DNA from: Rhizobium sp. FY34
Lineage (GTDB): Bacteria; Pseudomonadota; Alphaproteobacteria; Rhizobiales; Rhizobiaceae
Reading direction: 5' to 3'
DNA length: 64,000 nt
Assembly (NCBI RefSeq): GCF_005222845.1
Contig: NZ_STFZ01000014.1
Coordinates: forward strand, 337,517-401,516
The position numbers and the translations under genes are program-made. This document shows positions 1 to 64,000 of the stretch, piece after piece (the stretch's first letter is position 1; the number at the start of each line of letters is the position of its first letter). The notes beneath the pieces are model-generated. The model searched no databases. It saw only the letters and a list, made by a program, of their open reading frames with translations, and was not told the DNA's origin.

Positions 1-267
1 ATCTATGCAGTCCAGGGCTTTGATGCCGCAGCATTGTTGGATGTGGGCCTCACGGCCACCAAGGGCGACAGTGCCGCTCGTGATGCAATGTTTGCCGTAA
101 TGGGCAGCGCCAAGCTGGATAGCCCGCGCGGACCGCTGGCTTTCTCCGCCGCGCATAACCCGATCCAGGATATCTACCTGCGGGAAGTGCGACAGGGCAA
201 AAACACACTGGTTTCCGTGGCCAGCAAGGGTGTGGCCGATCCGGCCCGTGGCTGCAAGATGACCTGA
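1..267 (+). CDS. HAAT-type ABC transporter substrate-binding protein, C-terminal part
   Basis: The first base lies inside this gene, so only the last 88 or so residues are visible, with the stop at 265-267. The tail (QGFDAA, GPLAFSAAHNPIQDIYLREV) matches the C-terminal lobe of Leu/Ile/Val-family periplasmic binding proteins, where a GP..F...HNP.QD.Y.REV stretch is typical. A livH-type permease follows at once, so this is the binding protein of the LivHMGF system encoded by the next four genes. The ligand cannot be read from the fragment. Neighbouring oxidative genes suggest an aromatic or other organic acid, alcohol or aldehyde rather than a true branched-chain amino acid (inference). Confidence 0.85.
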   Translation: MYAVQGFDAAALLDVGLTATKGDSAARDAMFAVMGSAKLDSPRGPLAFSAAHNPIQDIYLREVRQGKNTLVSVASKGVADPARGCKMT

Positions 268-323
268 TGCTGCCGGCGGGGCATTCCGGTGCCCCGCCTA
301 TCCCCAACCTTCCGGAGATGTTC

Positions 324-1196
324 ATGGATATCGCCACCTTCGCCATCCAGCTGTTGAATGCCGTGCAGTATGGGCTCGTGCTGTTTCTAGTCGCCAGCGG
401 GTTGACCCTCGTTTTCGGCATCCTCGGGGTCATCAATCTCGCCCATGGTGCCTTCTACATGCTGGGCGCTTATTTCGCCTGGTGGTTTACGCTTGCCACG
501 GGAAATCTGTTCATCGGCATCGTTGCGGCCTTCGTCGTCAGTTTTCTTCTGGGCCTGCTGCTCGAAAGCCTGTTCATCAAGCGCCTCTATGGGCGCGATC
601 ACCTGTCGCAGGTCTTGCTCAGCTTCGGCCTGATCCTGGTGCTCGACAAGCTGCGTCAGATCGTCTTCGGCCGCGATGTGTATTCGGTTCCTTTGCCGGA
701 ATGGCTGTCCGGGTCGATCCAGCTGACCGATCTCCAGTCCTACCCGCATTACCGGGTCGCGCTCATCGGTTTCTGTCTGCTGGTGGCAGCTGCCATCTTC
801 TTCGTTATCAACCGCACGCGCATCGGCATGATCGTCCGTGCCGGAGCGGAGAACCGTGACATGACGCGGGCGCTTGGGATTCCCTTCGACAGGGTGAACC
901 GGCTGGTATTTGCCGTGGGCATCGCGCTGGCGGCGCTTGCCGGCGCCGTCATTGCACCGGTGTCCACCGTCTTTCCAGGCATGGGTGACAGCATGCTGAT
1001 CCTCTCTTTCGTAGTGGTTGTGCTGGGGGGCGTGGGCTCCGTGCCCGGTGCGGCCATCGGCGCGCTGCTGATCGGCCTTATCGACACATTCGGGAAAGTC
1101 TTCCTGCCGGAATTCGCCGGTGTCCTCATCTATCTGCTCATGGCACTGGTGCTGCTCTGGCGGCCCACCGGCATCATGGGCAAACGGGAGATCTGA
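324..1196 (+). CDS. livH: Branched-chain-amino-acid-type ABC transporter permease (LivH family)
   Basis: This is a 290-residue inner-membrane permease of the LivH family, forming half of the membrane channel of a HAAT importer. Hydrophobic segments run throughout, and the conserved GLTLVFGILGVINLAHGAFYMLGAY block sits near residues 25-50. The loop that contacts the ATPase (GMIVRAGAENRDMTRALGI) is near residue 185. The open frame extends upstream to 267, but ATG 324 has a GGAG motif 6 bases before it and fits the family N-terminus, so it is preferred. It is followed after 2 bases by livM. The operon order is SBP-livH-livM-livG-livF. Confidence 0.93.
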   Translation: MDIATFAIQLLNAVQYGLVLFLVASGLTLVFGILGVINLAHGAFYMLGAYFAWWFTLATGNLFIGIVAAFVVSFLLGLLLESLFIKRLYGRDHLSQVLLSFGLILVLDKLRQIVFGRDVYSVPLPEWLSGSIQLTDLQSYPHYRVALIGFCLLVAAAIFFVINRTRIGMIVRAGAENRDMTRALGIPFDRVNRLVFAVGIALAALAGAVIAPVSTVFPGMGDSMLILSFVVVVLGGVGSVPGAAIGALLIGLIDTFGKVFLPEFAGVLIYLLMALVLLWRPTGIMGKREI

Positions 1197-1198
1197 TC

Positions 1199-2206
1199 AT
1201 GACGCCCTTGTTTTCGAGGAGCAGCGCGCCGATGGCAGCCATGTTTGCTACGGCTCTGTTCCTGCCTTTGGTGGTCGGTGACTACTATCTGCAGTTCGCC
1301 GCCAAGGTGATGCTGCTCGGCATTCTCGCAATGTCGCTCAACCTGAATGTCGGCTTTGGCGGCATGGTCAGCCTCTGTCATGCGGCCTTCTTCGGCCTGG
1401 CGGGCTACGTACTCGTCCTGGTGACCCCGGAATACGAGGCGCCGAACCTTGTCTGGACGCTGTTGGTCGCGCTTGCCGTGGTTGCCCTGGTGGCGGCTGT
1501 CATTGGTGCGCTTTCGCTACGCACCCGCGGCATCTACTTCATCATGGTGACGCTCGCCTTCGGGGAAATGCTGTATTTCCTGTTTCACGACACCTCGATC
1601 GGCGGTGGTTCGGACGGGATCTTCCTTTATGTAAAGCCTCTGCTGACGCTAGGCGGCCTTTCCATCGACCTGGAGAACCCGCTCACCTTCTACATGGTGG
1701 CACTCGTCTGTTGCGCCTTGTCCTGGGCGTTGATCACCCACCTGCTTGCAAGTCCTTTCGGAGATTCGCTGACGGCTGCCCGTGACAATGAAAGGCGGGC
1801 CATGTCACTCGGCATTCCGGTGTTTGCCGTCCGCCTCGTCGCCTTCATCGTCTCGGCGGTGATGGCGGGGCTTGCCGGTTACCTGTCCGCTGCGCAGTTC
1901 GGCTTCGTCGCCCCGCAGATGCTGGGATGGCACATGTCCGCCGTTGCGCTGGTCATGGTGGTTCTCGGTGGTACCCGCAAGGTCGCCGGGCCGCTCTTCG
2001 GTGCCGTCGTCCTCGTCGTGCTTGAGGACATTCTGAAGATCTATCTCGGCGAGCAATGGAAGCTGGTCTACGGCGGCGTGATCGTGGCGCTCGTCCTGTT
2101 CCTGCCGGGCGGTCTGCAGGACATCCTGCGCTTGACCTTGCCGCAGGGCTGGTTTCGCCGGACGGCGCCTGTGACGCAACCGATTGTCGTGGGAGGCAAG
2201 CAATGA
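1199..2206 (+). CDS. livM: Branched-chain-amino-acid-type ABC transporter permease (LivM family)
   Basis: This 335-residue polytopic membrane protein is the second permease of the HAAT importer. It carries the LivM hallmark LNLNVGFGGMVSLCHAAFFG near residue 42 and the cytoplasmic coupling loop SPFGDSLTAARDNERRAMSLGI near residue 180. It starts 2 bases after livH, and its stop overlaps the livG start in an ATGA junction, so translation is probably coupled. Length is normal for the family. Substrate unknown. Confidence 0.93.
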   Translation: MTPLFSRSSAPMAAMFATALFLPLVVGDYYLQFAAKVMLLGILAMSLNLNVGFGGMVSLCHAAFFGLAGYVLVLVTPEYEAPNLVWTLLVALAVVALVAAVIGALSLRTRGIYFIMVTLAFGEMLYFLFHDTSIGGGSDGIFLYVKPLLTLGGLSIDLENPLTFYMVALVCCALSWALITHLLASPFGDSLTAARDNERRAMSLGIPVFAVRLVAFIVSAVMAGLAGYLSAAQFGFVAPQMLGWHMSAVALVMVVLGGTRKVAGPLFGAVVLVVLEDILKIYLGEQWKLVYGGVIVALVLFLPGGLQDILRLTLPQGWFRRTAPVTQPIVVGGKQ

Positions 2207-2961
2207 CTAAGGATCTGCTCGTTGTCGAGGGACTGAGCAAACGCTTCGGCGGTCTGCTTGCCGTCTCTGACGTTTCACTTCGCCTGCGTCAAGGCGAAAT
2301 ACACGCCGTCATCGGACCCAACGGGGCCGGTAAGTCGTCGCTGATCAACCTGTTGTCGGGCGATCTTTCGGTGAGTGCCGGACGCGTTCTTCTTGAGGGC
2401 AAGGACGTGACAGGAGAGGCGCCCCATCGCCGCTGCCGTGCAGGCATCGGGCGCTCTTATCAGAAGACGACGATCTTCCATGAGCGCACCGTTCTTGACA
2501 ATGTTCGCCTCGCTGCACAGAGCGCAAGGCACAACACGCTCGCGATGCGTCGTGTCAGGTCGGTCGAGATGGAGACGGAGGCCGCGGCACTGGCTGCCCT
2601 TCAAGAGACGGGTCTGGCGGATCGGGCCACGACTGTTGCGCGCCAGATGAGCCATGGCGAGCAACGCCAGCTGGAGGTGGCGATGGTGCTTGCGACGAAG
2701 CCCAAAGTGCTGCTTCTCGATGAGCCTCTGGCCGGTATGGGGCATTCCGAGGCCAAGCGTATGGCGGAGGTCATCCGCGGACTGGCCGTTGGCCGGGGCA
2801 TTCTGCTCGTCGAGCATGACATGGACATCGTTTTCGCCATCGCCGACAGGCTGACCGTCATGGCGGACGGGCAGGTGATCGCATCCGGTGCGGTCGAAGA
2901 GGTGCGCCGCAATGCCAAGGTGCGCGCCGCCTATCTGGGAGAAACGGAGGACGGCGCATGA
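2203..2961 (+). CDS. livG: ABC transporter ATP-binding protein (LivG family)
   Basis: This 252-residue ATPase powers the LivHM channel. Walker A (GPNGAGKSS) is at about residues 38-46 and Walker B (VLLLDEP) at about 169-175. The signature motif reads MSHGEQRQLE instead of LSGGQ, as is usual in LivG. The frame is open from 2056, but ATG 2203 overlaps the livM stop and starts a normal LivG N-terminus (MTKDLLVVEGLSKRFGG), with GGGAGG upstream at 2190-2195. The C-terminus overlaps livF by 4 bases. Confidence 0.93.
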   Translation: MTKDLLVVEGLSKRFGGLLAVSDVSLRLRQGEIHAVIGPNGAGKSSLINLLSGDLSVSAGRVLLEGKDVTGEAPHRRCRAGIGRSYQKTTIFHERTVLDNVRLAAQSARHNTLAMRRVRSVEMETEAAALAALQETGLADRATTVARQMSHGEQRQLEVAMVLATKPKVLLLDEPLAGMGHSEAKRMAEVIRGLAVGRGILLVEHDMDIVFAIADRLTVMADGQVIASGAVEEVRRNAKVRAAYLGETEDGA

Positions 2962-3668
2962 CACTCCTGACAGTCGAGGGGCTGCAAGGCTTTTATGGTG
3001 CAAGCCAGGTGCTGCATGGGATCGACCTGCAGATCAGTCCGGGCGAGCAGATCGCTCTTCTCGGTCGAAATGGCATGGGCAAGACCTCATTCCTGCGGTC
3101 GCTTGTGGGCGCCTTGCCGAAATTGGCGGGAGAGGTCGCACTCAACGGCAAGAGCATCCGTGGGCGATTGCCGGAGCATATCGCGCAGGCGGGCGTTGCC
3201 ATTGTTCCGGAAGGGCGGGGCGTTTTCGGCTCGCTTTCGGTGATCGAAAATCTCGTCATGGCAGCGCGGCCGAGTCCGACGGGCAAATGTCAATGGACGT
3301 TGGACCGGGTTCTTTCCGTCTTTCCGAGGCTCGCGCAGCGGCGGGGGCATGGCGGTCATCAATTGTCCGGCGGCGAGCAGCAGATGCTGACGATCGGTCG
3401 CGCTTTGATGACAAATCCTGACCTTCTGCTCATCGACGAAGCAACCGAAGGCCTTGCTCCGCTGGTTGCCCAGGAAATCTGGAAGACGCTGGGGATCATC
3501 CGATCCGAAGGGATCGCGACGATCGTTGTCGACAAGGATGTGAAGAACCTCAGCCAGGTCGCCGATCGGATGGTCATCATGTCCAAGGGTAAGCTGGTGT
3601 TTACGGGAACACCGGTGGAACTTGCCGGACAGGGAGACCTGCTGGAGCGGCACTTGGGGGTTCAGTGA
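2958..3668 (+). CDS. livF: ABC transporter ATP-binding protein (LivF family)
   Basis: This 236-residue second ATPase of the importer would pair with LivG. The P-loop reads GRNGMGKTS near residue 36, a mild variant of the usual GRNGAGKTT. The signature is LSGGEQQML and the Walker B region is LLLIDEATEGLAP, as in LivF proteins. The start overlaps the livG stop (ATGA), and its stop overlaps the next gene, so the hydrolase behind it is probably on the same transcript. Confidence 0.92.
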   Translation: MTLLTVEGLQGFYGASQVLHGIDLQISPGEQIALLGRNGMGKTSFLRSLVGALPKLAGEVALNGKSIRGRLPEHIAQAGVAIVPEGRGVFGSLSVIENLVMAARPSPTGKCQWTLDRVLSVFPRLAQRRGHGGHQLSGGEQQMLTIGRALMTNPDLLLIDEATEGLAPLVAQEIWKTLGIIRSEGIATIVVDKDVKNLSQVADRMVIMSKGKLVFTGTPVELAGQGDLLERHLGVQ

Positions 3669-4450
3669 TGCCGTTTCTGACTGCATCCGGCCTAGCGCTG
3701 CATTACCGGATCGGCGGGCGAGCCGGCAAACCTCGGATCGCCTTCACGAACTCGCTCGGGTCCGACATGCGCATCTGGGGTGCGGTCGAGCAGATCCTGC
3801 GCGATGATTTCGAGATGGTGTTTTTCGACCAACGTGGCCATGGCCTCTCGCAAAATGTTGTCGGTCCCTACACACTTGACGATCTCTCCGGCGATCTGCT
3901 GGCGTTGCTGGAGGCGCTCGGTTGGGAAAGGACAGCACTTTGCGGCGTCTCGGTTGGCGGCCTCATTGCCATGGATGCGGCGCTGAAAGATGCCGGGCGC
4001 TTCTCGCATCTTATGCTCTTCGATACGGCGCCCAGGATTGGCAACACCGACCTCTGGGCAGCCCGCATCGCGACTGTCGAGGCAAACGGACTTGAGGCGC
4101 ATGCCGACAGCTTCCTCGCCCGCTGGTTCCCCACGTCGTTTGCCCAGACCCAGCCGGAGGCTTGGCAGGGCTGGAAGCGGATGCTCGAGGCGACGCCGAA
4201 GGAGGGCTATATCGCCACATGCGCGGCGTTGCGTGACGCAGACCTGACGGCATCGGTCCACCGACTTGATCTGCCCGTGATGCTGCTGGCTGGCACGGAT
4301 GATGTTTCAACGCCGCCTTCGCTGGTGCGGCAAGCGACCGATCGCATCGCGGGCAGCCGCTTCGTGCCGATCCTGGGCGCCGGTCATCTTCCGATGATCG
4401 ATGCGGGTGATGAGGTCGCGAGCGAGATCCGGCGCTTTCTGGGAGGATAA
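3668..4450 (+). CDS. Alpha/beta hydrolase, 3-oxoadipate enol-lactonase (PcaD)-like
   Basis: This 260-residue cytoplasmic alpha/beta-hydrolase has nucleophile elbow GVSVGG (Ser95), an acid in GTDDVSTPP and His in GAGHLP. The domain order and the N-terminal LHYRIGG...NSLGSDMRIW pattern resemble PcaD enol-lactonases, but no other beta-ketoadipate gene lies nearby, so another ester or lactone may be the substrate. GTG 3665 or ATG 3668 could start it. ATG shares its A with the livF stop codon. Its place at the end of the transporter operon suggests it acts on the imported compound or a product of it. Confidence 0.8.
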   Translation: MPFLTASGLALHYRIGGRAGKPRIAFTNSLGSDMRIWGAVEQILRDDFEMVFFDQRGHGLSQNVVGPYTLDDLSGDLLALLEALGWERTALCGVSVGGLIAMDAALKDAGRFSHLMLFDTAPRIGNTDLWAARIATVEANGLEAHADSFLARWFPTSFAQTQPEAWQGWKRMLEATPKEGYIATCAALRDADLTASVHRLDLPVMLLAGTDDVSTPPSLVRQATDRIAGSRFVPILGAGHLPMIDAGDEVASEIRRFLGG

Positions 4451-4572
4451 ACGTCGACGGCTGCATGGCTACAGGCACGGGATCCTATCGCCCTGTGTCG
4501 ATGCGCCGGTCATCACGATGTTCGCAAGAGCCTTGACTGCATAACTGGCATCCGTCTGACAGGGAGGAGACG

Positions 4573-5508
4573 ATGGAGGCATATCCCAATCACTTGCATG
4601 AGCGGTCATCCGATCATGTCGAGAAACTGATCGAATACCGAACTGCCCATTACGCCGCATTTTCTGAGGCGGCGAGCTATTTCACCAACACGCCCGCCCG
4701 CGTGACATTTCGATTTTCCAATCCCATCATCTGCGACCTGAGAGGCGGCACGAAGATCATGCGCGTTGGCGGCAGTGATGCCTTCGAGTTCTTCACCGGA
4801 GATGTAATGTTCGTGCCGCCGGGGCTCGAGATTGATGTCGATCTCGGTCTGGCAAGCCAGATCTCGCCCATCCAATGCAACTGCTTCGAGATCGAAACAG
4901 GTCGCCTTGAGGGTATCCTTGGTCGGTTGAACGAGAGGATGACCAGAGCCGGACATCGCACGGCTGCCGCACTCGACTGGTCGACCTTTGCGGTCCTGCG
5001 CGGCGAAGAAGCCGAGCATCTGCAATTGACAAGCCTGATGCACCTCTTCTGCGGCGAGAGAGACGTCTTTGCCGATCTGAGGATCGATACCAGGCTCGAC
5101 GATGCGATCCTGAGGCTGATGCAGAGCCGCAGCAGCCAGCTTCTGGTGCTCGATCACTCGATCGAAGACACAGGTATCCGCGCCGCAGCGCATCTCATTC
5201 GGGAGAACCTCGGCCGCCATGTCTCGACGGTTGAACTCGCCCGTGTTGCGGTCACGTCGGAAGCGACGCTGCATCGCCAGTTCCGCAAATTCTTCGGTAC
5301 GACGCCTGCACGCTTCGCCAATCGGCTGAGGATGACGGAAGCAAAGCGCCGGCTTCGTCAGTCGCGGGACCCGATCGAGGTGCTGGCCTTCGAACTCGGC
5401 TTCTCGGATGCCAGCCACTTCAGTCGCGAATTTCGAAAGACGACGGGGGACAGCCCGGCGGAGTATCGCAAGCGGCGCCGGCAGCCGGCGAACATGCTCG
5501 ATTGGTAG
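4573..5508 (+). CDS. AraC-family transcriptional regulator
   Basis: This 311-residue protein has an N-terminal cupin-like sensing region (about residues 20-130, including FFTGDVMFVPPGLEID) and a C-terminal pair of helix-turn-helix motifs. The C-terminus reads TVELARVAVTSEATLHRQFRKFFGTTPARF and then ELGFSDASHFSREFRKTTGDSPAEYR. AGGGAGGAG sits just upstream of ATG 4573. It lies between the transporter/hydrolase operon and the aldehyde dehydrogenase and GMC genes, all on the same strand. It is therefore the likely activator of the flanking genes, responding to the imported compound (inference). Confidence 0.88.
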   Translation: MEAYPNHLHERSSDHVEKLIEYRTAHYAAFSEAASYFTNTPARVTFRFSNPIICDLRGGTKIMRVGGSDAFEFFTGDVMFVPPGLEIDVDLGLASQISPIQCNCFEIETGRLEGILGRLNERMTRAGHRTAAALDWSTFAVLRGEEAEHLQLTSLMHLFCGERDVFADLRIDTRLDDAILRLMQSRSSQLLVLDHSIEDTGIRAAAHLIRENLGRHVSTVELARVAVTSEATLHRQFRKFFGTTPARFANRLRMTEAKRRLRQSRDPIEVLAFELGFSDASHFSREFRKTTGDSPAEYRKRRRQPANMLDW

Positions 5509-5595
5509 TCTGGTGCCGGAATCTGCGAGTCCTGTTCATGGTTCACGCGGCCTAAATCAGTTTTCCTTGCCTCCAGTGTTTCTGGGAGGAAAACA

Positions 5596-7089
5596 ATGCT
5601 GGAACGTATCAAAACATCCGAAAACGAGGCTGGCCTCGTCCATGAAATGCATATCGGTGGCAGCTGGCGTGCTGCCGCAGGCGGTGCGACATTTGAGAGC
5701 TGCAATCCGAGTGATGGCAGCGTGGTTGCCCATGTGCCCGATGCCCGGCAGGCCGATGTCGATGCGGCAATCGAAGCAGCCGCTGCCGCGCAAGCCGGCT
5801 GGGCAGCACTTCCACCGGCAGCGCGGGCGGGCCTGTTTCATCGCGCAGCATCGCTGTTCGTCGAGCGACAGCAGGATTTTGTCGAAATGTTGATTGCCGA
5901 AACCGGCTCGGGTTTCGGCAAGGCGATGTTCGAATGCTCTCTCGTGCCCCTGGCGCTTGCCGAGGCTGCCGGGCTGACCACCCGCGAGATCGGAGAGATC
6001 TATCCGAGCCAGGTGCCGGGCAAGATCAATCGCACCATGCGCGCGCCGGCCGGGGTGGTTGGTGTCGTCAGCCCGTGGAATTTCCCGCTCTATCTGTCGC
6101 TGCGCGGTTTCATCTATGCGCTGGCGCTTGGCAATACGGCGGTCCTCAAACCATCGGAGGACAGCCCTGTTGTCGGTGGCCTGATGTTGGCCAGGCTCTT
6201 TGCCGATGCGGGCTTTCCGTCCGGCGTCTTCAACGTCATTACCACATCCCGCGATGGTGCGGCGATGGTCGGGGACAGCTTCGTGAAGGACAGCCGCATT
6301 GCTGTCATCAGCTTCACCGGATCCACCCGCGTCGGGCAGTTGCTGGCAACCGCCTGTGCCCAGGTCTTCAAGCCAATCATCCTGGAACTGGGCGGCAAGA
6401 ACCCGATGATCATCCTTGATGACGCTGATCTCGACCGTGCCACCGATCTCGCCTTCTTCGGCTCCTTCCTGCATCAGGGCCAGATCTGCATGTCCTGCGA
6501 CAAGATCCTGGTGGCCCGCAGTATCCATGACCGCTTCGTCGAGAAGCTGGTGGCGAAGACCGTCCATTTCGTGCCCACCAATCCGCAGGAACAGACCTGC
6601 GTCATCGGACCAATCATTAACGAGCGGCAGCTGCGCCGGATCGAAGGTCTCGTCGAGCAGGCGGTGAAGGATGGTGCAAGGCTTCACTGCGGCGGCAAGG
6701 CCGAGGGTCGCTACTACACGGCAACCGTGCTGACGGATGTGACGCGGTCCATGGGTGTCTGGACCGACGAGATCTTCGGACCCGTGACGACGGTGACCCC
6801 TTTCGACAGCGAGGAAGAGGCGATCGCGCTGGCGAACGATACACCTTACGGGCTGTCGGCTTCGGTCATCACCGGCGACGTGCTGCGCGGCGAGCTGCTG
6901 GCCGAGCGCATCCATGCCGGCATGGTCCATGTCAATGATTCCACGGTGCATGACGAGCCGCATTGCCCGTTTTCCGGGCTCGGCGCATCCGGTGGCGGCG
7001 GCAAATGGGGGCCGAAGGGCGCAATCGAAGCCTTCACGACCCAACGCTGGATTTCGACGCAGCGTCAGGCGCATCGCCTGCCGTTCTGA
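5596..7089 (+). CDS. NAD(P)-dependent aldehyde dehydrogenase, benzaldehyde dehydrogenase-like
   Basis: This 497-residue protein is a full-length aldehyde dehydrogenase. The general base Glu264 is in LELGGKNP and the nucleophile Cys298 in GQICMSCDK. The Rossmann region carries SFTGSTRVGQ, and PWNFPLYLSLRG and EIFGPVTTV are also typical. The -ICMSCDKILV- context and VSPWNFPL resemble benzaldehyde/vanillin-type enzymes rather than betaine aldehyde dehydrogenases, but the substrate is not certain. GGGAGGAAA precedes ATG 5596. It is followed after 64 bases by a Tat-exported alcohol oxidase-type enzyme, giving a plausible alcohol-aldehyde-acid route. Confidence 0.9.
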   Translation: MLERIKTSENEAGLVHEMHIGGSWRAAAGGATFESCNPSDGSVVAHVPDARQADVDAAIEAAAAAQAGWAALPPAARAGLFHRAASLFVERQQDFVEMLIAETGSGFGKAMFECSLVPLALAEAAGLTTREIGEIYPSQVPGKINRTMRAPAGVVGVVSPWNFPLYLSLRGFIYALALGNTAVLKPSEDSPVVGGLMLARLFADAGFPSGVFNVITTSRDGAAMVGDSFVKDSRIAVISFTGSTRVGQLLATACAQVFKPIILELGGKNPMIILDDADLDRATDLAFFGSFLHQGQICMSCDKILVARSIHDRFVEKLVAKTVHFVPTNPQEQTCVIGPIINERQLRRIEGLVEQAVKDGARLHCGGKAEGRYYTATVLTDVTRSMGVWTDEIFGPVTTVTPFDSEEEAIALANDTPYGLSASVITGDVLRGELLAERIHAGMVHVNDSTVHDEPHCPFSGLGASGGGGKWGPKGAIEAFTTQRWISTQRQAHRLPF

Positions 7090-7153
7090 GGGGCATGGGT
7101 CCGGTGGAGGAGGAACCCCGGACCGCAACAACACGCGCTCTGGGAGGAGCATC

Positions 7154-8890
7154 ATGCGATTTTTTTCAAACGCGCTCGACAAGGGCGACAGACTGATGGC
7201 GTTGCAGGCCGGCCTCGTTCATGGCCGGATCGGGCGGCGCGACTTCATAAAGATGGCCGTGGCCACCGGCGCGACGCTCGCCACGGCCGAAGCATGGGCA
7301 CAAAGCCTGGGAGATGCCGCCATCACCCAGCGCTACAATGCGCAGAAACTGGCCTCCAGCTACGATTACATCGTGGTCGGCTCGGGCTCGGGCGGCGCAG
7401 TTGTGGCGGGCCGGCTTGCGGCGGAGACAGAGGCGAGCGTTCTGGTGCTCGAAGCTGGCGGAACCGACCAGCTGGATGCCGTTCTCAACCCGCTCATGTG
7501 GCCAATAAATATCCGTTCCGAGCGTGACTGGGGGTACAGTGCCGAACCTTCGGCGAAGGTCAACGGGCGCTCGCTCATCCTGCCGATGGGCAAGGTGATC
7601 GGCGGAGGCTCGTCGATCAATGTCATGATCTGGGCGCGCGGCCACAAGAACGATTTCGATTTCTGGGCTTCGGAAACAGGCGACAAGGCCTGGGCCTACG
7701 AGAATGTCCTGAACATCTACCGTCGGATCGAGGACTGGCATGGCCCGCAAGATGCCAGCCGTCGCGGCACAGGCGGACGGCTCTACGTCAGCGAAGTCCA
7801 GGATCCCAATCCGATTGCTCCAGCCTTTCTGAAAGCCTGCGAAAGCGTCGGTATTCCCGCCTATGCCGACATGAACGGCGAGATGATGGAGGGCAAGGGC
7901 GGTGCAGCACTCGCCAATGTCCGTATCAAGGATGGCATGCGGCGCAACCTGCCTTCCGACTATCTGTGGGAGACCCTGAAGCGGCCCAATATCACGCTGC
8001 TGACCGGTGCCGTCGTGCATCGTTTGACCCTGGATGGAACCAGGGTGACCGGCCTCACCTTCGAAAAGGACGGTGTGATGCATACGGTCACCGCCGGCGA
8101 GCGCGTCGTGCTTTCGGCGGGAGCCATCAACACGCCGAAGATCCTGATGCAGTCGGGGATCGGCCCTGCCGCACATCTAAAGGAGGCGGGCGTTGCGGTT
8201 GTCCATGATCTTCCCGGTGTCGGTCAGAACTTCCAGGATCATATCCTGGCCGCCGGCTGCATCTGGGAATACAACACGCTCTTGCCGCCGAAGAACTCGG
8301 CCGCCGAGGCGACCTTCTTCTGGAAGTCGGCTTCCAGTCTCGATACGCCTGATCTTCAACCCTTCCAGATCGAGGTGCCGTTCGTATCGGAGGTGACCGG
8401 TCCGGCTTTCAATCCGCCGGCAGGCTCATGGACGATCGCCCCTGGTCTGGTGCGGCCGAAATCACGCGGTGAGGTTCGCCTGACGGGTGCCGACCCCAAG
8501 GATCCGGTCAAGATCGACGGCGGGTTCCTCAAGGAGGAAGCGGACATGAAGGCGCTTTTGACCTGCATCGAGCTGTGTCGGGAAATCGGCAACTCGGCGG
8601 TCATGAAAGAGTTCGTCAAGCGCGAGATCATGCCCGGCCCGCTGGCTGGCGAAGATCTCAGAGACTTCGTGCGTAACGCGGCAGGGACGTATTTCCACGA
8701 AAGCTGCACCTGCAAGATGGGCAAGGATGCGCTTTCGGTCGTAGACGGCAACCTGTCGGTTTATGGGGTCGAGGGCCTTTCCATCGCCGATGCCTCGGTC
8801 ATGCCGCGGGTGTCGACGGGCAATACCATGGCTTCGACCGTCATCATCGGCGAGCGTATGGCCGACATCCTTCTCGGCGAGGCGGGATAG
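7154..8890 (+). CDS. Tat-exported GMC-family FAD oxidoreductase (alcohol/choline dehydrogenase-like)
   Basis: This 578-residue flavoprotein of the glucose-methanol-choline family carries an N-terminal Tat signal (GRRDFIKMAVATGAT, about residues 26-40), so it should fold in the cytoplasm and act in the periplasm. FAD-binding YIVVGSGSGGAVVAGRL lies near residue 72. The active-site pair is His515 (YFHESCTCKMG) and Asn557 (STGNTMAST), the His/Asn combination common in the family. The frame is open from 6914, but ATG 7154 follows GGGAGGAG and starts the signal peptide. It probably oxidises an alcohol whose aldehyde goes to the upstream dehydrogenase. The electron acceptor is not visible. Confidence 0.88.
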   Translation: MRFFSNALDKGDRLMALQAGLVHGRIGRRDFIKMAVATGATLATAEAWAQSLGDAAITQRYNAQKLASSYDYIVVGSGSGGAVVAGRLAAETEASVLVLEAGGTDQLDAVLNPLMWPINIRSERDWGYSAEPSAKVNGRSLILPMGKVIGGGSSINVMIWARGHKNDFDFWASETGDKAWAYENVLNIYRRIEDWHGPQDASRRGTGGRLYVSEVQDPNPIAPAFLKACESVGIPAYADMNGEMMEGKGGAALANVRIKDGMRRNLPSDYLWETLKRPNITLLTGAVVHRLTLDGTRVTGLTFEKDGVMHTVTAGERVVLSAGAINTPKILMQSGIGPAAHLKEAGVAVVHDLPGVGQNFQDHILAAGCIWEYNTLLPPKNSAAEATFFWKSASSLDTPDLQPFQIEVPFVSEVTGPAFNPPAGSWTIAPGLVRPKSRGEVRLTGADPKDPVKIDGGFLKEEADMKALLTCIELCREIGNSAVMKEFVKREIMPGPLAGEDLRDFVRNAAGTYFHESCTCKMGKDALSVVDGNLSVYGVEGLSIADASVMPRVSTGNTMASTVIIGERMADILLGEAG

Positions 8891-9056
8891 TGGGCCCAAG
8901 CTCCTAGCCGAGGACCATCTTCGACAACCCGGTCCGCCATGGAGGTGGGCCGGTTTGTCCAGTCTATCACTACTTTGGCAGAAGTGATTTTTCGCTTCGA
9001 AAGCGCTGTTGACAGTGCGGACATCGGATCTGTGCTGTCGGTATAGCAAGCACATT

Positions 9057-9371
9057 GATCACGGCCGCCAGCACTTTCAATGTCGCATCGACACGCAAGT
9101 TGGACAGGTAATATTTGCGCGCGTCGTTCGATCGCCATTCGCCAACCAACGAGGCTTCCTCGCCGGCCATGTGCTGCTGTCCCTTGTCATAGATGCGCTG
9201 CGGCGTGCCATCGGCGATCCGGATGCGCAATGCGGCAAAGCGTGCCGTGAGGCGACCTTTTGTGCCGCGGCGCCAACTGACTTTTGCCAACATCGTTTCG
9301 GCGGCAACCGAAAGGGTGTCGGGGAACGAATGCTTGCGAGGACGGCCATGGCCGGAGACGGGAAGGATCAA
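9057..9371 (-). pseudogene. Remnant of an IS701-like (IS4-superfamily) DDE transposase
   Basis: On the minus strand the reading GRGTKGRL-type segment (WRRGTKGRLTARFAALR), then DKGQQHMAGEEASLVGEW and ARKYYLSNLRVDATLKVLAA, matches the central-to-late part of IS701-family transposases. The usual continuation (ARW.CEQ.H..LKEELGLDHFEGRSW) is missing and the frame runs into unrelated sequence. Only about 105 homologous codons remain, with no start codon of their own and no visible terminal repeats. This is a decayed fragment, not a working element. Confidence 0.75.
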
Positions 9372-9530
9372 TCCGACTGTCCCGGATCACCGCCCATGAG
9401 ACAGATTTGGTTTAATTGAGAAGAGAGGATTTTAGGCTCATCGTAGCTCATTCAAGGGAAGCGAAGATGAGACAATGAGGCGGAAAAGAAAACGATCCGG
9501 TGAATCGTTTTCCCGCCGAATGCCGGGCCG

Positions 9531-9884
9531 CAGACATCGACGGTCGAGAAGACAATCAAAGACATCCGCCGCGCGACGCGCAAGCATCATTCGGCCGAGG
9601 ACAAAATCCGGGCCGTCCTGGAAGGCCTGCGTGGCGAAGACAGCATCGCCGCGATCTGCCGCCGTGAGGGGATCGCCGAAAGCCTGAATTATAGCTGGTC
9701 GAAGGAATTCCTCGAAGCTAGCAAGAAGCGGCTCGCAGGGGACACCACCCGTGCGGCGACCAGTGACGAAGTGAAGGCGCTGCGTAAGGAGAGCCGCGAC
9801 CTGAAGGAGGCGCTGGCCGACCTCACCCTGGAGAACCGCCTGCTCAAAAAAAGCATGATCGGGCATGGGGGCAACGACGAATGA
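9531..9884 (+). pseudogene. IS3-family transposase orfA remnant
   Basis: From about 9531 the frame reads QTSTVEKTIKDIRRATRK and continues through the helix-turn-helix and leucine-zipper parts typical of IS3-family OrfA (AEDKIRAVLEGLRGEDS, REGIAESLNYSWSKEFLE, LTLENRLLKKSM), ending at TGA 9882-9884. The codon where the family's start is expected is CCG, so the 5' end appears damaged. A run of seven A followed by G (9846-9853) sits just before the stop, as in the -1 frameshift sites that join OrfA to OrfB in this family. The next frame is indeed -1. Confidence 0.8.
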
Positions 9885-10255
9885 GATATCCCGCCATCGA
9901 GAAACTGGAAATCATTCGGCTCGTCGAACAGTCGCACCTGCCGGCCAGGCAAACCCTCGACAAGCTCGGCATTCCAAGGCCGACATGCTACCGGTGGTAT
10001 GATCGTTTCCTGACCCATGGCGTCGAGGGACTGGAAGACCGGACGTCCGCGCCGAAACGGGTGTGGAATCGCATTCCCGATGACATCAGGGATCGCATAA
10101 TTACCATGGTGCTGGATCATGCCGACCTGTCACCCCGCGAGCTGGCGGTGACGTTCAATGACACGGAAAGCTAATTTGTATCAGAAGCTTCAGTCTATCG
10201 CCTGCTGAAGGCCCACGACCTGATCACCTCGCCAACCTTTATCGTCATCAAGGCA
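9881..10255 (+). pseudogene. IS3-family transposase orfB remnant, nonsense-interrupted and 3'-truncated
   Basis: ATG 9881 overlaps the orfA stop. The product begins MRYPAIEKLEIIRLVEQS and PRPTCYRWYDRFLTHGVEG, the start of IS3 OrfB integrases. An in-frame TAA at 10172-10174 interrupts it after DTES, yet homology continues in the same frame (FVSEASVYRLLKAHDLITS, FIVIKA) to about 10255. The whole catalytic DDE core is then absent. The junction leads directly into a tyrosine-recombinase fragment on the other strand. It cannot transpose on its own. Confidence 0.82.
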
Positions 10256-10440
10256 AAAGCGACCATCGGGATGGCCTTGTCCGTCATATCGCGCAGGTTG
10301 TTGGTTCGGTACGTGCCAATCAGCTTCGACAGGACATCGCCTGTCACAGTCTTGAGGCTCCTGCGTCGCTTGGGGCACGGCGGCGTTGCGCGCGCCAAGA
10401 GCGGGATCGATGATCTGCTTCTTCCTTCGTCCGTTCTTTG
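10256..10440 (-). pseudogene. Tyrosine recombinase/phage-integrase fragment
   Basis: Read on the minus strand, 10440 to 10256 encodes RRRSLKTVTGDVLSKLIG and then TNNLRDMTDKAIPMVAFA. This resembles the start of the catalytic domain of integrases, where a D-RDRA-L--AFA pattern precedes the first catalytic Arg. The sequence stops at the IS3 remnant before any catalytic residue, and no upstream core-binding domain is seen. It is a short relic, and assignment rests on one stretch of about 40 residues. Confidence 0.5.
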
Positions 10441-10486
10441 TCAGGCCGAATTCTAGTCAAGTCTGGAGGAAATTCTCAGTGGCAAG

Positions 10487-11665
10487 TCACTGATGATGGG
10501 CAGCCTTGATTGATATCGCAATGATCCCAAATGCGGCACCGAGTCCACTTACCCCAAGCCAACCGGCTTGGCTCCAGGCCGCTGTTGCGAGAGCCGAACC
10601 AGCCGCACCGCCCAGAAACATTCCTGTCATGAAAATTGTATTGATACGGCTGCGTGCGTTCGGATCCAGCGCGTAGATTATGTGTTGGTTGGAAATCAAC
10701 GCACCCTGTATCCCGAAGTCGAGCACGATGACGCCAATGATTAAGGCGGAAAGCGATGGCCAGAACCCAAATAGAACCCATGCAGCAAACGTCAGCATTC
10801 CGCCAAGCCAGACCACGAAATGCGGTCCCCGACGGTCGGCGATCCGGCCTGCCAGCGGTGCTGCAAAAATTCCGACGGCACCGACCACGCCGAACAAACC
10901 TGCGACGTCTGCACCGAGATTGAATTGCGGTCCTTGGAGGTAAAGAGCGAGTATGGTCCAGAACACCGTAAAGGACGCGAACAGAAACGCCTGGATGAAC
11001 GTTGCCGCCCTCAGGGTGCGCTCGCGCTTCCAAAGCCCGGCGAGCGAAGCGATTGCCTTGTGATAGGGCAGTGAAGCTGCAGGCTTATGATGAGGAAGGG
11101 TCCACCACATGAGTGCCATTGCCAAGAGCGCCAGGGGAACTCCGATCCAGAACATCTCACGCCAACCCGCATGCTCGCCGACGAAGCCAGACAGTGTCCT
11201 GCTGAACAGGATACCGGACAGGACCCCTGCCATCACAGTGCCGATGGTCGCGCCGCGCCTTTCGGGCAGCGCAAGAGAGGCGGCGAAGGGAACAATCTGT
11301 TGCGCGACCGTGCTACTGGCACCGACGATCAGGGACGCCGCGATAAGAAGCGCTGGCGTCGGCGCTATCGCAGCAAGAGCGAGCGCGCCTGCGAGTATGA
11401 AGAATTGGCCGATGATCAGCCAGCGGCGATTGACGAGATCCCCGAGCGGAAGCAGAAGAAACAATCCTGCTGCATAACCGAGTTGGGTTGCTGTTGGGAC
11501 CATGCCGACGAGATGCTGGCCCGGAAAGTCGGCTTCGATAATGCCGAGCATTGGCTGGTTGTAGTAGATATTTGCGACAGCGATGCCGGCAGCGGTAGCC
11601 ATGGCTACAAGTTCCATCTGGCTCAGGGGCTTCACTTTCGAAAGGTCTTCAGTGATTGTGGTCAT
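10487..11665 (-). CDS. Major facilitator superfamily transporter, drug/sugar-efflux type
   Basis: This 392-residue inner-membrane protein has about 12 hydrophobic segments. Loop motif A appears as LGDLVNRRWLI in the N-half and GRIADRRG in the C-half. NIYYNQPMLGII near residue 35 is characteristic of the MFS subgroup that includes E. coli YnfM/YgaY-like exporters. The frame is open to 11728, but ATG 11665 has GGAGGA 8 bases upstream and is preferred. It lies 26 bases downstream of dps on the same strand, so they may be cotranscribed. The substrate is unknown. Confidence 0.85.
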   Translation of the reverse strand: MTTITEDLSKVKPLSQMELVAMATAAGIAVANIYYNQPMLGIIEADFPGQHLVGMVPTATQLGYAAGLFLLLPLGDLVNRRWLIIGQFFILAGALALAAIAPTPALLIAASLIVGASSTVAQQIVPFAASLALPERRGATIGTVMAGVLSGILFSRTLSGFVGEHAGWREMFWIGVPLALLAMALMWWTLPHHKPAASLPYHKAIASLAGLWKRERTLRAATFIQAFLFASFTVFWTILALYLQGPQFNLGADVAGLFGVVGAVGIFAAPLAGRIADRRGPHFVVWLGGMLTFAAWVLFGFWPSLSALIIGVIVLDFGIQGALISNQHIIYALDPNARSRINTIFMTGMFLGGAAGSALATAAWSQAGWLGVSGLGAAFGIIAISIKAAHHQ

Positions 11666-11691
11666 GGTGGTGTCCTCCAATACTGGCGCGC

Positions 11692-12210
11692 TTATTCCGC
11701 GCCGCGCGTTGTCTCGAACAGGAACCATGAGCGTCGTTCCGTTTCATCGATCCAAACTTCCAGCAGGCTGGTCGTTGCTACATCATTGTATTCTGAGCAC
11801 AATTCGTGGGTCTGGCGCATGAACGAGGTAAGGCGCTGGTTGTCGTCCTTCAGTTCGGCCAGCATGTCGCCCGGAGTGACGAAGTCCGAATTGTTGTCGA
11901 GAATGCGCTGAAGCTGACTGATTTGTGCGATTGAATGGAGCGTTTTGCCACCGATTTTCCGGGCGCGCTCGGCGATTGCATCCGTCATCGCGAAGATCTG
12001 GCTGGCTTGCTCGTCGAGCATGAGGTGGTAGTCGCGGAAGTGCCGTCCACTCATATGCCAGTGAAAATTCTTCGTCTTGATGTAGAGCGCAAATGCGTCG
12101 GCGAGCAGTTTCGTCAAGGCGCTGGATATCTCGAGAACCGCTTGCGAACTGAAATCCGAGGGAGTGGCTAGCGGTGCATTGCGGCGTGCTTCGATCGCTG
12201 TCCGGTCCAT
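11692..12210 (-). CDS. dps: Dps-family DNA-binding ferritin-like protein
   Basis: This 172-residue ferritin-like protein stores iron and protects DNA in starved or oxidatively stressed cells. The ferroxidase signature NFHWHMSGRHFRDYHLMLDEQ (about residues 48-68) supplies His50, His62 and Asp66 at the inter-subunit site. The basic N-terminus (EARRNAPLATPS) could contact DNA. The frame is open to 12315, but ATG 12210 with AGGAG 9 bases before it starts a normal Dps. The 880-base gap upstream probably contains its promoter, but no OxyR site could be identified by eye. Confidence 0.9.
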   Translation of the reverse strand: MDRTAIEARRNAPLATPSDFSSQAVLEISSALTKLLADAFALYIKTKNFHWHMSGRHFRDYHLMLDEQASQIFAMTDAIAERARKIGGKTLHSIAQISQLQRILDNNSDFVTPGDMLAELKDDNQRLTSFMRQTHELCSEYNDVATTSLLEVWIDETERRSWFLFETTRGAE

Positions 12211-13090
12211 GGTTATTCTCCTGAGTTGGAACGTTGATGTCTTGGCCGCTGGCTCTTGATGAAATTCAAATCGGGTTCTGTCCGGCGGATGACGAAATGT
12301 ATAACGGCCCAGCAATGCGCGACATCCAACGCTGGTTTAACTGAGACTATACTTAGATTTAGGGAGCCGACGCGGCGCGGCAGGAAAAGCTCGTATGACG
12401 GGCGAGTTCTGTATAGACGGGCAAGGGGGCTCTTTGATGCCGCGTCGCCTTGCTCGAAACTTTGCGCGATAATGGTCAGCTTCTGCACAGTTGTCTATTT
12501 GCCTGCGGCGGACATCAGAGCGGGTTTCGACCTGATTGAATCGTTCTGCAGCAGGGAATTTTTGTGAGGATCAAGGCCTTCGTCGAAGGCCATACCCGCG
12601 GTGTACGGTCGAGACGAAGGCCGCCGATCATCGCGAAAATTCATGCCGCCCGAAGGGTTGGCCCAAACCGGCGCTCTCCATCGTCGAAGGGCTTACCATG
12701 TATGCTATGGCTACACCGTGCGCCCTTCTCCTTGGATAGCATCCGGTTTGGGCCAACAGAACTGATCCAATCAGATCGAAACACGCTCTAGCCGTCGGCA
12801 ACTCAAAGCGTATCAAGTCGCTGGCATGTGTCGGCTGGCTGGATCTTGTCGAGGCTATCAACATCCACCTGCTCCCCTCGACGTCAAACATCTCCAGATT
12901 TCGAGCAAGCAGGGCATGCCGATGCCATCGTTGTATTATTTGCCGCAATAGTCTGGCTTTGACCTAAACCTAAGTATTGGTCGGATGAAACGATCCTATA
13001 ATTCCCCATCTCTTCACATGTTTTAATATCGTTGCGCAGAGCCATAGCTGGACATTTTAAAAAACCAAAAGCCTGATCACTCATCAAGGG
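12211..13090. other. Gene-free region between dps and the cytochrome gene
   Basis: No convincing protein gene is seen in these 880 bases. The short frames have no family resemblance. The region holds an inverted-repeat unit (12517-12789, listed separately), a 17-base palindrome GGCCTTCGTCGAAGGCC at 12575-12591, and, near the cytochrome gene, a TATAAT at 12997-13002 with a CCTAAACCTAA repeat and the partly palindromic ACCTAAGTATTGGT at 12967-12980. The divergent promoters of dps and the oxidoreductase operon must lie here. Confidence 0.6.
12517..12789. repeat. Intergenic element bounded by about 33-bp imperfect inverted repeats
   Basis: The left end (12517-12549, AGAGCGGGTTTCGACCTGAT...) and the reverse complement of the right end (12757-12789, AGAGCGTGTTTCGATCTGAT...) differ by three substitutions and one indel over 33 bases. 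A second perfect 14-bp inverted pair lies inside (TTGGCCCAAACCGG at 12658-12671, CCGGTTTGGGCCAA at 12743-12756). There is no coding frame inside. The form suggests a small non-autonomous or mosaic intergenic repeat as seen in rhizobia. Family membership was not verified. Confidence 0.6.
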
Positions 13091-14461
13091 ATGACGGTTG
13101 TGACAAATTCAAATGTGCTTGCTGCAGTGGGAAGCTCGATGATGAGGCGGATCCAATCCAAAGCATTGCTGGCAAGCTTCAGCCTCGCCGCAGTCGCCGG
13201 CAGTGTCATTGCCGCCGCTATCATCTATGCGCCAGAGATCAAACCGGTGGAGCGCCCGTTACCGACGAGCTTCGATCCGGGAGAGGTTGCGAAGGGTGCG
13301 CAACTGGCGAGCATTGGCGACTGCATCGTGTGCCATACCGCGGATGGAGGCAGGCCCTTTGCCGGGGCAAGGGCTCTGCCGACGCCCTTCGGCACTCTCT
13401 ACTCCGACAACATCACCCCGGATGAAAAGACAGGTATCGGCAACTGGTCGTTTGCTGCTTTCAGACGCGCGATGGTTAACGGCGTGGCGAGAGACGGAAG
13501 CCATCTTTATCCGGCTCTGCCGTATGAACATTTCACGCATGTCGATGACGCCGACCTTCGGGCCATCTATGCGTTCCTGATGACGCGCCAGCCGGTGGAA
13601 CAGGTCCAGCCGAAGAATGACCTTCTACCGGGCCTCGGATTTCGCCCGCTGCTTGCGGGCTGGAAGCTTCTGTTTCTGCACGAAGGTCCTTCGACGCGGG
13701 ATCCCGCCCGGAGTGCCGAATGGAATCGCGGAAAGTATCTCGTGGAGGGTCTCGGCCATTGTGGGGGCTGTCACACCCCACGCAATATCCTGGGTGGGGA
13801 AGAGCGCTCGTCGGATCTGTCGGGCGGTATCGCCGAAGGCTGGATCGCGCCTGCTCTCGACAAATCCAATCCTTCCGCCGATCGGTGGGACGAGGCCTCG
13901 CTGTTTGATTACCTGACGACCGGTATTGCCGGCGGTCACAGTGCCGCCGGCGGCCCGATGGGGCCGGTTGCGGAGGGATTGTCGACGGTTAACGATGCCG
14001 ATGTCCAAGCAATTGCTGTCTACATCGCCTCGCGCATGAAACCCGAGAGTGCGCTTCAGAAGGCTGCGTCCACGGTGGCAACCCTGCCACGGGATGTTGC
14101 GTCCCAGGATCCTGCGTCGTCGAAGTCGACCATTGCGCATCCCGCGACGGACACGCTTTTTGCGGGCGCCTGTGGCGGTTGCCACATGCCGGGCGCACCG
14201 ATGCAGGTTACCGGACGTCCGCCGTTGTCGGCCGTGTCCGATCTGCGCATGACGAACCCGCGCAATGCCATTCAGGCGGTCCTGCAGGGCGTTGCGCCGC
14301 CCTCCGGTCGCGGCCCGGCGATGCCCGGTTTTGCCGATATCCTGACCGACCAACAAATTGCCGACCTGCTCGGCTATGCAAGGGCGCACTTCACGGATGC
14401 AAGCCCATGGCCGGATCTGACCGCCGAGGTTTCCGCCATTCGAAAGGAAGACGCAAGATGA
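13091..14461 (+). CDS. Membrane-anchored tri-haem cytochrome c, electron-transfer subunit
   Basis: This 456-residue protein has three CxxCH haem-c sites: CIVCH (Cys78/81, His82), CGGCH (Cys224/227) and CGGCH (Cys361/364). A hydrophobic segment at about residues 25-46 is a signal or membrane anchor, so the haems lie in the periplasm. The layout matches cytochrome subunits of alcohol dehydrogenases and of IorAB-type aldehyde oxidoreductases. It overlaps iorA by ATGA, so it should take electrons from that enzyme to the respiratory chain. ATG 13091 is used. ATG 13139 or 13142, with GGGA upstream, would give a shorter leader and may be the true start. Confidence 0.9.
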   Translation: MTVVTNSNVLAAVGSSMMRRIQSKALLASFSLAAVAGSVIAAAIIYAPEIKPVERPLPTSFDPGEVAKGAQLASIGDCIVCHTADGGRPFAGARALPTPFGTLYSDNITPDEKTGIGNWSFAAFRRAMVNGVARDGSHLYPALPYEHFTHVDDADLRAIYAFLMTRQPVEQVQPKNDLLPGLGFRPLLAGWKLLFLHEGPSTRDPARSAEWNRGKYLVEGLGHCGGCHTPRNILGGEERSSDLSGGIAEGWIAPALDKSNPSADRWDEASLFDYLTTGIAGGHSAAGGPMGPVAEGLSTVNDADVQAIAVYIASRMKPESALQKAASTVATLPRDVASQDPASSKSTIAHPATDTLFAGACGGCHMPGAPMQVTGRPPLSAVSDLRMTNPRNAIQAVLQGVAPPSGRGPAMPGFADILTDQQIADLLGYARAHFTDASPWPDLTAEVSAIRKEDAR

Positions 14462-14946
14462 CTGTCTCGCTCATTGTCAACGGCCAGCGTCGTACTGTTT
14501 CGGCCACTCCCGATACACCACTTTTATATGTCCTGCGCGATGACCTTGAACTGAATGCCGCGAAATATGGCTGCGGCCTTGGCCAGTGCGGCGCCTGCAC
14601 CGTCCATCTTGATGGTAAGGCGGTCTTCTCGTGCCTTACTCCGATCGGGGCAACGCAGGAACGGCAAGTGACGACGTTGGAGGGACTGGGTACACAGGCA
14701 CAACCCGGCATCCTGCAGCAGGCCTTCATCGATGAACAGGCTGCACAATGCGGTTATTGTATTGCCGGCATGATCATGCGGGCTCAGAGCCTGCTGGACC
14801 GCAATCCAGCCCCCTCGGATGCCGAAATTCGTCGGCATATGCAACCAAATCTGTGCCGCTGCGGCACGCATCACCGGATCATCCGCGCCATCAAGCGGGC
14901 CAGCGCTGTCCTGGGCAGCCAAAACGGCAAGGGAGATGCATCATGA
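14458..14946 (+). CDS. iorA: [2Fe-2S] subunit of a xanthine dehydrogenase-family hydroxylase (IorA-like)
   Basis: This 162-residue iron-sulfur subunit has a plant-ferredoxin-type cluster ligated by Cys39, 44, 47 and 59 (CGLGQCGACTVH then FSC). A second cluster domain carries CGYCIAGM and LCRCGTHHRI. It passes electrons from the molybdenum subunit to the cytochrome. It has no signal peptide, so it is probably carried across the membrane with the Tat-tagged large subunit. The frame is open from 14179, but ATG 14458 overlaps the cytochrome stop and starts the normal N-terminus. It is closest in form to isoquinoline 1-oxidoreductase alpha and aldehyde dehydrogenase small subunits. Confidence 0.92.
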   Translation: MTVSLIVNGQRRTVSATPDTPLLYVLRDDLELNAAKYGCGLGQCGACTVHLDGKAVFSCLTPIGATQERQVTTLEGLGTQAQPGILQQAFIDEQAAQCGYCIAGMIMRAQSLLDRNPAPSDAEIRRHMQPNLCRCGTHHRIIRAIKRASAVLGSQNGKGDAS

Positions 14947-17201
14947 TGCCATCCAATGCTCTAACGACTACGCGTCGCAACTTTCTGGGTGGTGCGGGTC
15001 TGCTTGTCGCGTTTTCCCTCGCCGGCCTTTCATCTGCCAGGGCCGCGGCGACTGGTGAGGCGGAACCGGAGGGGGTTGGTGCATCCTCTGCCCTGCCGGA
15101 TGATCTGCAGCCCTTTCCCTATCTCGATGCCTGGATCAGGATCGACCCGGCCGGTCGGGCACAGGTCTTTACGGGCAAGGTCGAACTGGGGCAGGGCATC
15201 ATGACCGCGCTGCTTCAGGTGGCCGCCGAAGAACTCGACATGCCGCCACATCTCGTTTCGATCGTGACAGGCGATACAGCCCGTACGCCGGATGAAGGGC
15301 TGACGGCGGCAAGCCATTCGATGCAATATGGCGGCACCGCCCTTCGCCTTGCGGCGGCCAATGTACGCATGCTGCTGCAGCGGGCCGCAGCACCGATGCT
15401 GGACACGGACGAGGCGGGCCTCGAGACAACGGGAGAGGGCACGATCCGCGCCCCCGATGGTCGCAGCATCGGTTATGGTGCGGTGGCCGCGACGCTCTCG
15501 TTGCATGTTCAAGCCCAGGCTGACGTCCCTTTGCGCCAGCCAGCCACCTTTCGGACCATGGGCAAGAGCCTTCCGCGTCTCGATATCCCGGGCAAGGTGA
15601 CGGGCGCCGTGTCCTTTATCCAGGATATGCGCCTTCCCGGAATGCTGCATGCGCGGGTCATCCGGGCTCCGGCGGAAGGCATGACGCTGACCTTGCCCTC
15701 GCGTACCGAGATCGAGGCGATGCCGGGTCTCTATGCCTTTGTTCAGGATGGCGATTTCGCCGCCGTCGTCTGCGAACGGGAATGGGATGCGGTGCGCATC
15801 ATGCGGCAATTGCTGGCCGGGCAATCCAAGCGCAAAAATGGCGCCATTCCAACAGGGACAATTGCTGACATCCTCAAGGCGCTACCGGCGCAGGACTACC
15901 CCATAGAGAAAGTTGCGCATCCAACTGCGGCGGCAACCACGCGTCTTTCCGCTCGTTACGCACGTCCCTGGTATAGCCACGGTTCCATCGGACCATCCTG
16001 TGCGATTGCTGAGATGAAGGGTGGTGAACTGACGATCTGGAGCCATAGCCAGGGTATCTTCGATGTACGACGGGTGGCGGCGAACCTCCTTGATCTGTCG
16101 GAAGACAAGGTCCATGCCATCCATGTGCAGGGTGCCGGATGTTACGGCCAGAACGGTGCAGATGATGTGGCAGCGGATGCAGCGCTCATTGCCCACGCTT
16201 TGCCAGGCCGTCCGGTCCGCCTGCAATGGATGCGCGAGCAGGAATTCGGCTGGGAGCCGCTGGGTGCGGGTATGGTGACCGAAGTCGTCGCCGAACTTGA
16301 TGCAGACAACCGTATCGTCACCTGGAACTACGACGTCTGGAGCCCCCCGCACAACACGCGACCGACTTCCGCCAACGGAGTGCTGGCCGGTTGGGAGGTT
16401 ACGCATGCATTTCCACCGCCGGAAAACGTGCCGATCCCGATGCCGGCGGGCGATGGCAGCCGCAATTCCAATCCTCTCTATGCGCTGCCGAACATGGATG
16501 TGAACTTTCACTTCATACCAAAGGGGCCATTCAGATCTTCCGCCATGCGCTCGCTCGGTGCGCACCTGAATGTGTTTTCGATTGAAAGCATGTTCGACGA
16601 ACTGGCAAACGCAGCGGGCATCGATCCGCTGACGCTTCGGCTCGACCACATGAGCGAACCACGGGCGCGGGCCGTGATGATGGCCGGCGCTGAGGCTTTC
16701 GGTTGGCAGACACGGCGTCCCAAGGGGAAGTTTCATGGCTATGGCATGGGCTTTGCCCGTTACAAGAACCTTGGTGCTTATTGTTGCGTGTTCCTCGAAA
16801 TTTCGGTTGAGCCGAACACCGGTTTCATCACGGTTCAGCGTGCACGGGCTGCTGTCGATTGCGGCGAGGTCGTTAACCCGGATGGCGTCCGCAATCAGGT
16901 CGAAGGCGGCCTTATACAGTCGCTGAGTTGGTGTACCCGCGAGGCGATCACCCATGATGCAGAGCGCCGCACCAGTTTTGATTGGAGTAGTTATCCAATC
17001 TTGCGTTTTGCAGACGTGCCGGTTGAAATCGATGTCGATGTTTTGCCGCGGCTAGGAGAACCGTTCCTCGGCGTGGCGGAGGCTTCGCAGGGTCCGACGT
17101 CTGCGGCATTGGCGAATGCACTCGCAGATGCGACCGGCGTGCGATTCCGCGAGATGCCGTTATCGCCCGAAAAGCTGAGACGCGCTCTCATAGCACTCTG
17201 A
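14943..17201 (+). CDS. iorB: Tat-exported molybdopterin-binding large subunit (IorB-like)
   Basis: This 752-residue catalytic subunit of the xanthine dehydrogenase/aldehyde oxidase family has an N-terminal Tat signal (TTTRRNFLGGAGLLVAFSL, about residues 8-26). GKVELGQGIMTALLQVAAEEL and GTALRLAAANVR are cofactor-region landmarks. The C-terminal LGVAEASQGPTSAALANAL carries the Glu expected at the active site. Its start overlaps iorA (ATGA, or the next ATG 14946). With the cytochrome it forms a periplasmic hydroxylase for aldehydes or N-heterocycles. No XdhC/CoxI-type maturation gene is present in the window. The substrate is unproven. Confidence 0.92.
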   Translation: MMPSNALTTTRRNFLGGAGLLVAFSLAGLSSARAAATGEAEPEGVGASSALPDDLQPFPYLDAWIRIDPAGRAQVFTGKVELGQGIMTALLQVAAEELDMPPHLVSIVTGDTARTPDEGLTAASHSMQYGGTALRLAAANVRMLLQRAAAPMLDTDEAGLETTGEGTIRAPDGRSIGYGAVAATLSLHVQAQADVPLRQPATFRTMGKSLPRLDIPGKVTGAVSFIQDMRLPGMLHARVIRAPAEGMTLTLPSRTEIEAMPGLYAFVQDGDFAAVVCEREWDAVRIMRQLLAGQSKRKNGAIPTGTIADILKALPAQDYPIEKVAHPTAAATTRLSARYARPWYSHGSIGPSCAIAEMKGGELTIWSHSQGIFDVRRVAANLLDLSEDKVHAIHVQGAGCYGQNGADDVAADAALIAHALPGRPVRLQWMREQEFGWEPLGAGMVTEVVAELDADNRIVTWNYDVWSPPHNTRPTSANGVLAGWEVTHAFPPPENVPIPMPAGDGSRNSNPLYALPNMDVNFHFIPKGPFRSSAMRSLGAHLNVFSIESMFDELANAAGIDPLTLRLDHMSEPRARAVMMAGAEAFGWQTRRPKGKFHGYGMGFARYKNLGAYCCVFLEISVEPNTGFITVQRARAAVDCGEVVNPDGVRNQVEGGLIQSLSWCTREAITHDAERRTSFDWSSYPILRFADVPVEIDVDVLPRLGEPFLGVAEASQGPTSAALANALADATGVRFREMPLSPEKLRRALIAL

Positions 17202-17770
17202 GAGCCAACCTTTCGTCGTGAGGTTTGCCTGTCCCTTCCTCTCCTAGACGAAGGTCCTCAGCAGTTTCTTATCAGGGGCGGCGCATGATCAACCTTCACC
17301 CCAGGATAGCAAGACTTGCTCAAAAATGATGCGTTTGGTGCTGGCAGATGAGGTCACACTTCGTTCGTTTTGTATGATCCTAGATTGCCTAGATAACCGA
17401 TGCGCGTAAAACACGCGACCGAGGAAACAGACAGCCCGTTCTGCTTATATGGCGATTGGGCAGGTTGCTCTATCGTCCGCGGCAGCCGGTGCTGGAATCG
17501 CAGTTGCAAATAGCGGCGTCGTATAAGTACGGCGATTGCACCTTCTATGTCGGTAAAGGTATCAACATAGGAACTGTCGACACCAGCACCATTGTCGCTA
17601 CCCCGCATACAATACGATATGCTCGACCCTCCGGTTTGCGGGAGCGAATGATCCTCGATACTGTCTACATTGTCTTCCACGATCCGGATTTTCCGACAAC
17701 CAGGCGCGTTTTCCGCTGCTTCAGTTCTCGGCTGATAGTCAGCGGATGTGTCCTCGCTTCAACCGGACCG
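17202..17770. other. Gene-free stretch downstream of the oxidoreductase operon
   Basis: No supported gene lies in these 569 bases. A plus-strand frame that runs through it and into the following regulator is antisense to that regulator and has no family resemblance. A short direct repeat (CCTAGAT at about 17379 and again about 10 bases on) and a small CGCGT/ACGCG inverted pair at 17403-17417 are the only patterns seen. Base composition looks more AT-rich than in the flanking operons. Confidence 0.5.
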
Positions 17771-18322
17771 TCAGGCCGTTCGTGTGTTCCGCCGCCATGC
17801 CGCTGGTGTCTGGCCGGTGATGCGGCGGAAAACCCGGCAAAGATGTGGCTGGTCGGCAAAGCCGCAATCAAGGGCGATTTCGCAAAGCGGTTTATCGGTC
17901 GTTGTCATCTGGTGTTGAGCTTGGTCGACGCGCTTTCTACAGACATAGTCGTGTGGCGACGTGCCGAAGCTCATTCTGAAGGCGGCGGAGAAATAGCTGG
18001 TGCTGAGGCGGGTCATTGCGGCAAGTTCGTCGATGCCAATCCGACCGGCGTAGTTCTTCTCAATGTGGCGTCTCACCCGTTCTGATTGCCACGGTGCCAG
18101 ACCGCGTATCGACTGTTCGGCGTGTTGATCAAACAGTTCAAGTCGTCCGGCGAGCGCGGATGCTCGCCTCACGAATTCCAGAGCGCTTTCCTCATCGCTC
18201 TCTACGACGGAAATGGCATGGACGAGAAGGCTGGTCAGTTGATGGTGCTGAATTTTGACAGAGCTGCCGCCGGACTGTGGTTGGTGCTTGCTGTCTTCGA
18301 TCTGAAACTGAAGCGCGGACAT
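17771..18322 (-). CDS. Short AraC-family transcriptional regulator
   Basis: This 183-residue protein consists of a C-terminal AraC DNA-binding domain (IGIDELAAMTRLSTSYFSAAFRMSFGTSP and ALDCGFADQPHLCRVFRRITGQTP) preceded by only about 85 residues that look like a helical linker. It lacks the usual cupin sensor, so it may respond to no small ligand or work with a partner. ATG 18322 follows a G-rich stretch (GGGGGGTC). It is divergent from the FixJ-like response regulator, with 185 bases between them, and may share control of the nearby iorAB operon. Confidence 0.8.
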   Translation of the reverse strand: MSALQFQIEDSKHQPQSGGSSVKIQHHQLTSLLVHAISVVESDEESALEFVRRASALAGRLELFDQHAEQSIRGLAPWQSERVRRHIEKNYAGRIGIDELAAMTRLSTSYFSAAFRMSFGTSPHDYVCRKRVDQAQHQMTTTDKPLCEIALDCGFADQPHLCRVFRRITGQTPAAWRRNTRTA

Positions 18323-18507
18323 GACGACCCCCCTTGGACCCTTGCTTATAGGGGAAATCTTCTGGCAAATTACGGCTCAGCGATATTGTACGGGAATTGA
18401 TAGACGTCAGACTGCAGTGCTAGCCTCGCATACCCACGTATAGTTGCCGCAGGGCATGGGTCGGCTTTAAAACAGATCGAACATTCATAAGCGCTGGAAT
18501 TCGAAGG

Positions 18508-19143
18508 ATGTCCGTGAGCCCTCTCGTACTGGTCGTCGATGACGAGCAACTCGTCCGCAATTCCGTCGATAGCCTTTTACGTTCGGTCGGCTATCGGGTG
18601 AAATGTTACGTCACTCCACTCGACCTGTGTCAGGATAAAGAGTCCCTGAATGAAGCGGATTGTCTGGTTCTGGACGTCAGGCTTCCGTTCACCAGTGGCC
18701 TTGATTTTCAGCAGAAACTTGCGGAGATGGGCAGTGATATCCCGATCATTTTCATGACGGGACATGGCGATATTCCAATGTCCGTGCGGGCGATGAAGGC
18801 AGGTGCGGTAGACTTTTTACCAAAACCGTTTCGTGATCAGGACATGCTTGATGCGGTCGCGGCCGCCTGCTTGACCCGTGCTGCGGCCAAAGGTGAAACC
18901 AAGCTTGAGGCTGAACTCAAGCAGCGCTTTTCTTCTCTGACGCCACGTGAGCGGCAGATCATGGAAATGGCCACGAGAGGCCTCATGAACAAGCAGATCG
19001 CCGGTGAACTCGACCTCAGCGAGATTACTGTGAAGATCCATCGTGGCAAGATCATGCGCAAGATGATGGCGCGGACCTTCGCCGATCTGGTCAAGATGTC
19101 GGAAGCCATCGCGCGGACCCAAGGCACATCGGTTAGCCCATAA
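18508..19143 (+). CDS. FixJ/NarL-type response regulator transcription factor
   Basis: This 211-residue protein has an N-terminal receiver domain with acidic pocket Asp11/Asp12, phosphoacceptor Asp56 (LDVRLP), Thr in FMTGHGD and Lys in FLPKPF. The C-terminal LuxR-type helix-turn-helix reads LTPRERQIMEMATRGLMNKQ and SEITVKIHRGKIMRKM. It resembles FixJ and the regulators that control periplasmic alcohol and aldehyde dehydrogenases. No histidine kinase is adjacent. The nearest is the hybrid sensor at 25449. It is followed after 87 bases by a receiver-only protein. Confidence 0.9.
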   Translation: MSVSPLVLVVDDEQLVRNSVDSLLRSVGYRVKCYVTPLDLCQDKESLNEADCLVLDVRLPFTSGLDFQQKLAEMGSDIPIIFMTGHGDIPMSVRAMKAGAVDFLPKPFRDQDMLDAVAAACLTRAAAKGETKLEAELKQRFSSLTPRERQIMEMATRGLMNKQIAGELDLSEITVKIHRGKIMRKMMARTFADLVKMSEAIARTQGTSVSP

Positions 19144-19230
19144 ACGTGAGTATAATCGCGGAGAGGCCGGAATATGCTTATAATGGCGGACAGGTGAACC
19201 CGGTCCCCGACCGGAGATTGGCAGATCAAG

Positions 19231-19605
19231 GTGGATGCTCCCCGGCTTATTTCCGTAATCGACGATGAGGTCGAGGTTCTTCGTGCGACGAGCAGTCTCC
19301 TGAGATCCTGTGGCTTTGACGTCGCGACCTATTCCTCAGCCGAAGATTTTCTCCACTCGCAAAGCAATGGTCGCTCGGCTTGTCTCGTTTCTGATGTGCA
19401 GATGCCAGGCATGAGCGGTGTGGAACTCTACGCATTCCTGCGAGAGCGCAAGGATCCGGTGCCTATGATCTTCATCACGGCCTTCGCCGAGACTCCGGTC
19501 CGCGCGCAGATCGAGACGCATGTCTGTGTGCTTCAGAAACCTTATCAGGCCGAGGCGCTGATCGCCTGCATCGAGCGTGCGATCGATCTTGGGTTCCAGG
19601 TCTGA
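19231..19605 (+). CDS. Stand-alone receiver-domain protein
   Basis: This 124-residue protein is only a response-regulator receiver domain. It has acidic residues Asp11/Asp12, phosphoacceptor Asp55 (VSDVQMPG), Thr in FITAFAE and Lys in LQKPY. There is no output domain. Such proteins act as phosphate shuttles or sinks or regulate by binding partners. The best start is GTG 19231, which has no clear ribosome-binding site at normal distance, so the exact start is uncertain. The position just behind the FixJ-like regulator suggests one phosphorelay. Confidence 0.82.
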   Translation: MDAPRLISVIDDEVEVLRATSSLLRSCGFDVATYSSAEDFLHSQSNGRSACLVSDVQMPGMSGVELYAFLRERKDPVPMIFITAFAETPVRAQIETHVCVLQKPYQAEALIACIERAIDLGFQV

Positions 19606-20078
19606 GTGCTTCAAGCGGTTCTCCTTTCATTCTACTCAACCCTGATCGTGCCAGACAGCATGAAAAGTTGCGGTCCGTCGGCAGCCCTTGCGCACTGAGC
19701 TCTCCCCAGAGTCCTTCCGGCAAACTTGGGCTCATTCTAACGGAGCGATTTTGCGTCGAGATCAAGTTGGGACACAATGAGCGCTTATCTGCTGATGAGG
19801 TCGCGTGGCTTGGCGCTGGTATCGGCGCAAATGCGCCCGTTCGGATTGGCGGACGCTCGATGGCCGTTCAGTATTGTCCGATGCTGGAGCATCGAACTTC
19901 ACCCGTTTCACTATCGGATCGCATTCGGCAATCCAGAAACAGAGTTGATCCAGAGTTTACTGTAAGGACATCGGGTTTGATCTGGCTGGATTTGGTTCAT
20001 GGCTGACGTCTCGAGGTTCGAGGCAGCCATGCTTCTTGTACGCGGTAGAAGGCGGTTCAGGTAAGATACAGACACACA
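19606..20078. other. Gene-free stretch between the receiver gene and the hydrolase cluster
   Basis: No supported gene is seen in about 470 bases. A plus-strand frame at 19668-20006 lacks a ribosome-binding site and any family resemblance. The stretch separates two convergent transcription units. A hairpin for the minus-strand unit lies at its right edge (20079-20107). Confidence 0.5.
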
Positions 20079-20107
20079 AAGGCCGCCGCGGGTAAGGCGG
20101 CGGCTTG
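20079..20107 (-). terminator. Probable intrinsic terminator of the hydrolase cluster
   Basis: An 8-bp perfect stem (GCCGCCGC 20082-20089 with GCGGCGGC 20097-20104) has a 7-base loop. On the minus strand it is followed by CTTTGTGTGTC. It lies 17-20 bases past the stop of the alpha/beta hydrolase. Confidence 0.65.
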
Positions 20108-20123
20108 GTTGTCGGATAGGGGC

Positions 20124-21101
20124 TCAGCTTTTGACGAAGGCCAGGAGGTCTGGATTGATCACGTCGGCGTTGACCGTCAGCATGCCGTGCGAAAAGCCCT
20201 TGTAGACCTTCAGCGTGCCCTTCTTCAAAAGCTTGACCGAGATCTCGGCAGAAGCGGCAATCGGAACGATCTGGTCGTCGTCACCGTGCATCACGAGAGT
20301 CGGCACCGAAATATTCTTCAGATCCTCGGTCTGGTCAGTTTCAGAGAAGGCCTTGATGCCGTCGTAATGGGCCTTTGCACCGCCCATCATGCCCTGGCGC
20401 CACCAATTCTGGATCACGCCTTCATGCACGGTCGCGCCTTTCCGGTTGAAGCCGTAGAAGGGACCTGCCGGCACATCCCGGAAGAACTGGGCGCGGTTGG
20501 CGGCAAGGGCCGAACGGAAGCCGTCAAAAACCTCGATCGGCAAGCCGCCCGGATAGGCTTTCGTCTTCAGCATAATCGGCGGGATGGCGGCAACCAGGAC
20601 GGCTTTCGCAACACGACCCTGCGGTTCGCCGAAGTTCGCGACATAACGAGCCACTTCGCCGCCACCGGTGGAGTGGCCGATATGGACCGCATTGCGCAGG
20701 TCGAGCTTTTCGAAAACGGCCGAGGCATCGGCGGCGTAGTGGTCGAGATCGTGACCTTCGCTCACCTGCTGTGACCGGCCATGGCCACGGCGGTCATGGG
20801 CGACGACGCGGTAGCCGTTGAGGAGGAAGAACAGCATCTGCGCGTCCCAGTCATCGGATGACAGCGGCCAGCCGTGATGGAAGACGATCGGCTGCGCATC
20901 CTTCGGACCCCAGTCCTTGTAGAAGATTTCGACGCCGTCCTTGGTGGTGACGAAGTTCTCGGTCATTGGTATCGTTCCTTCCTGTTGAAGTGCGTTGAGG
21001 GTTTCCGAGGCAAAGACCGGGAGCGTCTTTGCCAGCGAAAGGGTGGCGCCCGCGAGCAGTGCCTGCCGCCGGGACAAGAGGAATTCGTGTTTCTGATCCA
21101 T
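20124..21101 (-). CDS. Alpha/beta hydrolase, non-haem chloroperoxidase/esterase type, with Tat-like leader
   Basis: This 325-residue protein has a Tat-like leader (LSRRQALLAGATLSLAKT, residues 9-26) ahead of a complete alpha/beta hydrolase. The nucleophile is in GHSTGGGE, the acid in HGDDDQIVP and the His in GFSHGML, as in cofactor-free haloperoxidase/esterases. An internal ATG at 20966 (residue 46, MTENFVTTKDG) has AGGAAGGAA 8 bases upstream and starts exactly where ordinary cytoplasmic members begin. Two products, one exported and one not, are therefore possible. It is last in a minus-strand cluster with an amidohydrolase. Confidence 0.85.
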   Translation of the reverse strand: MDQKHEFLLSRRQALLAGATLSLAKTLPVFASETLNALQQEGTIPMTENFVTTKDGVEIFYKDWGPKDAQPIVFHHGWPLSSDDWDAQMLFFLLNGYRVVAHDRRGHGRSQQVSEGHDLDHYAADASAVFEKLDLRNAVHIGHSTGGGEVARYVANFGEPQGRVAKAVLVAAIPPIMLKTKAYPGGLPIEVFDGFRSALAANRAQFFRDVPAGPFYGFNRKGATVHEGVIQNWWRQGMMGGAKAHYDGIKAFSETDQTEDLKNISVPTLVMHGDDDQIVPIAASAEISVKLLKKGTLKVYKGFSHGMLTVNADVINPDLLAFVKS

Positions 21102-21214
21102 CGCTATGTTCCTGCTGATTGGATGATTTGAGCTTATGGGGTGTCAGGCGTTTGCTCTTGTCGGCTAGACTGGTTTTTTGGACGTTTGAGCTCCGACATT
21201 CATCGTTGGTTCCG

Positions 21215-23092
21215 CTAGACGGCCCAGCACGAGCAGCCGAGTGCACCGAAAAATCCTTTGAGATCGCTGATGGGCAGGCTGGAGGTCCATGCCCCTGCAT
21301 GGTCGTGGCCATGCACGCCGCAGTCGTTGGCGCAGCCGCAGGATGAGATCGCGTGGCGGCGGAGTGAGTGTTTGCCAGCCCCCTGTGGCTCGCCCCAGGC
21401 GCCGTAGCCACCAAAGGTTCTGACAGGCGACCAGTCGGGCATGGCAGGTGGAAGTGGCGGTGCGTCGATCCCGCTGAAGTCCCCGGCACCATAGACGACC
21501 TTGCCGCCGACGATGGTGAGGTCGGAGGTCAGGAAGGAAATCTCGTCCTCGGGGCAGGAGAAGTAGTCCTTGCTCGGCACGATCAAGTCGGCGAACTGGC
21601 CTTTTTCGATGCGGCCCTTGCGCCCCTCTTCATTGCTGAACCACTGGACCTTCTCGGTCCACATCCTGAGCGCCGTTTCGCGGTCCAGGCAGTTCTGCCG
21701 CGGGTAGAGGTTCATGCCGCCCACGGTCTTGCCTGTGATCATCCAGGAAAGCGAGACCCAGGGGTTGTAGGAGGCAACGCGCGTCGCATCGGTGCCGGCC
21801 GAGACGCGCAGGCCGCGATCGAGCATCTTGGCGATCGGCGGCGTTGCTTCGGCGGCACCATGGCCGTATCGCTCGATGAAATACTCACCCTGATAGGCCA
21901 TGCGGTGTTGCACCGCGATGCCGCCGCCAAGGGCAGCCACGCGATCAATCGAACGATCGGATATTGTCTCCGCATGGTCGAAGAACCAGTGGATGCCATC
22001 GAGCGGCGTATCGCGATTGACCTTCTCAAAGACGTCGAGCGCCCGCGAGATCGTTTCGTCATAGGTGGCATGCATGCGCCAGGGCCAGCGGTTCTGCGCA
22101 AGCACGCGTACCACCTCTTCGAGATCGCCTTCCATCTCCGGCGGCATGTCCGGGCGCGGTTGACGGAAGTCCTCGAAATCGGCAGCGGAGAAGACCAGCA
22201 TCTCACCGGCACCATTGTGACGGAAATAGTCACTGCCCTGCTTGTAGGTGACCGAGGAGGTCCAGCGGAGAAAGTCCTCCTTCTCCTCCTTCGGCTTCTG
22301 CGTGAAGAGATTGTAGGCGAGCCGGACCGTCAGCAGATCCTCGTCCGCCAGCTTCTGGATAACAGCATAGTCATCTGGATAGTTCTGGAAGCCGCCGCCG
22401 GCATCGATGACGGCGGTCACCCCCAGCCGGTTGAGCTCGCGCATGAAGTGGCGCGTTGAATTCACCTGATAGTCGAAGGGCAGCTTCGGCCCCTTGGCGA
22501 GTGTGGCATAGAGAATGCCAGCATTGGGTTTGGCAAGCAGCAGCCCGGTCGGATTGCCGGCGGCGTCGCGCGTGATCTCGCCACCCGGCGGATCTTGCGT
22601 TTCCTTGGTGAAGCCGACAGCGCGAATGGCAGCGGCATTCAGCAGCGCGCGATCGTAAAGATGCAGGAGGAAAACGGGGGTGTCCGGCGCGACCGCGTTG
22701 ATCTCATCGATCGTCGGCAAGCGCTTTTCGACAAACTGGTGCTCGGTGAAACCGCCGATCACCCGCACCCATTGGGGTGCCGGCGTGACTGCCACCTGGC
22801 GCTGCAGCATGTCCATGGCATCGGCCAGCGAGCGGATGCCGTCCCAGCGCAGTTCCATGTTGAAGTTCAGCCCGCCGCGGACGACATGGGTGTGATTGTC
22901 GTTGAGGCCGGGCAGGACGCGTTTGCCGCGCAGATCGACGGTCTTGGTCTGTGGACCGGCATGTTTCATGATCTCGGCGTCGCTGCCAACGGCCAGAAAC
23001 TTGCCGTCCTTGATCGCAATCGCCGTCGCCGATGGGTTGGAGCGGTCAAGCGTGGTCACGAGTCCGTGGTAGAGGATGAGGTCGGCATCCAT
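21215..23092 (-). CDS. YtcJ-like metal-dependent amidohydrolase with Cys/His-rich tail
   Basis: This 625-residue amidohydrolase-superfamily protein has metal-binding GLNDNHTHV (His67, His69), a YtcJ-like middle (HATYDETI, FFDHAETI) and the late Asp in SAGTDATRV. The last 50 or so residues hold an unusual Cys/His cluster (SSCGCANDCGVHGHDHAGAW). No signal peptide is seen. The frame is open to 23290, but ATG 23092 follows AGAAGGAA and is the family start. The substrate is unknown. Neighbours (isochorismatase-like hydrolase, XapX protein, alpha/beta hydrolase) suggest stepwise hydrolysis of an amide or carbamate (inference). Confidence 0.85.
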   Translation of the reverse strand: MDADLILYHGLVTTLDRSNPSATAIAIKDGKFLAVGSDAEIMKHAGPQTKTVDLRGKRVLPGLNDNHTHVVRGGLNFNMELRWDGIRSLADAMDMLQRQVAVTPAPQWVRVIGGFTEHQFVEKRLPTIDEINAVAPDTPVFLLHLYDRALLNAAAIRAVGFTKETQDPPGGEITRDAAGNPTGLLLAKPNAGILYATLAKGPKLPFDYQVNSTRHFMRELNRLGVTAVIDAGGGFQNYPDDYAVIQKLADEDLLTVRLAYNLFTQKPKEEKEDFLRWTSSVTYKQGSDYFRHNGAGEMLVFSAADFEDFRQPRPDMPPEMEGDLEEVVRVLAQNRWPWRMHATYDETISRALDVFEKVNRDTPLDGIHWFFDHAETISDRSIDRVAALGGGIAVQHRMAYQGEYFIERYGHGAAEATPPIAKMLDRGLRVSAGTDATRVASYNPWVSLSWMITGKTVGGMNLYPRQNCLDRETALRMWTEKVQWFSNEEGRKGRIEKGQFADLIVPSKDYFSCPEDEISFLTSDLTIVGGKVVYGAGDFSGIDAPPLPPAMPDWSPVRTFGGYGAWGEPQGAGKHSLRRHAISSCGCANDCGVHGHDHAGAWTSSLPISDLKGFFGALGCSCWAV

Positions 23093-23141
23093 CACAGTGT
23101 TCCTTCTGAAGTGGGAGGGCATCGGTACTCGGGCGAGAAGC

Positions 23142-23399
23142 TCAGCTCGCCCGGTCCTGCGGCCTGCGCGTGTCGCTGAGGTCGGACGTGGTCCGCGATT
23201 CGAACGGTCTCGGAAGCGACGTCGTGATCGGCTGCCGGACGAGAGCGGCTTTGGCGAGCGGCACGATCTGTTCGCCGAGGAGGATTCCAAGCAGGCCGAT
23301 CAGGGCAATGACCGGCGGGGCAGGGGAGCGCACGTTGAGGACGCCGTAGATCACGCCGACGAGCAGCCCGGCTGCGAGTGAGATGAGGTAGAGTTTCAT
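23142..23399 (-). CDS. XapX-domain small membrane protein
   Basis: This 85-residue protein starts MKLYLISLAAGLLVGVIYG, with two hydrophobic helices (about residues 3-20 and 29-48) and the RSPAPPVIALIGLLGILLGE block that defines XapX proteins. A hydrophilic tail of about 35 residues follows. ATG 23399 has AAAGGAAA upstream. The open frame to 23525 has no support. XapX proteins have no established function. They are often found beside amidohydrolases and isochorismatase-like hydrolases, as here. Confidence 0.85.
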   Translation of the reverse strand: MKLYLISLAAGLLVGVIYGVLNVRSPAPPVIALIGLLGILLGEQIVPLAKAALVRQPITTSLPRPFESRTTSDLSDTRRPQDRAS

Positions 23400-23549
23400 C
23401 ACCGTTTCCTTTCGGCGTGAGATCGAATGCATGTCGTGGAGCTGCGCACGTGTCGTCCACCTACGCCTAGCGCGGGAGGGGAGCCGCGCCAGGCGTGGTT
23501 GGTCGTTCCGGTTGGGAGGCGGCACGCGGAACGACCGGCGGTGACGGGG

Positions 23550-24206
23550 TCAGTGGCCTTCGGCTGCGTTGAACATCGTCTTGGCGTAGGTGACGCCGAG
23601 GCCATAGGCGCCGCCGAGCTTCTTCGCGATGCCGGTGGTCGCCTCGTAGGTCTCAGCCCGAGCCCAGTCACGCTGCAGTTCGAGCAGATACTGGAGCGAG
23701 GTCATCGGCTGGGCACCTGCCTGCACCATGCGGTCCATGGCGCGGTCATGCGCTTCCGTGCTGACATCACCGCAGGCATCGGCGATCACATAGACCTCGA
23801 AGCCCTGGTCGAGGGCCGAAAGGGCTGGGCCGACGATGCATACGCTCGTCCATAGGCCGCAAAGCACGATCCGCTTCTTGGCGATCCGGTTGACGTCGGC
23901 GATCACGGCCGCGTCTTCCCAGGTGTTCATCGACGTGCGGTCGAGCATCGCCTGGCCGGTGAAAGTGCTTGTGATCTCTTCGAACATCGGGCCGGAGAAG
24001 CTCTTCTCGGCAACGGTGGTCAGGATGGTCGAGACGTTGAAGGTCTTCGCGGCATTGGCAACAAGCGCTGCATTGTTGCGCAGGTTCACGGCATCGATGC
24101 TTTTGGTCGCAAAGGCCATCTGCGACTGGAAGTCGATCATGATCAGGGTGTGATCGGCGGCGTTCAGAAGTTTCGCGCCAGGGGCGGCTTTGGCTTGAAT
24201 GGTCAT
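23550..24206 (-). CDS. Isochorismatase-family cysteine hydrolase (YcaC-like)
   Basis: This 218-residue cytoplasmic hydrolase shows the family catalytic triad Asp25 (MIDFQSQ), Lys68 (VAEKSF) and Cys123 (GLWTSVC). The pattern is closest to YcaC-like hydrolases of unknown substrate rather than to true isochorismatases, since no catechol-siderophore gene is near. ATG 24206 follows GAGGAAA. It is the first gene of the minus-strand cluster, 147 bases downstream of the AraC regulator's stop. Confidence 0.88.
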   Translation of the reverse strand: MTIQAKAAPGAKLLNAADHTLIMIDFQSQMAFATKSIDAVNLRNNAALVANAAKTFNVSTILTTVAEKSFSGPMFEEITSTFTGQAMLDRTSMNTWEDAAVIADVNRIAKKRIVLCGLWTSVCIVGPALSALDQGFEVYVIADACGDVSTEAHDRAMDRMVQAGAQPMTSLQYLLELQRDWARAETYEATTGIAKKLGGAYGLGVTYAKTMFNAAEGH

Positions 24207-24352
24207 TGTTTGTTTCCTCGGTGCTTTGGAGAAGCAGTGACGAGGAGAAAATGCCACGAGGGGCCAACCGTCTCTTGTCGGTTACTCAGCCGATTTGGAC
24301 GTTTCGCTGATCTCTAGCCGTTCGTACCTTCTGCCCAGGACCGGGAGCGCGT

Positions 24353-25249
24353 TTAGCCCCTGTGCCTGCGATAGTCGCCGGGGGACATACCGGTATGTCG
24401 CCGGAACGCACGCCCGAAGGCTGCTTGCGAGGAAAAACGGCAACGGAAGGCGACTTCCGAAAGTGAGAGGGTCGGATCATCCAGGAGTTTCCGCCCCAGC
24501 AGCAGCCGCCGATTGGCCACATAATCCGAGGGCGATTGTCCGAGCGCCGCCTTGAAGGACCGGGCAAAATGATAGCGGCTGAGGCAGGCGACTTCAGCAA
24601 GCTCTGCAACAGTCAGATCAGCTTCCAGATTTTCCTCGACATAGTCGATGACCCTGTTTCGTCTCGCCGGGCTCAAGGCGCCGTTCACATCGGCCGACGT
24701 TCCTATCAGACTGTTTCCCGAATACCGTGACAGGAGATGCAGAGTGAGCGTCATGGAGAGCTGCTCGATGAGCAAGTCCCCCGCTGCCGTTTCATGGCGC
24801 ATTTCCTGAAGGACGCGGACACAGATCTGCCGAACGAACTCATCAGCCACGTCGGCCAGATAGGCGATGTCGCCTGATGCGACAGGCTGCGATGTCAATT
24901 CGCCGACCGTGGCAAACTGGTGCTCGGGGAGATAGAGATGCAGGATCTCGGGCAGCGCCTCGGTAATGCGGATGGAATCTTCCTGGACCCCGATCGGGCA
25001 GAACCAGAGCGTGCCGCTGCGGACCGCCGTCGACTGAGATCGACCGTCACCTCGGCGGTGTACGAAGCCTGAGGGCGTACCTTGGAGCGCAAGGGTTATT
25101 TCCATCTGGGTACTGCAAATGTCGGGTATCTCGCAGGCTGGATGCGCACGTACTTCCGCGCCCAGATTACGCCACCGCCGATCCACAGAAGAGTTGATGA
25201 CACCCGCTTGAGGGAACTTGAGAATGCCATGATCGTGTAGTGACGACAT
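24353..25249 (-). CDS. AraC-family transcriptional regulator
   Basis: This 298-residue regulator has an N-terminal sensing domain (GTLWFCPIGVQEDSIRI near residue 85) and a C-terminal double helix-turn-helix (TVAELAEVACLSRYHFARSFKAALGQSP and AFRCRFSSQAAFGRAFRRHTGMSPGDYR). The frame begins with TTG at 25273, but ATG 25249 with AAAGG just upstream is preferred. It lies directly upstream of the isochorismatase-like/XapX/amidohydrolase cluster on the same strand and probably controls it. On its other side it is divergent from the giant sensor kinase. Confidence 0.87.
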   Translation of the reverse strand: MSSLHDHGILKFPQAGVINSSVDRRWRNLGAEVRAHPACEIPDICSTQMEITLALQGTPSGFVHRRGDGRSQSTAVRSGTLWFCPIGVQEDSIRITEALPEILHLYLPEHQFATVGELTSQPVASGDIAYLADVADEFVRQICVRVLQEMRHETAAGDLLIEQLSMTLTLHLLSRYSGNSLIGTSADVNGALSPARRNRVIDYVEENLEADLTVAELAEVACLSRYHFARSFKAALGQSPSDYVANRRLLLGRKLLDDPTLSLSEVAFRCRFSSQAAFGRAFRRHTGMSPGDYRRHRG

Positions 25250-25448
25250 GCGCCTTTGCCCCTCTGTAAGCAATTATCATAATACTCCGATTTGCCGTCA
25301 GCAATGCCAGGTTTTCGCATTCGCAGCAAACTCGGCCTGAATGACAGCACGTGGGGCAAAGACAGTCTTGGCTCGTCGATGCTACGAGCGTAACATGGGC
25401 AACCAAATCGGGTTATAACCATGCTCCACGTAGACCAGAGATAGCGGA

Positions 25449-28400
25449 ATGTTCGATCGAGCGTGGCTTCGAGCCTGCAATCAAACTCTTGTCTGGCAGT
25501 CTGCCGGATCGAGCTTCTATCGCCTGTCGCAAGACGAAGGTGGATGGGATGCGCTCTTTCTTCCCCGATCCAGGGAACCTGTGCGATCGGCTCAGGCCGA
25601 CCTGCGTCTGCGCCGCTATGCGAATGCCGAGATCTGGCTCGATAGCCCTGCCGCGATTCTGGAAGAAGACGAACTCCGGGTCCTCGTCTTCGATACCGCA
25701 AGTATCGTCCTCGGATTGTTGTCGCCTTCGCCCGTTCCGCTGCAAGAATTCCTGCCACGGGCGCTATCCATGGTTCGTGCGCTTGCCGCAGCCCATGCGG
25801 ATGGCGCACCGCTCGGCTCTCTGCATCCGGTCGATTTTACCATCGATCAAAAGGGTACTGTCCGTTTGCGAGCGATGCCCGTCACGGACACCGCCCAGAC
25901 ACTCGGCGTGATCGACGAGATCATCTACCGGGCGCCCGAGCAGTTGAGACCGGTTGCACCGCAATGCGACAGCAGGAGTGACCTGTACGCACTCGGCATG
26001 ATCCTCTTCAGGCATTTGACAGGCATCTTCCCGCTGGCTGCTAACTCGCCGGTCGAATGGCGTCATGCGCATCTTGCGCTGACACCCATGGATGCAAGCA
26101 GCATGTTCGCAGATCTGCCGCCGGTGATTGGGCAGATCCTCAAGCGTCTGCTCGCGAAAGAACCGGCCGCACGCTACCAGTCAGCCCTGGCACTGGAGCT
26201 TGACCTCGCGCGCTGCGATCAGGAATGGCGCGAGAACGGCTCGATCAGTGAATTCGAGATCGGACGCGTCGACGCGCCTTTCGCACAGCTCTGGACCTCT
26301 GCACTCTTCGGCCGTGGCGACGAGGAACAGATCCTCGGCACTGTGCTCGATCGGTTCCTGGGCCATGGCAGGCCGTCGATGATATCGGTGCATGGCCAGC
26401 CGGGTGTTGGCAAGTCGAGTCTCATCCAGAGTCTCGCTAAGATCGCCGGTGGAAGGGCCCTGTTCATACAGGGCAAGAGCGATCAGCATCAGTCGGAAGT
26501 CCCTTATGGTCCCATCGTGCAGGCCATTAGCGCCTTCATCGACGAAGCCGTGCGCGCTGATCATGCGACCCTCGCATCTCTTCGAAAAGCGCTCGCCCGC
26601 GAGCTTCAGGGAAATGCGTCGTTGCTGGTTGACCTCTTGCCAGCCGCGGAAATTCTCACCGGTCCCCAAGCGAGCCGGATCGAGATACCTGGTCCGATGG
26701 TCCAACTTCGCTTGCAGCGGGCATTGCGCACGGTGCTGTCAGTCGCTGCAGCGACGATCAGCCCCATGGTCCTGTTTCTCGACGATATACAATGGGCTGA
26801 TGAAGCGACCCGTTCCTTCCTGTCGGTCTTGGTCAGCGAGCCAGTCACCGGTCTGCTTTTGATCGTCGCCCGACGCGATCAGTCTGGCGAAGCGCAAGCC
26901 CTGTCCGACCGCTTGATGGCAGATGCACGCGTCTCGATGGCTGAGCTGGCAGAACTCTACCTGCGCCCACTGTCGCTCCAATCCACCCGGCAGATGCTCG
27001 AAACGATCTTTTCGGATGCCCCGGACGGTCTCTCGGATCTGGCCGAAACGCTGCATGAGAAGACAGGAGGAAATCCCTTCTACCTCAGAAGACTGCTGCA
27101 GGCACTGGTCCAGGACGGCGTCGTATACTTCTCGCCGGGTGACAAGGCCTGGCTGTGCCGGGTTGAAGATGTGGCACGTTATCCGGCGAGCGAAAACATT
27201 GTCTCCTTCGTTACGGCCCGTCTCGAAAAGGAGGGCCCGGAGGCACTCGGTCTGCTGCAGACCATGGCCTGCATAGGCCCGGAAGCTGAAAAGGCAGTGC
27301 TTGCCAGCGCGCTTGGCCTGTCCGAAGAAAACCTTCTGCAACTTGCCGCCCGTCTGGCGCGTTCGGGTTTCGTCGTGCTGTCGCCTGCGAAACTCAGCTT
27401 CGCCCATGACCGTATCCAGGAGGCCGCCTATTCGCTGATGGAGGAGGCGATAAGACGCGATCGCCATCGTCATCTGGTCGACGTGATGATGTCGATGTGG
27501 GACAGTGGCACCAATGCTGCCGCCTTCGCCATTGCCAGTCAGATCGAGCAATGTCGAGCCGAAGATCTGCCGCTTGAAAAGCGCAAGTTGTTCATAGAGG
27601 CGCTTCTGGCCGCACTCGCTCATGCAAGGCGTTCCGCAGCCTTTGGTCAGGCGGTCCGATACGGCGAGACGGCGGTGAAGTTGGTCCGGAACGACCTTTG
27701 GGGAGACGATTACGGGCTTTCGTTCCGCACGCATACTCACTTGTGTGAGGCTCTGCTGGGATCAGCCTCGCTCGAAGCAGCAGAACGCCGGCTCAACGAA
27801 CTGCTGCAATATGCGCGGTCCGCACTCGACAGAAGTGCCGTCTTCCGCCTTCGCGCCAACCTGTTGACACTGAAATCCGACTATGATGGCGCAATCGACG
27901 AGGCGTTGCTGGGTCTCGACGAACTTGGCGTGCAGCTCGCACGCGGGTCGAGCGAAGTGGAACAGGATGAGGCTTATCGCGCCATCCGGCGACGACTGGA
28001 CGGGAGGCAGATTTCCGATCTCGAACACATACCTCTCATGGAGGATCCGCGCATCCGGGCCGCCATGTCCCTGCTTGCGCCGCTGATCTCATCGGTTTTC
28101 ACGACGGATGGCCTCCGCTTCCTGCATCTTGCCAAGATGGTCGAACTCACACTCGATCATGGGGCAAGCCCGGAATCCACCCATGGCCTCGCCTGGTTCG
28201 GCGCCATGATCTCCGACAAATACGACGCTTATGCCGACGGTCTGAGCTTCAGTCTCGCCGCTCGCGCAATTCTCGACAAATACGGCTTCGAGGAGCATCG
28301 GACCTCGGTCCTGCTTGCCGTTGATCAGGTCTCCCCTTGGACCCGCTCGATGCCCTACGCCCTGGAACGCGTGCGCGAAGCCCTCGATGCTGCCCATGCG

Positions 28401-30497
28401 GCCGGGGATGTTGGCTGGATGTGTTACGCACGCAACCACCTGGTTTCCGATCTCATTGCCATGGGTGAGGAGATCCCAAAGATCCGGCGAGAGGCAGAGG
28501 AGTCGATCGCTGTTACCCGGCGCTTTGGTTACACCGACATCGAGCATATTCTGGCAGCACAGCTCCGTCTGGTCGTCGATCTCGCCGAGGGGCAGGGCTC
28601 TGTCCAGTCGTCAGAAGGCCTTGCGCAGACGGCACCTGTGGTTTCGCCGACGACGGCTTTCTGGGTTGCCTTCTATGAAGGCACCTCGCTTTACTACAAC
28701 GGAGCCTATGGTGACGCGGTCGAGAAACTGCTCGCCGCCGACGCATTGAGCATCTTCCTGCTTGCCCATATTGATACGGGTTTTTGCAAGTTCTATCTCG
28801 GCCTCGCTCTTGCCGCCCGTGGACGAGACGCATGCGCCGACAAACCCGACGATCCCCGTCTCGATGAAGTCCGCTCCCGTCTGGCGCTCTGGGCAGACCT
28901 CAATCCCTTGAACTTTGCCGACAAGCTCCTGCTCCTCGATGCCGAGATCGCCCGCAGAAACAGAAATTACGCCGAAGCCCTTGTCCTCTACGAGAAAGCC
29001 GCGGCCGCTGCGCGATCCTCCCGCTTCGAGCATGAGCACGCGCTGGCGCTAGAGCGTGCGGGGGGCTGTTGCCTGGAAATGGGCAATCGCATCAGTGCCA
29101 ACGCCTATCTGTCGCTTGCGTCGGAAGCCTATGAGCGCTGGGGCGCAGGACGCAAGGCAAGAGGCCTGAGGACATCTTTTGCTGTCGATTCAGAGCGGCA
29201 TCCGTCTGCCGCTTCTGGCCTTGCCTCGGCCGGCGACCTTGAGACAGTCCTTGGTACCTCGCTTGCGCTCTCGGAAGAGATCGTTCTCGACCGGGTGATA
29301 GAAACCCTGATGACGCGAATGCTGGTTCATGCCGGAGCTAATCGCGGGCTGCTGCTGAAAATCGCCGAGGGCAAGCTGGAGGCAGAGGCGTCCGCTTGGA
29401 CCGAAGGTGGCAGTGTCCGCGTCAGCACCATAAATCCGGATCGCTATGGCCTCAGCCCACCCTATTCGGTGATCGACCGCGCTCTTCAGACGCGAACCCC
29501 TTTCGTTATTTCCGGCTCTGATTTCGGGGCGTGGGCGGCTGACAAGCAATCCGCAACGGGTCGCTCGATCCTCTGCGTGCCGCTGCTGCGCCGTGGCGAA
29601 CTAACCGGTCTGCTCTGCCTTCAGAACGACTATCTTGAAGGTGTCTTTGCCGCTGACACCGTGGCACTCCTCAAGCTCCTGGCCTCGCAGGCGGCAATTT
29701 CGCTGGAGAACGCCAGGCTTTATACCAAGCTGCTGCAGGAAAACGAGCTGCGCGCGCGAAGCGAGCAGGCACTGGCAGGTGCCAGGGCCGAACTTGAGAA
29801 AAACGCCCGCCTCACCTTGCTGGGCGGGATTGCCGCATCGGTGACACATGAACTGGGCCAGCCGCTTGCCGCAATCGCCTCCAATGCCGGGGCAGGCTTG
29901 CGCTGGCTGAAACGTGGCGAACCTGACATCGCAGAAACACTTAGCGCACTGACGGAGATAGAGACCAGCGTGTCGCGCGCGCATGACATTATCCGCGCCC
30001 TGCGGGCACTGTCAAAACAGGCCCCCTCCGTTCAAGAGCCCGTCGTCGTGGATGAGGTAATTACCGAAGTCCTGCGCATTTCCAGATCCGAGATCGATAG
30101 CCAGAAGACGGAAGTCGCTCTTGATCTCATGGCCTCGGAGGTTACGGTTCTCGGTGATGCCACACAGCTTAAGCAGGTGGTTCTGAACCTGCTTCAGAAC
30201 GGGATGGATGCCATGGACGATCTTCCGGCATCCCGGCGGAGGATCGAGATCATGTCGAGAAAGACCGACACAGATATCGTGGTGACCATCCGCGACTTCG
30301 GCAGCGGGATTCCGGCCGAACTCGCCTCTCAGATCTTCGAACCTATGTTCACGACGAAATCTTCCGGAATGGGAATGGGGCTTGCAATTTGCAAGTCTAT
30401 AGTCGAGGCACATAGCGGTTCGTTGATTGCCACTAGCGAAGAGGTCGGAACCCGGTTTACGTTTTCTATTCCGCTAAAATCGGGACCTGGTCGATGA
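25449..30497 (+). CDS. Giant hybrid sensor: pseudokinase-AAA ATPase-helical-GAF-histidine kinase
   Basis: This 1682-residue soluble protein has five parts. (1) A serine/threonine-kinase-like fold at about residues 1-265, with YRAPEQ and SRSDLYALGMILFRHLTGIFPL, but LHPVDFTID where the HRD motif should be, so it is probably catalytically dead. (2) A STAND/AAA ATPase with Walker A GQPGVGKSS (near 317-325) and Walker B LFLDDIQWAD (near 445). (3) A long helical, TPR-like region to about 1250. (4) A GAF domain at about 1263-1422. (5) A histidine kinase with His1467 (THELGQPLAA), N-box Asn1584, DFGSGIP and GMGMGLAICK. It has no receiver domain and no clear transmembrane segment. FixJ-like regulators at 18508 and 19231 are candidate partners. 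Confidence 0.92.
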   Translation: MFDRAWLRACNQTLVWQSAGSSFYRLSQDEGGWDALFLPRSREPVRSAQADLRLRRYANAEIWLDSPAAILEEDELRVLVFDTASIVLGLLSPSPVPLQEFLPRALSMVRALAAAHADGAPLGSLHPVDFTIDQKGTVRLRAMPVTDTAQTLGVIDEIIYRAPEQLRPVAPQCDSRSDLYALGMILFRHLTGIFPLAANSPVEWRHAHLALTPMDASSMFADLPPVIGQILKRLLAKEPAARYQSALALELDLARCDQEWRENGSISEFEIGRVDAPFAQLWTSALFGRGDEEQILGTVLDRFLGHGRPSMISVHGQPGVGKSSLIQSLAKIAGGRALFIQGKSDQHQSEVPYGPIVQAISAFIDEAVRADHATLASLRKALARELQGNASLLVDLLPAAEILTGPQASRIEIPGPMVQLRLQRALRTVLSVAAATISPMVLFLDDIQWADEATRSFLSVLVSEPVTGLLLIVARRDQSGEAQALSDRLMADARVSMAELAELYLRPLSLQSTRQMLETIFSDAPDGLSDLAETLHEKTGGNPFYLRRLLQALVQDGVVYFSPGDKAWLCRVEDVARYPASENIVSFVTARLEKEGPEALGLLQTMACIGPEAEKAVLASALGLSEENLLQLAARLARSGFVVLSPAKLSFAHDRIQEAAYSLMEEAIRRDRHRHLVDVMMSMWDSGTNAAAFAIASQIEQCRAEDLPLEKRKLFIEALLAALAHARRSAAFGQAVRYGETAVKLVRNDLWGDDYGLSFRTHTHLCEALLGSASLEAAERRLNELLQYARSALDRSAVFRLRANLLTLKSDYDGAIDEALLGLDELGVQLARGSSEVEQDEAYRAIRRRLDGRQISDLEHIPLMEDPRIRAAMSLLAPLISSVFTTDGLRFLHLAKMVELTLDHGASPESTHGLAWFGAMISDKYDAYADGLSFSLAARAILDKYGFEEHRTSVLLAVDQVSPWTRSMPYALERVREALDAAHAAGDVGWMCYARNHLVSDLIAMGEEIPKIRREAEESIAVTRRFGYTDIEHILAAQLRLVVDLAEGQGSVQSSEGLAQTAPVVSPTTAFWVAFYEGTSLYYNGAYGDAVEKLLAADALSIFLLAHIDTGFCKFYLGLALAARGRDACADKPDDPRLDEVRSRLALWADLNPLNFADKLLLLDAEIARRNRNYAEALVLYEKAAAAARSSRFEHEHALALERAGGCCLEMGNRISANAYLSLASEAYERWGAGRKARGLRTSFAVDSERHPSAASGLASAGDLETVLGTSLALSEEIVLDRVIETLMTRMLVHAGANRGLLLKIAEGKLEAEASAWTEGGSVRVSTINPDRYGLSPPYSVIDRALQTRTPFVISGSDFGAWAADKQSATGRSILCVPLLRRGELTGLLCLQNDYLEGVFAADTVALLKLLASQAAISLENARLYTKLLQENELRARSEQALAGARAELEKNARLTLLGGIAASVTHELGQPLAAIASNAGAGLRWLKRGEPDIAETLSALTEIETSVSRAHDIIRALRALSKQAPSVQEPVVVDEVITEVLRISRSEIDSQKTEVALDLMASEVTVLGDATQLKQVVLNLLQNGMDAMDDLPASRRRIEIMSRKTDTDIVVTIRDFGSGIPAELASQIFEPMFTTKSSGMGMGLAICKSIVEAHSGSLIATSEEVGTRFTFSIPLKSGPGR

Positions 30498-31108
30498 GCC
30501 TTTGCGATGAGAGTTTTCACAGCTTACTCCAACCCACGACGTGTCTATCGTCTTCAGCAATTGAGGTTTTGGCTGGCCATAGTGTGCGAACAATGCGCTA
30601 CTCTGCGATTGGGTCATCGTGCTCGCAAACGCTCTGCTGAAAAGCGGCCGAAAATGGACATCAAAACCCGCTTGATAAAAACGGATACTCTAATGTCTAT
30701 TCTGAAACGTAAGCGCTCGCGTAAAATACATCCCCTCAGTGTCTGAATAGGGAAAGCTGCATCCGTCGCTTTGTTGTGAACGACAACGGAATAATTCGCT
30801 GGAACGGAATTTACGCTTACTGTCAAAATATACCCGACGCGTAGAATGTTGCTGGTTCAGATGGCGGCGTCGCCACCTGATCGCAATTCCTTTTTAAACT
30901 ATTCTTCCCACCATCCAAGATGTGACCATGAATCACGGCACCGGTGCGGCGGCAAATGCTACTTATGCGTGTTCTCGCTGAATTCGACTCTCTTATTTGC
31001 CCAAGGGCGACGAACCTGAATATCTGTCGCAAACTGGAGGTTTGCCATGGAAGCAGCGATTTCCTTAGGGGAGGATTTTGACGCGGGAGGTCTTCGGCGT
31101 CTGGCTCG
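30498..31108. other. Gene-free, AT-richer stretch
   Basis: No supported gene lies in these 611 bases between the sensor kinase and the TetR regulator. The short frames have no resemblance to known families. No strong terminator with a T-run was found after the kinase. Base composition is visibly lower in GC than the neighbours, which may mark older insertion or loss. Confidence 0.5.
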
Positions 31109-31753
31109 TCAGGGCGTTTCAGACGGGCTCGGCTTTGTCTGAAAGACATCTTCGACCAGCAGGATCGTCATGCGGATCTGGCGTTCGATGGCAATCATGT
31201 CCTGATTGTCCTGCAGGCGCCAATAGCTCCAGTTGGCGTTGACCAGCGTATAGAGGCTGATCCCCAGATCATAGAGGTCCTCTTGCGGCCAGGTTGAGCC
31301 CAGCCGCCGAAGCAGCGTGACATAGGTGCGCGCCAGAAGCTGCGCATGGTCGCGGGCAATGCGAAACAGGTCTTCATAGTAGTAGGCTGCATCGACCAGC
31401 GTGCGATCAAGACCGATGGAAAGCTGGTAGTCCCAGGTCTTGCGGATCAGATCAGCCAGTTGCGCCTGCCAGTGCTGCGCATCGATCGTCTGGCTGCCCG
31501 CTTCCAGGAAGGCGCGCACGGCGGCCAGCTTCTCTCCGTAGATATCGGCAATGATCGCTTCTTTGTTGGGAAAGTAATCATAGATCGAGCCGACCTTGAC
31601 GCCGGCCTGGGCTGCCACGGCATTGGTGGTGATGGCGCGCACGCCATTCCGGCGCATCACCTCATGGGCTGCCTCCATGATCTGCAATCTTATCTTGCGG
31701 GAGCGGGCCTGCACCGGCTTGCGCGGTGATGCGGTGCGCGGTTTGGCATCCAT
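31109..31753 (-). CDS. TetR-family transcriptional regulator
   Basis: This 214-residue repressor has the N-terminal helix-turn-helix typical of TetR (IMEAAHEVMRRNGVRAITTNAVAAQAGVKVGSIYDYFPNKEAII, about residues 25-68) and a helical ligand-binding C-domain. The frame is open to 31930, but ATG 31753 follows CAGGAG and is the family start. It is divergent from the peptide-type ABC operon, with a 38-bp perfect inverted repeat (31827-31864) between the two starts. It most likely represses both itself and the transporter until a ligand binds. Confidence 0.9.
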   Translation of the reverse strand: MDAKPRTASPRKPVQARSRKIRLQIMEAAHEVMRRNGVRAITTNAVAAQAGVKVGSIYDYFPNKEAIIADIYGEKLAAVRAFLEAGSQTIDAQHWQAQLADLIRKTWDYQLSIGLDRTLVDAAYYYEDLFRIARDHAQLLARTYVTLLRRLGSTWPQEDLYDLGISLYTLVNANWSYWRLQDNQDMIAIERQIRMTILLVEDVFQTKPSPSETP

Positions 31754-31826
31754 GCGAATCTCCTGTTCGTCTCTTGGCCGTAGATGGTGGCAAGATTCTT
31801 GCGTCGATGAAACATATCTCTTGCGT

Positions 31827-31864
31827 CGCCCTCTAATCCGAGTAATCATTCGGATTAGAGGGCG
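31827..31864. promoter_or_regulatory. Candidate TetR operator, 15-bp perfect inverted repeat
   Basis: The arms CGCCCTCTAATCCGA (31827-31841) and TCGGATTAGAGGGCG (31850-31864) are perfectly complementary, with 8 bases between them. The site lies 73 bases upstream of the TetR start codon and 64 bases upstream of the substrate-binding-protein start codon, a fitting place for a shared operator. It could not be a useful terminator for either divergent gene. Confidence 0.8.
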
Positions 31865-31928
31865 TGACGCTCCTATCACACCAGACGGGTGTCGCGAAAG
31901 AATTCCCTCGATAAAAAGGGGAAATTGC

Positions 31929-33509
31929 ATGTTGAATCGCCGTCAATTTTCGATTGCTACAGCTTTGTCCGCCGGGGTTCTGGCATTCTCCAGTACTCGA
32001 CAGGTATTGGCGCAGGCGCCGCAGGTCGCGCGCTTTCGCCTGCCGATTGATCCCGAAGGCCTTTTTAATGTGCAGAGCATTTCCGCCGTCGTCAGCGGTG
32101 TTCTGGGCAATTACCTTCTCGAAGGTCTCGTCTATCTGGATGCAGACGGGAAGGCGCAGCCCTGGCTTGCTCAATCCTGGCAGGCCAGCGAGGATGGCAA
32201 GGAGATCAGTTTCAAGTTGAAGGATGGCAAGACCTTCCATGACGGTACGCCGTTCAACGCCGAAGCGGTCAAATTTCACTTCGATACGATCCTGGATCCG
32301 AAGAGCGCGTCGCCGGCCAAGGGCATTGTCGGCCCGCTGTCCAAGGTCGAAACGCCGGATGGAATGACGGTGGTCTTTACCTTCGCCAAACCCTTTGCTC
32401 CGTTTATCAATCTTTTGGGCCAGTCCTATTTCGGGTTCAACTCTCCGACGGCGGTCCGATTGGCAGGGGATGCCTATCCCCGCAAGCCGGTTGGCACAGG
32501 CCCCTTCATGTTCGACAAATGGGTGCCCGGTGCCAGCATTGAATTGATCCGCAATCCGAACTTCAAGCAGTTCCGGCCTGATGCGACCAATCAGGGGCAG
32601 CCTTATCTCGATCGCATTGTCTTGAACGTTCTGACCGAAGATGGCGTCGTGACATCGGCGCTCATGACGGAGGAGCTGGACGCAGCCTCCCTGACGGCTG
32701 ACGGTGTTGTGCCTTTTGCGGCAGATGATCGCTACAATATCATCAATGACCAGAACGCCAAAAACCTGATGTTCATGGAGTTCAACTACAAGAAAGCGCC
32801 TTTCGGTGATCTGGCCTTTCGTGAGGCGATCAGCCATGCGATCGATCGGGAAGCGGTGTTGGCTGCGGCCTTTGGCGGCAATGGCAAGATTGCGCTTGGA
32901 CCGTTGTCGCGCGGTATCCCTGGTTATGATGACAAGGTGGCCGAGGCCTATGGTACGCCCTATGATCCGGAAAAGGCAAAGCAGCTCTTTGATGCTGCCG
33001 GATGGGTGATGAAAGACGGCATTCGCACAAAGGATGGAATGCCTGCGAAATTTTCCATCCGCAGCTATGCCTCCAGCACGACCGAGCGTGCACTTGCCGT
33101 CATCCAGGCCAATCTCGCCGATATCGGCATCGTCGTGGACGTTGGAACGGCGGATTGGGGCAGTTTCTATCCGGGCCTGCTGAAGCCCGACTGGGACATG
33201 GCGCTCAACCGTTGGACCTGGTCGGATCCGAGCGTCATGTCGCAGCTCTTCCGGTCTCCCGGCCATCGCCAATTGCTGCCTGCCAATCCGGCGATCGATA
33301 CAGCGCTTGATTCCGCCGACACGGCGCTTGATCCGCAAAAGCGGATGGCGTTCGTCAGTGATGCGCAGAAGGCCATCCTGGAAGATCGCCGTATCCTGCC
33401 ACTGCTGACCGACTGGCCGATCACCGTGAACCGCAAGGTGCTCGAAGGGTATCACTTCGATTATCTCGGCTATCTTTATGCCGGTGATCTCAAGATCGCT
33501 GCGGCTTGA
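31929..33509 (+). CDS. Peptide-type (SBP family 5) ABC transporter substrate-binding protein
   Basis: This 526-residue periplasmic protein has an N-terminal leader LNRRQFSIATALSAGVLAF with a twin-arginine, ending near VLAQA. Family-5 landmarks include LLEGLVYLDADGKAQPWLAQSW, FKLKDGKTFHDGTPFNAEAVKFHFD and KPVGTGPFMFDKW. The frame is open from 31596, but ATG 31929 starts the signal peptide and follows AAAAGGGG. The ligand may be a peptide, but many family members bind glycosides, opines or other compounds. The downstream beta-lactamase-like hydrolase hints at a peptide or amide. Confidence 0.92.
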   Translation: MLNRRQFSIATALSAGVLAFSSTRQVLAQAPQVARFRLPIDPEGLFNVQSISAVVSGVLGNYLLEGLVYLDADGKAQPWLAQSWQASEDGKEISFKLKDGKTFHDGTPFNAEAVKFHFDTILDPKSASPAKGIVGPLSKVETPDGMTVVFTFAKPFAPFINLLGQSYFGFNSPTAVRLAGDAYPRKPVGTGPFMFDKWVPGASIELIRNPNFKQFRPDATNQGQPYLDRIVLNVLTEDGVVTSALMTEELDAASLTADGVVPFAADDRYNIINDQNAKNLMFMEFNYKKAPFGDLAFREAISHAIDREAVLAAAFGGNGKIALGPLSRGIPGYDDKVAEAYGTPYDPEKAKQLFDAAGWVMKDGIRTKDGMPAKFSIRSYASSTTERALAVIQANLADIGIVVDVGTADWGSFYPGLLKPDWDMALNRWTWSDPSVMSQLFRSPGHRQLLPANPAIDTALDSADTALDPQKRMAFVSDAQKAILEDRRILPLLTDWPITVNRKVLEGYHFDYLGYLYAGDLKIAAA

Positions 33510-33515
33510 ACGGTG

Positions 33516-34448
33516 ATGCTGCAGTATGTCGCCAGACGGCTGCTGCTTCTCATCCCGGTGGTGATCGGCATCTTGCTGGTCACCTTCCTGATGAAGGCGC
33601 TGATTCCGACCGATGCCGTCACAGCCATCTATTCCGGTACCCTTTCGGAAAAGGATGCTGCCGAAGCGATTGCGACGCTGAGGGCCAAATATCATCTCGA
33701 CCTGCCGTGGTATCAGCAGTTCTATATCTATGTGCGAGATCTGATGAGCGGCGATTTCGGCGAGTCCATCCGGCTGCGCAAGCCGGTGATGGATGAGCTT
33801 GGCTATCGCTATGTCAACACGATCATTCTGACGCTCGCAGCGCTTGCGATCGCTCTGGTGGTTGGCTTGACAACCGGCATCCTGGCCGCTGTCAAGCGCA
33901 ATAGCTGGCTGGATGTGACGGCCACGACTATCGGCCTGTTTGGCATCTCGATGCCTGCCTTCTTCTTTGGCTTGCTGCTCATTCTGGTATTTGCCGTCTG
34001 GCTGCGCTGGCTCCCCGTCGTACCGCGTGGCACGATGGCACTGCTTCTACCGGCTGTCGCCCTAGGTTTGATCGAGGCTGCACCGATCTCTCAGGTCGCG
34101 CGCACCAGCATGATCGATGTCCTCGGACGTGACTATATCCAGGCGGCGCGCGCCCGTGGGGCAAGTGAGTTCGCCCTGGTTGTACGCCATGCCTTGCCCA
34201 ATGCGCTCATTGTAGTCCTAACCCTGGTGGGGCTGCAGATCGGCAATCTTCTGGGCGGTGCCTTCATTATCGAAGCGATTTTTGGCTGGCACGGAATCGG
34301 AGAACTCGCGGTCAATGCCATTGAATGGCGTGATTTCACCCTGACGCAAGCGATCATCCTGATCAGTGCCGCGACCTATCTGGTCGTCAATCTGGTTGCC
34401 GACATTCTCTACGCCTGGCTGGATCCGAGAGTGGAGCTGAACTCATGA
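33516..34448 (+). CDS. Peptide-type ABC transporter permease (DppB family)
   Basis: This 310-residue inner-membrane permease begins MLQYVARRLLLLIPVVIGI and carries the coupling-loop sequence RTSMIDVLGRDYIQAARARGASEFALVVRHALPNAL and the GGAFIIEAIFGWHGIG block, all typical of DppB/OppB. GTG 33513 is an alternative start one codon earlier. It begins 6 bases after the binding-protein stop and overlaps the next permease by ATGA. Confidence 0.92.
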   Translation: MLQYVARRLLLLIPVVIGILLVTFLMKALIPTDAVTAIYSGTLSEKDAAEAIATLRAKYHLDLPWYQQFYIYVRDLMSGDFGESIRLRKPVMDELGYRYVNTIILTLAALAIALVVGLTTGILAAVKRNSWLDVTATTIGLFGISMPAFFFGLLLILVFAVWLRWLPVVPRGTMALLLPAVALGLIEAAPISQVARTSMIDVLGRDYIQAARARGASEFALVVRHALPNALIVVLTLVGLQIGNLLGGAFIIEAIFGWHGIGELAVNAIEWRDFTLTQAIILISAATYLVVNLVADILYAWLDPRVELNS

Positions 34449-35323
34449 GCGTGATTCTGCTGGATGAACCCCTGGTCCCGACGCCGCCGCGCTGGCGCCG
34501 GTTTGTCGCTCGGCTGCTGCGCAATCCCTCCGTTGTGGTTGGCGGCACGATCCTCATACTGCTGATCCTGCTTGCCCTCTTTGCTCCATGGGTCGCACCC
34601 TATGATCCCTTCAAGGTCAACCCCGTCCAGAGGCTGAAGCCGCCGAGCTGGCTCCATCTCATGGGCACCGACGAGGTCGGGCGCGACCTATTCAGCCGGC
34701 TGATTTTCGGCAGCCGTTACTTCCTGCTGATCTGTATCGTCACGGCCTCGATCTCTGCCAGTATCGGCACGCTTCTCGGATTGATCGCTGGCGCAGGTTC
34801 GGTCGTGACCGAAAGCATCATCATGCGGTTGATCGATGTGATGCTGGCCTTTCCCTATATCCTGATGGTGCTGGTGATCGTGGCCATTCTCGGCCCCAGC
34901 CTTTGGACAGGCATGATCTCCATCGGCATTGCCGGCATTCCCGGTTATGCAAGGCTCGTGCGCAGCGCCGTTCTGACAGTCAAGCGGGAGGATTATGTCG
35001 TCAGCGCCAGAGCGCTTGGCGCCAGTGAAGCGGATATTCTGTTTCGCACGATCCTGCCAAATGTGTTGTCGCCTCTTATCGTCTACCTCGCTTTTTCCAT
35101 GCCGCTGGCCGCGCTCGTTACCTCTTCCCTGTCCTTCATCGGACTGGGCACGCAGCCGCCGGCACCGGAATGGGGGGCCATGCTGGTCAATTCCCGCACC
35201 TATCTGTTTTCTGCCTGGTGGGCCGTTACCGGGCCGGGCATGGCATTGTTCATCTCGATCTTCGGCCTGAATATTCTGGGCAACGGGTTGCGGGATGTGC
35301 TCGACCCGAGGAGCGCGGCATGA
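34445..35323 (+). CDS. Peptide-type ABC transporter permease (DppC family)
   Basis: This 292-residue second permease has a DppC N-terminus (RLLRNPSVVVGGTILILLIL, then LFAPWVAPYDP), HLMGTDEVGRDLFSRLIFGSR and the coupling loop SARALGASEADILFRTILPN. The start overlaps the DppB-like stop and the end overlaps the first ATPase. Length is normal for the family. Confidence 0.93.
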   Translation: MSVILLDEPLVPTPPRWRRFVARLLRNPSVVVGGTILILLILLALFAPWVAPYDPFKVNPVQRLKPPSWLHLMGTDEVGRDLFSRLIFGSRYFLLICIVTASISASIGTLLGLIAGAGSVVTESIIMRLIDVMLAFPYILMVLVIVAILGPSLWTGMISIGIAGIPGYARLVRSAVLTVKREDYVVSARALGASEADILFRTILPNVLSPLIVYLAFSMPLAALVTSSLSFIGLGTQPPAPEWGAMLVNSRTYLFSAWWAVTGPGMALFISIFGLNILGNGLRDVLDPRSAA

Positions 35324-36387
35324 TGGCAATGCAGCAGATAGAAACACCGCAGACCGGTAGCCCGAAGAATGTCCAGCCACTGCTGCGCATCACCGGTCTG
35401 ACGACGGAGTTCCGACTTGAAGGCGGGCGCCGGTTGCAGGCGGTGCAGGATGTCGATCTGGATATTGGCGCCGGCGAGATCCTCGGTCTTGTGGGGGAAT
35501 CCGGTTCCGGAAAGTCGGTTTTTGCGCAGTCGATCCTGCGTCTCGTCCAGCCGCCGGGGCAGGTTGTTGCCGGCGCCATCGCGTTTGAAGGCCGCAGCGT
35601 GATGGATATGTCGGCGCGCGAATTGTCGCGCTGGCGGGGCCGCGATGTCGGCATGATCTTCCAGCAGCCGCAAAGCTGTCTCAATCCGGTCCGGCGCATC
35701 GGCTGGCAGGTGGCGGAACCCTTGTTGCTTCAGGAAAAACTCAGTCGCAAGGCTGCCTGGGCTGGTGCTGTTGATCTTCTGCGTGCCGTGGGCATACCGG
35801 CCCCGGAGGAGAAGGTGCTGGCCTATCCGCACCAGCTTTCCGGTGGTCAGGCGCAAAGGGTGATGATTGCCATTGCTCTTGCTCTGAAACCGAAGCTGTT
35901 GATTGCCGATGAACCGACGACGGCGCTCGACGTGACTATCCAGGCGCAGATCCTTGAACTACTGCGCGAAAGTTGCCGCATGCTCGGCACATCGCTACTG
36001 CTCGTCACGCATGATCTGGGCGTCGTTGCGCGCCTCGCCGACCGTGTGGCGGTCATGTATGCAGGCCGGATTGTCGAAGAGGGGCCGGTTGAGACGATGC
36101 TCACTGCGCCGGCGCATCCCTATACCCAAGGACTGATCGGGGCGGCACCCCAATTGGGACAGGCCCGTGGCGTGAGATTGAAGGATATTCCCGGAACGAT
36201 CCCTGATCTCAGTCGTCTGGGGGCCGGATGTGCCTTTGCGCCGCGCTGCGATGCGCGCGCCGGTCAAAATCTCGAAAGCTGCACCCTGTCACAGCCATTG
36301 CCGGTGTCGATCCGACCGCGTCACCGCGCGCTCTGTTTTGCCGCAAAGGCAAGTTCTGCCGTCTCTCCATGCGAGATATCCCCATGA
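35320..36387 (+). CDS. Peptide-type ABC transporter ATP-binding protein (DppD family)
   Basis: This 355-residue ATPase has Walker [10 protein letters not shown], signature LSGGQAQRV, Walker [14 protein letters not shown] and the C-terminal oligopeptide-transporter tail ([12 protein letters not shown] and CAFAPRC) with cysteines that in this family can bind a 4Fe-4S cluster. ATG 35320 overlaps the permease stop, and the longer frame from 35170 is inside the permease. It overlaps the next ATPase by ATGA. Confidence 0.93.
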
Positions 36388-37370
36388 CAGTGCCCCCGCT
36401 TCTCGAGGTCAGTCATCTGCGCGTTCAGTATGCGGTGAAAACCGGCCTCTTCGGTCGGGTTCTCGACCACATCAATGCCGTCGATGATGTCAGTTTTTCC
36501 CTGCAGCGTGGCGAAACACTTGGCCTGGTGGGTGAATCCGGCTGCGGCAAGAGCACTCTGGGTCGCACGGTTCTGGCGCTTCAGAAGCCGGCCGGCGGGC
36601 AGGTCCGGTTGCGCAATCAGGATCTCTTTTCGCTGTCGCCCGGTGAACTGAAACACCAGCGTCGTTTTGCGCAAATCATCTTCCAGAACCCGCGTTCCTG
36701 CTTTGATCCGCGCCGCACGCTTGGCTCATCCGTACGCATGGCGCTCGATGTGCAGGACATGCTCGACCCTTCTGCGCGGGATGCGGCAGTGGCGGAGATT
36801 TTTCGCAAGGTTGGACTTCGACCTGAGCATCGCCAGCGCTATCCGCATGAGCTTTCCGGGGGGCAGTTGCAGCGTCTTGGCATTGCGCGCGCTTTGATCC
36901 TGAAGCCTGACCTCATCGTCTGCGATGAGCCGGTATCGGCGTTGGATGTATCGGTGCAGGCGCAGATCCTCAATCTGTTGAGCGATTTGCGCGCAGAGTT
37001 GCAGTTGGCGCTGATTTTCGTGTCGCACAATCTGGCGGTAGTCGAATATATCGCCGACCGGGTGGCGGTGATGTATTACGGGCGCATCGTGGAAATTGCG
37101 CCCACGCGCCAGCTGTTTGCTGATCCGCAGCATCCCTATACCCGCGCGCTTTTGTCGGCGGTTCCATCGATCGACGTGGCCCGCAGGGCAGAGCCGATGC
37201 CCAAGCTCGGAGATCCGCCCAACCCGGCGCGATTGCCCTCCGGCTGCCGCTTTCGCAGCCGCTGTCCCATGGCGATGGCGCGATGTGCGGTGGAAGATCC
37301 GCAATCCGTCGAAATCATATCGGGCCATTGGGTGGCCTGTCATGCCGCAGCAGGTCCTGTCGGCCAATAA
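36384..37370 (+). CDS. Peptide-type ABC transporter ATP-binding protein (DppF family)
   Basis: This 328-residue second ATPase has Walker [11 protein letters not shown]-loop [14 protein letters not shown], signature LSGGQLQRL and Walker [15 protein letters not shown]. The tail [12 protein letters not shown] and CRFRSRCP fits the DppF group. The frame extends upstream to 36228, but ATG 36384 overlaps the DppD-like stop. It pairs with the preceding ATPase as a heterodimer in the importer. Confidence 0.93.
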
Positions 37371-37389
37371 CAAATTGAAAGGAAACACC

Positions 37390-38763
37390 ATGACGGACTG
37401 GCTGGATGCAGCCCTTGCCTATGCGAGCGGCTGGTTGGATTATCAGATGCAGGCAAGCGGGCTTCCCGGTTGCGTGCTGGCCGTTGCTAAGGGGCAGGAC
37501 CTGTTGTTCGAGCGGGCCTATGGTGTCAGTGACCTGTTTACCAATGAGGTTCTGACACCGCGTCATCGCTTCCGCGTCGCCTCGCATTCCAAGACCTTCA
37601 CGGCTGTCGGTATCATGAAGTTGCAGGAGGCCGGGCGCCTGCATCTGGATGACGCTGTTTCACAATACGTGCCGGGGCTGGATGTGGGTGTGGCTGCAAC
37701 CACCATTGGCCAGCTCCTGTCGCATTCGGCCGGCCTCATGCGCGATGGCACGTATGCGCCGCACTGGCAGGTGCGCGATAGCTTCTTTGATGCGCAGCAG
37801 CTGTGCGCGCAATTGTCTGAACCGCTCACTCTCGAAACCAATACCCGCTTCAAGTATTCCAATCTCGGCTATGGTCTGCTCGGCCTTGTCATCGAGGCGA
37901 TCACCGGCGAGGATTATGGCAACTGGATCGAGCGTGAGGTTGTTGCAGCCTCCGGTCTGGCTGAAACCACGTTCGATATGCCGACTGACGGGAGCGCGCC
38001 CCTCTCATCGGGCCATAGCGGCAAGCTGCCCAATGGCCGCGGCCGGATTTTTGGCAATCAGGCCACCCATGCGCTGGCCTCGGCCACCGGCTTTGTCAGC
38101 ACGGCTGCCGATCTGGCACGCTTTTTTGCGCTTATTCATCCGGGTGCGGATGAGGCTGTCCTGTCACCCGCCAGTCGTCGGGAAATGACGCGGCGTCACT
38201 GGCATTTGCCGGGCGAGGGCGAGAAGCGTCACTATGGCCTTGGCACGATCTGCATGGATATCGATGCCCAGGCCGTGTTTGGTCATGCGGGTGCCTTTCC
38301 CGGCTTCATCAGCCGGACATCGGTGATCGAAAAATCGGGCCTCAGCGTTTCGATCGTTACCAATGCCATCGATGGCATGGCGAATGCCTGGGTGGAGGGG
38401 GTTATCTCGATTTTCGGCCTGTTCGCCGAAATTGGCAAGCCGCAGGCGACGGTCGCCGATTGGGACGCGCGCTTCTGGACGATCTGGGGAGCCTGCGATC
38501 TCGTGCCTGCCGGCGATAAGGTACTGATTGCCGATCCTGCCGCACTTCGTCCCTTTGCCGATCGTGGGGAAGTCACGGTCGCGGATCGGCTGAACGGCTA
38601 TATTTCACGCTCGAACGGCTTTGGCAGCTATGGCGAACCGGTGCGCCGGGAAATGTCGCAGACCGGTGCCATGACGCGCCTTATGCTCGGCGGCAATGAA
38701 TTGCTGCCCGATGCGCAAAACCTTGCAATCGATTACGACGCTGCCCTTATGGCAGATGGATAG
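37390..38763 (+). CDS. Serine beta-lactamase-family hydrolase (class C/D-aminopeptidase-like)
   Basis: This 457-residue protein has the penicillin-recognising fold motifs: Ser65-x-x-Lys68 (SHSK), Tyr156-Ser-Asn (YSN) and a late HAG in place of KTG (VFGHAGAFPG). No signal peptide is visible, which argues against a resistance enzyme and for an intracellular esterase, amidase or aminopeptidase acting on what the upstream importer brings in. AAAGGAAA precedes ATG 37390, 20 bases after the ATPase stop. The C-terminal 100 residues look like an extra small domain. Confidence 0.85.
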   Translation: MTDWLDAALAYASGWLDYQMQASGLPGCVLAVAKGQDLLFERAYGVSDLFTNEVLTPRHRFRVASHSKTFTAVGIMKLQEAGRLHLDDAVSQYVPGLDVGVAATTIGQLLSHSAGLMRDGTYAPHWQVRDSFFDAQQLCAQLSEPLTLETNTRFKYSNLGYGLLGLVIEAITGEDYGNWIEREVVAASGLAETTFDMPTDGSAPLSSGHSGKLPNGRGRIFGNQATHALASATGFVSTAADLARFFALIHPGADEAVLSPASRREMTRRHWHLPGEGEKRHYGLGTICMDIDAQAVFGHAGAFPGFISRTSVIEKSGLSVSIVTNAIDGMANAWVEGVISIFGLFAEIGKPQATVADWDARFWTIWGACDLVPAGDKVLIADPAALRPFADRGEVTVADRLNGYISRSNGFGSYGEPVRREMSQTGAMTRLMLGGNELLPDAQNLAIDYDAALMADG

Positions 38764-38783
38764 TCCATCTGCGCTGAGATCCG

Positions 38784-38817
38784 GGGATCGGGCAGAGGTT
38801 TAAACCTGTCCGATCCC
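38784..38817. terminator. Bidirectional hairpin terminator between convergent genes
   Basis: GGGATCGG (38784-38791) pairs with CCGATCCC (38810-38817), with further near-pairing inside (CAG-AGGTTTAAACCT-GT). TTGTTGTT follows on the plus strand. It sits between the convergent stops of the beta-lactamase-like gene and the minus-strand binding protein. Confidence 0.7.
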
Positions 38818-38837
38818 TTGTTGTTCAATGTAACCGC

Positions 38838-40103
38838 TTATTTGCCAAGCGAGGCCTTGATCTTCGATACCTCGTCGGACGCCATCTGCCCAACCGTCGT
38901 CACTTGACCATCGGTGATCTTCCAGAGGCGGAAAGGACCGGTGATATCACCATACTGGTCAAAGCTGACAGGGCCGATGACGCCTTCATATTTGATCGGC
39001 TTGCCCTCTTTCAGCAGTGCCAGGGCCTTTTCAAATTCCGCCTTGCCGGCATGGATCGGCGTTCCGCCCGGTGCCGTCACCTCTGTAATTGCAGCCTTGA
39101 TGGCCGCCTTGTCTGCCTTGCCGGCCTTGGCAATGGCCAGCGCCACGATGGCACCGGCATCATAGGAGCGGTCTGCAGCCGGCGCAGAGGGTGCGATGCC
39201 GCCCGAGAACTTTTCGTAATTGGCGTTGAAATACTCGGTGGACGCCGTCGGCGTCGTGCCGGACGAGGTGCCATAGGCGGCATTCAGGTACTGGGCGCCG
39301 ACGCTTGCGATGAAATCCTTGGAGTTCATGCCGTCATTGAACAGGAATTTCTGCACGCCGCCGCCGGAAATCCAGGCGCGGGCAATGGTTGCGCCATCCA
39401 CCGGGGTCGAGACAAGGTAGAGCGCATCCGGTTCGCCGGTCATGGCGACGGAGGCTTCCGACGAATAGCTCGCCTGCTTTTCATTGTACGGCGTTGTCGA
39501 GGAAATCGTACCGCCAAGCTTGGTATAGGCGGCGGTGAATTCGCGCACCAGGTTCTTGCCGAAATCATTGTTGACGTGAATGATGGTGATCTTCTTCAGG
39601 CCCTGGTCGAGCGCATATTTGGCCGCAGCCGTGCCCTGCAGCGCATCGGATGTGATGGTGCGGAAGAACACGCCGTTAGTCTTGCCGTCGCGGCCAAGCG
39701 CCGTCAGCGTGGGCGAAGAGGAGGCGGGTGAAACTTGCACGACGCCGGCTGGCGCCGTCACCGAGGTGAGGATCGGGATCGACACCGACGAAATGATGCC
39801 ACCGATGATGACCGGCACCTTCTTGATATTGACGAGCTGGGTCGCCTGATCGACGGCGACATTGCCCTGGCTCTGGCTGTCGCGGGTGTCCATCACCAGC
39901 TTGCAGCCGCCGACGCCGCCGGCCTCGTTGAAATCACGGAAAGCCATTTCGACGGATTTCGCACCCGCCTTGCCATATTCGCCGGCAGGGCCGGTCAGCT
40001 CCATGACAACACCGACGGTGATATCGCAGCTTTGCGCGAAGGCCGGTGAGGCGCCAAGCGCAAGACCGGCAAGCATGGTGGATGTAAGGACCAGTTGTCT
40101 CAT
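38838..40103 (-). CDS. HAAT-type ABC transporter substrate-binding protein
   Basis: This 421-residue periplasmic binding protein of the Leu/Ile/Val family has a signal peptide (MRQLVLTSTMLAGLALGASPAFA) and domain landmarks VGVVMELTGPAGEYGKAG and IIGGIISSVSIPILTSV. It is last in a four-gene minus-strand operon. Its membrane and ATPase partners are the divergent livGFHM genes at 42345-45776. ATG 40103 is preferred because it begins the signal peptide. An ATG six codons earlier (40121) has an equally good ribosome-binding site created by an 18-base tandem duplication. Confidence 0.92.
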   Translation of the reverse strand: MRQLVLTSTMLAGLALGASPAFAQSCDITVGVVMELTGPAGEYGKAGAKSVEMAFRDFNEAGGVGGCKLVMDTRDSQSQGNVAVDQATQLVNIKKVPVIIGGIISSVSIPILTSVTAPAGVVQVSPASSSPTLTALGRDGKTNGVFFRTITSDALQGTAAAKYALDQGLKKITIIHVNNDFGKNLVREFTAAYTKLGGTISSTTPYNEKQASYSSEASVAMTGEPDALYLVSTPVDGATIARAWISGGGVQKFLFNDGMNSKDFIASVGAQYLNAAYGTSSGTTPTASTEYFNANYEKFSGGIAPSAPAADRSYDAGAIVALAIAKAGKADKAAIKAAITEVTAPGGTPIHAGKAEFEKALALLKEGKPIKYEGVIGPVSFDQYGDITGPFRLWKITDGQVTTVGQMASDEVSKIKASLGK

Positions 40104-40135
40104 CTCATTCCCCTTTTTCATGTCATTCCCCTTTG
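40100..40135 (-). repeat. Tandem 18-base duplication of ribosome-binding site and start codon
   Basis: On the minus strand two adjacent 18-base units, CAAAGGGGAATGACATGA and AAAAGGGGAATGAGATGA, differ at two positions. Each contains a GGGGA ribosome-binding site and an ATG. The first unit also contains the TGA stop of the aldo/keto reductase, so translation of the binding protein can be coupled at two in-frame starts six codons apart. Confidence 0.85.
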
Positions 40136-41169
40136 TTGAGATTGTATTTCATGATGCTGCCGTGACGCCCCGTGCGGTCGCGCTCGAGGGTATAGACGTC
40201 GCCTTCCAGCTCGTTTGCGCCGCCCAGCGCCTGATCGATCTCGAAGAGATCGGCATCGGAGAGGGCAATGGTGGCGATGGCGAGATTGGAGGGGAGGTGG
40301 TCGCGGTTGCGCGCGCCGACGATGACAGCCGATACGCCGGGCTTGCGTAACATGGCTGCACTGGCAATCGTCGCGATATCGGTGGCATGCCTGTCGGCGA
40401 CCTTGCGCAGGGCTGACAGAAGCGACTGGAAGAGATCCCAGCCGCCGAGATCATCGATGATCAGCTTGTATTTCGTGAGTGAGCGGTTTTCGAGCGGATG
40501 CTCGGGCTCCTGCCTGCCCAGCCAGCGGTCGGAGAGAAAGCCGCCGGCCACGGTGCCATAGCAGAACAGCGCAAAATCATTGGCTTTGCCAAGCGCCACC
40601 ATGCGCTTTTCCGGGCGCCGGTCGAGCAGAGAATATTGCAGCTGCAGCGAGGTGAAGGGAATGCCGGCATCGAGGATGGCCTCCACATGCTCGCTATCGA
40701 AATTGGTGCCGCTGATCTTGTTGATCTTGCCGTCGGCCTGCAATTCCTTCAGCCAGCCCAGCGTGTCGAGCCAGGCCGGCATGTCATAATCCCACCAGTG
40801 AAACTGCACGAGATCCAGGCAATCGAGGTTGAGGCGCTGGCGCGATGTGTCGATCACGCTTTCCACATAGGCCTTGGTAATGGTCGGCAGAACGCCAAGA
40901 TCCGGCACGAATTTCGTATGAACCCGGATGCGCTCCAGGGCCTGTGCACCATGAAGGTCGCGGTAGCGCAGCCGGAAGCGGCCGATCAGATCCTCGACGC
41001 CGGTATAGATATCGGCACAGTCGAACGTGGTAATGCCGGCATCGGCAAAGGCCACCATGTCGTCGATCGCTAGAGCCTGGTCCACCGCGCCATGGCCGCC
41101 GGCCAGTTGCCAGCCGCCGCGAATGACGCGGGATATCTCATAACCGGGGGCGATGGTGATGCGCTGCAT
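40123..41169 (-). CDS. Aldo/keto reductase
   Basis: This 348-residue NAD(P)H-dependent oxidoreductase has the aldo/keto tetrad Asp50, Tyr55 (FDCADIY), Lys86 (HTKF) and His124 (QFHWW), and the late cofactor loop VSAVIVGARNRDHL. It shares the QFHWW motif and overall plan with the reductase part of the fusion protein at 45781 on the other arm of the divergon. The frame is open to 41262, but ATG 41169 gives the usual N-terminus. It begins 5 bases after the TIGR04076-like gene. The substrate is unknown. Confidence 0.9.
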   Translation of the reverse strand: MQRITIAPGYEISRVIRGGWQLAGGHGAVDQALAIDDMVAFADAGITTFDCADIYTGVEDLIGRFRLRYRDLHGAQALERIRVHTKFVPDLGVLPTITKAYVESVIDTSRQRLNLDCLDLVQFHWWDYDMPAWLDTLGWLKELQADGKINKISGTNFDSEHVEAILDAGIPFTSLQLQYSLLDRRPEKRMVALGKANDFALFCYGTVAGGFLSDRWLGRQEPEHPLENRSLTKYKLIIDDLGGWDLFQSLLSALRKVADRHATDIATIASAAMLRKPGVSAVIVGARNRDHLPSNLAIATIALSDADLFEIDQALGGANELEGDVYTLERDRTGRHGSIMKYNLNKGE

Positions 41170-41174
41170 GGGAA

Positions 41175-41522
41175 TTACTTTTCTTGAAGGGGAACGGCTG
41201 TGGTTTGCGCATGGCTGAAACGGCGAAGGCCGGTGCGCCTTATCCTCAGCCGCGTCGAACAATTGGGATCGGGACAGGCAATGTCGGCATCCGTCGTCAT
41301 CCAGTCATGGGCATGAGTGGGTCGCTGCTTGGCAGCCAGCAGCGGCAGTACGGCGGCAAGCGAATAGATCGACATGCCCTGTCCGGGCGGCATATGCAGC
41401 ATCTCGCCCTGCAATTCGAAGTAATCGCCGGGCTTTGCGCCGCAATAGACCTTGCCGCCTTCCGGCACGATGACCTCGACCCGCAGGTCGAAAAGCTCGA
41501 ATGTATCGTCTAGGCTGCTCAT
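41175..41522 (-). CDS. TIGR04076-like uncharacterised small protein
   Basis: This 115-residue cytoplasmic protein with FDLRVEVIV, GDYFELQGEMLHMPPGQGMSIYSLAAVLPLL and a late CPDPNCSTRLRI resembles the TIGR04076 family, small proteins of unknown function with a beta-strand/loop plan. The cysteine pair in CPDPNC could bind metal. ATG 41522 follows GAGGAG. It is placed between the GntR regulator (10 bases upstream) and an aldo/keto reductase. No role is established. Confidence 0.7.
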   Translation of the reverse strand: MSSLDDTFELFDLRVEVIVPEGGKVYCGAKPGDYFELQGEMLHMPPGQGMSIYSLAAVLPLLAAKQRPTHAHDWMTTDADIACPDPNCSTRLRIRRTGLRRFSHAQTTAVPLQEK

Positions 41523-41532
41523 TGCTCGCTCC

Positions 41533-42255
41533 TCATGCTGCTTCCTCGCCGGCATCGAGACGCCCGCGCACCAGATCGAAGGAGCGACCGATATCATTGG
41601 CCAGCGCCTCGACGGCTGCCGTCTCATTGCGCGCCTCTAGCGCTTCCACCATCATCCAATGGTGATTGGTGGCGGCAAGTCCGCCCTGTTCGTCGTGGAT
41701 ATGGGCGGCGGCACGCACCACTGGGCCAGATTGCAGCCAGAGGCTTTCCACCATGGGGATGAGCACCTGAGAGCCAGCGGCCCGGTAGATCTGGAAATGG
41801 AAGCGCTGGTTGATTTCCGAGGTTACCGGCGCAATATCCTGGCCGTGGCGGGCAAAGGCTGCCTCGCAATCCCGGTTGATCTGCTTGAGCCCTTCCAGAT
41901 CGTTCGCCGTCAGCCGCGTGCAGGCGAGCGCCACCAGACGGCCTTCGATGAGAATGCGGGCGCGCTCCAGATCATCCAGCCGTTGGCGGGTGATCAGCGG
42001 CACGCGCACCGAGCGGTTGGGCAGCGCTTCCAGCGCCTGTTCGGAGACGAGCCGCCCGAGAGCCTCGCGTACCGGCATGGTGCTGGTCTTCAGCCGGTCC
42101 GCCAGATCGACAATGCGCAGCATATCGCCGGCCGAAAATCCGCCATTGATCAGCGTGCGGCGCAGCTGGCCATAGACGCGGTCCTGCACGGTCTCTCGCC
42201 CGACGGGGGTGAGGAGATCATCCATCTGGCTAACCGTTTCCGTCATTCCTGCCAT
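41533..42255 (-). CDS. GntR-family (FadR/FCD-type) transcriptional regulator
   Basis: This 240-residue regulator has an N-terminal winged helix (VYGQLRRTLINGGFSAGDMLRI and TSTMPVREALGRLVSEQALE) and a C-terminal FCD helical domain with His residues suitable for metal and ligand binding (FHFQIYRAAGS, NHHWMMVEAL). ATG 42255 follows AAAGG. An in-frame ATG lies three codons later. It heads the minus-strand operon and is divergent from livGFHM with a short gap holding two palindromes, so it very probably controls both arms. Confidence 0.9.
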   Translation of the reverse strand: MAGMTETVSQMDDLLTPVGRETVQDRVYGQLRRTLINGGFSAGDMLRIVDLADRLKTSTMPVREALGRLVSEQALEALPNRSVRVPLITRQRLDDLERARILIEGRLVALACTRLTANDLEGLKQINRDCEAAFARHGQDIAPVTSEINQRFHFQIYRAAGSQVLIPMVESLWLQSGPVVRAAAHIHDEQGGLAATNHHWMMVEALEARNETAAVEALANDIGRSFDLVRGRLDAGEEAA

Positions 42256-42274
42256 TGTGCGCCTTTCAGGAAAT

Positions 42275-42322
42275 ATCGGTTGATTTTCGTTTAGACCTAA
42301 AGTTTGATCAAACATCACCGAT
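42275..42322. promoter_or_regulatory. Candidate GntR operators in the divergent promoter
   Basis: Two palindromes lie side by side between the divergent starts: TTTAGACCTAAA (42290-42301) and the perfect GTTTGATCAAAC (42302-42313). They are flanked by a wider imperfect pair, ATCGGTTGAT (42275-42284) and ATCACCGAT (42314-42322). Nested symmetry of this kind fits dimeric FCD-GntR binding. Confidence 0.65.
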
Positions 42323-42344
42323 CAAATCAAGGCCTCATTTGAAG

Positions 42345-43157
42345 ATGACTGCCGAATCATTCCAGCCACCCGCACCGCCCTTCAATGCAGCAGCGACGTC
42401 TGCCATCGAGGCGCGGCATCTGACCAAGCGGTTTGATGGCCTCACCGTCGTTTCCGATATGTCGCTCACGGTCGGGCAGGGGGAAATGGTCGGGCTGATC
42501 GGCCCGAACGGTGCCGGCAAGACCACCATGTTCAACCTGCTGGCCGGCAGCTTGGCGCCCACCGCTGGCGAAATCTGGATTGCCGGTCGCGAAGTATCGG
42601 GCGATCCGCCGGAAAAGCGCATCGCCCATGGCGTCGCCCGCACCTTCCAGATTCCGCGGCCCTTTGCCGAAATGAGCGTGCTGGAAAACCTGCTGGTCGG
42701 CGCGCAGAAACAGCATGGCGAGCGGCTCTTTGCCAACTTCCTCACCCCCGGTCTGGTGCGGCGCGAAGAAAAGACCGCACTGGACAAGGCGCACACACTT
42801 CTCGATTTCGTCACGCTTTCACGGCTGGCGCATGAGCCGGCGCGGGTGCTGTCGGGCGGGCAGCGCAAGCTTCTGGAACTGGCGCGCGTGCTGATGGCCG
42901 ATCCTCAGGTAATCCTGCTCGATGAACCGGCAGCCGGTGTCAATCCGGCCCTTCTGGAGGTGATCATCGAGCGGGTGGTGGCGCTCAACGAACAGGGAAA
43001 ATCGATCCTGCTGATCGAGCACAACATGGACATGGTCTCGCGGCTCTGCTCGCGCGTGGTGGCCATGGCGCTCGGCAGGCCACTGGCGGAAGGATCGCCC
43101 GCCGATGTCGCGGCCAATCCGGCCGTCATTGAAGCCTATCTCGGAGGTGTCGCATGA
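42345..43157 (+). CDS. livG: ABC transporter ATP-binding protein (LivG family)
   Basis: This 270-residue ATPase has Walker A GPNGAGKTT at about residues 53-61, signature LSGGQRKLLELARVL and Walker B VILLDEPAAGVNP. The first 20 residues (PPAPPFNAAATS) form a short extension not usual in LivG. The frame is open from 42255, but ATG 42345 is the best start. It is first in the plus-strand arm of the divergon. The binding protein for this importer is on the opposite arm. Confidence 0.92.
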   Translation: MTAESFQPPAPPFNAAATSAIEARHLTKRFDGLTVVSDMSLTVGQGEMVGLIGPNGAGKTTMFNLLAGSLAPTAGEIWIAGREVSGDPPEKRIAHGVARTFQIPRPFAEMSVLENLLVGAQKQHGERLFANFLTPGLVRREEKTALDKAHTLLDFVTLSRLAHEPARVLSGGQRKLLELARVLMADPQVILLDEPAAGVNPALLEVIIERVVALNEQGKSILLIEHNMDMVSRLCSRVVAMALGRPLAEGSPADVAANPAVIEAYLGGVA

Positions 43158-43900
43158 CCAATACCGTTCTTGCGACGTCTTTGCTTGTGGCGGGTTATGA
43201 GCCGGATCTGCCGATCGTGCGTGGCGTGGATTTTGCCGTCACGAAGGGCGAGATTGTCATACTTCTGGGGCCGAACGGTGCGGGAAAATCCACCTTCGTC
43301 AAGGCGATTGCCGGCATGGTGCCGGTGCATTCCGGCACGATCCATCTGGCGGGCCGCGATATCACCAGGGTTGCGCCGCATCGCAAGCTGGCGGAAGGTC
43401 TGGCCTTCGTGCCGCAGACGGAGAACGTCTTTGCCAGCATGAGCATTCTGGAAAACCTGCAGATTGCCGTGGCTCTTCTGCCCAAGGCTCAGCGCGCCGC
43501 CAAGATCGATGCCCTGTTTGCCCGCTTTCCGGATCTGGCGATCAAGCCTACGCGTTTGGCCGGCGCCCTTTCCGGCGGGCAGCGGCAGATGCTGGCGGTC
43601 GCACGGGCGCTGGCGCTCGATCCGCCGGTTCTCATTCTGGACGAACCCTCGGCCGGGCTTTCTCCCAAAACCGTTGGCGAGGTATTTGCCATGCTCAAGC
43701 GCATCAATGGCGATGGCGTGACGATCATTCTCGTCGAACAGAACGTCAAGGCCGCCATGGCGATTGCCGATCGTGCCGTCATCCTGGCAGAGGGGCGCAT
43801 TGCCCATGAAGGCACGCCGGCGGAACTCGCCGATGATCCGCTGATCGGCAAGATCTATCTCGGCACGGCACGGCATGTATCGAGCGAGGCCGCCCTATGA
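43154..43900 (+). CDS. livF: ABC transporter ATP-binding protein (LivF family)
   Basis: This 248-residue ATPase has Walker A GPNGAGKST near residue 39, signature LSGGQRQML and Walker B LILDEPSAGLSP, followed by the D-loop typical of LivF. It overlaps livG and livH by ATGA at both ends, so all genes of this arm are translationally coupled. Confidence 0.93.
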   Translation: MTNTVLATSLLVAGYEPDLPIVRGVDFAVTKGEIVILLGPNGAGKSTFVKAIAGMVPVHSGTIHLAGRDITRVAPHRKLAEGLAFVPQTENVFASMSILENLQIAVALLPKAQRAAKIDALFARFPDLAIKPTRLAGALSGGQRQMLAVARALALDPPVLILDEPSAGLSPKTVGEVFAMLKRINGDGVTIILVEQNVKAAMAIADRAVILAEGRIAHEGTPAELADDPLIGKIYLGTARHVSSEAAL

Positions 43901-44808
43901 ACCCGCAATTCCTCATGGATGGGCTAATTGCCGGCGCCATTATCGGGCTCGGTGCCATCGGCGTGACGCTCACCTATTCGATCCTGCGCTTTTCCAACTT
44001 CGCCCATGGCGAGCTTTTATCCTGGGGCGCCTATCTGGCGCTCGGTATCAGCGGCGCGCTCGGCTTTCTTGCCGCCGGGCTCAAACAGCCCATTGGCCCG
44101 TTTTCGTTTGGCTGGTCGCTGCCGATTGCTGCCGTCCTCGCCATCATCCTCACCGGGCTTCTGGCGCTGGCCGTCGATGCGGCCCTGTTTTCCAGCTTCC
44201 GGCGGCGCGGCAGCGCCATCATCATCATGGTCATGGCAAGCTTTGGCGCCTCGCTTGCGCTGCGCAGCCTGCTAGAATTCTTCTTTACCTCCAAGCCCGC
44301 CTATTTCACGCAGGCGCTGCAGATCGCCATGAAGCTCGGCGGCGGCCTGCGCGCCACGCCGGACCAGCTGGCCATGCTGGTCGTGGCGCTGGTCTCGGTG
44401 ATTGCCGTCCATCTGGTGATGACCCGCACGGATATCGGCCGGGCCATGCGCGCCGTCAGCGAAAACCCGTCGCTTGCCGGCATTGCCGGCATCGATGTGC
44501 GCCGCGTCATCCGCACTGTCTGGTTTCTCGGTGCCGCACTTGCCTGCATTGCTGGCATGATGAGCGGCCTGATCATCCAGATCCGTCCCTATCTCGGCCA
44601 TGACCTGCTGCTGCCGCTGTTTGCCGCGGCCATTCTCGGCGGCATTGGCTCGGTGCCGGGCGCCATGATTGCCGGCCTGATCATCGGATTGTGCGAGGCC
44701 TTCACCGTGCAGATCATCGGTGCCGAATGGCGCTCGGCGGTCTCCTTCGCCATTCTCATTGCCGTCCTTCTCGTTCGTCCTCGCGGCCTGTTTGGAAAAG
44801 CATCATGA
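43897..44808 (+). CDS. livH: Branched-chain-amino-acid-type ABC transporter permease (LivH family)
   Basis: This 303-residue polytopic membrane protein has the LivH block VTLTYSILRFSNFAHGELLSWGAY near residue 25 and the coupling loop TDIGRAMRAVSENPSLAGIAGI near residue 185. It is preceded and followed by ATGA overlaps with livF and livM. The gene order here is livGFHM, unlike HMGF in the importer at the left end of the window, so the two systems are not recent duplicates. Confidence 0.93.
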   Translation: MNPQFLMDGLIAGAIIGLGAIGVTLTYSILRFSNFAHGELLSWGAYLALGISGALGFLAAGLKQPIGPFSFGWSLPIAAVLAIILTGLLALAVDAALFSSFRRRGSAIIIMVMASFGASLALRSLLEFFFTSKPAYFTQALQIAMKLGGGLRATPDQLAMLVVALVSVIAVHLVMTRTDIGRAMRAVSENPSLAGIAGIDVRRVIRTVWFLGAALACIAGMMSGLIIQIRPYLGHDLLLPLFAAAILGGIGSVPGAMIAGLIIGLCEAFTVQIIGAEWRSAVSFAILIAVLLVRPRGLFGKAS

Positions 44809-45776
44809 CCCTTGATCTTGTCGCCTACGGCGCCTTCTTTCTCACCATGGCGCTGACTTATGCGATCATCTGCCTGGGTCTCAACGTGCAATGGGGCATG
44901 ACGGGCCTGTTCAATGTCGGCATCGCTGCCTTCGTTGCCGTCGGGGCCTATACGTCCGCCATCCTCACCACGCCGGAAACACCGGACCGTTTCGGCGGCT
45001 TCGATCTGCCGATTGCTATTGGCTGGCTGGGGGCAGCTGTGGTCTCCGGTGCGCTTTCCTGGGGTGTCGGTGCGCTGACGATCAGGCTGCGGGCCGATTA
45101 CCTTGCCATTGCCACTTTCGGCGTGGCGGTCACGGTGCAGCTTTGCATGCTCAATCTGCAGCCGCTGACCGGCGGCGCCTTCGGCATCGGCTTCATCCCG
45201 CGGCCTTTTGCGCAGCTGCAGGCGGATGCCTTGCTGTTCAGCCTTGCCAATTGCGGTCTTCTGATGCTCGTCATCGCCGGGCTTTATCTTGGCCTGCAGC
45301 ATGTCGCGAAAAGTCCCTGGGGCCGCGTCCTGCGCGCCATTCGCGAGGATGAAACGGCGGCGCAGGCGCTCGGCAAGCGGCCCATCCGCTTTCGCCTGCA
45401 GGCCTTTACCCTTGGCGGCGCCATCATGGGGCTGGCCGGTGCTGCGCAAGCGCATTTCATCGGCTTCATCGCCCCGGATAATTACATGCCCATCCTCACC
45501 TTCCAGGTCTGGGCCATGCTGATCGTCGGCGGCTCCGGCAACAATCGCGGTGCGATTGCCGGCGCCATCCTTGTCTGGGGCCTCTGGGCGCTGACGGCTG
45601 CTGCCGTCTCCGCCTTCGTGCCGCCGGAGGATCAGGCGCAGGCTGCCGCCCTGCAAATCGTCGCCATTGGCGTCGGGCTCTGCCTGATGCTTCTCCTGCG
45701 CCCGCGCGGTCTCTTCGGCGAGGTAAGCCCGCTTGCCCGCCTGCGCAACACATTGCCCCTATCGGCCAAGGAATAA
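44805..45776 (+). CDS. livM: Branched-chain-amino-acid-type ABC transporter permease (LivM family)
   Basis: This 323-residue second permease has the LivM hallmark LGLNVQWGMTGLFNVGIAAF near residue 24 and the coupling loop SPWGRVLRAIREDETAAQALGK near residue 170. The frame is open from 44691, but ATG 44805 overlaps the livH stop. It is followed after 4 bases by the aldo/keto reductase-Rid fusion, so that enzyme is in the same transcript. Confidence 0.93.
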   Translation: MTLDLVAYGAFFLTMALTYAIICLGLNVQWGMTGLFNVGIAAFVAVGAYTSAILTTPETPDRFGGFDLPIAIGWLGAAVVSGALSWGVGALTIRLRADYLAIATFGVAVTVQLCMLNLQPLTGGAFGIGFIPRPFAQLQADALLFSLANCGLLMLVIAGLYLGLQHVAKSPWGRVLRAIREDETAAQALGKRPIRFRLQAFTLGGAIMGLAGAAQAHFIGFIAPDNYMPILTFQVWAMLIVGGSGNNRGAIAGAILVWGLWALTAAAVSAFVPPEDQAQAAALQIVAIGVGLCLMLLLRPRGLFGEVSPLARLRNTLPLSAKE

Positions 45777-45780
45777 TACA

Positions 45781-47247
45781 ATGCCAATCTATCCCGAACG
45801 CACCATGCTTGCACCGGGCCTTACCATCAGCCGGCTCGTCTGTGGCCTCTGGCAGGTCGCCGATATCGAAAAGAGCGGCACGACGATCAACCCGGAGTTG
45901 GGGGCAGACGCATTGCAGGCCTATGCGCAGGCCGGTTTCGATACATTCGATATGGCCGACCATTATGGATCGGCGGAAATCATCACCGGCCATCTGCTGA
46001 AGCGCTATCCGGCGGCATCCGCACGGCCGCTCGCCTTCACCAAATGGTGCCCGGAACCCGGCCCGATGACCCGTGATGTAGTGCGGCGCGGCGTGGAAGA
46101 CCGGCTGCAACGGCTGGGCACCGATAAGGTTGACCTGTTGCAGTTCCACTGGTGGACCTTCGAACATCCGGCCTGGCTCGATGCCCTGCATGAGATGCAG
46201 GCGATGAAGGCGGAAGGCCTGATCGGCGCTTTGGGATTGACCAATTTCGATGCCGCGCACCTCAACCTCGCGCTTGCCGACGGTATCGAGATTGCCAGCA
46301 ATCAGGTGTCCTTCTCGCTGATCGACCGGCGTGCGGCGGGGGATCTGTCGGCGCTTTGCCAGAAGACGGGCGTGAAGCTTCTTGCCTATGGCACGCTCTG
46401 CGGAGGTTTTCTGTCTGAAAAATGGCTCGGCCAGCCGGAGCCGGCCTCGATCCCCGACTGGAGCCGCTCGAAATACAAGCGCTTCATCGATACCGCCGGC
46501 GGCTGGGCCGTCTATCAGGGCATCCTCGCAGCTGCCTCTGATATTGCCCGCAAGCACGGCGTTTCGGTATCGAATGTCGCCAGCCGCTGGGTGCTGGAAC
46601 ATCCGGCAGTGGCCGCCACCATCATCGGCGCGCGGCTTGGCGAAAACGAGCACCGGGACGACAACCTCAAGGTCTTTACCTTCACGCTGGACGAGGATGA
46701 CAAGGCTCTGCTGGAAGATGCCTTTGCCGCAAGCACCGCCATCCCCGGCGATTGCGGCGATGAATACCGAAAGCCGCCCTTCCTCACTGCCTCCGGCGAC
46801 CTCAGCCACCATCTCGAGGCGATCCCGTCGGTCTATACGGCCACGCCGGTGCCGGGTCGGGCAAACCGGCTGCGTGTCTCGTCCGGCAGTATCTGGGAAC
46901 CGCTTGCCGGTTATAGCCGCGCCGTGCGCATCGGTGATCGCATTCTGGTGTCGGGCACGACGGCGACGCATGACGCCGACCGCTGCGTGGCACCCGGTGA
47001 TCCCGGTGCGCAGGCCACCTATATTCTCGACAAGATCGCGGCATCCATCACAGCGCTCGGTGGGCGCATGGAGGACGTCGTGCGCACCCGCATCTATCTG
47101 AAGGATGCTGCGCAGTGGGAGCCCGTATCGCGCGCCCATGGCCGCGTCTTTTCCGAAATCCTGCCGGCCAATACGCTGATCGAGGCCGGCGCTCTGATTG
47201 GCGATTATGAGGTGGAGATCGAGGCCGAAGCCATTGTCATGCAATAG
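45781..47247 (+). CDS. Aldo/keto reductase fused to a C-terminal Rid (YjgF/YER057c/UK114) domain
   Basis: This 488-residue protein has two parts. Residues 1 to about 330 are an aldo/keto reductase with Asp57, Tyr62, Lys88 and His123 (QFHWW) and cofactor loop VAATIIGARLGENEHR. Residues about 361-488 are a Rid-family domain (YSRAVRIGDRILVSGTTATH, MEDVVRTRIYLKD, EVEIEAEAIV). The Arg that RidA deaminases use (usually PxR followed by S/T/C-x-V-E) is replaced by Asn464 in LPANTLIEAG, placing it with the Arg-less Rid groups. AAGGAA precedes ATG 45781. There is no frameshift between the parts. A joint role on a carbonyl/imine or enamine substrate is inferred. Confidence 0.9.
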   Translation: MPIYPERTMLAPGLTISRLVCGLWQVADIEKSGTTINPELGADALQAYAQAGFDTFDMADHYGSAEIITGHLLKRYPAASARPLAFTKWCPEPGPMTRDVVRRGVEDRLQRLGTDKVDLLQFHWWTFEHPAWLDALHEMQAMKAEGLIGALGLTNFDAAHLNLALADGIEIASNQVSFSLIDRRAAGDLSALCQKTGVKLLAYGTLCGGFLSEKWLGQPEPASIPDWSRSKYKRFIDTAGGWAVYQGILAAASDIARKHGVSVSNVASRWVLEHPAVAATIIGARLGENEHRDDNLKVFTFTLDEDDKALLEDAFAASTAIPGDCGDEYRKPPFLTASGDLSHHLEAIPSVYTATPVPGRANRLRVSSGSIWEPLAGYSRAVRIGDRILVSGTTATHDADRCVAPGDPGAQATYILDKIAASITALGGRMEDVVRTRIYLKDAAQWEPVSRAHGRVFSEILPANTLIEAGALIGDYEVEIEAEAIVMQ

Positions 47248-47283
47248 AGCGGGTCTTGATCCGGTCGAAATACGCTTGATCGA

Positions 47284-47312
47284 TCCTGACGCAGGGCACT
47301 GCTGCGTCAGGA
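47284..47312. terminator. Bidirectional hairpin terminator between convergent operons
   Basis: An 11-bp perfect stem (TCCTGACGCAG 47284-47294 with CTGCGTCAGGA 47302-47312) has a 7-base loop. It lies between the stops of the aldo/keto reductase-Rid fusion and the minus-strand biotin carboxylase. No long T-run follows, so Rho help is possible. Confidence 0.75.
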
Positions 47313-47337
47313 CGGGGTGATAGTCCCCGATCCGATA

Positions 47338-49065
47338 TCAGTCCTCGAAACGGGCAATCTCGCTTCCGGCCTGCAGATAGGCGCCGGCACTGGCGGTGAT
47401 GCGCACGCGCCCGGCGCGTAAGGCCGTCACCTGCGTTTCCATCTTCATCGCCTCCATGACAGCGATCAGATCACCCTTTTCGACATCTGCGCCATCTTCC
47501 ACCTTGAAGGCCTGGAGCGTGCCGGAGATTGGTGCGGTTATGCTGGCTGTGTCTTCAACCTTTGCCGGGCCGGCGGTTGCTGCGCCCGTGGAAAGCCCGC
47601 CAAGGCCCGCCAGAAGGGCGGCCGGAATGCCCAGAGCATGGCGCTTGCCGTCGATCTCCACATGGGTGCGGATGAGTGTGTCACCGGCACTCGGTTGCGG
47701 CCGGGCGGCGGCCTCCAGCGTGTCGGCAAAATCCGTCTCGATCCAGCGGGTATGCACCTTGAAGCCCTGTTCGGCGGTAAAATCCGGGTTTTCCATGGCG
47801 GCGCGGTGGAATGGCAGCACGGTCGCGACCCCTTCGATCCGAAACTCCTTCAGCGCCCGGCGGGCACGCGAAAGTGCCTGCTCGCGGGTTGCACCGGTGA
47901 CGATCAGCTTTGCCATCAGTGAATCGAATGTACCGGGCACTGTCGATCCGGACACGACACCGGTATCGAGCCGGACGCCGGGGCCAGACGGCGGCTCAAA
48001 CAGGCTGATTGTGCCCGGCGTCGGCAGGAAACCACGGCCCGGATCTTCAGCATTGATGCGAAATTCGATCGAGTGACCGCGCGGCGCCGGCGTCTCGGTA
48101 ATGGTAAGCGCCTTGCCTTCTGCGATGCGGAACTGTTCGATGACGAGGTCGATGCCCGTGGTTTCCTCGGTCACCGGATGCTCGACCTGCAGGCGGGTAT
48201 TGACCTCGAGGAAAGAGATTGTGCCATCGACGCCGAGCAGGAATTCGACCGTGCCGGCGCCCGAATAACCGGCGGCAGCGCAGATGCGCTTGGCCGCGTC
48301 ATGGATCGACTGTCGCTGCTCATCACTGAGGAAAGGGGCTGGTGCCTCCTCGACGAGTTTCTGGTTGCGGCGCTGCAAGGAGCAATCGCGCGTGCCGAGC
48401 ACCAGAACATTGCCGTGGCTGTCGGCAAGCACCTGCGCCTCGATATGGCGCGGCCTGTCGAGAAAACGTTCGAGGAAGCATTCGCCCCGCCCGAAGGCAA
48501 GTTCGGCTTCGCGCACGGCAGAGGCATAAAGCTCGGGGATTTCCTCCATATTCCAGGCGACTTTCAAGCCGCGTCCACCGCCACCATGGGCCGCCTTGAT
48601 CGCGACCGGCAGGCCATGGCTCTTTGCAAAGGCGATGACTTCCTCCGCCGTTTCCACCGGGCCGTCGCTGCCGGCAACCAGCGGCGCGCCAACGCTTGTG
48701 GCAATCCGGCGCGCTTCAACCTTGTCGCCCAGCGCCTCGATGACATGCGGGTCAGGGCCGATCCAGGTGAGGCCGGCCTGCTGGACGGCGCGGGCAAATT
48801 CGGCGCGCTCCGAGAGAAATCCATAGCCGGGATGCACGGCATCCGCCCCGGCGCGCTTGGCGATCGCAATCAGCTTGTCCATGTCGAGATAGGTCTCGGC
48901 AGGGCGGCTGCCGTCAAGGCCATAGGCCTCGTCGGCCAGATGGACGAAAACGGCGTCCAGATCCGGATCGGCATAGACGGCAACCGATTGCAGCCCGTAA
49001 TCGCGACAGGCGCGAATGATGCGCACGGCAATTTCACCGCGGTTTGCGATCAGCACTTTCTTCAT
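47338..49065 (-). CDS. Biotin carboxylase with C-terminal biotin carrier domain (AccA3/urea-carboxylase type)
   Basis: This 575-residue protein couples an ATP-grasp biotin carboxylase ([19 protein letters not shown] at the start, HGGGGRGLK glycine-rich loop, [15 protein letters not shown]) to a biotinyl domain with Lys541 in EAMKMET. It makes carboxybiotin and needs a carboxyltransferase partner. No acyl-CoA carboxyltransferase is nearby, but the next gene upstream in the operon is a KipI-KipA (PxpB-PxpC) fusion, the same fold as the carboxyltransferase of urea carboxylase. ATG 49065 follows GAGGAGA. An ATG at 49086 is weaker. Confidence 0.9.
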
Positions 49066-49117
49066 CGGATGTCTCCTCACTGACATTGATAGGTTCTGGC
49101 GGTCACTGCGTTGCGGT

Positions 49118-50713
49118 TCAGCCCTTGGCGGGCTTTATCTCGGCAAAGGAGGTGACGGGCCGGAACTGGATTTTGGCATTGACCGGGATCTGCCCGGCCA
49201 GATCGAGATGATAGTCTGCAACCGTCCCGATAACCGGATAGCCGCCGGTCAGTGGATGGTCGGCGAGAAACAGAACAGGCTGACCGCTATGCGGAACCTG
49301 GATGGCGCCGGTTGCCGTGCCTTCGCTCGGCAGTTCGGCTTTGTCCTTGCGCTCCAGGGCTTCTGGCCCCGATAGCCTGATCCCGACGCGGTTGGATTGC
49401 GGCGTGACCTCATAGGTCTGTTCGCTCAAGGTCTTCACGCCATGATCGGTAAACCAGTCGCTGCGCGGTCCCATGATGACGTCGAGCGTCACCGTTTCGC
49501 CGGCCATGGGCAGATCGAAGGCCGGCAGTTCCAAGAGCGACACGGCTGAGAGTTGCGCGGTATCGGATCTGATCGACAGGACAGCACCTGAAGTGACCGG
49601 ATCCGGGCCAACGACCGCCAGCGTATCGGTGGAAGCGCTGCCGAGTACCGGCGATATATCAAAGCCGCCGCGAAGGGCGAGATAGCTGCGCGCACCCTTT
49701 AGGGCAAAGCCGAGCGTCACGACATCACCCGCTTCCAGCGCAATCGGCTGATAGGTCGCCTGCGTCATTTCGCGGCCGTTTACATCGCGGATGGTGATCG
49801 GGCAGGGGGCTCCGGTCAGCGCCATGACGGCCCGGCCCGAGACTTCAAAGGAAAAGCCACCCAGCGTGATTTCAAGACAGGGCGTGCCGGGCGGATTGCC
49901 GACGACCCGGTTTGCTGCCTTGAACGCTCCCAGATCAAGCGCGCCGGAAGCCGAAACGCCCTGGCCCGTCTGGCCAAAACGCCCGAGATCCTGAAACAGA
50001 GCCGGCATGGGCGCGGAAAGCACCCTGATAGACAGGCCCGCTTGCGCGTCACTCTGCGGTTTTGCCGGCGCTGGTGTGCTCTCCACCTCTGCCATTGCCC
50101 TTCTGGAAAGATCGAAGAAGCGCACGCGGTAACCGGGCTGGAACAATGCCGGCGGGTCACGCGACAGGTCCCACATTTTGAGGGGCGTTGTGCCGATGAT
50201 CTGCCAGCCGCCCGGACTGTTTTGCGGATAGACACCGGAAAACGCGCCGGCAAGGGCGACTGACCCGGCGGGGATCTTCGTGCGCGGACTCTGGCGGCGG
50301 GGAACCTGCAAGGCCGGATCGCCGCCCACCAGATAGCCAAAGCCGGGAGCAAAGCCGCAAAAGGCCACCGTGAAGGTGCTTTGTGTGTGGCGGCTAACAA
50401 CCTCCTCGACCGAAAGCCCGGTGAGAGCGGCCACATCGGCCAGATCCTCGCCATCATAGTGGACGGGGATGTCCACCAGCATGTCGGAGGGTGCGATCTT
50501 TGCCGAGAGGTCACGATGGGCGATGTCTGCGGCAAGACGTTCCGGCGTCAGCCTGTCGGGGCGAAAGCGGATCATCAGCGTGCGGGCCGCCGGCACCATG
50601 TCCTCGATGCCCTCCACAGGATCGGCTTCCAGCGAGGCAAACAGCGCCAACGTCTCGTCGAGATCCTTGAGTTCGACAAGCAGTACAGTCAGGCTTACGG
50701 GCAGAAAGCGCAT
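49118..50713 (-). CDS. pxpBC: Fused 5-oxoprolinase subunits B and C (KipI-KipA type)
   Basis: This 531-residue fusion has a KipI/PxpB domain at about residues 1-215 (ending in [16 protein letters not shown] and [11 protein letters not shown]...[13 protein letters not shown]) and a KipA/PxpC domain at about 235-531 ([45 protein letters not shown]). In bacteria PxpABC cleaves 5-oxoproline to glutamate with ATP, and the same two domains form the carboxyltransferase of urea carboxylase. ATG 50713 follows TGAGG and lies 7 bases after the DUF1445 gene. The longer frame to 50788 overlaps that gene. Confidence 0.9.
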
Positions 50714-50720
50714 CGGGACC

Positions 50721-51527
50721 TCAGGCGTGGTAGGCAGAATCGGGAATGTCGGTGATGAACATGTGCCCCGGCGCATGGGTGATGGCAAAGGGTACGCCGG
50801 ATGCCATCACGGCTGCCTGTGGTGTGACGCCGCAAGCCCAGAACACCGGCACTTCGCCGGGTTCGATGCGCACGGGATCGCCGAATTGCGGTTTGGCAAG
50901 ATCGACAATGCCAATCTCCTCCGGTGCGCCGACATGCACCGGCGCGCCATGCACGGCCGGAAAGCGGCCGGAAATGGTGGCGGCATCCGCCACGCGTGAG
51001 GCCTGGATCGGCCGCATGGAGACGACCATATTGCCATGCAGGCGGCCAGCCGGCCGGCAGGGCCTGTTGGTCAGATACATTGGCACGTTCGACTTGTCGG
51101 TGATGTGGCGGATTTCGATGCCGGCATCCAGCATCGGGGTCTCGAAAGTGAAGCTGCAACCGATCAGGAAGCTTACGAGATCCGGATATTCGGCCCAGGC
51201 ATCCGAGGCATCGGAGGTTTCCTCGGCAAGTTTGCCATCGCGCCAGATGCGGTAGAGCGGCAGATCGCGGCGCAGGTCGGCGCCCGGCGCAAGCAGGGTC
51301 GCATGCGAGCCCGGATCGGACACGTCGAGCACGGGGCAAGCCTTCGGGTTGCGCTGCGCATAGAGCAGGAAATCAAAGGCCCAGTCGCGCGGCAGCACAA
51401 TCATGTTGGCCTGGGTGAAGCCGGGTGCAATGCCGGATGTCGGTGCGATCTGCCCGGCGCGATAGGCCTCACGGGCCAGGCGGGCAGGCGTTGCATCGAC
51501 ATGGCGGAGATGGTCAAGGGCGATCAT
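50721..51527 (-). CDS. DUF1445/YcsI protein, D-glutamate cyclase-like
   Basis: This 268-residue protein of the DUF1445 family carries [15 protein letters not shown], the [10 protein letters not shown] block and APGHMFITD near the end. The family includes the mitochondrial D-glutamate cyclase, which turns D-glutamate into 5-oxo-D-proline, and B. subtilis YcsI. In this operon, with PxpA and PxpBC, it could supply or remove 5-oxoproline (inference). ATG 51527 follows GGAG. No signal peptide is present. Confidence 0.88.
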
Positions 51528-51547
51528 GGATGGGCTCCGAAACGGGA

Positions 51548-52312
51548 TCAGGCGGCAAGAAAGGAGCGGACGGCAATGCCGGCCGTCTCGAAGGCTGAGC
51601 GAATGTCACGGGCGATGGCAACGGCGCCGGGGCTGTCGCCATGCACGCAGATCGATTGCGCATCGATCTTGATCACGGAGCCATCGATGGCTTCCAGCGT
51701 GCCATCCGTTGCCAGTTGCAACATGCGTCTGGCGATCAGTGCCGTGTCGTGCAGGACAGAGCCGGCCTCGCGGCGCGACACCAGCTCGCCCTTTGGCGTA
51801 TAGGCGCGGTCGGCAAAGGCTTCTGCCACCACTTTTAGCCCGGATTGGCGGGCGAGATCGAGGATCGGCGCGCCGGCAAGTCCCATCAGGACAAGGTTCG
51901 GGTTGATCGTCTTGATGGCATCGATGACGGCCTGGCCCTGCCTGGGGTCATGGGCGATGCGGTTGTAAAGCGCGCCATGCGGCTTCACATAGCCGACGGT
52001 GACGCCAGCGGCTGAAGCAAGGCCCTTCAGCGCGCCGATCTGGTAGATCACGTCGGCGATAAGTTCCGCCGAGGTTACGTCCATGTCGCGCCGGCCAAAG
52101 CCGACGCGATCGGGATAGGAGACATGCGCCCCGATGACGACACCGCGTTCGGCAGCAGCCTTGACGGTTTTCCAGATGCCGAGTGGATCGCCGGCATGAA
52201 AGCCGCAGGCGACATTGGCGCTGGAGACGATCGAGAGCATGGCCTCGTCGTCGCCCATGGCCCAGGCGCCGTAGCTTTCACCCAGGTCGCTGTTGAGATC
52301 GATGGCAGTCAT
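51548..52312 (-). CDS. pxpA: 5-oxoprolinase subunit A (LamB/YcsF family)
   Basis: This 254-residue protein has all family landmarks: [11 protein letters not shown] at the start, [12 protein letters not shown] near residue 33, [15 protein letters not shown] near residue 61 and [10 protein letters not shown] near residue 108. It is the subunit that works with PxpB and PxpC in ATP-dependent cleavage of 5-oxoproline to L-glutamate. GGGAGGACG precedes ATG 52312. It follows the NRAMP-like carrier by 25 bases in the same operon. Confidence 0.95.
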
Positions 52313-52337
52313 GTCGTCCTCCCTTGTTTGCTGGATG

Positions 52338-53597
52338 TCAGGCTGCCGTCAGCAGCGCAAAGATCGGGCCGATCGACTTGTAGCCCATGTACCAGGTGAG
52401 TGCGCAAGTGATGGCGCCCAGCACCAGCAGCCAGCGCGGATAACGATAGCCGCCCATCAGGTCGGGACGCGCCCAGCCTGCATAGATGAAGATGGACAGG
52501 CCGATCGGCAGGATCAGACCGTTGAGGCCACCGACGAAGACCAGCATCTGTGCCGGGGGCGTGGTGATGATGACGTAGAAGAACAGCGAGACGGCAATGA
52601 AGATGACCGTTGCGATGTTGCGGGCACGCTCACTGATGTCCTTCTTGAAGACGGTGATGAAGGAGACCGAGGTATAGGCCGCACCGATAACCGAGGTGAT
52701 CGCGGCAAACCAGAGAACGGCACCGAAGATGCGGAAACCGACATCGCCGGCAGCTGCCTGGAAGGCCTGTGCCGCCGGGTTGGCGCCCTTGCCCGATATG
52801 TCGATGACGACGCCGCTTGCCACAACGCCGAGAATGGCGAGGAAGAGAACGTAGCGCATCAGGCCGGTGACGGCGATGCCCGTGAGGGCTGCGCGGTTGA
52901 CCGAGCCGAGGTTTTCGATGCCGACCGTGCCCTTGTCGAGCAGGCGATGAGCGCCAGAATAGGTGATGTAGCCGCCGACCGTGCCACCGACAATCGTGGT
53001 GATCGTGGCAAAATCAATGGTGGAAGGCAGGAAGGTCTGGAAGATGGCGTCGCCGATCGGCGGGCCGGAAATGATGGCCACATAGAGTGTGAGCGCGATC
53101 ATGGCGACACCGGCCACGACGATCAGCCGGTCGATGGCAACGCCCGCACTCTTCGATGAGAAGATGCCGATGGCGATCAGCGCGCTGATGGCGCCGCCCC
53201 ATTTGGGGTCCATGCCGAGCATGGCATTGAGACCAAGTCCCGAGCCGCCAATATTGCCAATGTTGAAGAACAGGCCGCCGATAATGACGAGCACGGCAAG
53301 CAGATAGCCGGTTCCGGGAATGGCGGCATTGGCAATGTCGGAAGCGCGCATTTTGGTCAGCGTCACGATCCGCCAGATGTTCAACTGAACGACGAAATCG
53401 ATCAAGATCGATGCGAGAATGGCGAAGGCAAAGGCCGCACCAAGCTTGGTGGTAAATGTGGCTGTCTGGGTGATGAAGCCCGGTCCGATGGCCGAAGTGG
53501 CCATCAGGAAGATGGCCGCGGTCAATGCGGCGCGGCGTGACTTTGTGGACATGCCGCCGGGCGCGGCACTGGCCGGCGCTGCTGAGTTCTGTTCCAT
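52338..53597 (-). CDS. NRAMP-like membrane transporter (YcsG type)
   Basis: This 419-residue protein has about 11 hydrophobic segments and the NRAMP-like start [22 protein letters not shown]. The first-helix metal-binding DPGN of true NRAMP metal carriers is not present, as in the YcsG subgroup, so transport of metals is doubtful. Transport of 5-oxoproline or a related acid fits the operon better (inference). The frame is open to 53657, but ATG 53597 follows GAGAGGGA. It is the first gene of the minus-strand pxp operon. Confidence 0.87.
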
Positions 53598-53952
53598 GTT
53601 TCCCTCTCCGTTGATCCTGGATGCCGGGTGGACCCGGTCGGAATTGATGATCGACAAACGCAGCGTCGCCTCGTTTCACAATTCTGTCAATATTGTTCAA
53701 CGATTTAATTTTATTGTTCTACTATCGTGCCGTAATGTTGAGCAATATGTTGCTTGATTAGGCAGCCATCGCCGCCTTCTGGCCGTTTTTTGACCGATCT
53801 CCCGACGCAATCCGCAGGCTGCCCGGCGGCCACCCCGGAAATGCCTGTGTTGAATATGAGTTTAATGTTTTCAACGGCGCCCTGACCCTTGTCGCCCATG
53901 GTCGAAGGAGGCTATCGACAACGGGCCGGAAAAGTCGGCTTCGGGGATTGGC
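53598..53952. promoter_or_regulatory. Divergent pxp/GntR promoter region with three TATTGTTCAAC-like sites
   Basis: This 355-base AT-rich gap separates the pxp operon from its GntR regulator. It holds TATTGTTCAAC (53691-53701), TATTGTTCTAC (53712-53722, 21 bases on, two helical turns) and an inverted copy GTTGAGCAATA (53737-53747). No gene is supported inside. The repeated 11-mer is the best operator candidate for the GntR protein. Confidence 0.65.
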
Positions 53953-54615
53953 ATGGCAGCAATCGATAGCAACGCGGCACTGGCGCCGAGACTGGCGGAG
54001 GAGATCCGTGACAAGCTGATCCGCGGCGAGTTGAAGCCCGGGCAGCGTCTGTCCGAAGCTGCCCTCAGCGCCGATCTGGAAGTATCGCGCAATTCGTTGC
54101 GTGAAGCCTTCCGGCTTCTGACCAAGGAAGGCCTGCTGCGCCACGAGCCCAATCGCGGCGTCTTTGTCGCCACGCCCAGCATGGCGTCGATCATCGATAT
54201 CTACCGGGTGCGCCGCATGGTGGAATGCCAGGCTCTGGCGCGCGCCTATCCCAAGCATCCAGCCGTCAGCCGCATGCGGGCGGCGGTGGAGCGGGCCCGC
54301 GCGGCAAGCGCTATTGCCGATTGGGGCACCGTTGGCAGCGAGAACATGAAGTTTCATGCGGCCATCGTTGAACTGTCCGATAGCCAGCGGCTCACCGTAT
54401 TTTATGCGCAGATCGCCGCCGAACTGCGCCTGAGCTTCGGGCTCCTGCGCGATCCCGAGCTTCTACACGCCCCTTACGTGGAGTTGAACGGCGCCATCCT
54501 CGAAAAGCTCGAGGCCGGCGATACGGAGGCCGCCGCATCGGCGCTCGAAGCCTATCTGGCGCAATCCGAACGCACGGTGCTTGCCGCCTTTTCCCGGATC
54601 GAACCGCAGGCCTGA
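53953..54615 (+). CDS. GntR-family (FadR/FCD-type) transcriptional regulator
   Basis: This 220-residue regulator has an N-terminal winged helix (LAEEIRDKLIRGELKPGQRLSE and EVSRNSLREAFRLLTKEGLLRHEPNRGVFV) and an FCD domain (residues about 75-215, with FHAAIVELSDSQRL). It is divergent from the pxp operon and so is its likely regulator, in the place that the IclR-type kipR holds in B. subtilis. The ribosome-binding site is a weak GGGG upstream of ATG 53953. Confidence 0.9.
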   Translation: MAAIDSNAALAPRLAEEIRDKLIRGELKPGQRLSEAALSADLEVSRNSLREAFRLLTKEGLLRHEPNRGVFVATPSMASIIDIYRVRRMVECQALARAYPKHPAVSRMRAAVERARAASAIADWGTVGSENMKFHAAIVELSDSQRLTVFYAQIAAELRLSFGLLRDPELLHAPYVELNGAILEKLEAGDTEAAASALEAYLAQSERTVLAAFSRIEPQA

Positions 54616-54626
54616 GAATTCCCGCC

Positions 54627-54649
54627 GGCCGGCGCCTTGCCCGCCGGCC
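54627..54649. terminator. GC-rich hairpin between convergent genes
   Basis: GGCCGGCG (54627-54634) pairs with CGCCGGCC (54642-54649) across a 7-base loop, between the GntR stop and the stop of the minus-strand aldehyde dehydrogenase. It lacks a T-run, so efficiency as an intrinsic terminator is uncertain. Confidence 0.55.
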
Positions 54650-56074
54650 TCAATGGGCGATCATCACATGGCGCACGGCGGTGTAATCTTCCAGTGCGTA
54701 AAGCGAGAGATCCTTGCCATAGCCGGATTGTTTCATGCCGCCATGCGGCATCTCGTTGCACAGCATGAAATGCGTGTTGATCCAGGTACAGCCGTAGCGC
54801 AATTTCGTGGCTGTGGTCATGGCGCGGGAAATGTCCTTGGTCCAGATTGATGAGGCCAGGCCGTAATCGCTGTCATTGGCCCAGGCGATCGCCTCTTCCT
54901 GTTCCTTGAACCGCGTCACGGAAACCACCGGGCCGAACACTTCCCGGCGTACGATTTCGTCTTCCTGCGTTGCGCCGGCCACCACGGTCGGTGTGTAGAA
55001 GAAGCCGTTTTCGCTTGCCACCTTGCCGCCGGCGACGACCTCGATATGGCTGTGCTCGGCGGCGCGGGCCACGAAACTTTCCACCCGGTCGCGCTGGCGC
55101 TTGGAAATCAGCGGGCCGATTTCGTTCTGCGTATCGTCGGCGAGGTTGTAGCGAATGGTGGAGACGGCGGCGGCAAGATCGGCGACGAATTTCTCGTAGA
55201 TCTTGTCGGCGGCATAGATGCGGCAGGCCGCCGTGCAATCCTGCCCGGCATTGTAGAAGCCGAAGGTGCGGATGGCGGCGACGGCGGCGTCGATATCGGC
55301 ATCGTCATAGAGGATGACAGGCGCCTTGCCACCGAGTTCCAGATGCGTGCGCTTGACGGTTTTCGAGGCGGCGACCAGCACTTTCTTGCCGGTGGCGATA
55401 TCGCCGGTGATGGAAACCATGCTGATCTTCGGGTGATTGATCAGCGCGTTGCCGGCACTGTCGCCGCGCCCCAGAATGACATTCACCACGCCTTCCGGCA
55501 GGATATCGGCCAGAAGCTTTGCCATTTTCAGCGCCGTCAGCGGCGTCTGCTCGGAAGGCTTGAACACCACGGTATTGCCGCCGGCAAGTGCGGGGGCAAG
55601 CTTCCATGCCATCATCATCAGCGGATAGTTCCACGGTGCGATGGAGCCGACAATGCCGACGGGATCACGGCGGATCATCGAGGTATGGCCTGGCAGATAT
55701 TCGCCGGCTACCGGCCCCTGCAATGTGCGGATGGCGCCGGCAAAGAAGCGGTAGCAATCCACCACGGCTGGAATTTCGTCATTGCGCACCGCGTTGATCG
55801 GCTTGCCGCAATTGAGCGCTTCCAGCGCCGCAAAGCCGTCGGCATCCTTTTCGATGGCATCGGCAATCGCCAGAAGATAGGCGGAGCGTTCCGCCGGCGT
55901 GGTTGAGGCCCAGCGGTCAAAGGCTTTGTCGGCGGCATCGACTGCAGCGTCGATCTGCGCCAGAGACGCCTCCGGCAGGTCGATGATCGTCTCGCCGGTC
56001 TTCGGGTTCAGGATCTTTTCCTCGATCTCAGTACCCGCAACGAAGGATGCCCCGATCAGCATGTCCGTGTTCAT
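54650..56074 (-). CDS. Gamma-aminobutyraldehyde dehydrogenase-like aldehyde dehydrogenase
   Basis: This 474-residue NAD-dependent aldehyde dehydrogenase has catalytic Cys in [11 protein letters not shown] and Glu in HLELGGKAP, with [29 protein letters not shown]. The overall pattern, including [22 protein letters not shown], fits E. coli PatD-type enzymes that oxidise 4-aminobutanal to GABA. It sits at the end of a polyamine-type ABC operon, which supports a role in putrescine breakdown. ATG 56074 follows GGGAG. No putrescine aminotransferase or oxidase is in the window. Confidence 0.85.
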
Positions 56075-56128
56075 GATGCGCTCCCGTCTGTCATCTGTCA
56101 CTCGTTAATCGTCATGGGGCATGCCCCG

Positions 56129-56944
56129 TCATTTTCCGCTGCCCGCAACCTCGTCGGTATCGCGGGTCAGGTAGAAGGCGGCCAGAATGGGCAGGAATGT
56201 CACCAGCACCACGATCACAGCCACCACATTGGTAACCGGGCGCTGGCGCGGGCGGATCAGTTCCTGCAGCATCCAGATCGGCAGGGTGGATTGCTGGCCA
56301 CCGGTGAAGGTGGTGACGATCACTTCGTCGAAGGATAGCGCAAAGGCCAGCATGCCGCCTGCCAGAAGTGCAGTCGCGATATTGGGCAGAATGATGTGGC
56401 GGAAGGTCTGGAAACCATCGGCGCCGAGATCCATCGAGGCCTCGATCAGCGAGCCGGATGTGCGGCGAAACCGCGCCACGGCATTGTTATAGACCACCAC
56501 CACGCAAAATGTGCCGTGGCCGAGAATGATCGTCCACATGGAATAGGGAATATCGGCAAGCGAAAAGGCAGAGCGCAGCGCAATGCCGGTGATGATACCG
56601 GGAAGGGCAATCGGCAGGATCACAAGCAGGGAAATTGCCTCGCGACCGAAGAAGCGTGTCTGCGACACAGCCGCGGCCGCAAGCGTTCCAAGCACCAGCG
56701 CAATGATGGTGGAAATACTGGCAACCTTCACCGAAAGCCAGAGCGCGTCCCACACATCCGGCCGATTCCAGGCCACGGCAAACCATTTCAGCGTCAGGCC
56801 CGGCGGCGGCCACTGGAAGCTCTTCTCTTCCGTGGTGAAGGCATAGACGAGGATGAGGAGGATGGGCAGGTGCAGAAAGGCAATGCCTACACCCGCAGCA
56901 AGCTTCAGCGGAAAGCTCGCACCGGTTTGCGGCTCAGAGCGCAT
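56129..56944 (-). CDS. Polyamine-type ABC transporter permease (PotC family)
   Basis: This 271-residue inner-membrane permease has six hydrophobic segments and the coupling-loop segment [22 protein letters not shown] near residue 190, which marks PotC-like proteins. Its start, ATG 56944, overlaps the end of the PotB-like gene by 11 bases. An open frame to 56968 lies inside that gene. It is followed by the aldehyde dehydrogenase after 54 bases. Confidence 0.92.
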
Positions 56945-57887
56945 CGAAAGCCCCCATGCGTTTGGCAATCGTCAGATAGATGCCCATGATGACAATCGGC
57001 ACGACCGAAAAGGCGGCGGCCAGCGGCACATTGCCCGCCGTTCCCTGCTGCGCATAGACGGCCTGGCCGATGAAAAGCCGCGAGGAACCGATGATCTGCG
57101 GAATGATGTAATCGCCAAGCGTCAGCGAGAAGGTGAAGATCGACCCGGCTACCAGACCCGGTAGGGCCAGCGGCAAAAGCACGGTGCGGAAGGTCTGGTC
57201 CGGCGTGGCACCCAGATCGCCCGAGGCTTCCACCAGCGTAACGGGCACCCGCTCGAGAGCCGCCTGGGTTGGCAGGATCATATAGGGTAGCCAGATATAG
57301 ACGAAGACAATGAAGGTGCCGATATAGCTGATCGACAGCGAATTGCCGCCGATCACCGGCAGTGCCAGCAGCCCGTCAAGCAGGAAGGACAGATGCAGCT
57401 TGGCAAAGACCCAGGTGACAATGCCTTCCTTGGCAAGGATCAGTTTCCACGCATAGATCTTCACCAGATAGCTGGACCAGAGCGGCATCATCACGCCCAG
57501 ATAGAAGAAGGCTTTCCAGCGGCCCTTGGCATAGCGGGCGGCATAATAGGCAATCGGAAAGGCGATGACCGCCGATGCCAGCGTGACAGCGATTGCCATG
57601 GTGAGCGTGCGCAGGATGATATCGAAATTGGCTGGATGCAGCAGTTGGCGATAGGTATCCAGCGTGAATTCATAGGTCACAAGGCCGGAAAAATCATCGA
57701 TGGCAAAGAAGCTTTGCAGGAGAAGCGCCAGCAGCGACCCGACATAGATGATGCCGAGCCAGAGAAGCGGCGGCGTCAGCATCAGGAACAATAGAAGCTG
57801 CGGGCGTCGCCAGAAAAGATCCGACAACCGGCTGGCAACGCCATCGCGTCGAGGTCGAATGGCGGGGGTGGCGGTGAAATCGGTCAT
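56934..57887 (-). CDS. Polyamine-type ABC transporter permease (PotB family)
   Basis: This 317-residue permease has six main hydrophobic segments and [25 protein letters not shown] near residue 225, the loop contacting the ATPase. The first 30 residues form a cytoplasmic extension with basic charge. It overlaps the PotA-like ATPase by ATGA and the PotC-like permease by 11 bases. Confidence 0.92.
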
Positions 57888-58873
57888 GCCACATCATCCA
57901 TGTAATGCACATCACCTGGTGCCCAGCCAAGGTTCACATCGGCACCCACGTCCGGCACCGGCTGACCCGCCGGCACCATGACCGACAGGCTGACGCCCTC
58001 GGCAAGGACGCTGACCCGCGTTGCCGCGCCCAGAAAACTGGATGAACGGACATTGGCCCGCAACTGTCCCTCAGCCCCTATCGATATTGCTTCCGGGCGC
58101 AGGCTTGCCCAGCGTTCCAACCCACCGAAACGGGCCATGGCAGCCGGATCGATGACATTCGAGGAACCGACGAAATCGGCCACGAAGCGGGTTTTCGGGC
58201 GGCTGTAGATCTCCTGCGGCGAGGCGGCCTGCACGATCCGGCCATTGTTGAACACGGCGACACGGTCTGCCATGGAAAGGGCCTCGCTCTGGTCATGCGT
58301 GACGAAGATGAAGGTGATACCGAGACTGCGTTGCAGGCTTTTCAACTCCTCCTGCATCTGCTCGCGCAGCTTGAGGTCCAGCGCGCCGAGCGGTTCGTCC
58401 AGCAGCAGAACGCGCGGCCGGTTGATGAGAGCGCGGGCCAGCGCCACGCGCTGGCGCTGGCCGCCGGAGAGCTGGCCGGGCTTTCGCGTGCCGTAGCCGG
58501 GCAGCTTTACCATTTCCAGCGCCTGTTCCGCCTGCCGGTGGCGCTCGGTCTTGCCCATGCCCTTCACCATCAGCCCATAGGCGACATTGTCGAGAATGCT
58601 CAGATGCGGAAACAGAGCATAGTCCTGGAATACCGTGTTCACATTGCGCCGATAGGGTGGCACGCCCTCGGCGGTTTCGCCGAAGATCTCGATATGACCG
58701 GCGCTCGGCTGTTCGAAGCCGGCAATCAGTCGCAGGCAGGTGGTCTTGCCGGAGCCGGACGGCCCGAGCATGGCGAAGAATTCGCCCGGCTGAACGACCA
58801 GATCCACCGCATCGACGGCCCGGACGCTGCCGAAATGGCGCGAGACCTTGGAGAAAGAGACGGCTGCGGTCAT
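57884..58873 (-). CDS. Polyamine-type ABC transporter ATP-binding protein (PotA family)
   Basis: This 329-residue ATPase has Walker A GPSGSGKTT, Q-loop VFQDYALFPHLSI, signature LSGGQRQRVALARAL and Walker B VLLLDEPLGALD. The C-terminal TOBE-type domain (SLRPEAISIGAEG) is usual in PotA. ATG 58873 follows GGAGC. Upstream in-frame starts at 58903 and 58945 lack support. A 193-base gap with hairpins separates it from the binding-protein gene. Confidence 0.92.
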   Translation of the reverse strand: MTAAVSFSKVSRHFGSVRAVDAVDLVVQPGEFFAMLGPSGSGKTTCLRLIAGFEQPSAGHIEIFGETAEGVPPYRRNVNTVFQDYALFPHLSILDNVAYGLMVKGMGKTERHRQAEQALEMVKLPGYGTRKPGQLSGGQRQRVALARALINRPRVLLLDEPLGALDLKLREQMQEELKSLQRSLGITFIFVTHDQSEALSMADRVAVFNNGRIVQAASPQEIYSRPKTRFVADFVGSSNVIDPAAMARFGGLERWASLRPEAISIGAEGQLRANVRSSSFLGAATRVSVLAEGVSLSVMVPAGQPVPDVGADVNLGWAPGDVHYMDDVA

Positions 58874-58914
58874 GGAAGCTCCAGTGTGTGTGCGGCCCGT
58901 CATTCGCCTGCCAT

Positions 58915-59033
58915 CCCTTCTCGCCACAGGGGGAGAGAAGGGCATGCGTAAGCCGGCCTTGCGAGGCTTCGGCTGGTGACATCAGGAGCGGAGGCTTCGG
59001 GGCAAGTCCCTCTCCCCGTTTACAGGGAGAGGG
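58915..59033. repeat. Two small hairpins between the binding-protein and ATPase genes
   Basis: Stem 1 is CCCTTCTC (58915-58922) with GAGAAGGG (58935-58942). Stem 2 is CCCTCTCCC (59008-59016) with GGGAGAGGG (59025-59033). Similar CCCTCTCCC/GGGAGAGGG palindromes are common between genes in rhizobia and relatives. Here they may protect the 3' end of the binding-protein message or reduce read-through. Confidence 0.6.
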
Positions 59034-59066
59034 CTGGGTTGAAGGGCTCGCGGCCCTGCCTATGGC

Positions 59067-60227
59067 TTAGCGCCCGCCGATTACGCCGATATAATCGGAA
59101 ACCCAGCGGTGATAGGGTACGCATTCACCCTGGCTTTCGCATTTGCTGGTCGGTGTCTTCCAGAAGCGGATCCGGCTGAAGTTGTTGTAGCCGTTGGTGG
59201 CGCAACCCTCATCGGTCAACAGCGCATTGCCCTTGCAGGCGGCGGGAACGGAAGGGTTGGCGCCGAACCAGGCGGACACATCGCCCTGAACCTTGGCCGA
59301 GACCGAATGCTCCATCCATTTATAGGCGCAATTGGGGTGCTCGGCATCCACATGCAGCATGGTGCTATCGGCCCAGCCGGTTGTGCCTTCCTCCGGGAAG
59401 GTGGAGGCAATCTTTGCCTTTTCCGCTTGCAGCAGGTTGACCTGGAAAGGCCAGGAGCCGGAAGCCACGACGCCTTCATTCTTGAAGTCGTCAATCTGGA
59501 TCATCGCATCGTGCCAGTAGCGACCCACCAGCTTGCGCTGGCCGCGCAAGAGGTCCAGCGCTGCCTTATACTGCTCTTCGTTCAGCTCATAAGGGTCCTT
59601 GATGCCCAGTTCCGGCTTGTGTGCCATCAGGTATAGCGCGGCATCAGCCACATAGATCGGGCCGTCATAGGCCTGCACGCGGCCACTGTTGGATTTGCCG
59701 TCCGGCAGGGTCATTTCCTCGAAGACGACTTTCCAGCTCTTTGGCGCCTCGCCCTTGAAGGCATCGGTATTGTACATCAGCACATTCGGCCCCCAGACAT
59801 AGGGCACGCCGTAATGGGCGCCTTTCACCGTATGCCAGGGTGCATTCTGCAGGCGCTCGTCCAGCGTGTTCCAGCTGGGAATAAGGGCAGTGTTGATCGG
59901 CTGAACACGCTTGCCGGCGATCAGTCGCAGCGATGCGTCGCCGGAGGCGGTGACGATGTCGAAGCCGCCCTCGTTCATCAGCGCCACCATTTCATCGGAA
60001 GTGGCGGCTGTCTTCACGGAAACCTTGCAGCCGGTTTCCGCTTCGAATTTCGTTACCCAGTCATAGTTCTTGTCGGTCTCGCCGCGCTCGATATAGCCGG
60101 CCCAGGCAACGAAGGAGAGCGCGCCTTCGCCGGGGCCGATGGCCTTTAGCGGTTCCTGCGCAATGCTGGCACTGGTGAAACTCAAGAATACGGAAAGGGT
60201 GGTGCAAGTCTTCAAGAACGACTTCAT
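59067..60227 (-). CDS. Polyamine-type ABC transporter substrate-binding protein (PotD family)
   Basis: This 386-residue periplasmic protein has a signal peptide (MKSFLKTCTTLSVFLSFTSASIA) and PotD-like domains (FVAWAGYIERG, FDIVTASGDASLRLIAG, GVPYVWGPNVLMYNTDAF). Cysteines near the C-terminus (ACKGN, EGCATN, SKCESQGEC) could form disulfides. The open frame continues upstream to 60659, but ATG 60227 follows GGGAG and starts the signal peptide. Putrescine or spermidine is the likely ligand given the aldehyde dehydrogenase in the operon. Confidence 0.9.
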   Translation of the reverse strand: MKSFLKTCTTLSVFLSFTSASIAQEPLKAIGPGEGALSFVAWAGYIERGETDKNYDWVTKFEAETGCKVSVKTAATSDEMVALMNEGGFDIVTASGDASLRLIAGKRVQPINTALIPSWNTLDERLQNAPWHTVKGAHYGVPYVWGPNVLMYNTDAFKGEAPKSWKVVFEEMTLPDGKSNSGRVQAYDGPIYVADAALYLMAHKPELGIKDPYELNEEQYKAALDLLRGQRKLVGRYWHDAMIQIDDFKNEGVVASGSWPFQVNLLQAEKAKIASTFPEEGTTGWADSTMLHVDAEHPNCAYKWMEHSVSAKVQGDVSAWFGANPSVPAACKGNALLTDEGCATNGYNNFSRIRFWKTPTSKCESQGECVPYHRWVSDYIGVIGGR

Positions 60228-60321
60228 GGCAGGCTCCCGTTCGATGCCGATGTTACGGCCTTTGTTCCCGCATGAAAGGTGCGACGAAATTTTCGCCTTC
60301 GCAAATTCATTTACCAGAACG

Positions 60322-60346
60322 CCGATATCGGTTTTACCGATATCGG
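60322..60346. promoter_or_regulatory. Paired 10-bp palindromes upstream of the binding-protein gene
   Basis: CCGATATCGG occurs twice (60322-60331 and 60337-60346) with TTTTA between, 15 bases start to start. The pair is 6 bases past the LysR stop and 95 bases before the PotD-like start. It could be an operator of the transporter operon, or a hairpin at the end of the LysR message. No T-run follows on the minus strand, which favours an operator. Confidence 0.6.
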
Positions 60347-60351
60347 ATATG

Positions 60352-61260
60352 TCAGCGGGTGCGCCCGCTGCGCATGGCCTCGGCAATGCCGATGAAATCA
60401 CGGGCCGACTGGGCAAGGCTGGAACCCTTGCGCCACACCATGCCCACCTGCACGACGGGCAGAGAGCCGGATACGTCGCGGCTTTCGATACGGTCACCTT
60501 CCAGCGACCAGGGGCGGTAGACGAGATCCGGCAAAAGCGCCACGCCGGCGCCGGTGGCCACCAGGCTGCGCACTGCTTCCACCGAGCGGGTGCGAAACGC
60601 CACATGCGGGCGCGCACCGAGCGCAGACAAAAGCTTGCCGGTGTTTTCCTCAATCTCATCGACGGTCAGCATGATCAGCGGTTCGCGGGCCACGTCGGTG
60701 AGCGTGATGATATCGGCAGAGACCAGCGGATGGCCCATGGGAAGCCAGAGGCGATAGGGCGAGGTTTCAAGAATTTCCGCCTGCAGCGCCATGCGGTCGC
60801 GCAGGTTGGAAATCACCATCACCGCCACATCCAGTTCGCCGCCGATCAGCAGATGCTCCAGATAGGAGCCGTTGTCCTCCATGGCTGAGATATCGACACC
60901 CGGACAGGCCCGGCGATAGCGGGCGAGAAGATCAGACAGGACATAGCCGGCGACCAGCGAGGTGACGCCAATGTTGAGCTTGCCGCCTTCCACCCGCCTT
61001 GGCCCGGAAAAGGCGTTGCGGGCATCCGATACGCCCGCATGGATCTTGGTGGCATGGCGCAGGAACTGGTGGCCGTTATGGGTGATGGTCAGTCCGCGCG
61101 GATGGCGCTCGAACAGTTCCACGCCCAGATCCGCCTCCAGCTCCTTGATCGCTTCGGTGATGGAGGATTGCGAGATCGACAGGTTCTGGGCCGCACGAGT
61201 GATCGAGCCCTGTTCCGCCACGGCGATGAAATATTGCAACTGACGGAATGTGAAGGCCAT
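60352..61260 (-). CDS. LysR-family transcriptional regulator
   Basis: This 302-residue regulator has the N-terminal LysR helix-turn-helix (FRQLQYFIAVAEQGSITRAAQNLSISQSSITEAIKELE) and a C-terminal periplasmic-binding-like sensor domain (GKLNIGVTSLVAGYVL onward). The frame is open to 61356, but ATG 61260 is the family start. The ribosome-binding site is weak (GGGG directly upstream). It precedes the polyamine-type transporter on the same strand and is the likely regulator of it. Confidence 0.88.
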   Translation of the reverse strand: MAFTFRQLQYFIAVAEQGSITRAAQNLSISQSSITEAIKELEADLGVELFERHPRGLTITHNGHQFLRHATKIHAGVSDARNAFSGPRRVEGGKLNIGVTSLVAGYVLSDLLARYRRACPGVDISAMEDNGSYLEHLLIGGELDVAVMVISNLRDRMALQAEILETSPYRLWLPMGHPLVSADIITLTDVAREPLIMLTVDEIEENTGKLLSALGARPHVAFRTRSVEAVRSLVATGAGVALLPDLVYRPWSLEGDRIESRDVSGSLPVVQVGMVWRKGSSLAQSARDFIGIAEAMRSGRTR

Positions 61261-61463
61261 GCCCCATAAAGCATCGCCAGCCCCTGCGAGGCAAGCGCCG
61301 TCGGCGCCCGCATGATGCCCTTCCGATAGGGCGCGAGCCCAGGCGAAGGAGAACATTCACGAACTCGTGTTGTCGGTTTTCCGTAACAGTTCCGACCTTG
61401 CTGGCGAAGACAGGGGTACGCAGCCGATGACCGGCTTGCGGATATTCCTAGAGGAGATCACCC

Positions 61464-61751
61464 ATGATCCGTTCCACTCTCGCTCTTACGCTCGCCGGCT
61501 CGCTCGCCACCGCATTTGCTTCTGTTGCTTTCGCTGCACCGCTTCCTGCCGAGAAAATGGTTGGCAACGAAAAGTGCTACGGCATTGCGCTGAAGGGCAA
61601 GAATGATTGCGCCGCTGGCGCCGGAACCACCTGCGCCGGCACCTCCACCATGGACTATCAGGGCAATGCCTGGAAGGCCGTGCCGGCCGGTACCTGCACC
61701 TCGATGAATGTCAATGGCCACATGGGCATGCTGACGCCGAAGAAGGGCTGA
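61464..61751 (+). CDS. bufA1: DUF2282 bufferin-type copper-binding precursor peptide
   Basis: This 95-residue exported protein has signal peptide [19 protein letters not shown], ending near residue 25, and a core with four cysteines at residues 38, 49, 57 and 78 in the contexts EKCYG, KNDC, TTCAG and GTC. This is the conserved layout of DUF2282 proteins, now known as bufferin-1 precursors. Known bufferins are ribosomal peptides whose core cysteines are changed by an MNIO enzyme into thiooxazoles that bind copper in the periplasm. AGAGGAG precedes ATG 61464. The MNIO and partner genes follow directly. Confidence 0.88.
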
Positions 61752-61761
61752 TCTCCCAAGG

Positions 61762-61788
61762 CGGGGGTCCGGTCACCGGGCCTCCGCA
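61762..61788 (+). promoter_or_regulatory. Hairpin between precursor and enzyme genes
   Basis: GCGGGGGTCCGG (61762-61773) and CCGGGCCTCCGC (61777-61788) form a 12-bp stem with two G-U pairs and a 3-base loop, 10 bases after the precursor stop. Without a T-run it is likely a partial terminator or RNA-protecting hairpin that keeps precursor expression above enzyme expression. Confidence 0.65.
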
Positions 61789-61816
61789 CCCTTGCTATCA
61801 TACAGTGAGAGCCGCC

Positions 61817-62695
61817 ATGACCACATCACGACCCGTCAAAACCCTGCCGCAGCGCGCCGGCCTTGGCCTGAAGCCAGAGCATTACAAGACGATCCTCTCC
61901 GACCGGCCGGATGTCGGCTTCTTTGAAGTGCATGCGGAAAACTATATGGGCGCAGGCGGACCACCGCATCGCTATCTCGAAGAGATTGCAGCGCTCTATC
62001 CGCTTTCGCTACATGGCGTTGGATTGTCGATCGGGGCGGCCCGCGGGCTCGACAAGGCGCATCTGGCGCGCCTTCGCCAGTTGATCGATCGCTACCGGCC
62101 GCAGAGCTTTTCCGAACATCTGGCCTGGTCAACGCATGAAACGGGCTTCCTCAACGATTTACTGCCTGTTCCTTATACGGAAGAAACGCTGGCGCGTGTC
62201 GTGGCGCATGTCGATGAGACACAGCAGACGCTGGGCCGGCCACTTTTGCTCGAAAATCCATCGACCTATGTGCTGTTTGCCGACAGCACGATCGACGAGG
62301 TGGATTTCATGGCGACCATTGCGCAGCGTACCGGCTGTGGCCTTCTGCTGGACGTCAACAATGTGATGGTTTCGGCGGTCAATCACCGGCTCGATCCCTT
62401 TGCCTATATCGATCGTTTTCCAGTCGAGCTCGTGGGAGAGATCCATCTTGCCGGCTATGACGAGACGACGGATGCTGCCGGCGACCGACTGCTGATCGAT
62501 GCGCATGGCACGTCGGTCAGGAATGACGTGATCGAACTCTATCGCTACACATTGGCGCGCAGCGGTCCATTGCCCACCCTGATTGAATGGGACAATGACG
62601 TTCCCGATTTTGCCACGCTGAATGCAGAGGCGGCACGCGCCGATGCCATGCTGTCGGCAGCCGCTCTGCAGCATGCCAAGGGGCGTGCCGCATGA
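61817..62695 (+). CDS. bufB1: MNIO-family (DUF692) peptide-modifying enzyme
   Basis: This 292-residue TIM-barrel protein of the DUF692 (multinuclear non-haem iron oxidase) family shows its metal-ligand blocks: [11 protein letters not shown] (His39), [10 protein letters not shown] (His66), FSEHLAW (His101), [20 protein letters not shown] and [12 protein letters not shown] enzymes use iron and oxygen to modify peptide residues. With a DUF2282 substrate they convert cysteine to thiooxazole. The frame is open from 61607 inside the precursor gene, but ATG 61817 with GAGAG upstream gives the family start. It overlaps the next gene by ATGA. Confidence 0.9.
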
Positions 62696-63474
62696 TCACG
62701 GGCTTTGCTGAAAGTCAGGACGCGTTTGCAGCCGCCTTGCTGCATGCGGACCAACCGCTGCCGCCGGGTATTACCACCGCCCGCGGCATGGCAGATGCCG
62801 CACGCTTTGCTGTCTACCGCAACAATGTCTTTGTCGGGTTGACCGGGGCGCTGGCGCAACGCTTTGTGGTGACGGAGCAGCTTGTCGGCACCGATTTCTT
62901 TGCCGGCATGGCGCGTGCCTATGCCCAGGATCACAAACCACGCTCCCCGCTGATCATCGACTATGGCGATGATTTTCCCGATTTCGTAGCCGCATTTCCA
63001 CCCGCCGGTGGCCTTCCCTACCTGCCTGATCTGGCCCGCATCGAGGTAGCCTGGACGCAGGCCTACCATGCGGCGGATGCCGTGCCGCTCGATCTTGCAG
63101 CCCTTGCCGAAGTCTCTCCCGAAATACTGCCCGACTTGCGCCTTGTCGCCCATCCGTCAGTCCGGCTGATCCGGTCGGATTTTCCCGTGGGTTCCATCTG
63201 GAATGCGCATCAGCAGGACGAAGTCATGCCCGTGAGCGACTGGTATGGACAGGCGGTTCTGGTGCTGCGGCCGCACATGGATGTCGATGTCTGCATTCTG
63301 CCACCGCAGGACGCCGTCTTTGCCGCATTCCTTTTGAACGGAGCCTCTTTGGGCGAGGCAGCCCAAGCGGCATTTGCCGCAGCCCCCGAGTTCGATTTCG
63401 GCGCGGCGCTATTGGGCCTTGTCAATCTCGGTGCATTTTGCGCCTTCCATCCGGATAAAGGATCAAACCCATGA
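62692..63474 (+). CDS. bufC1: DUF2063 (HvfC/BufC) partner protein of the MNIO enzyme
   Basis: This 260-residue protein begins with the DUF2063 N-domain ([49 protein letters not shown]) and ends in a second domain that is like a RiPP-recognition partner. DUF2063 proteins occur beside DUF692 enzymes and are needed with them for peptide modification in studied systems, probably by binding the precursor. ATG 62692 overlaps bufB and its stop overlaps the DoxX gene. Confidence 0.87.
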
Positions 63475-63968
63475 AGACGCAAGCCACCGAAACGCACACC
63501 ACGCGTCCCGCCCTTGTCTCGCTGGTCACGGGTGCCAATACCCTTCTGTCGCGCATCCCTCCATCGCTGCCGCTTCTCGCCTTACGCTTTGCGCTTGCCG
63601 TTCCGTTCTTCAATTCGGGGCTGACGAAATGGGATGGCTTCCTGACGCTGTCGCAAGGCGCCCGCTATCTCTTCGAAGAGGAGTTCAAGCTGCATATCTT
63701 CGGCAGCGAGATCGCCTATCCGTTTCCGCTCGTTATGGCGGGTGCTTCGGGGATCGCTGAACTGCTTTTGCCGATCTTGCTGGTCCTTGGTTTTGGCACA
63801 CGCTTTGCCGCTCTTGGCCTGCTTGTCATGACGGCGATCATCCAGCTGACCATTCCGGACGGCTGGGCGAATTTCCATCTGCCCTGGGCGGCCATGGCGC
63901 TGACGCTCGTGGTGTTCGGGGGAGGCCGGATCGCACTGGACGGCTTGCTGATGCAACGTCGGGCCTGA
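63471..63968 (+). CDS. DoxX-family membrane protein
   Basis: This 165-residue protein has four hydrophobic segments (about residues 35-55, 78-105, 108-130 and 135-155) and the DoxX pattern RFALAVPFFNSGLTKWDGF and GIAELLLPILLVLGF. DoxX-type genes often close DUF692/DUF2063 operons. The role there is not settled. It may handle electrons or redox state at the membrane. ATGA overlap with bufC shows cotranscription. Confidence 0.85.
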   Translation: MKTQATETHTTRPALVSLVTGANTLLSRIPPSLPLLALRFALAVPFFNSGLTKWDGFLTLSQGARYLFEEEFKLHIFGSEIAYPFPLVMAGASGIAELLLPILLVLGFGTRFAALGLLVMTAIIQLTIPDGWANFHLPWAAMALTLVVFGGGRIALDGLLMQRRA

Positions 63969-64000
63969 TCTGCCCGGCACATGTTTTCACTTGGCGCTTG

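Follow-up and report, generated by a model that had tools for sequence, protein, structure and literature searches.

Results

A divergent nine-gene locus around a GntR-type regulator

We analyzed a 64,000-nucleotide stretch of Rhizobium sp. FY34 DNA (hereafter the window). Nine genes at positions 38838–47247 lie in two divergent arms, with a candidate operator between them:

38838..40121, minus strand: SBP, a HAAT-type periplasmic solute-binding protein (PF13458, 6.1e-43; among solved structures, LIV-type binding proteins match best)
40123..41169, minus strand: AKR1, an aldo/keto reductase with the Asp-Tyr-Lys-His set (PF00248, 1.9e-61)
41175..41522, minus strand: TIGR04076 family protein, 115 aa (TIGR04076, 56.3 bits, cut-off 33)
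41533..42255, minus strand: GntR-type regulator, FCD class (PF00392 and PF07729; start revised to ATG 42255)
42302..42313, no strand assigned: candidate GntR operator GTTTGATCAAAC (conserved palindrome within the 89-bp divergent region)
42345..43157, plus strand: LivG, ABC ATPase (PF00005 and PF12399)
43154..43900, plus strand: LivF, ABC ATPase (PF00005)
43897..44808, plus strand: LivH, permease (PF02653)
44805..45776, plus strand: LivM, permease (PF02653; start codon examined)
45781..47247, plus strand: AKR-Rid fusion, with an N-terminal aldo/keto reductase domain and a C-terminal Rid domain (PF00248 and PF01042)

The genes, with their coordinates and strands, are as first described, save that the GntR start had been placed at GTG 42318; from the start-codon listing we judged ATG 42255 to be the better choice. 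With this start, the intergenic region spans 42256–42344 (89 bp) and LivG starts at 42345. The tight packing noted in the preliminary description is borne out by the coordinates, and the family matches agree with the nine-gene divergon: left-arm gaps are 10, 5, and 1 bp, while on the right arm LivG/F, F/H, and H/M overlap by 4 bp each and LivM is separated from AKR-Rid by 4 bp. An Rfam search of positions 36000–50000 returned zero matches.

The locus is one conserved unit

A search of public genomes for the co-occurring genes recovered the exact nine-gene order and strand in 70 of the 80 best-matching loci, which were taken from the top of a longer list and lean towards close relatives. All five importer genes were likewise kept in 70/80. 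Among the ten loci without the full order, four hold the right arm only (L032, L036, L038, and L087, the last starting at a contig end); the other six are L017, L065, L069, L084, L085, and L088, with L017 and L065 being short or cut. The neighborhood is therefore present in other genomes, as expected from the earlier proposal of a single system. Nor do the two reductases come from unrelated clusters: both lie in the same conserved cluster, share the QFHWW motif noted before, and fall in one AKR clade, apart from the five other AKRs of the genome. The nine-gene locus is one conserved unit and not a chance join.

Further loci were found by TIGR04076 alone within Alphaproteobacteria, excluding from the class-level set of 23 two candidates (G031 and G100) that scored below the TIGR04076 family cut-off. 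AKR1 lay within 1.5 kb of TIGR04076 in 30/30 order-level and 21/23 class-level loci, and because of this adjacency we regard AKR1 and TIGR04076 as the core of the set. The transporter, GntR, and Rid parts were variable among these loci. AKR1 itself, at an E-value of 1e-60 or better, was found in 13 of 398 phylum-level genomes, all 13 from the same class or nearer. AKR-Rid was present in 18/30 order-level loci and a DAO-family gene in 5/30, with both together in none. The apparent substitution of DAO for AKR-Rid is not strict, given that in L167, which lies outside the 30, a DAO-family gene is ~7.5 kb from AKR-Rid.

Both reductases retain a catalytic tetrad and the Rid domain lacks the RidA arginine

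Aldo/keto reductases depend on a catalytic tetrad of Asp, Tyr, Lys, and His. In AKR1, D50, Y55, and K86 were conserved in 124/124 sequences and H124 in 112/124, the remaining 12 having F, Y, or C there; in AKR-Rid, D57, Y62, K88, and H123 were conserved in 101/101. Judged by these residues, both reductases in the window are predicted to be competent.

The 115-residue protein belongs to TIGR04076, a family for which we found no established function in the open-access literature searched. Cys27, Cys83, Cys88, and His104 were conserved in 124–125 of 127 family sequences. This conservation suggested a Cys3-His metal site, but such a site is not essential to the family, since a haloarchaeal copy (L098) lacks these cysteines and 2/127 sequences lack Cys27 and Cys83. 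The predicted model (pLDDT 87.8) gave weak matches only in fold comparisons, in which an XdhC/CoxI-like fold was considered. An excerpt of PMC8667426 describes the family as 'potentially involved in redox reactions or iron cluster metabolism'.

The C-terminal domain of AKR-Rid is a member of the Rid family (RidA and Rid1–7; PMC4433059, consulted in excerpt), with 3i7t as the nearest solved chain, and is distinguished by its fusion to an AKR; lacking the RidA arginine, it falls in the arginine-less group. According to the same excerpt, RidA requires its arginine for imine hydrolysis, and Rid4–7, which are without it, were judged unlikely imine hydrolases (PMC4433059). The position of RidA Arg105 was occupied by Asn in 105/105 Rid domains examined, placing the domain outside the RidA imine deaminase subfamily. 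Because Asn replaces the essential arginine, a RidA-type imine step is unlikely, and we rejected imine hydrolysis in the manner of RidA as the probable role of this domain. The Rid domain thus does not support the imine or enamine stage that had been read from it.

The importer, the binding pocket, and a candidate operator

An SBP, two BPD_transp_2 permeases, and two ATPases are encoded together, as in HAAT (LIV-type) importers. The SBP is nearest LIV-type proteins; the difference is that its gene is split off onto the divergent arm. SBP Asp263 aligns with an acidic residue in each of 4n0q, 3td9, and 3ip5, and presumably this acid holds the amine of the ligand. The position was Asp in 89/89 SBPs of at least 55% identity; in 18 divergent SBPs (<50% identity) the acid was absent, with N, Q, or L in 18/18. 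With the acid missing from these divergent proteins, which include those of L134, L142, and L145 (loci with kynurenine genes, see below), the ligand may differ among loci. We also sought a ligand lead in the S. meliloti transportome, and none of the 30 plasmid matches listed was S. meliloti.

The regulator combines a winged helix (PF00392) with a ligand domain (PF07729), as FCD-type GntR proteins do. Such regulators use a palindromic operator in the promoter region under their control, and the 10-base palindrome TTTGATCAAA between the GntR gene and livG is a candidate for this site: of the 72 homologous regions compared, that of the window among them, 70 contain it, versus 0.045 expected from an approximate dinucleotide shuffle. 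The 12-mer GTTTGATCAAAC occurred in 55/72. The divergent locus L134, which holds TDO-like and KynU genes, likewise has TTTGATCAAA between its GntR gene and livG. A genome-wide search for a wider regulon returned five TTTGATCAAA sites, approximately the expectation for a random 10-mer, and a single GTTTGATCAAAC site in the 5.04-Mb genome.

Tryptophan and kynurenine genes recur beside related loci

Genes for tryptophan 2,3-dioxygenase (TDO) and/or kynureninase (KynU) lie inside or beside the set in 9 of the 80 best-matching loci. They were within 10 kb in 4/30 order-level and 3/23 class-level loci, again found by TIGR04076 alone, against chance expectations of ~0.26 and ~0.24, respectively, even with both genes in every genome; KynU by itself was within 10 kb of the TIGR04076 locus in 0/30 order-level loci. 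Of 18 genomes with both KynU and AKR-Rid, 3 have the two genes less than 5 kb apart (0.045 expected). The arrangements vary: in L074, L078, L080, and L083, KynU and TDO separate livM from AKR-Rid, and TDO, a formamidase-like hydrolase, and KynU are all present in L074, L078, L080, L134, and L161. TDO and KynU exceed NCBIfam cut-offs in several loci, and fall below the model cut-offs in L134 and L191 (TDO) and in L142 and L145 (KynU). The hydrolases match the hormone-sensitive lipase (HSL) model, exceeding its cut-off in L160 and L177 but not in L134 or L145, and are labeled formamidase-like solely from the adjoining TDO and KynU genes.

Across 219 genomes, KynU was found in 19/30 with TIGR04076 versus 28/189 without (odds ratio 9.9), and the control gene HmgA in 14/30 versus 52/189 (odds ratio 2.3, P 0.052), with the counts and Fisher tests treating related genomes as independent. 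By position, HmgA was within 10 kb of TIGR04076 in none of the 14 genomes with both. KynU and HmgA were themselves associated in the same genomes (odds ratio 5.9), indicating that aromatic catabolism genes co-occur generally. Of the 22 family genomes carrying AKR-Rid, four lack KynU. No kynurenine gene lies near the cluster in the window or in most Rhizobium-type loci; the window cluster is thus without TDO, formamidase, and kynureninase, and the KynU-TDO-hydrolase genes of this genome form a tight group on another contig, without the operator.

Discussion

Since its relatives often adjoin tryptophan-breakdown genes, we propose that the substrate of the locus is a tryptophan- or kynurenine-class compound that feeds the kynurenine route. 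The preliminary description had suggested an imported nitrogen-containing compound; the recurrence of TDO, KynU, and the formamidase-like hydrolase at the cluster narrows this suggestion, whose imine part was not supported. In several related loci, genes of the bacterial kynurenine pathway (TDO, formamidase, and kynureninase, leading to anthranilate) lie within or alongside the cluster; none lies in the window cluster. To our knowledge, no enzyme of the nine-gene set has a tryptophan-linked activity, and the kynurenine route as known runs without any aldo/keto reductase, TIGR04076 protein, or Rid protein.

Our main reading, to which we assign a probability of about 0.5, is that the locus serves the ligand-controlled import and catabolism of such a compound, with a product that joins the kynurenine route. 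SBP and LivHMGF would import the compound, as their families suggest, and the FCD-GntR protein, bound at GTTTGATCAAAC, would repress both arms until the compound or its product binds. AKR1, with TIGR04076 as its constant partner, may catalyze one carbonyl/alcohol step linked to NAD(P), and a second step may fall to AKR-Rid. Because a DAO-family flavoenzyme possibly performs the same second step in other lineages, this step is perhaps an oxidation beside nitrogen. The Rid domain might bind or reshape an intermediate, and the product would then pass through TDO, the formamidase-like hydrolase, and kynureninase to anthranilate.

A general catabolism of nitrogen compounds, in which the AKRs serve a carbonyl stage and Rid hydrolyzes an imine or enamine, is consistent with the intact AKR residues and with the standalone Rid genes or DAO-family oxidases of related loci (a free Rid adjoins DAO in L133 and L136). 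We nonetheless consider it unlikely, given the Asn at the essential arginine site in every Rid domain compared and the published judgment, as excerpted, on arginine-less Rid4–7 (PMC4433059). It is similarly doubtful that the kynurenine link reflects general clustering of aromatic genes around a substrate unrelated to tryptophan, for example a cyclic or secondary amino acid (pipecolate-like, or a lactam). The KynU-HmgA association would fit such a substrate, as would several genes of related loci, all scoring below the cut-offs where bit scores are given: the DAO partner is nearest L-pipecolate oxidase AmaA (305 bits, cut-off 600), in divergent loci a HyuA-like gene scores 477 bits for caprolactamase alpha (cut-off 1000) and another, resembling EutA/arylmalonate decarboxylase, scores 128 and 125 bits (cut-offs 318 and 225), and AspDH-like genes occur in L088, L091, L170, and L204. 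Yet HmgA was associated with TIGR04076 more weakly than KynU was and never within 10 kb, and TDO/KynU adjoin the set in several arrangements.

Members of the AKR superfamily oxidize sugars to lactones, and the AKRs could accordingly be aldose/lactol dehydrogenases acting on a sugar-like or conjugated compound, tryptophan being merely the released part of the conjugate. SnoaL/DUF4440-like genes do recur (10/30 order-level and 4/23 class-level loci), and in L096 the cluster is bordered by a group of pentulose kinase and polyol dehydrogenase genes; with zero sugar genes between the core genes of the annotated loci examined, we hold this reading to be very improbable.

Within the proposed import and catabolism of a tryptophan- or kynurenine-class compound, a more specific version is tentative, and to us somewhat likelier wrong than right: the locus would be an undescribed upstream branch of the kynurenine pathway, in which a modified form of tryptophan or kynurenine is taken up and turned by AKR1-TIGR04076 and AKR-Rid (or the DAO-family enzyme) into a compound on which TDO or kynureninase acts, the arginine-less Rid having a new catalytic or binding role. 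If true, it would give TIGR04076 and an arginine-less Rid group a first function. The locus in any case ties these two protein groups, which lack an assigned function, to a single catabolic unit that is widespread and for which a definite class of substrates is proposed. If our main reading is right, alphaproteobacteria of soil, plant-associated, and marine habitats would have a further way into the kynurenine pathway.

The earlier statement that no assigned pathway has this gene set agrees with our search of one open-access literature collection, in which we found no published description of it. An association of HAAT importers with indole chemistry prompted us to consider an IAA (iad-type) degradation locus. 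This candidate was not kept: the Variovorax iad operon uses the Rieske dioxygenase IadDE and the reductase IadC, the main text, which is the part of PMC10374108 covered, contains 'aldo' zero times, and the nine window genes include zero Rieske dioxygenases. The likeness between the two systems is that, in iad, a plant-associated bacterium uses a dedicated SBP to import an indole compound en route to anthranilic acid (PMC10374108, main text).

The nine genes form one conserved unit

Open reading frames and family matches bore out the nine genes on two divergent arms of the preliminary description, where neighbouring genes of an arm are 1 to 10 bp apart or overlap by 4 bp. We place the start of the FCD-class regulator gene (GntR) at the ATG of 42255 instead, leaving a divergent region of 89 bp.

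left arm, leftwards: solute-binding protein (SBP), aldo/keto reductase (AKR1), TIGR04076-family protein, GntR
right arm, rightwards: LivG, LivF, LivH, LivM, aldo/keto reductase-Rid fusion (AKR-Rid)
42302-42313: palindrome GTTTGATCAAAC, inside the 89-bp divergent region

A genome-collection scan with AKR-Rid found relatives in at least 581 stretches, of which the best 80 loci were kept. Among these best 80, the full nine genes recur in the window's order and strand in 70, upholding the earlier view of a single unit; the right arm alone is visible in four (one at a contig end), and six deviate from this order or are cut. Judged by record titles, the genera among the 80 loci include Rhizobium, Neorhizobium, Mesorhizobium, Nitratireductor, Aurantimonas, Stappia, Inquilinus and Pseudooceanicola. 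Loci L032, L036 and L038 retain livGFHM and AKR-Rid, and no left-arm gene was found within the fetched stretch.

The palindrome TTTGATCAAA is present in 70 of 72 GntR-livG regions (0.045 expected from shuffles), and the genome (5.04 Mb) has a single copy of its 12-base form. Such conservation is good evidence that one candidate operator serves both arms.

Every component is of a known kind. As far as the literature searched goes, their combination and its link to tryptophan are new: searches on TIGR04076, on kynurenine/AKR/transporter and on AKR-RidA showed, among the papers listed, no description of the nine-gene set in the open-access coverage of one library. The sole paper found on TIGR04076 guesses at redox or iron-cluster metabolism (PMC8667426).

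AKR1 and TIGR04076 are the constant core in this class

Searched for by itself, TIGR04076 exceeded its cut-off in 30 of 219 order-set genomes (30 loci) and 21 of 385 class-set genomes (23 loci).

Table. Genes accompanying TIGR04076 (order-level loci; class-level loci)
AKR1, within 1.5 kb: 30/30; 21/23
Liv permeases, within 10 kb: 27/30; 13/23
GntR gene, within 6 kb: 19/30; 4/23
AKR-Rid: 18/30; 6/23
DAO-family flavoenzyme (DAO): 5/30; 3/23
SnoaL-like gene: 10/30; 4/23

DAO and AKR-Rid were not found together in these 30 order-level and 23 class-level loci; outside them, L167 has both, about 7.5 kb apart. From these counts, the pair that stays constant in this class is AKR1-TIGR04076, whose partners AKR-Rid and DAO look like alternatives to each other. 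Four class-level loci (L133, L136, L142, L145) encode Rid separately and have a third AKR as well. The AKR1, AKR-Rid and third-type AKR domains form one clade against five other AKRs of the genome (support 99/97, with few and long outgroup rows). A class-V aminotransferase-fold gene (L142 15554-17023, L133 15041-16360) turns up repeatedly next to the variants with HyuA or a standalone Rid.

AKR1 and TIGR04076 also occur on two haloarchaeal plasmids. Not every TIGR04076 gene has this partner, for AKR1 is missing beside those of Rhodococcus plasmids. There (L099, L100) the TIGR04076 genes adjoin LLM flavin oxidoreductases, with no aldo/keto reductase annotated, and L100 has two tandem TIGR04076 genes and a salicylyl-CoA 5-hydroxylase-type gene; these plasmids are another aromatic-catabolism context for the family. 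On a Rhizobium jaguaris plasmid (L095), where no TIGR04076 is annotated, an AKR1 homologue (63% identity) has as neighbours IS66 genes, a non-ribosomal peptide synthetase and an acyl-CoA dehydrogenase-family gene.

Kynurenine genes recur beside the unit

Tryptophan 2,3-dioxygenase (TDO) or kynureninase (KynU) lies at nine of the 80 loci, the best of at least 581 stretches. KynU and TDO, in the same orientation, separate livM from AKR-Rid in L074, L078, L080 and L083; TDO and a CoA ligase start no further than 2.5 kb beyond AKR-Rid in L028, L044, L063, L066 and L067, four of which also have KynU there. A tenth locus, L060, has a formamidase-like hydrolase and a CoA ligase. Indolepyruvate-oxidoreductase-like genes occur in L062 (alpha below the model cut-off, beta above), L068 and L070. 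Against a link to tryptophan, most Rhizobium-type loci among the 80 lack a nearby kynurenine gene.

Loci found by TIGR04076 alone gave TDO in 4 of 30 at order level (L176, L177, L183, L191) and TDO or KynU in 3 of 23 at class level (L134, L142, L145), against chance expectations of 0.26 and 0.24 that assume both genes in every genome (P 1.5e-4 and 1.9e-3). Also against the link, no KynU was found within 10 kb of TIGR04076 in the 30 order-level loci. In L177, TDO and the hydrolase face TIGR04076-AKR1, and none of the set's Liv permeases is close by. L134 (GntR 47% identical) combines a TDO-like gene, KynU and a hydrolase with the same palindromic operator. NCBIfam models placed TDO above cut-off in L028, L160, L176, L177 and L183 and KynU in L028, L083, L134 and L160; TDO of L134 and L191 and KynU of L142 and L145 fell below.

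A further point against the link is that the window's genome has its tight same-strand KynU-TDO-hydrolase group on another contig (L160 7561-10585, C36), where the palindromic operator was not found. Its HSL-family hydrolase is probably the genome's kynurenine formamidase, though the model's name is hormone-sensitive lipase.

Taking genomes as independent, KynU is present in 18 of 22 family-set genomes with AKR-Rid versus 63 of 129 others (P 0.005), lying 1.0 to 3.4 kb from AKR-Rid in 3 of the 18 with both, and in 19 of 30 order-set genomes with TIGR04076 versus 28 of 189 (odds ratio 9.9, P 7e-8). The control gene HmgA gave 14 of 30 versus 52 of 189 (odds ratio 2.3, P 0.052) on the same assumption. 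Since KynU and HmgA also tend to occur with each other (odds ratio 5.9, genomes again taken as independent), part of the TIGR04076-KynU co-occurrence may reflect a general tendency.

A possible route and its substrate

Alongside the observed gene content, conservation of unit and operator, active-site residues and neighbour statistics, we set a reading to which we give even odds (about 0.5): the substrate would belong to the tryptophan/kynurenine class and be handled along the following lines. The compound would be taken up and the locus derepressed, the regulator presumably being a repressor; two redox steps, by AKR1-TIGR04076 and by AKR-Rid (or DAO), would follow, and the product would join the kynurenine route to anthranilate. 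We infer the direction and order of these steps, as well as the roles of TIGR04076 and the Rid domain.

SBP Asp263, an acid where LIV-type binders have one, is kept in 89 of 89 SBPs at 55% identity or more; in 18 of 18 divergent SBPs, those of L134, L142 and L145 among them, the position is Asn, Gln or Leu. Judged by this residue, SBP subtypes may bind different ligands, which speaks against one tryptophan-class ligand throughout. The best family likeness of the DAO partner is to pipecolate oxidase, and a HyuA-like gene resembles caprolactamase, both well below cut-off; these likenesses, too, count against the tryptophan link.

Flanking genes

A 5-oxoprolinase set (biotin carboxylase-like, fused PxpB-PxpC, D-glutamate cyclase/hydro-lyase, PxpA) adjoins the cluster at 47338-52312 (-) and seems to be a unit of its own. 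The stretch 31596-38763 carries, by ORF reading, an oligopeptide-type ABC transporter set and after it, at 37384-38763, a serine hydrolase that matches AmpH weakly (74 bits against a cut-off of 266).
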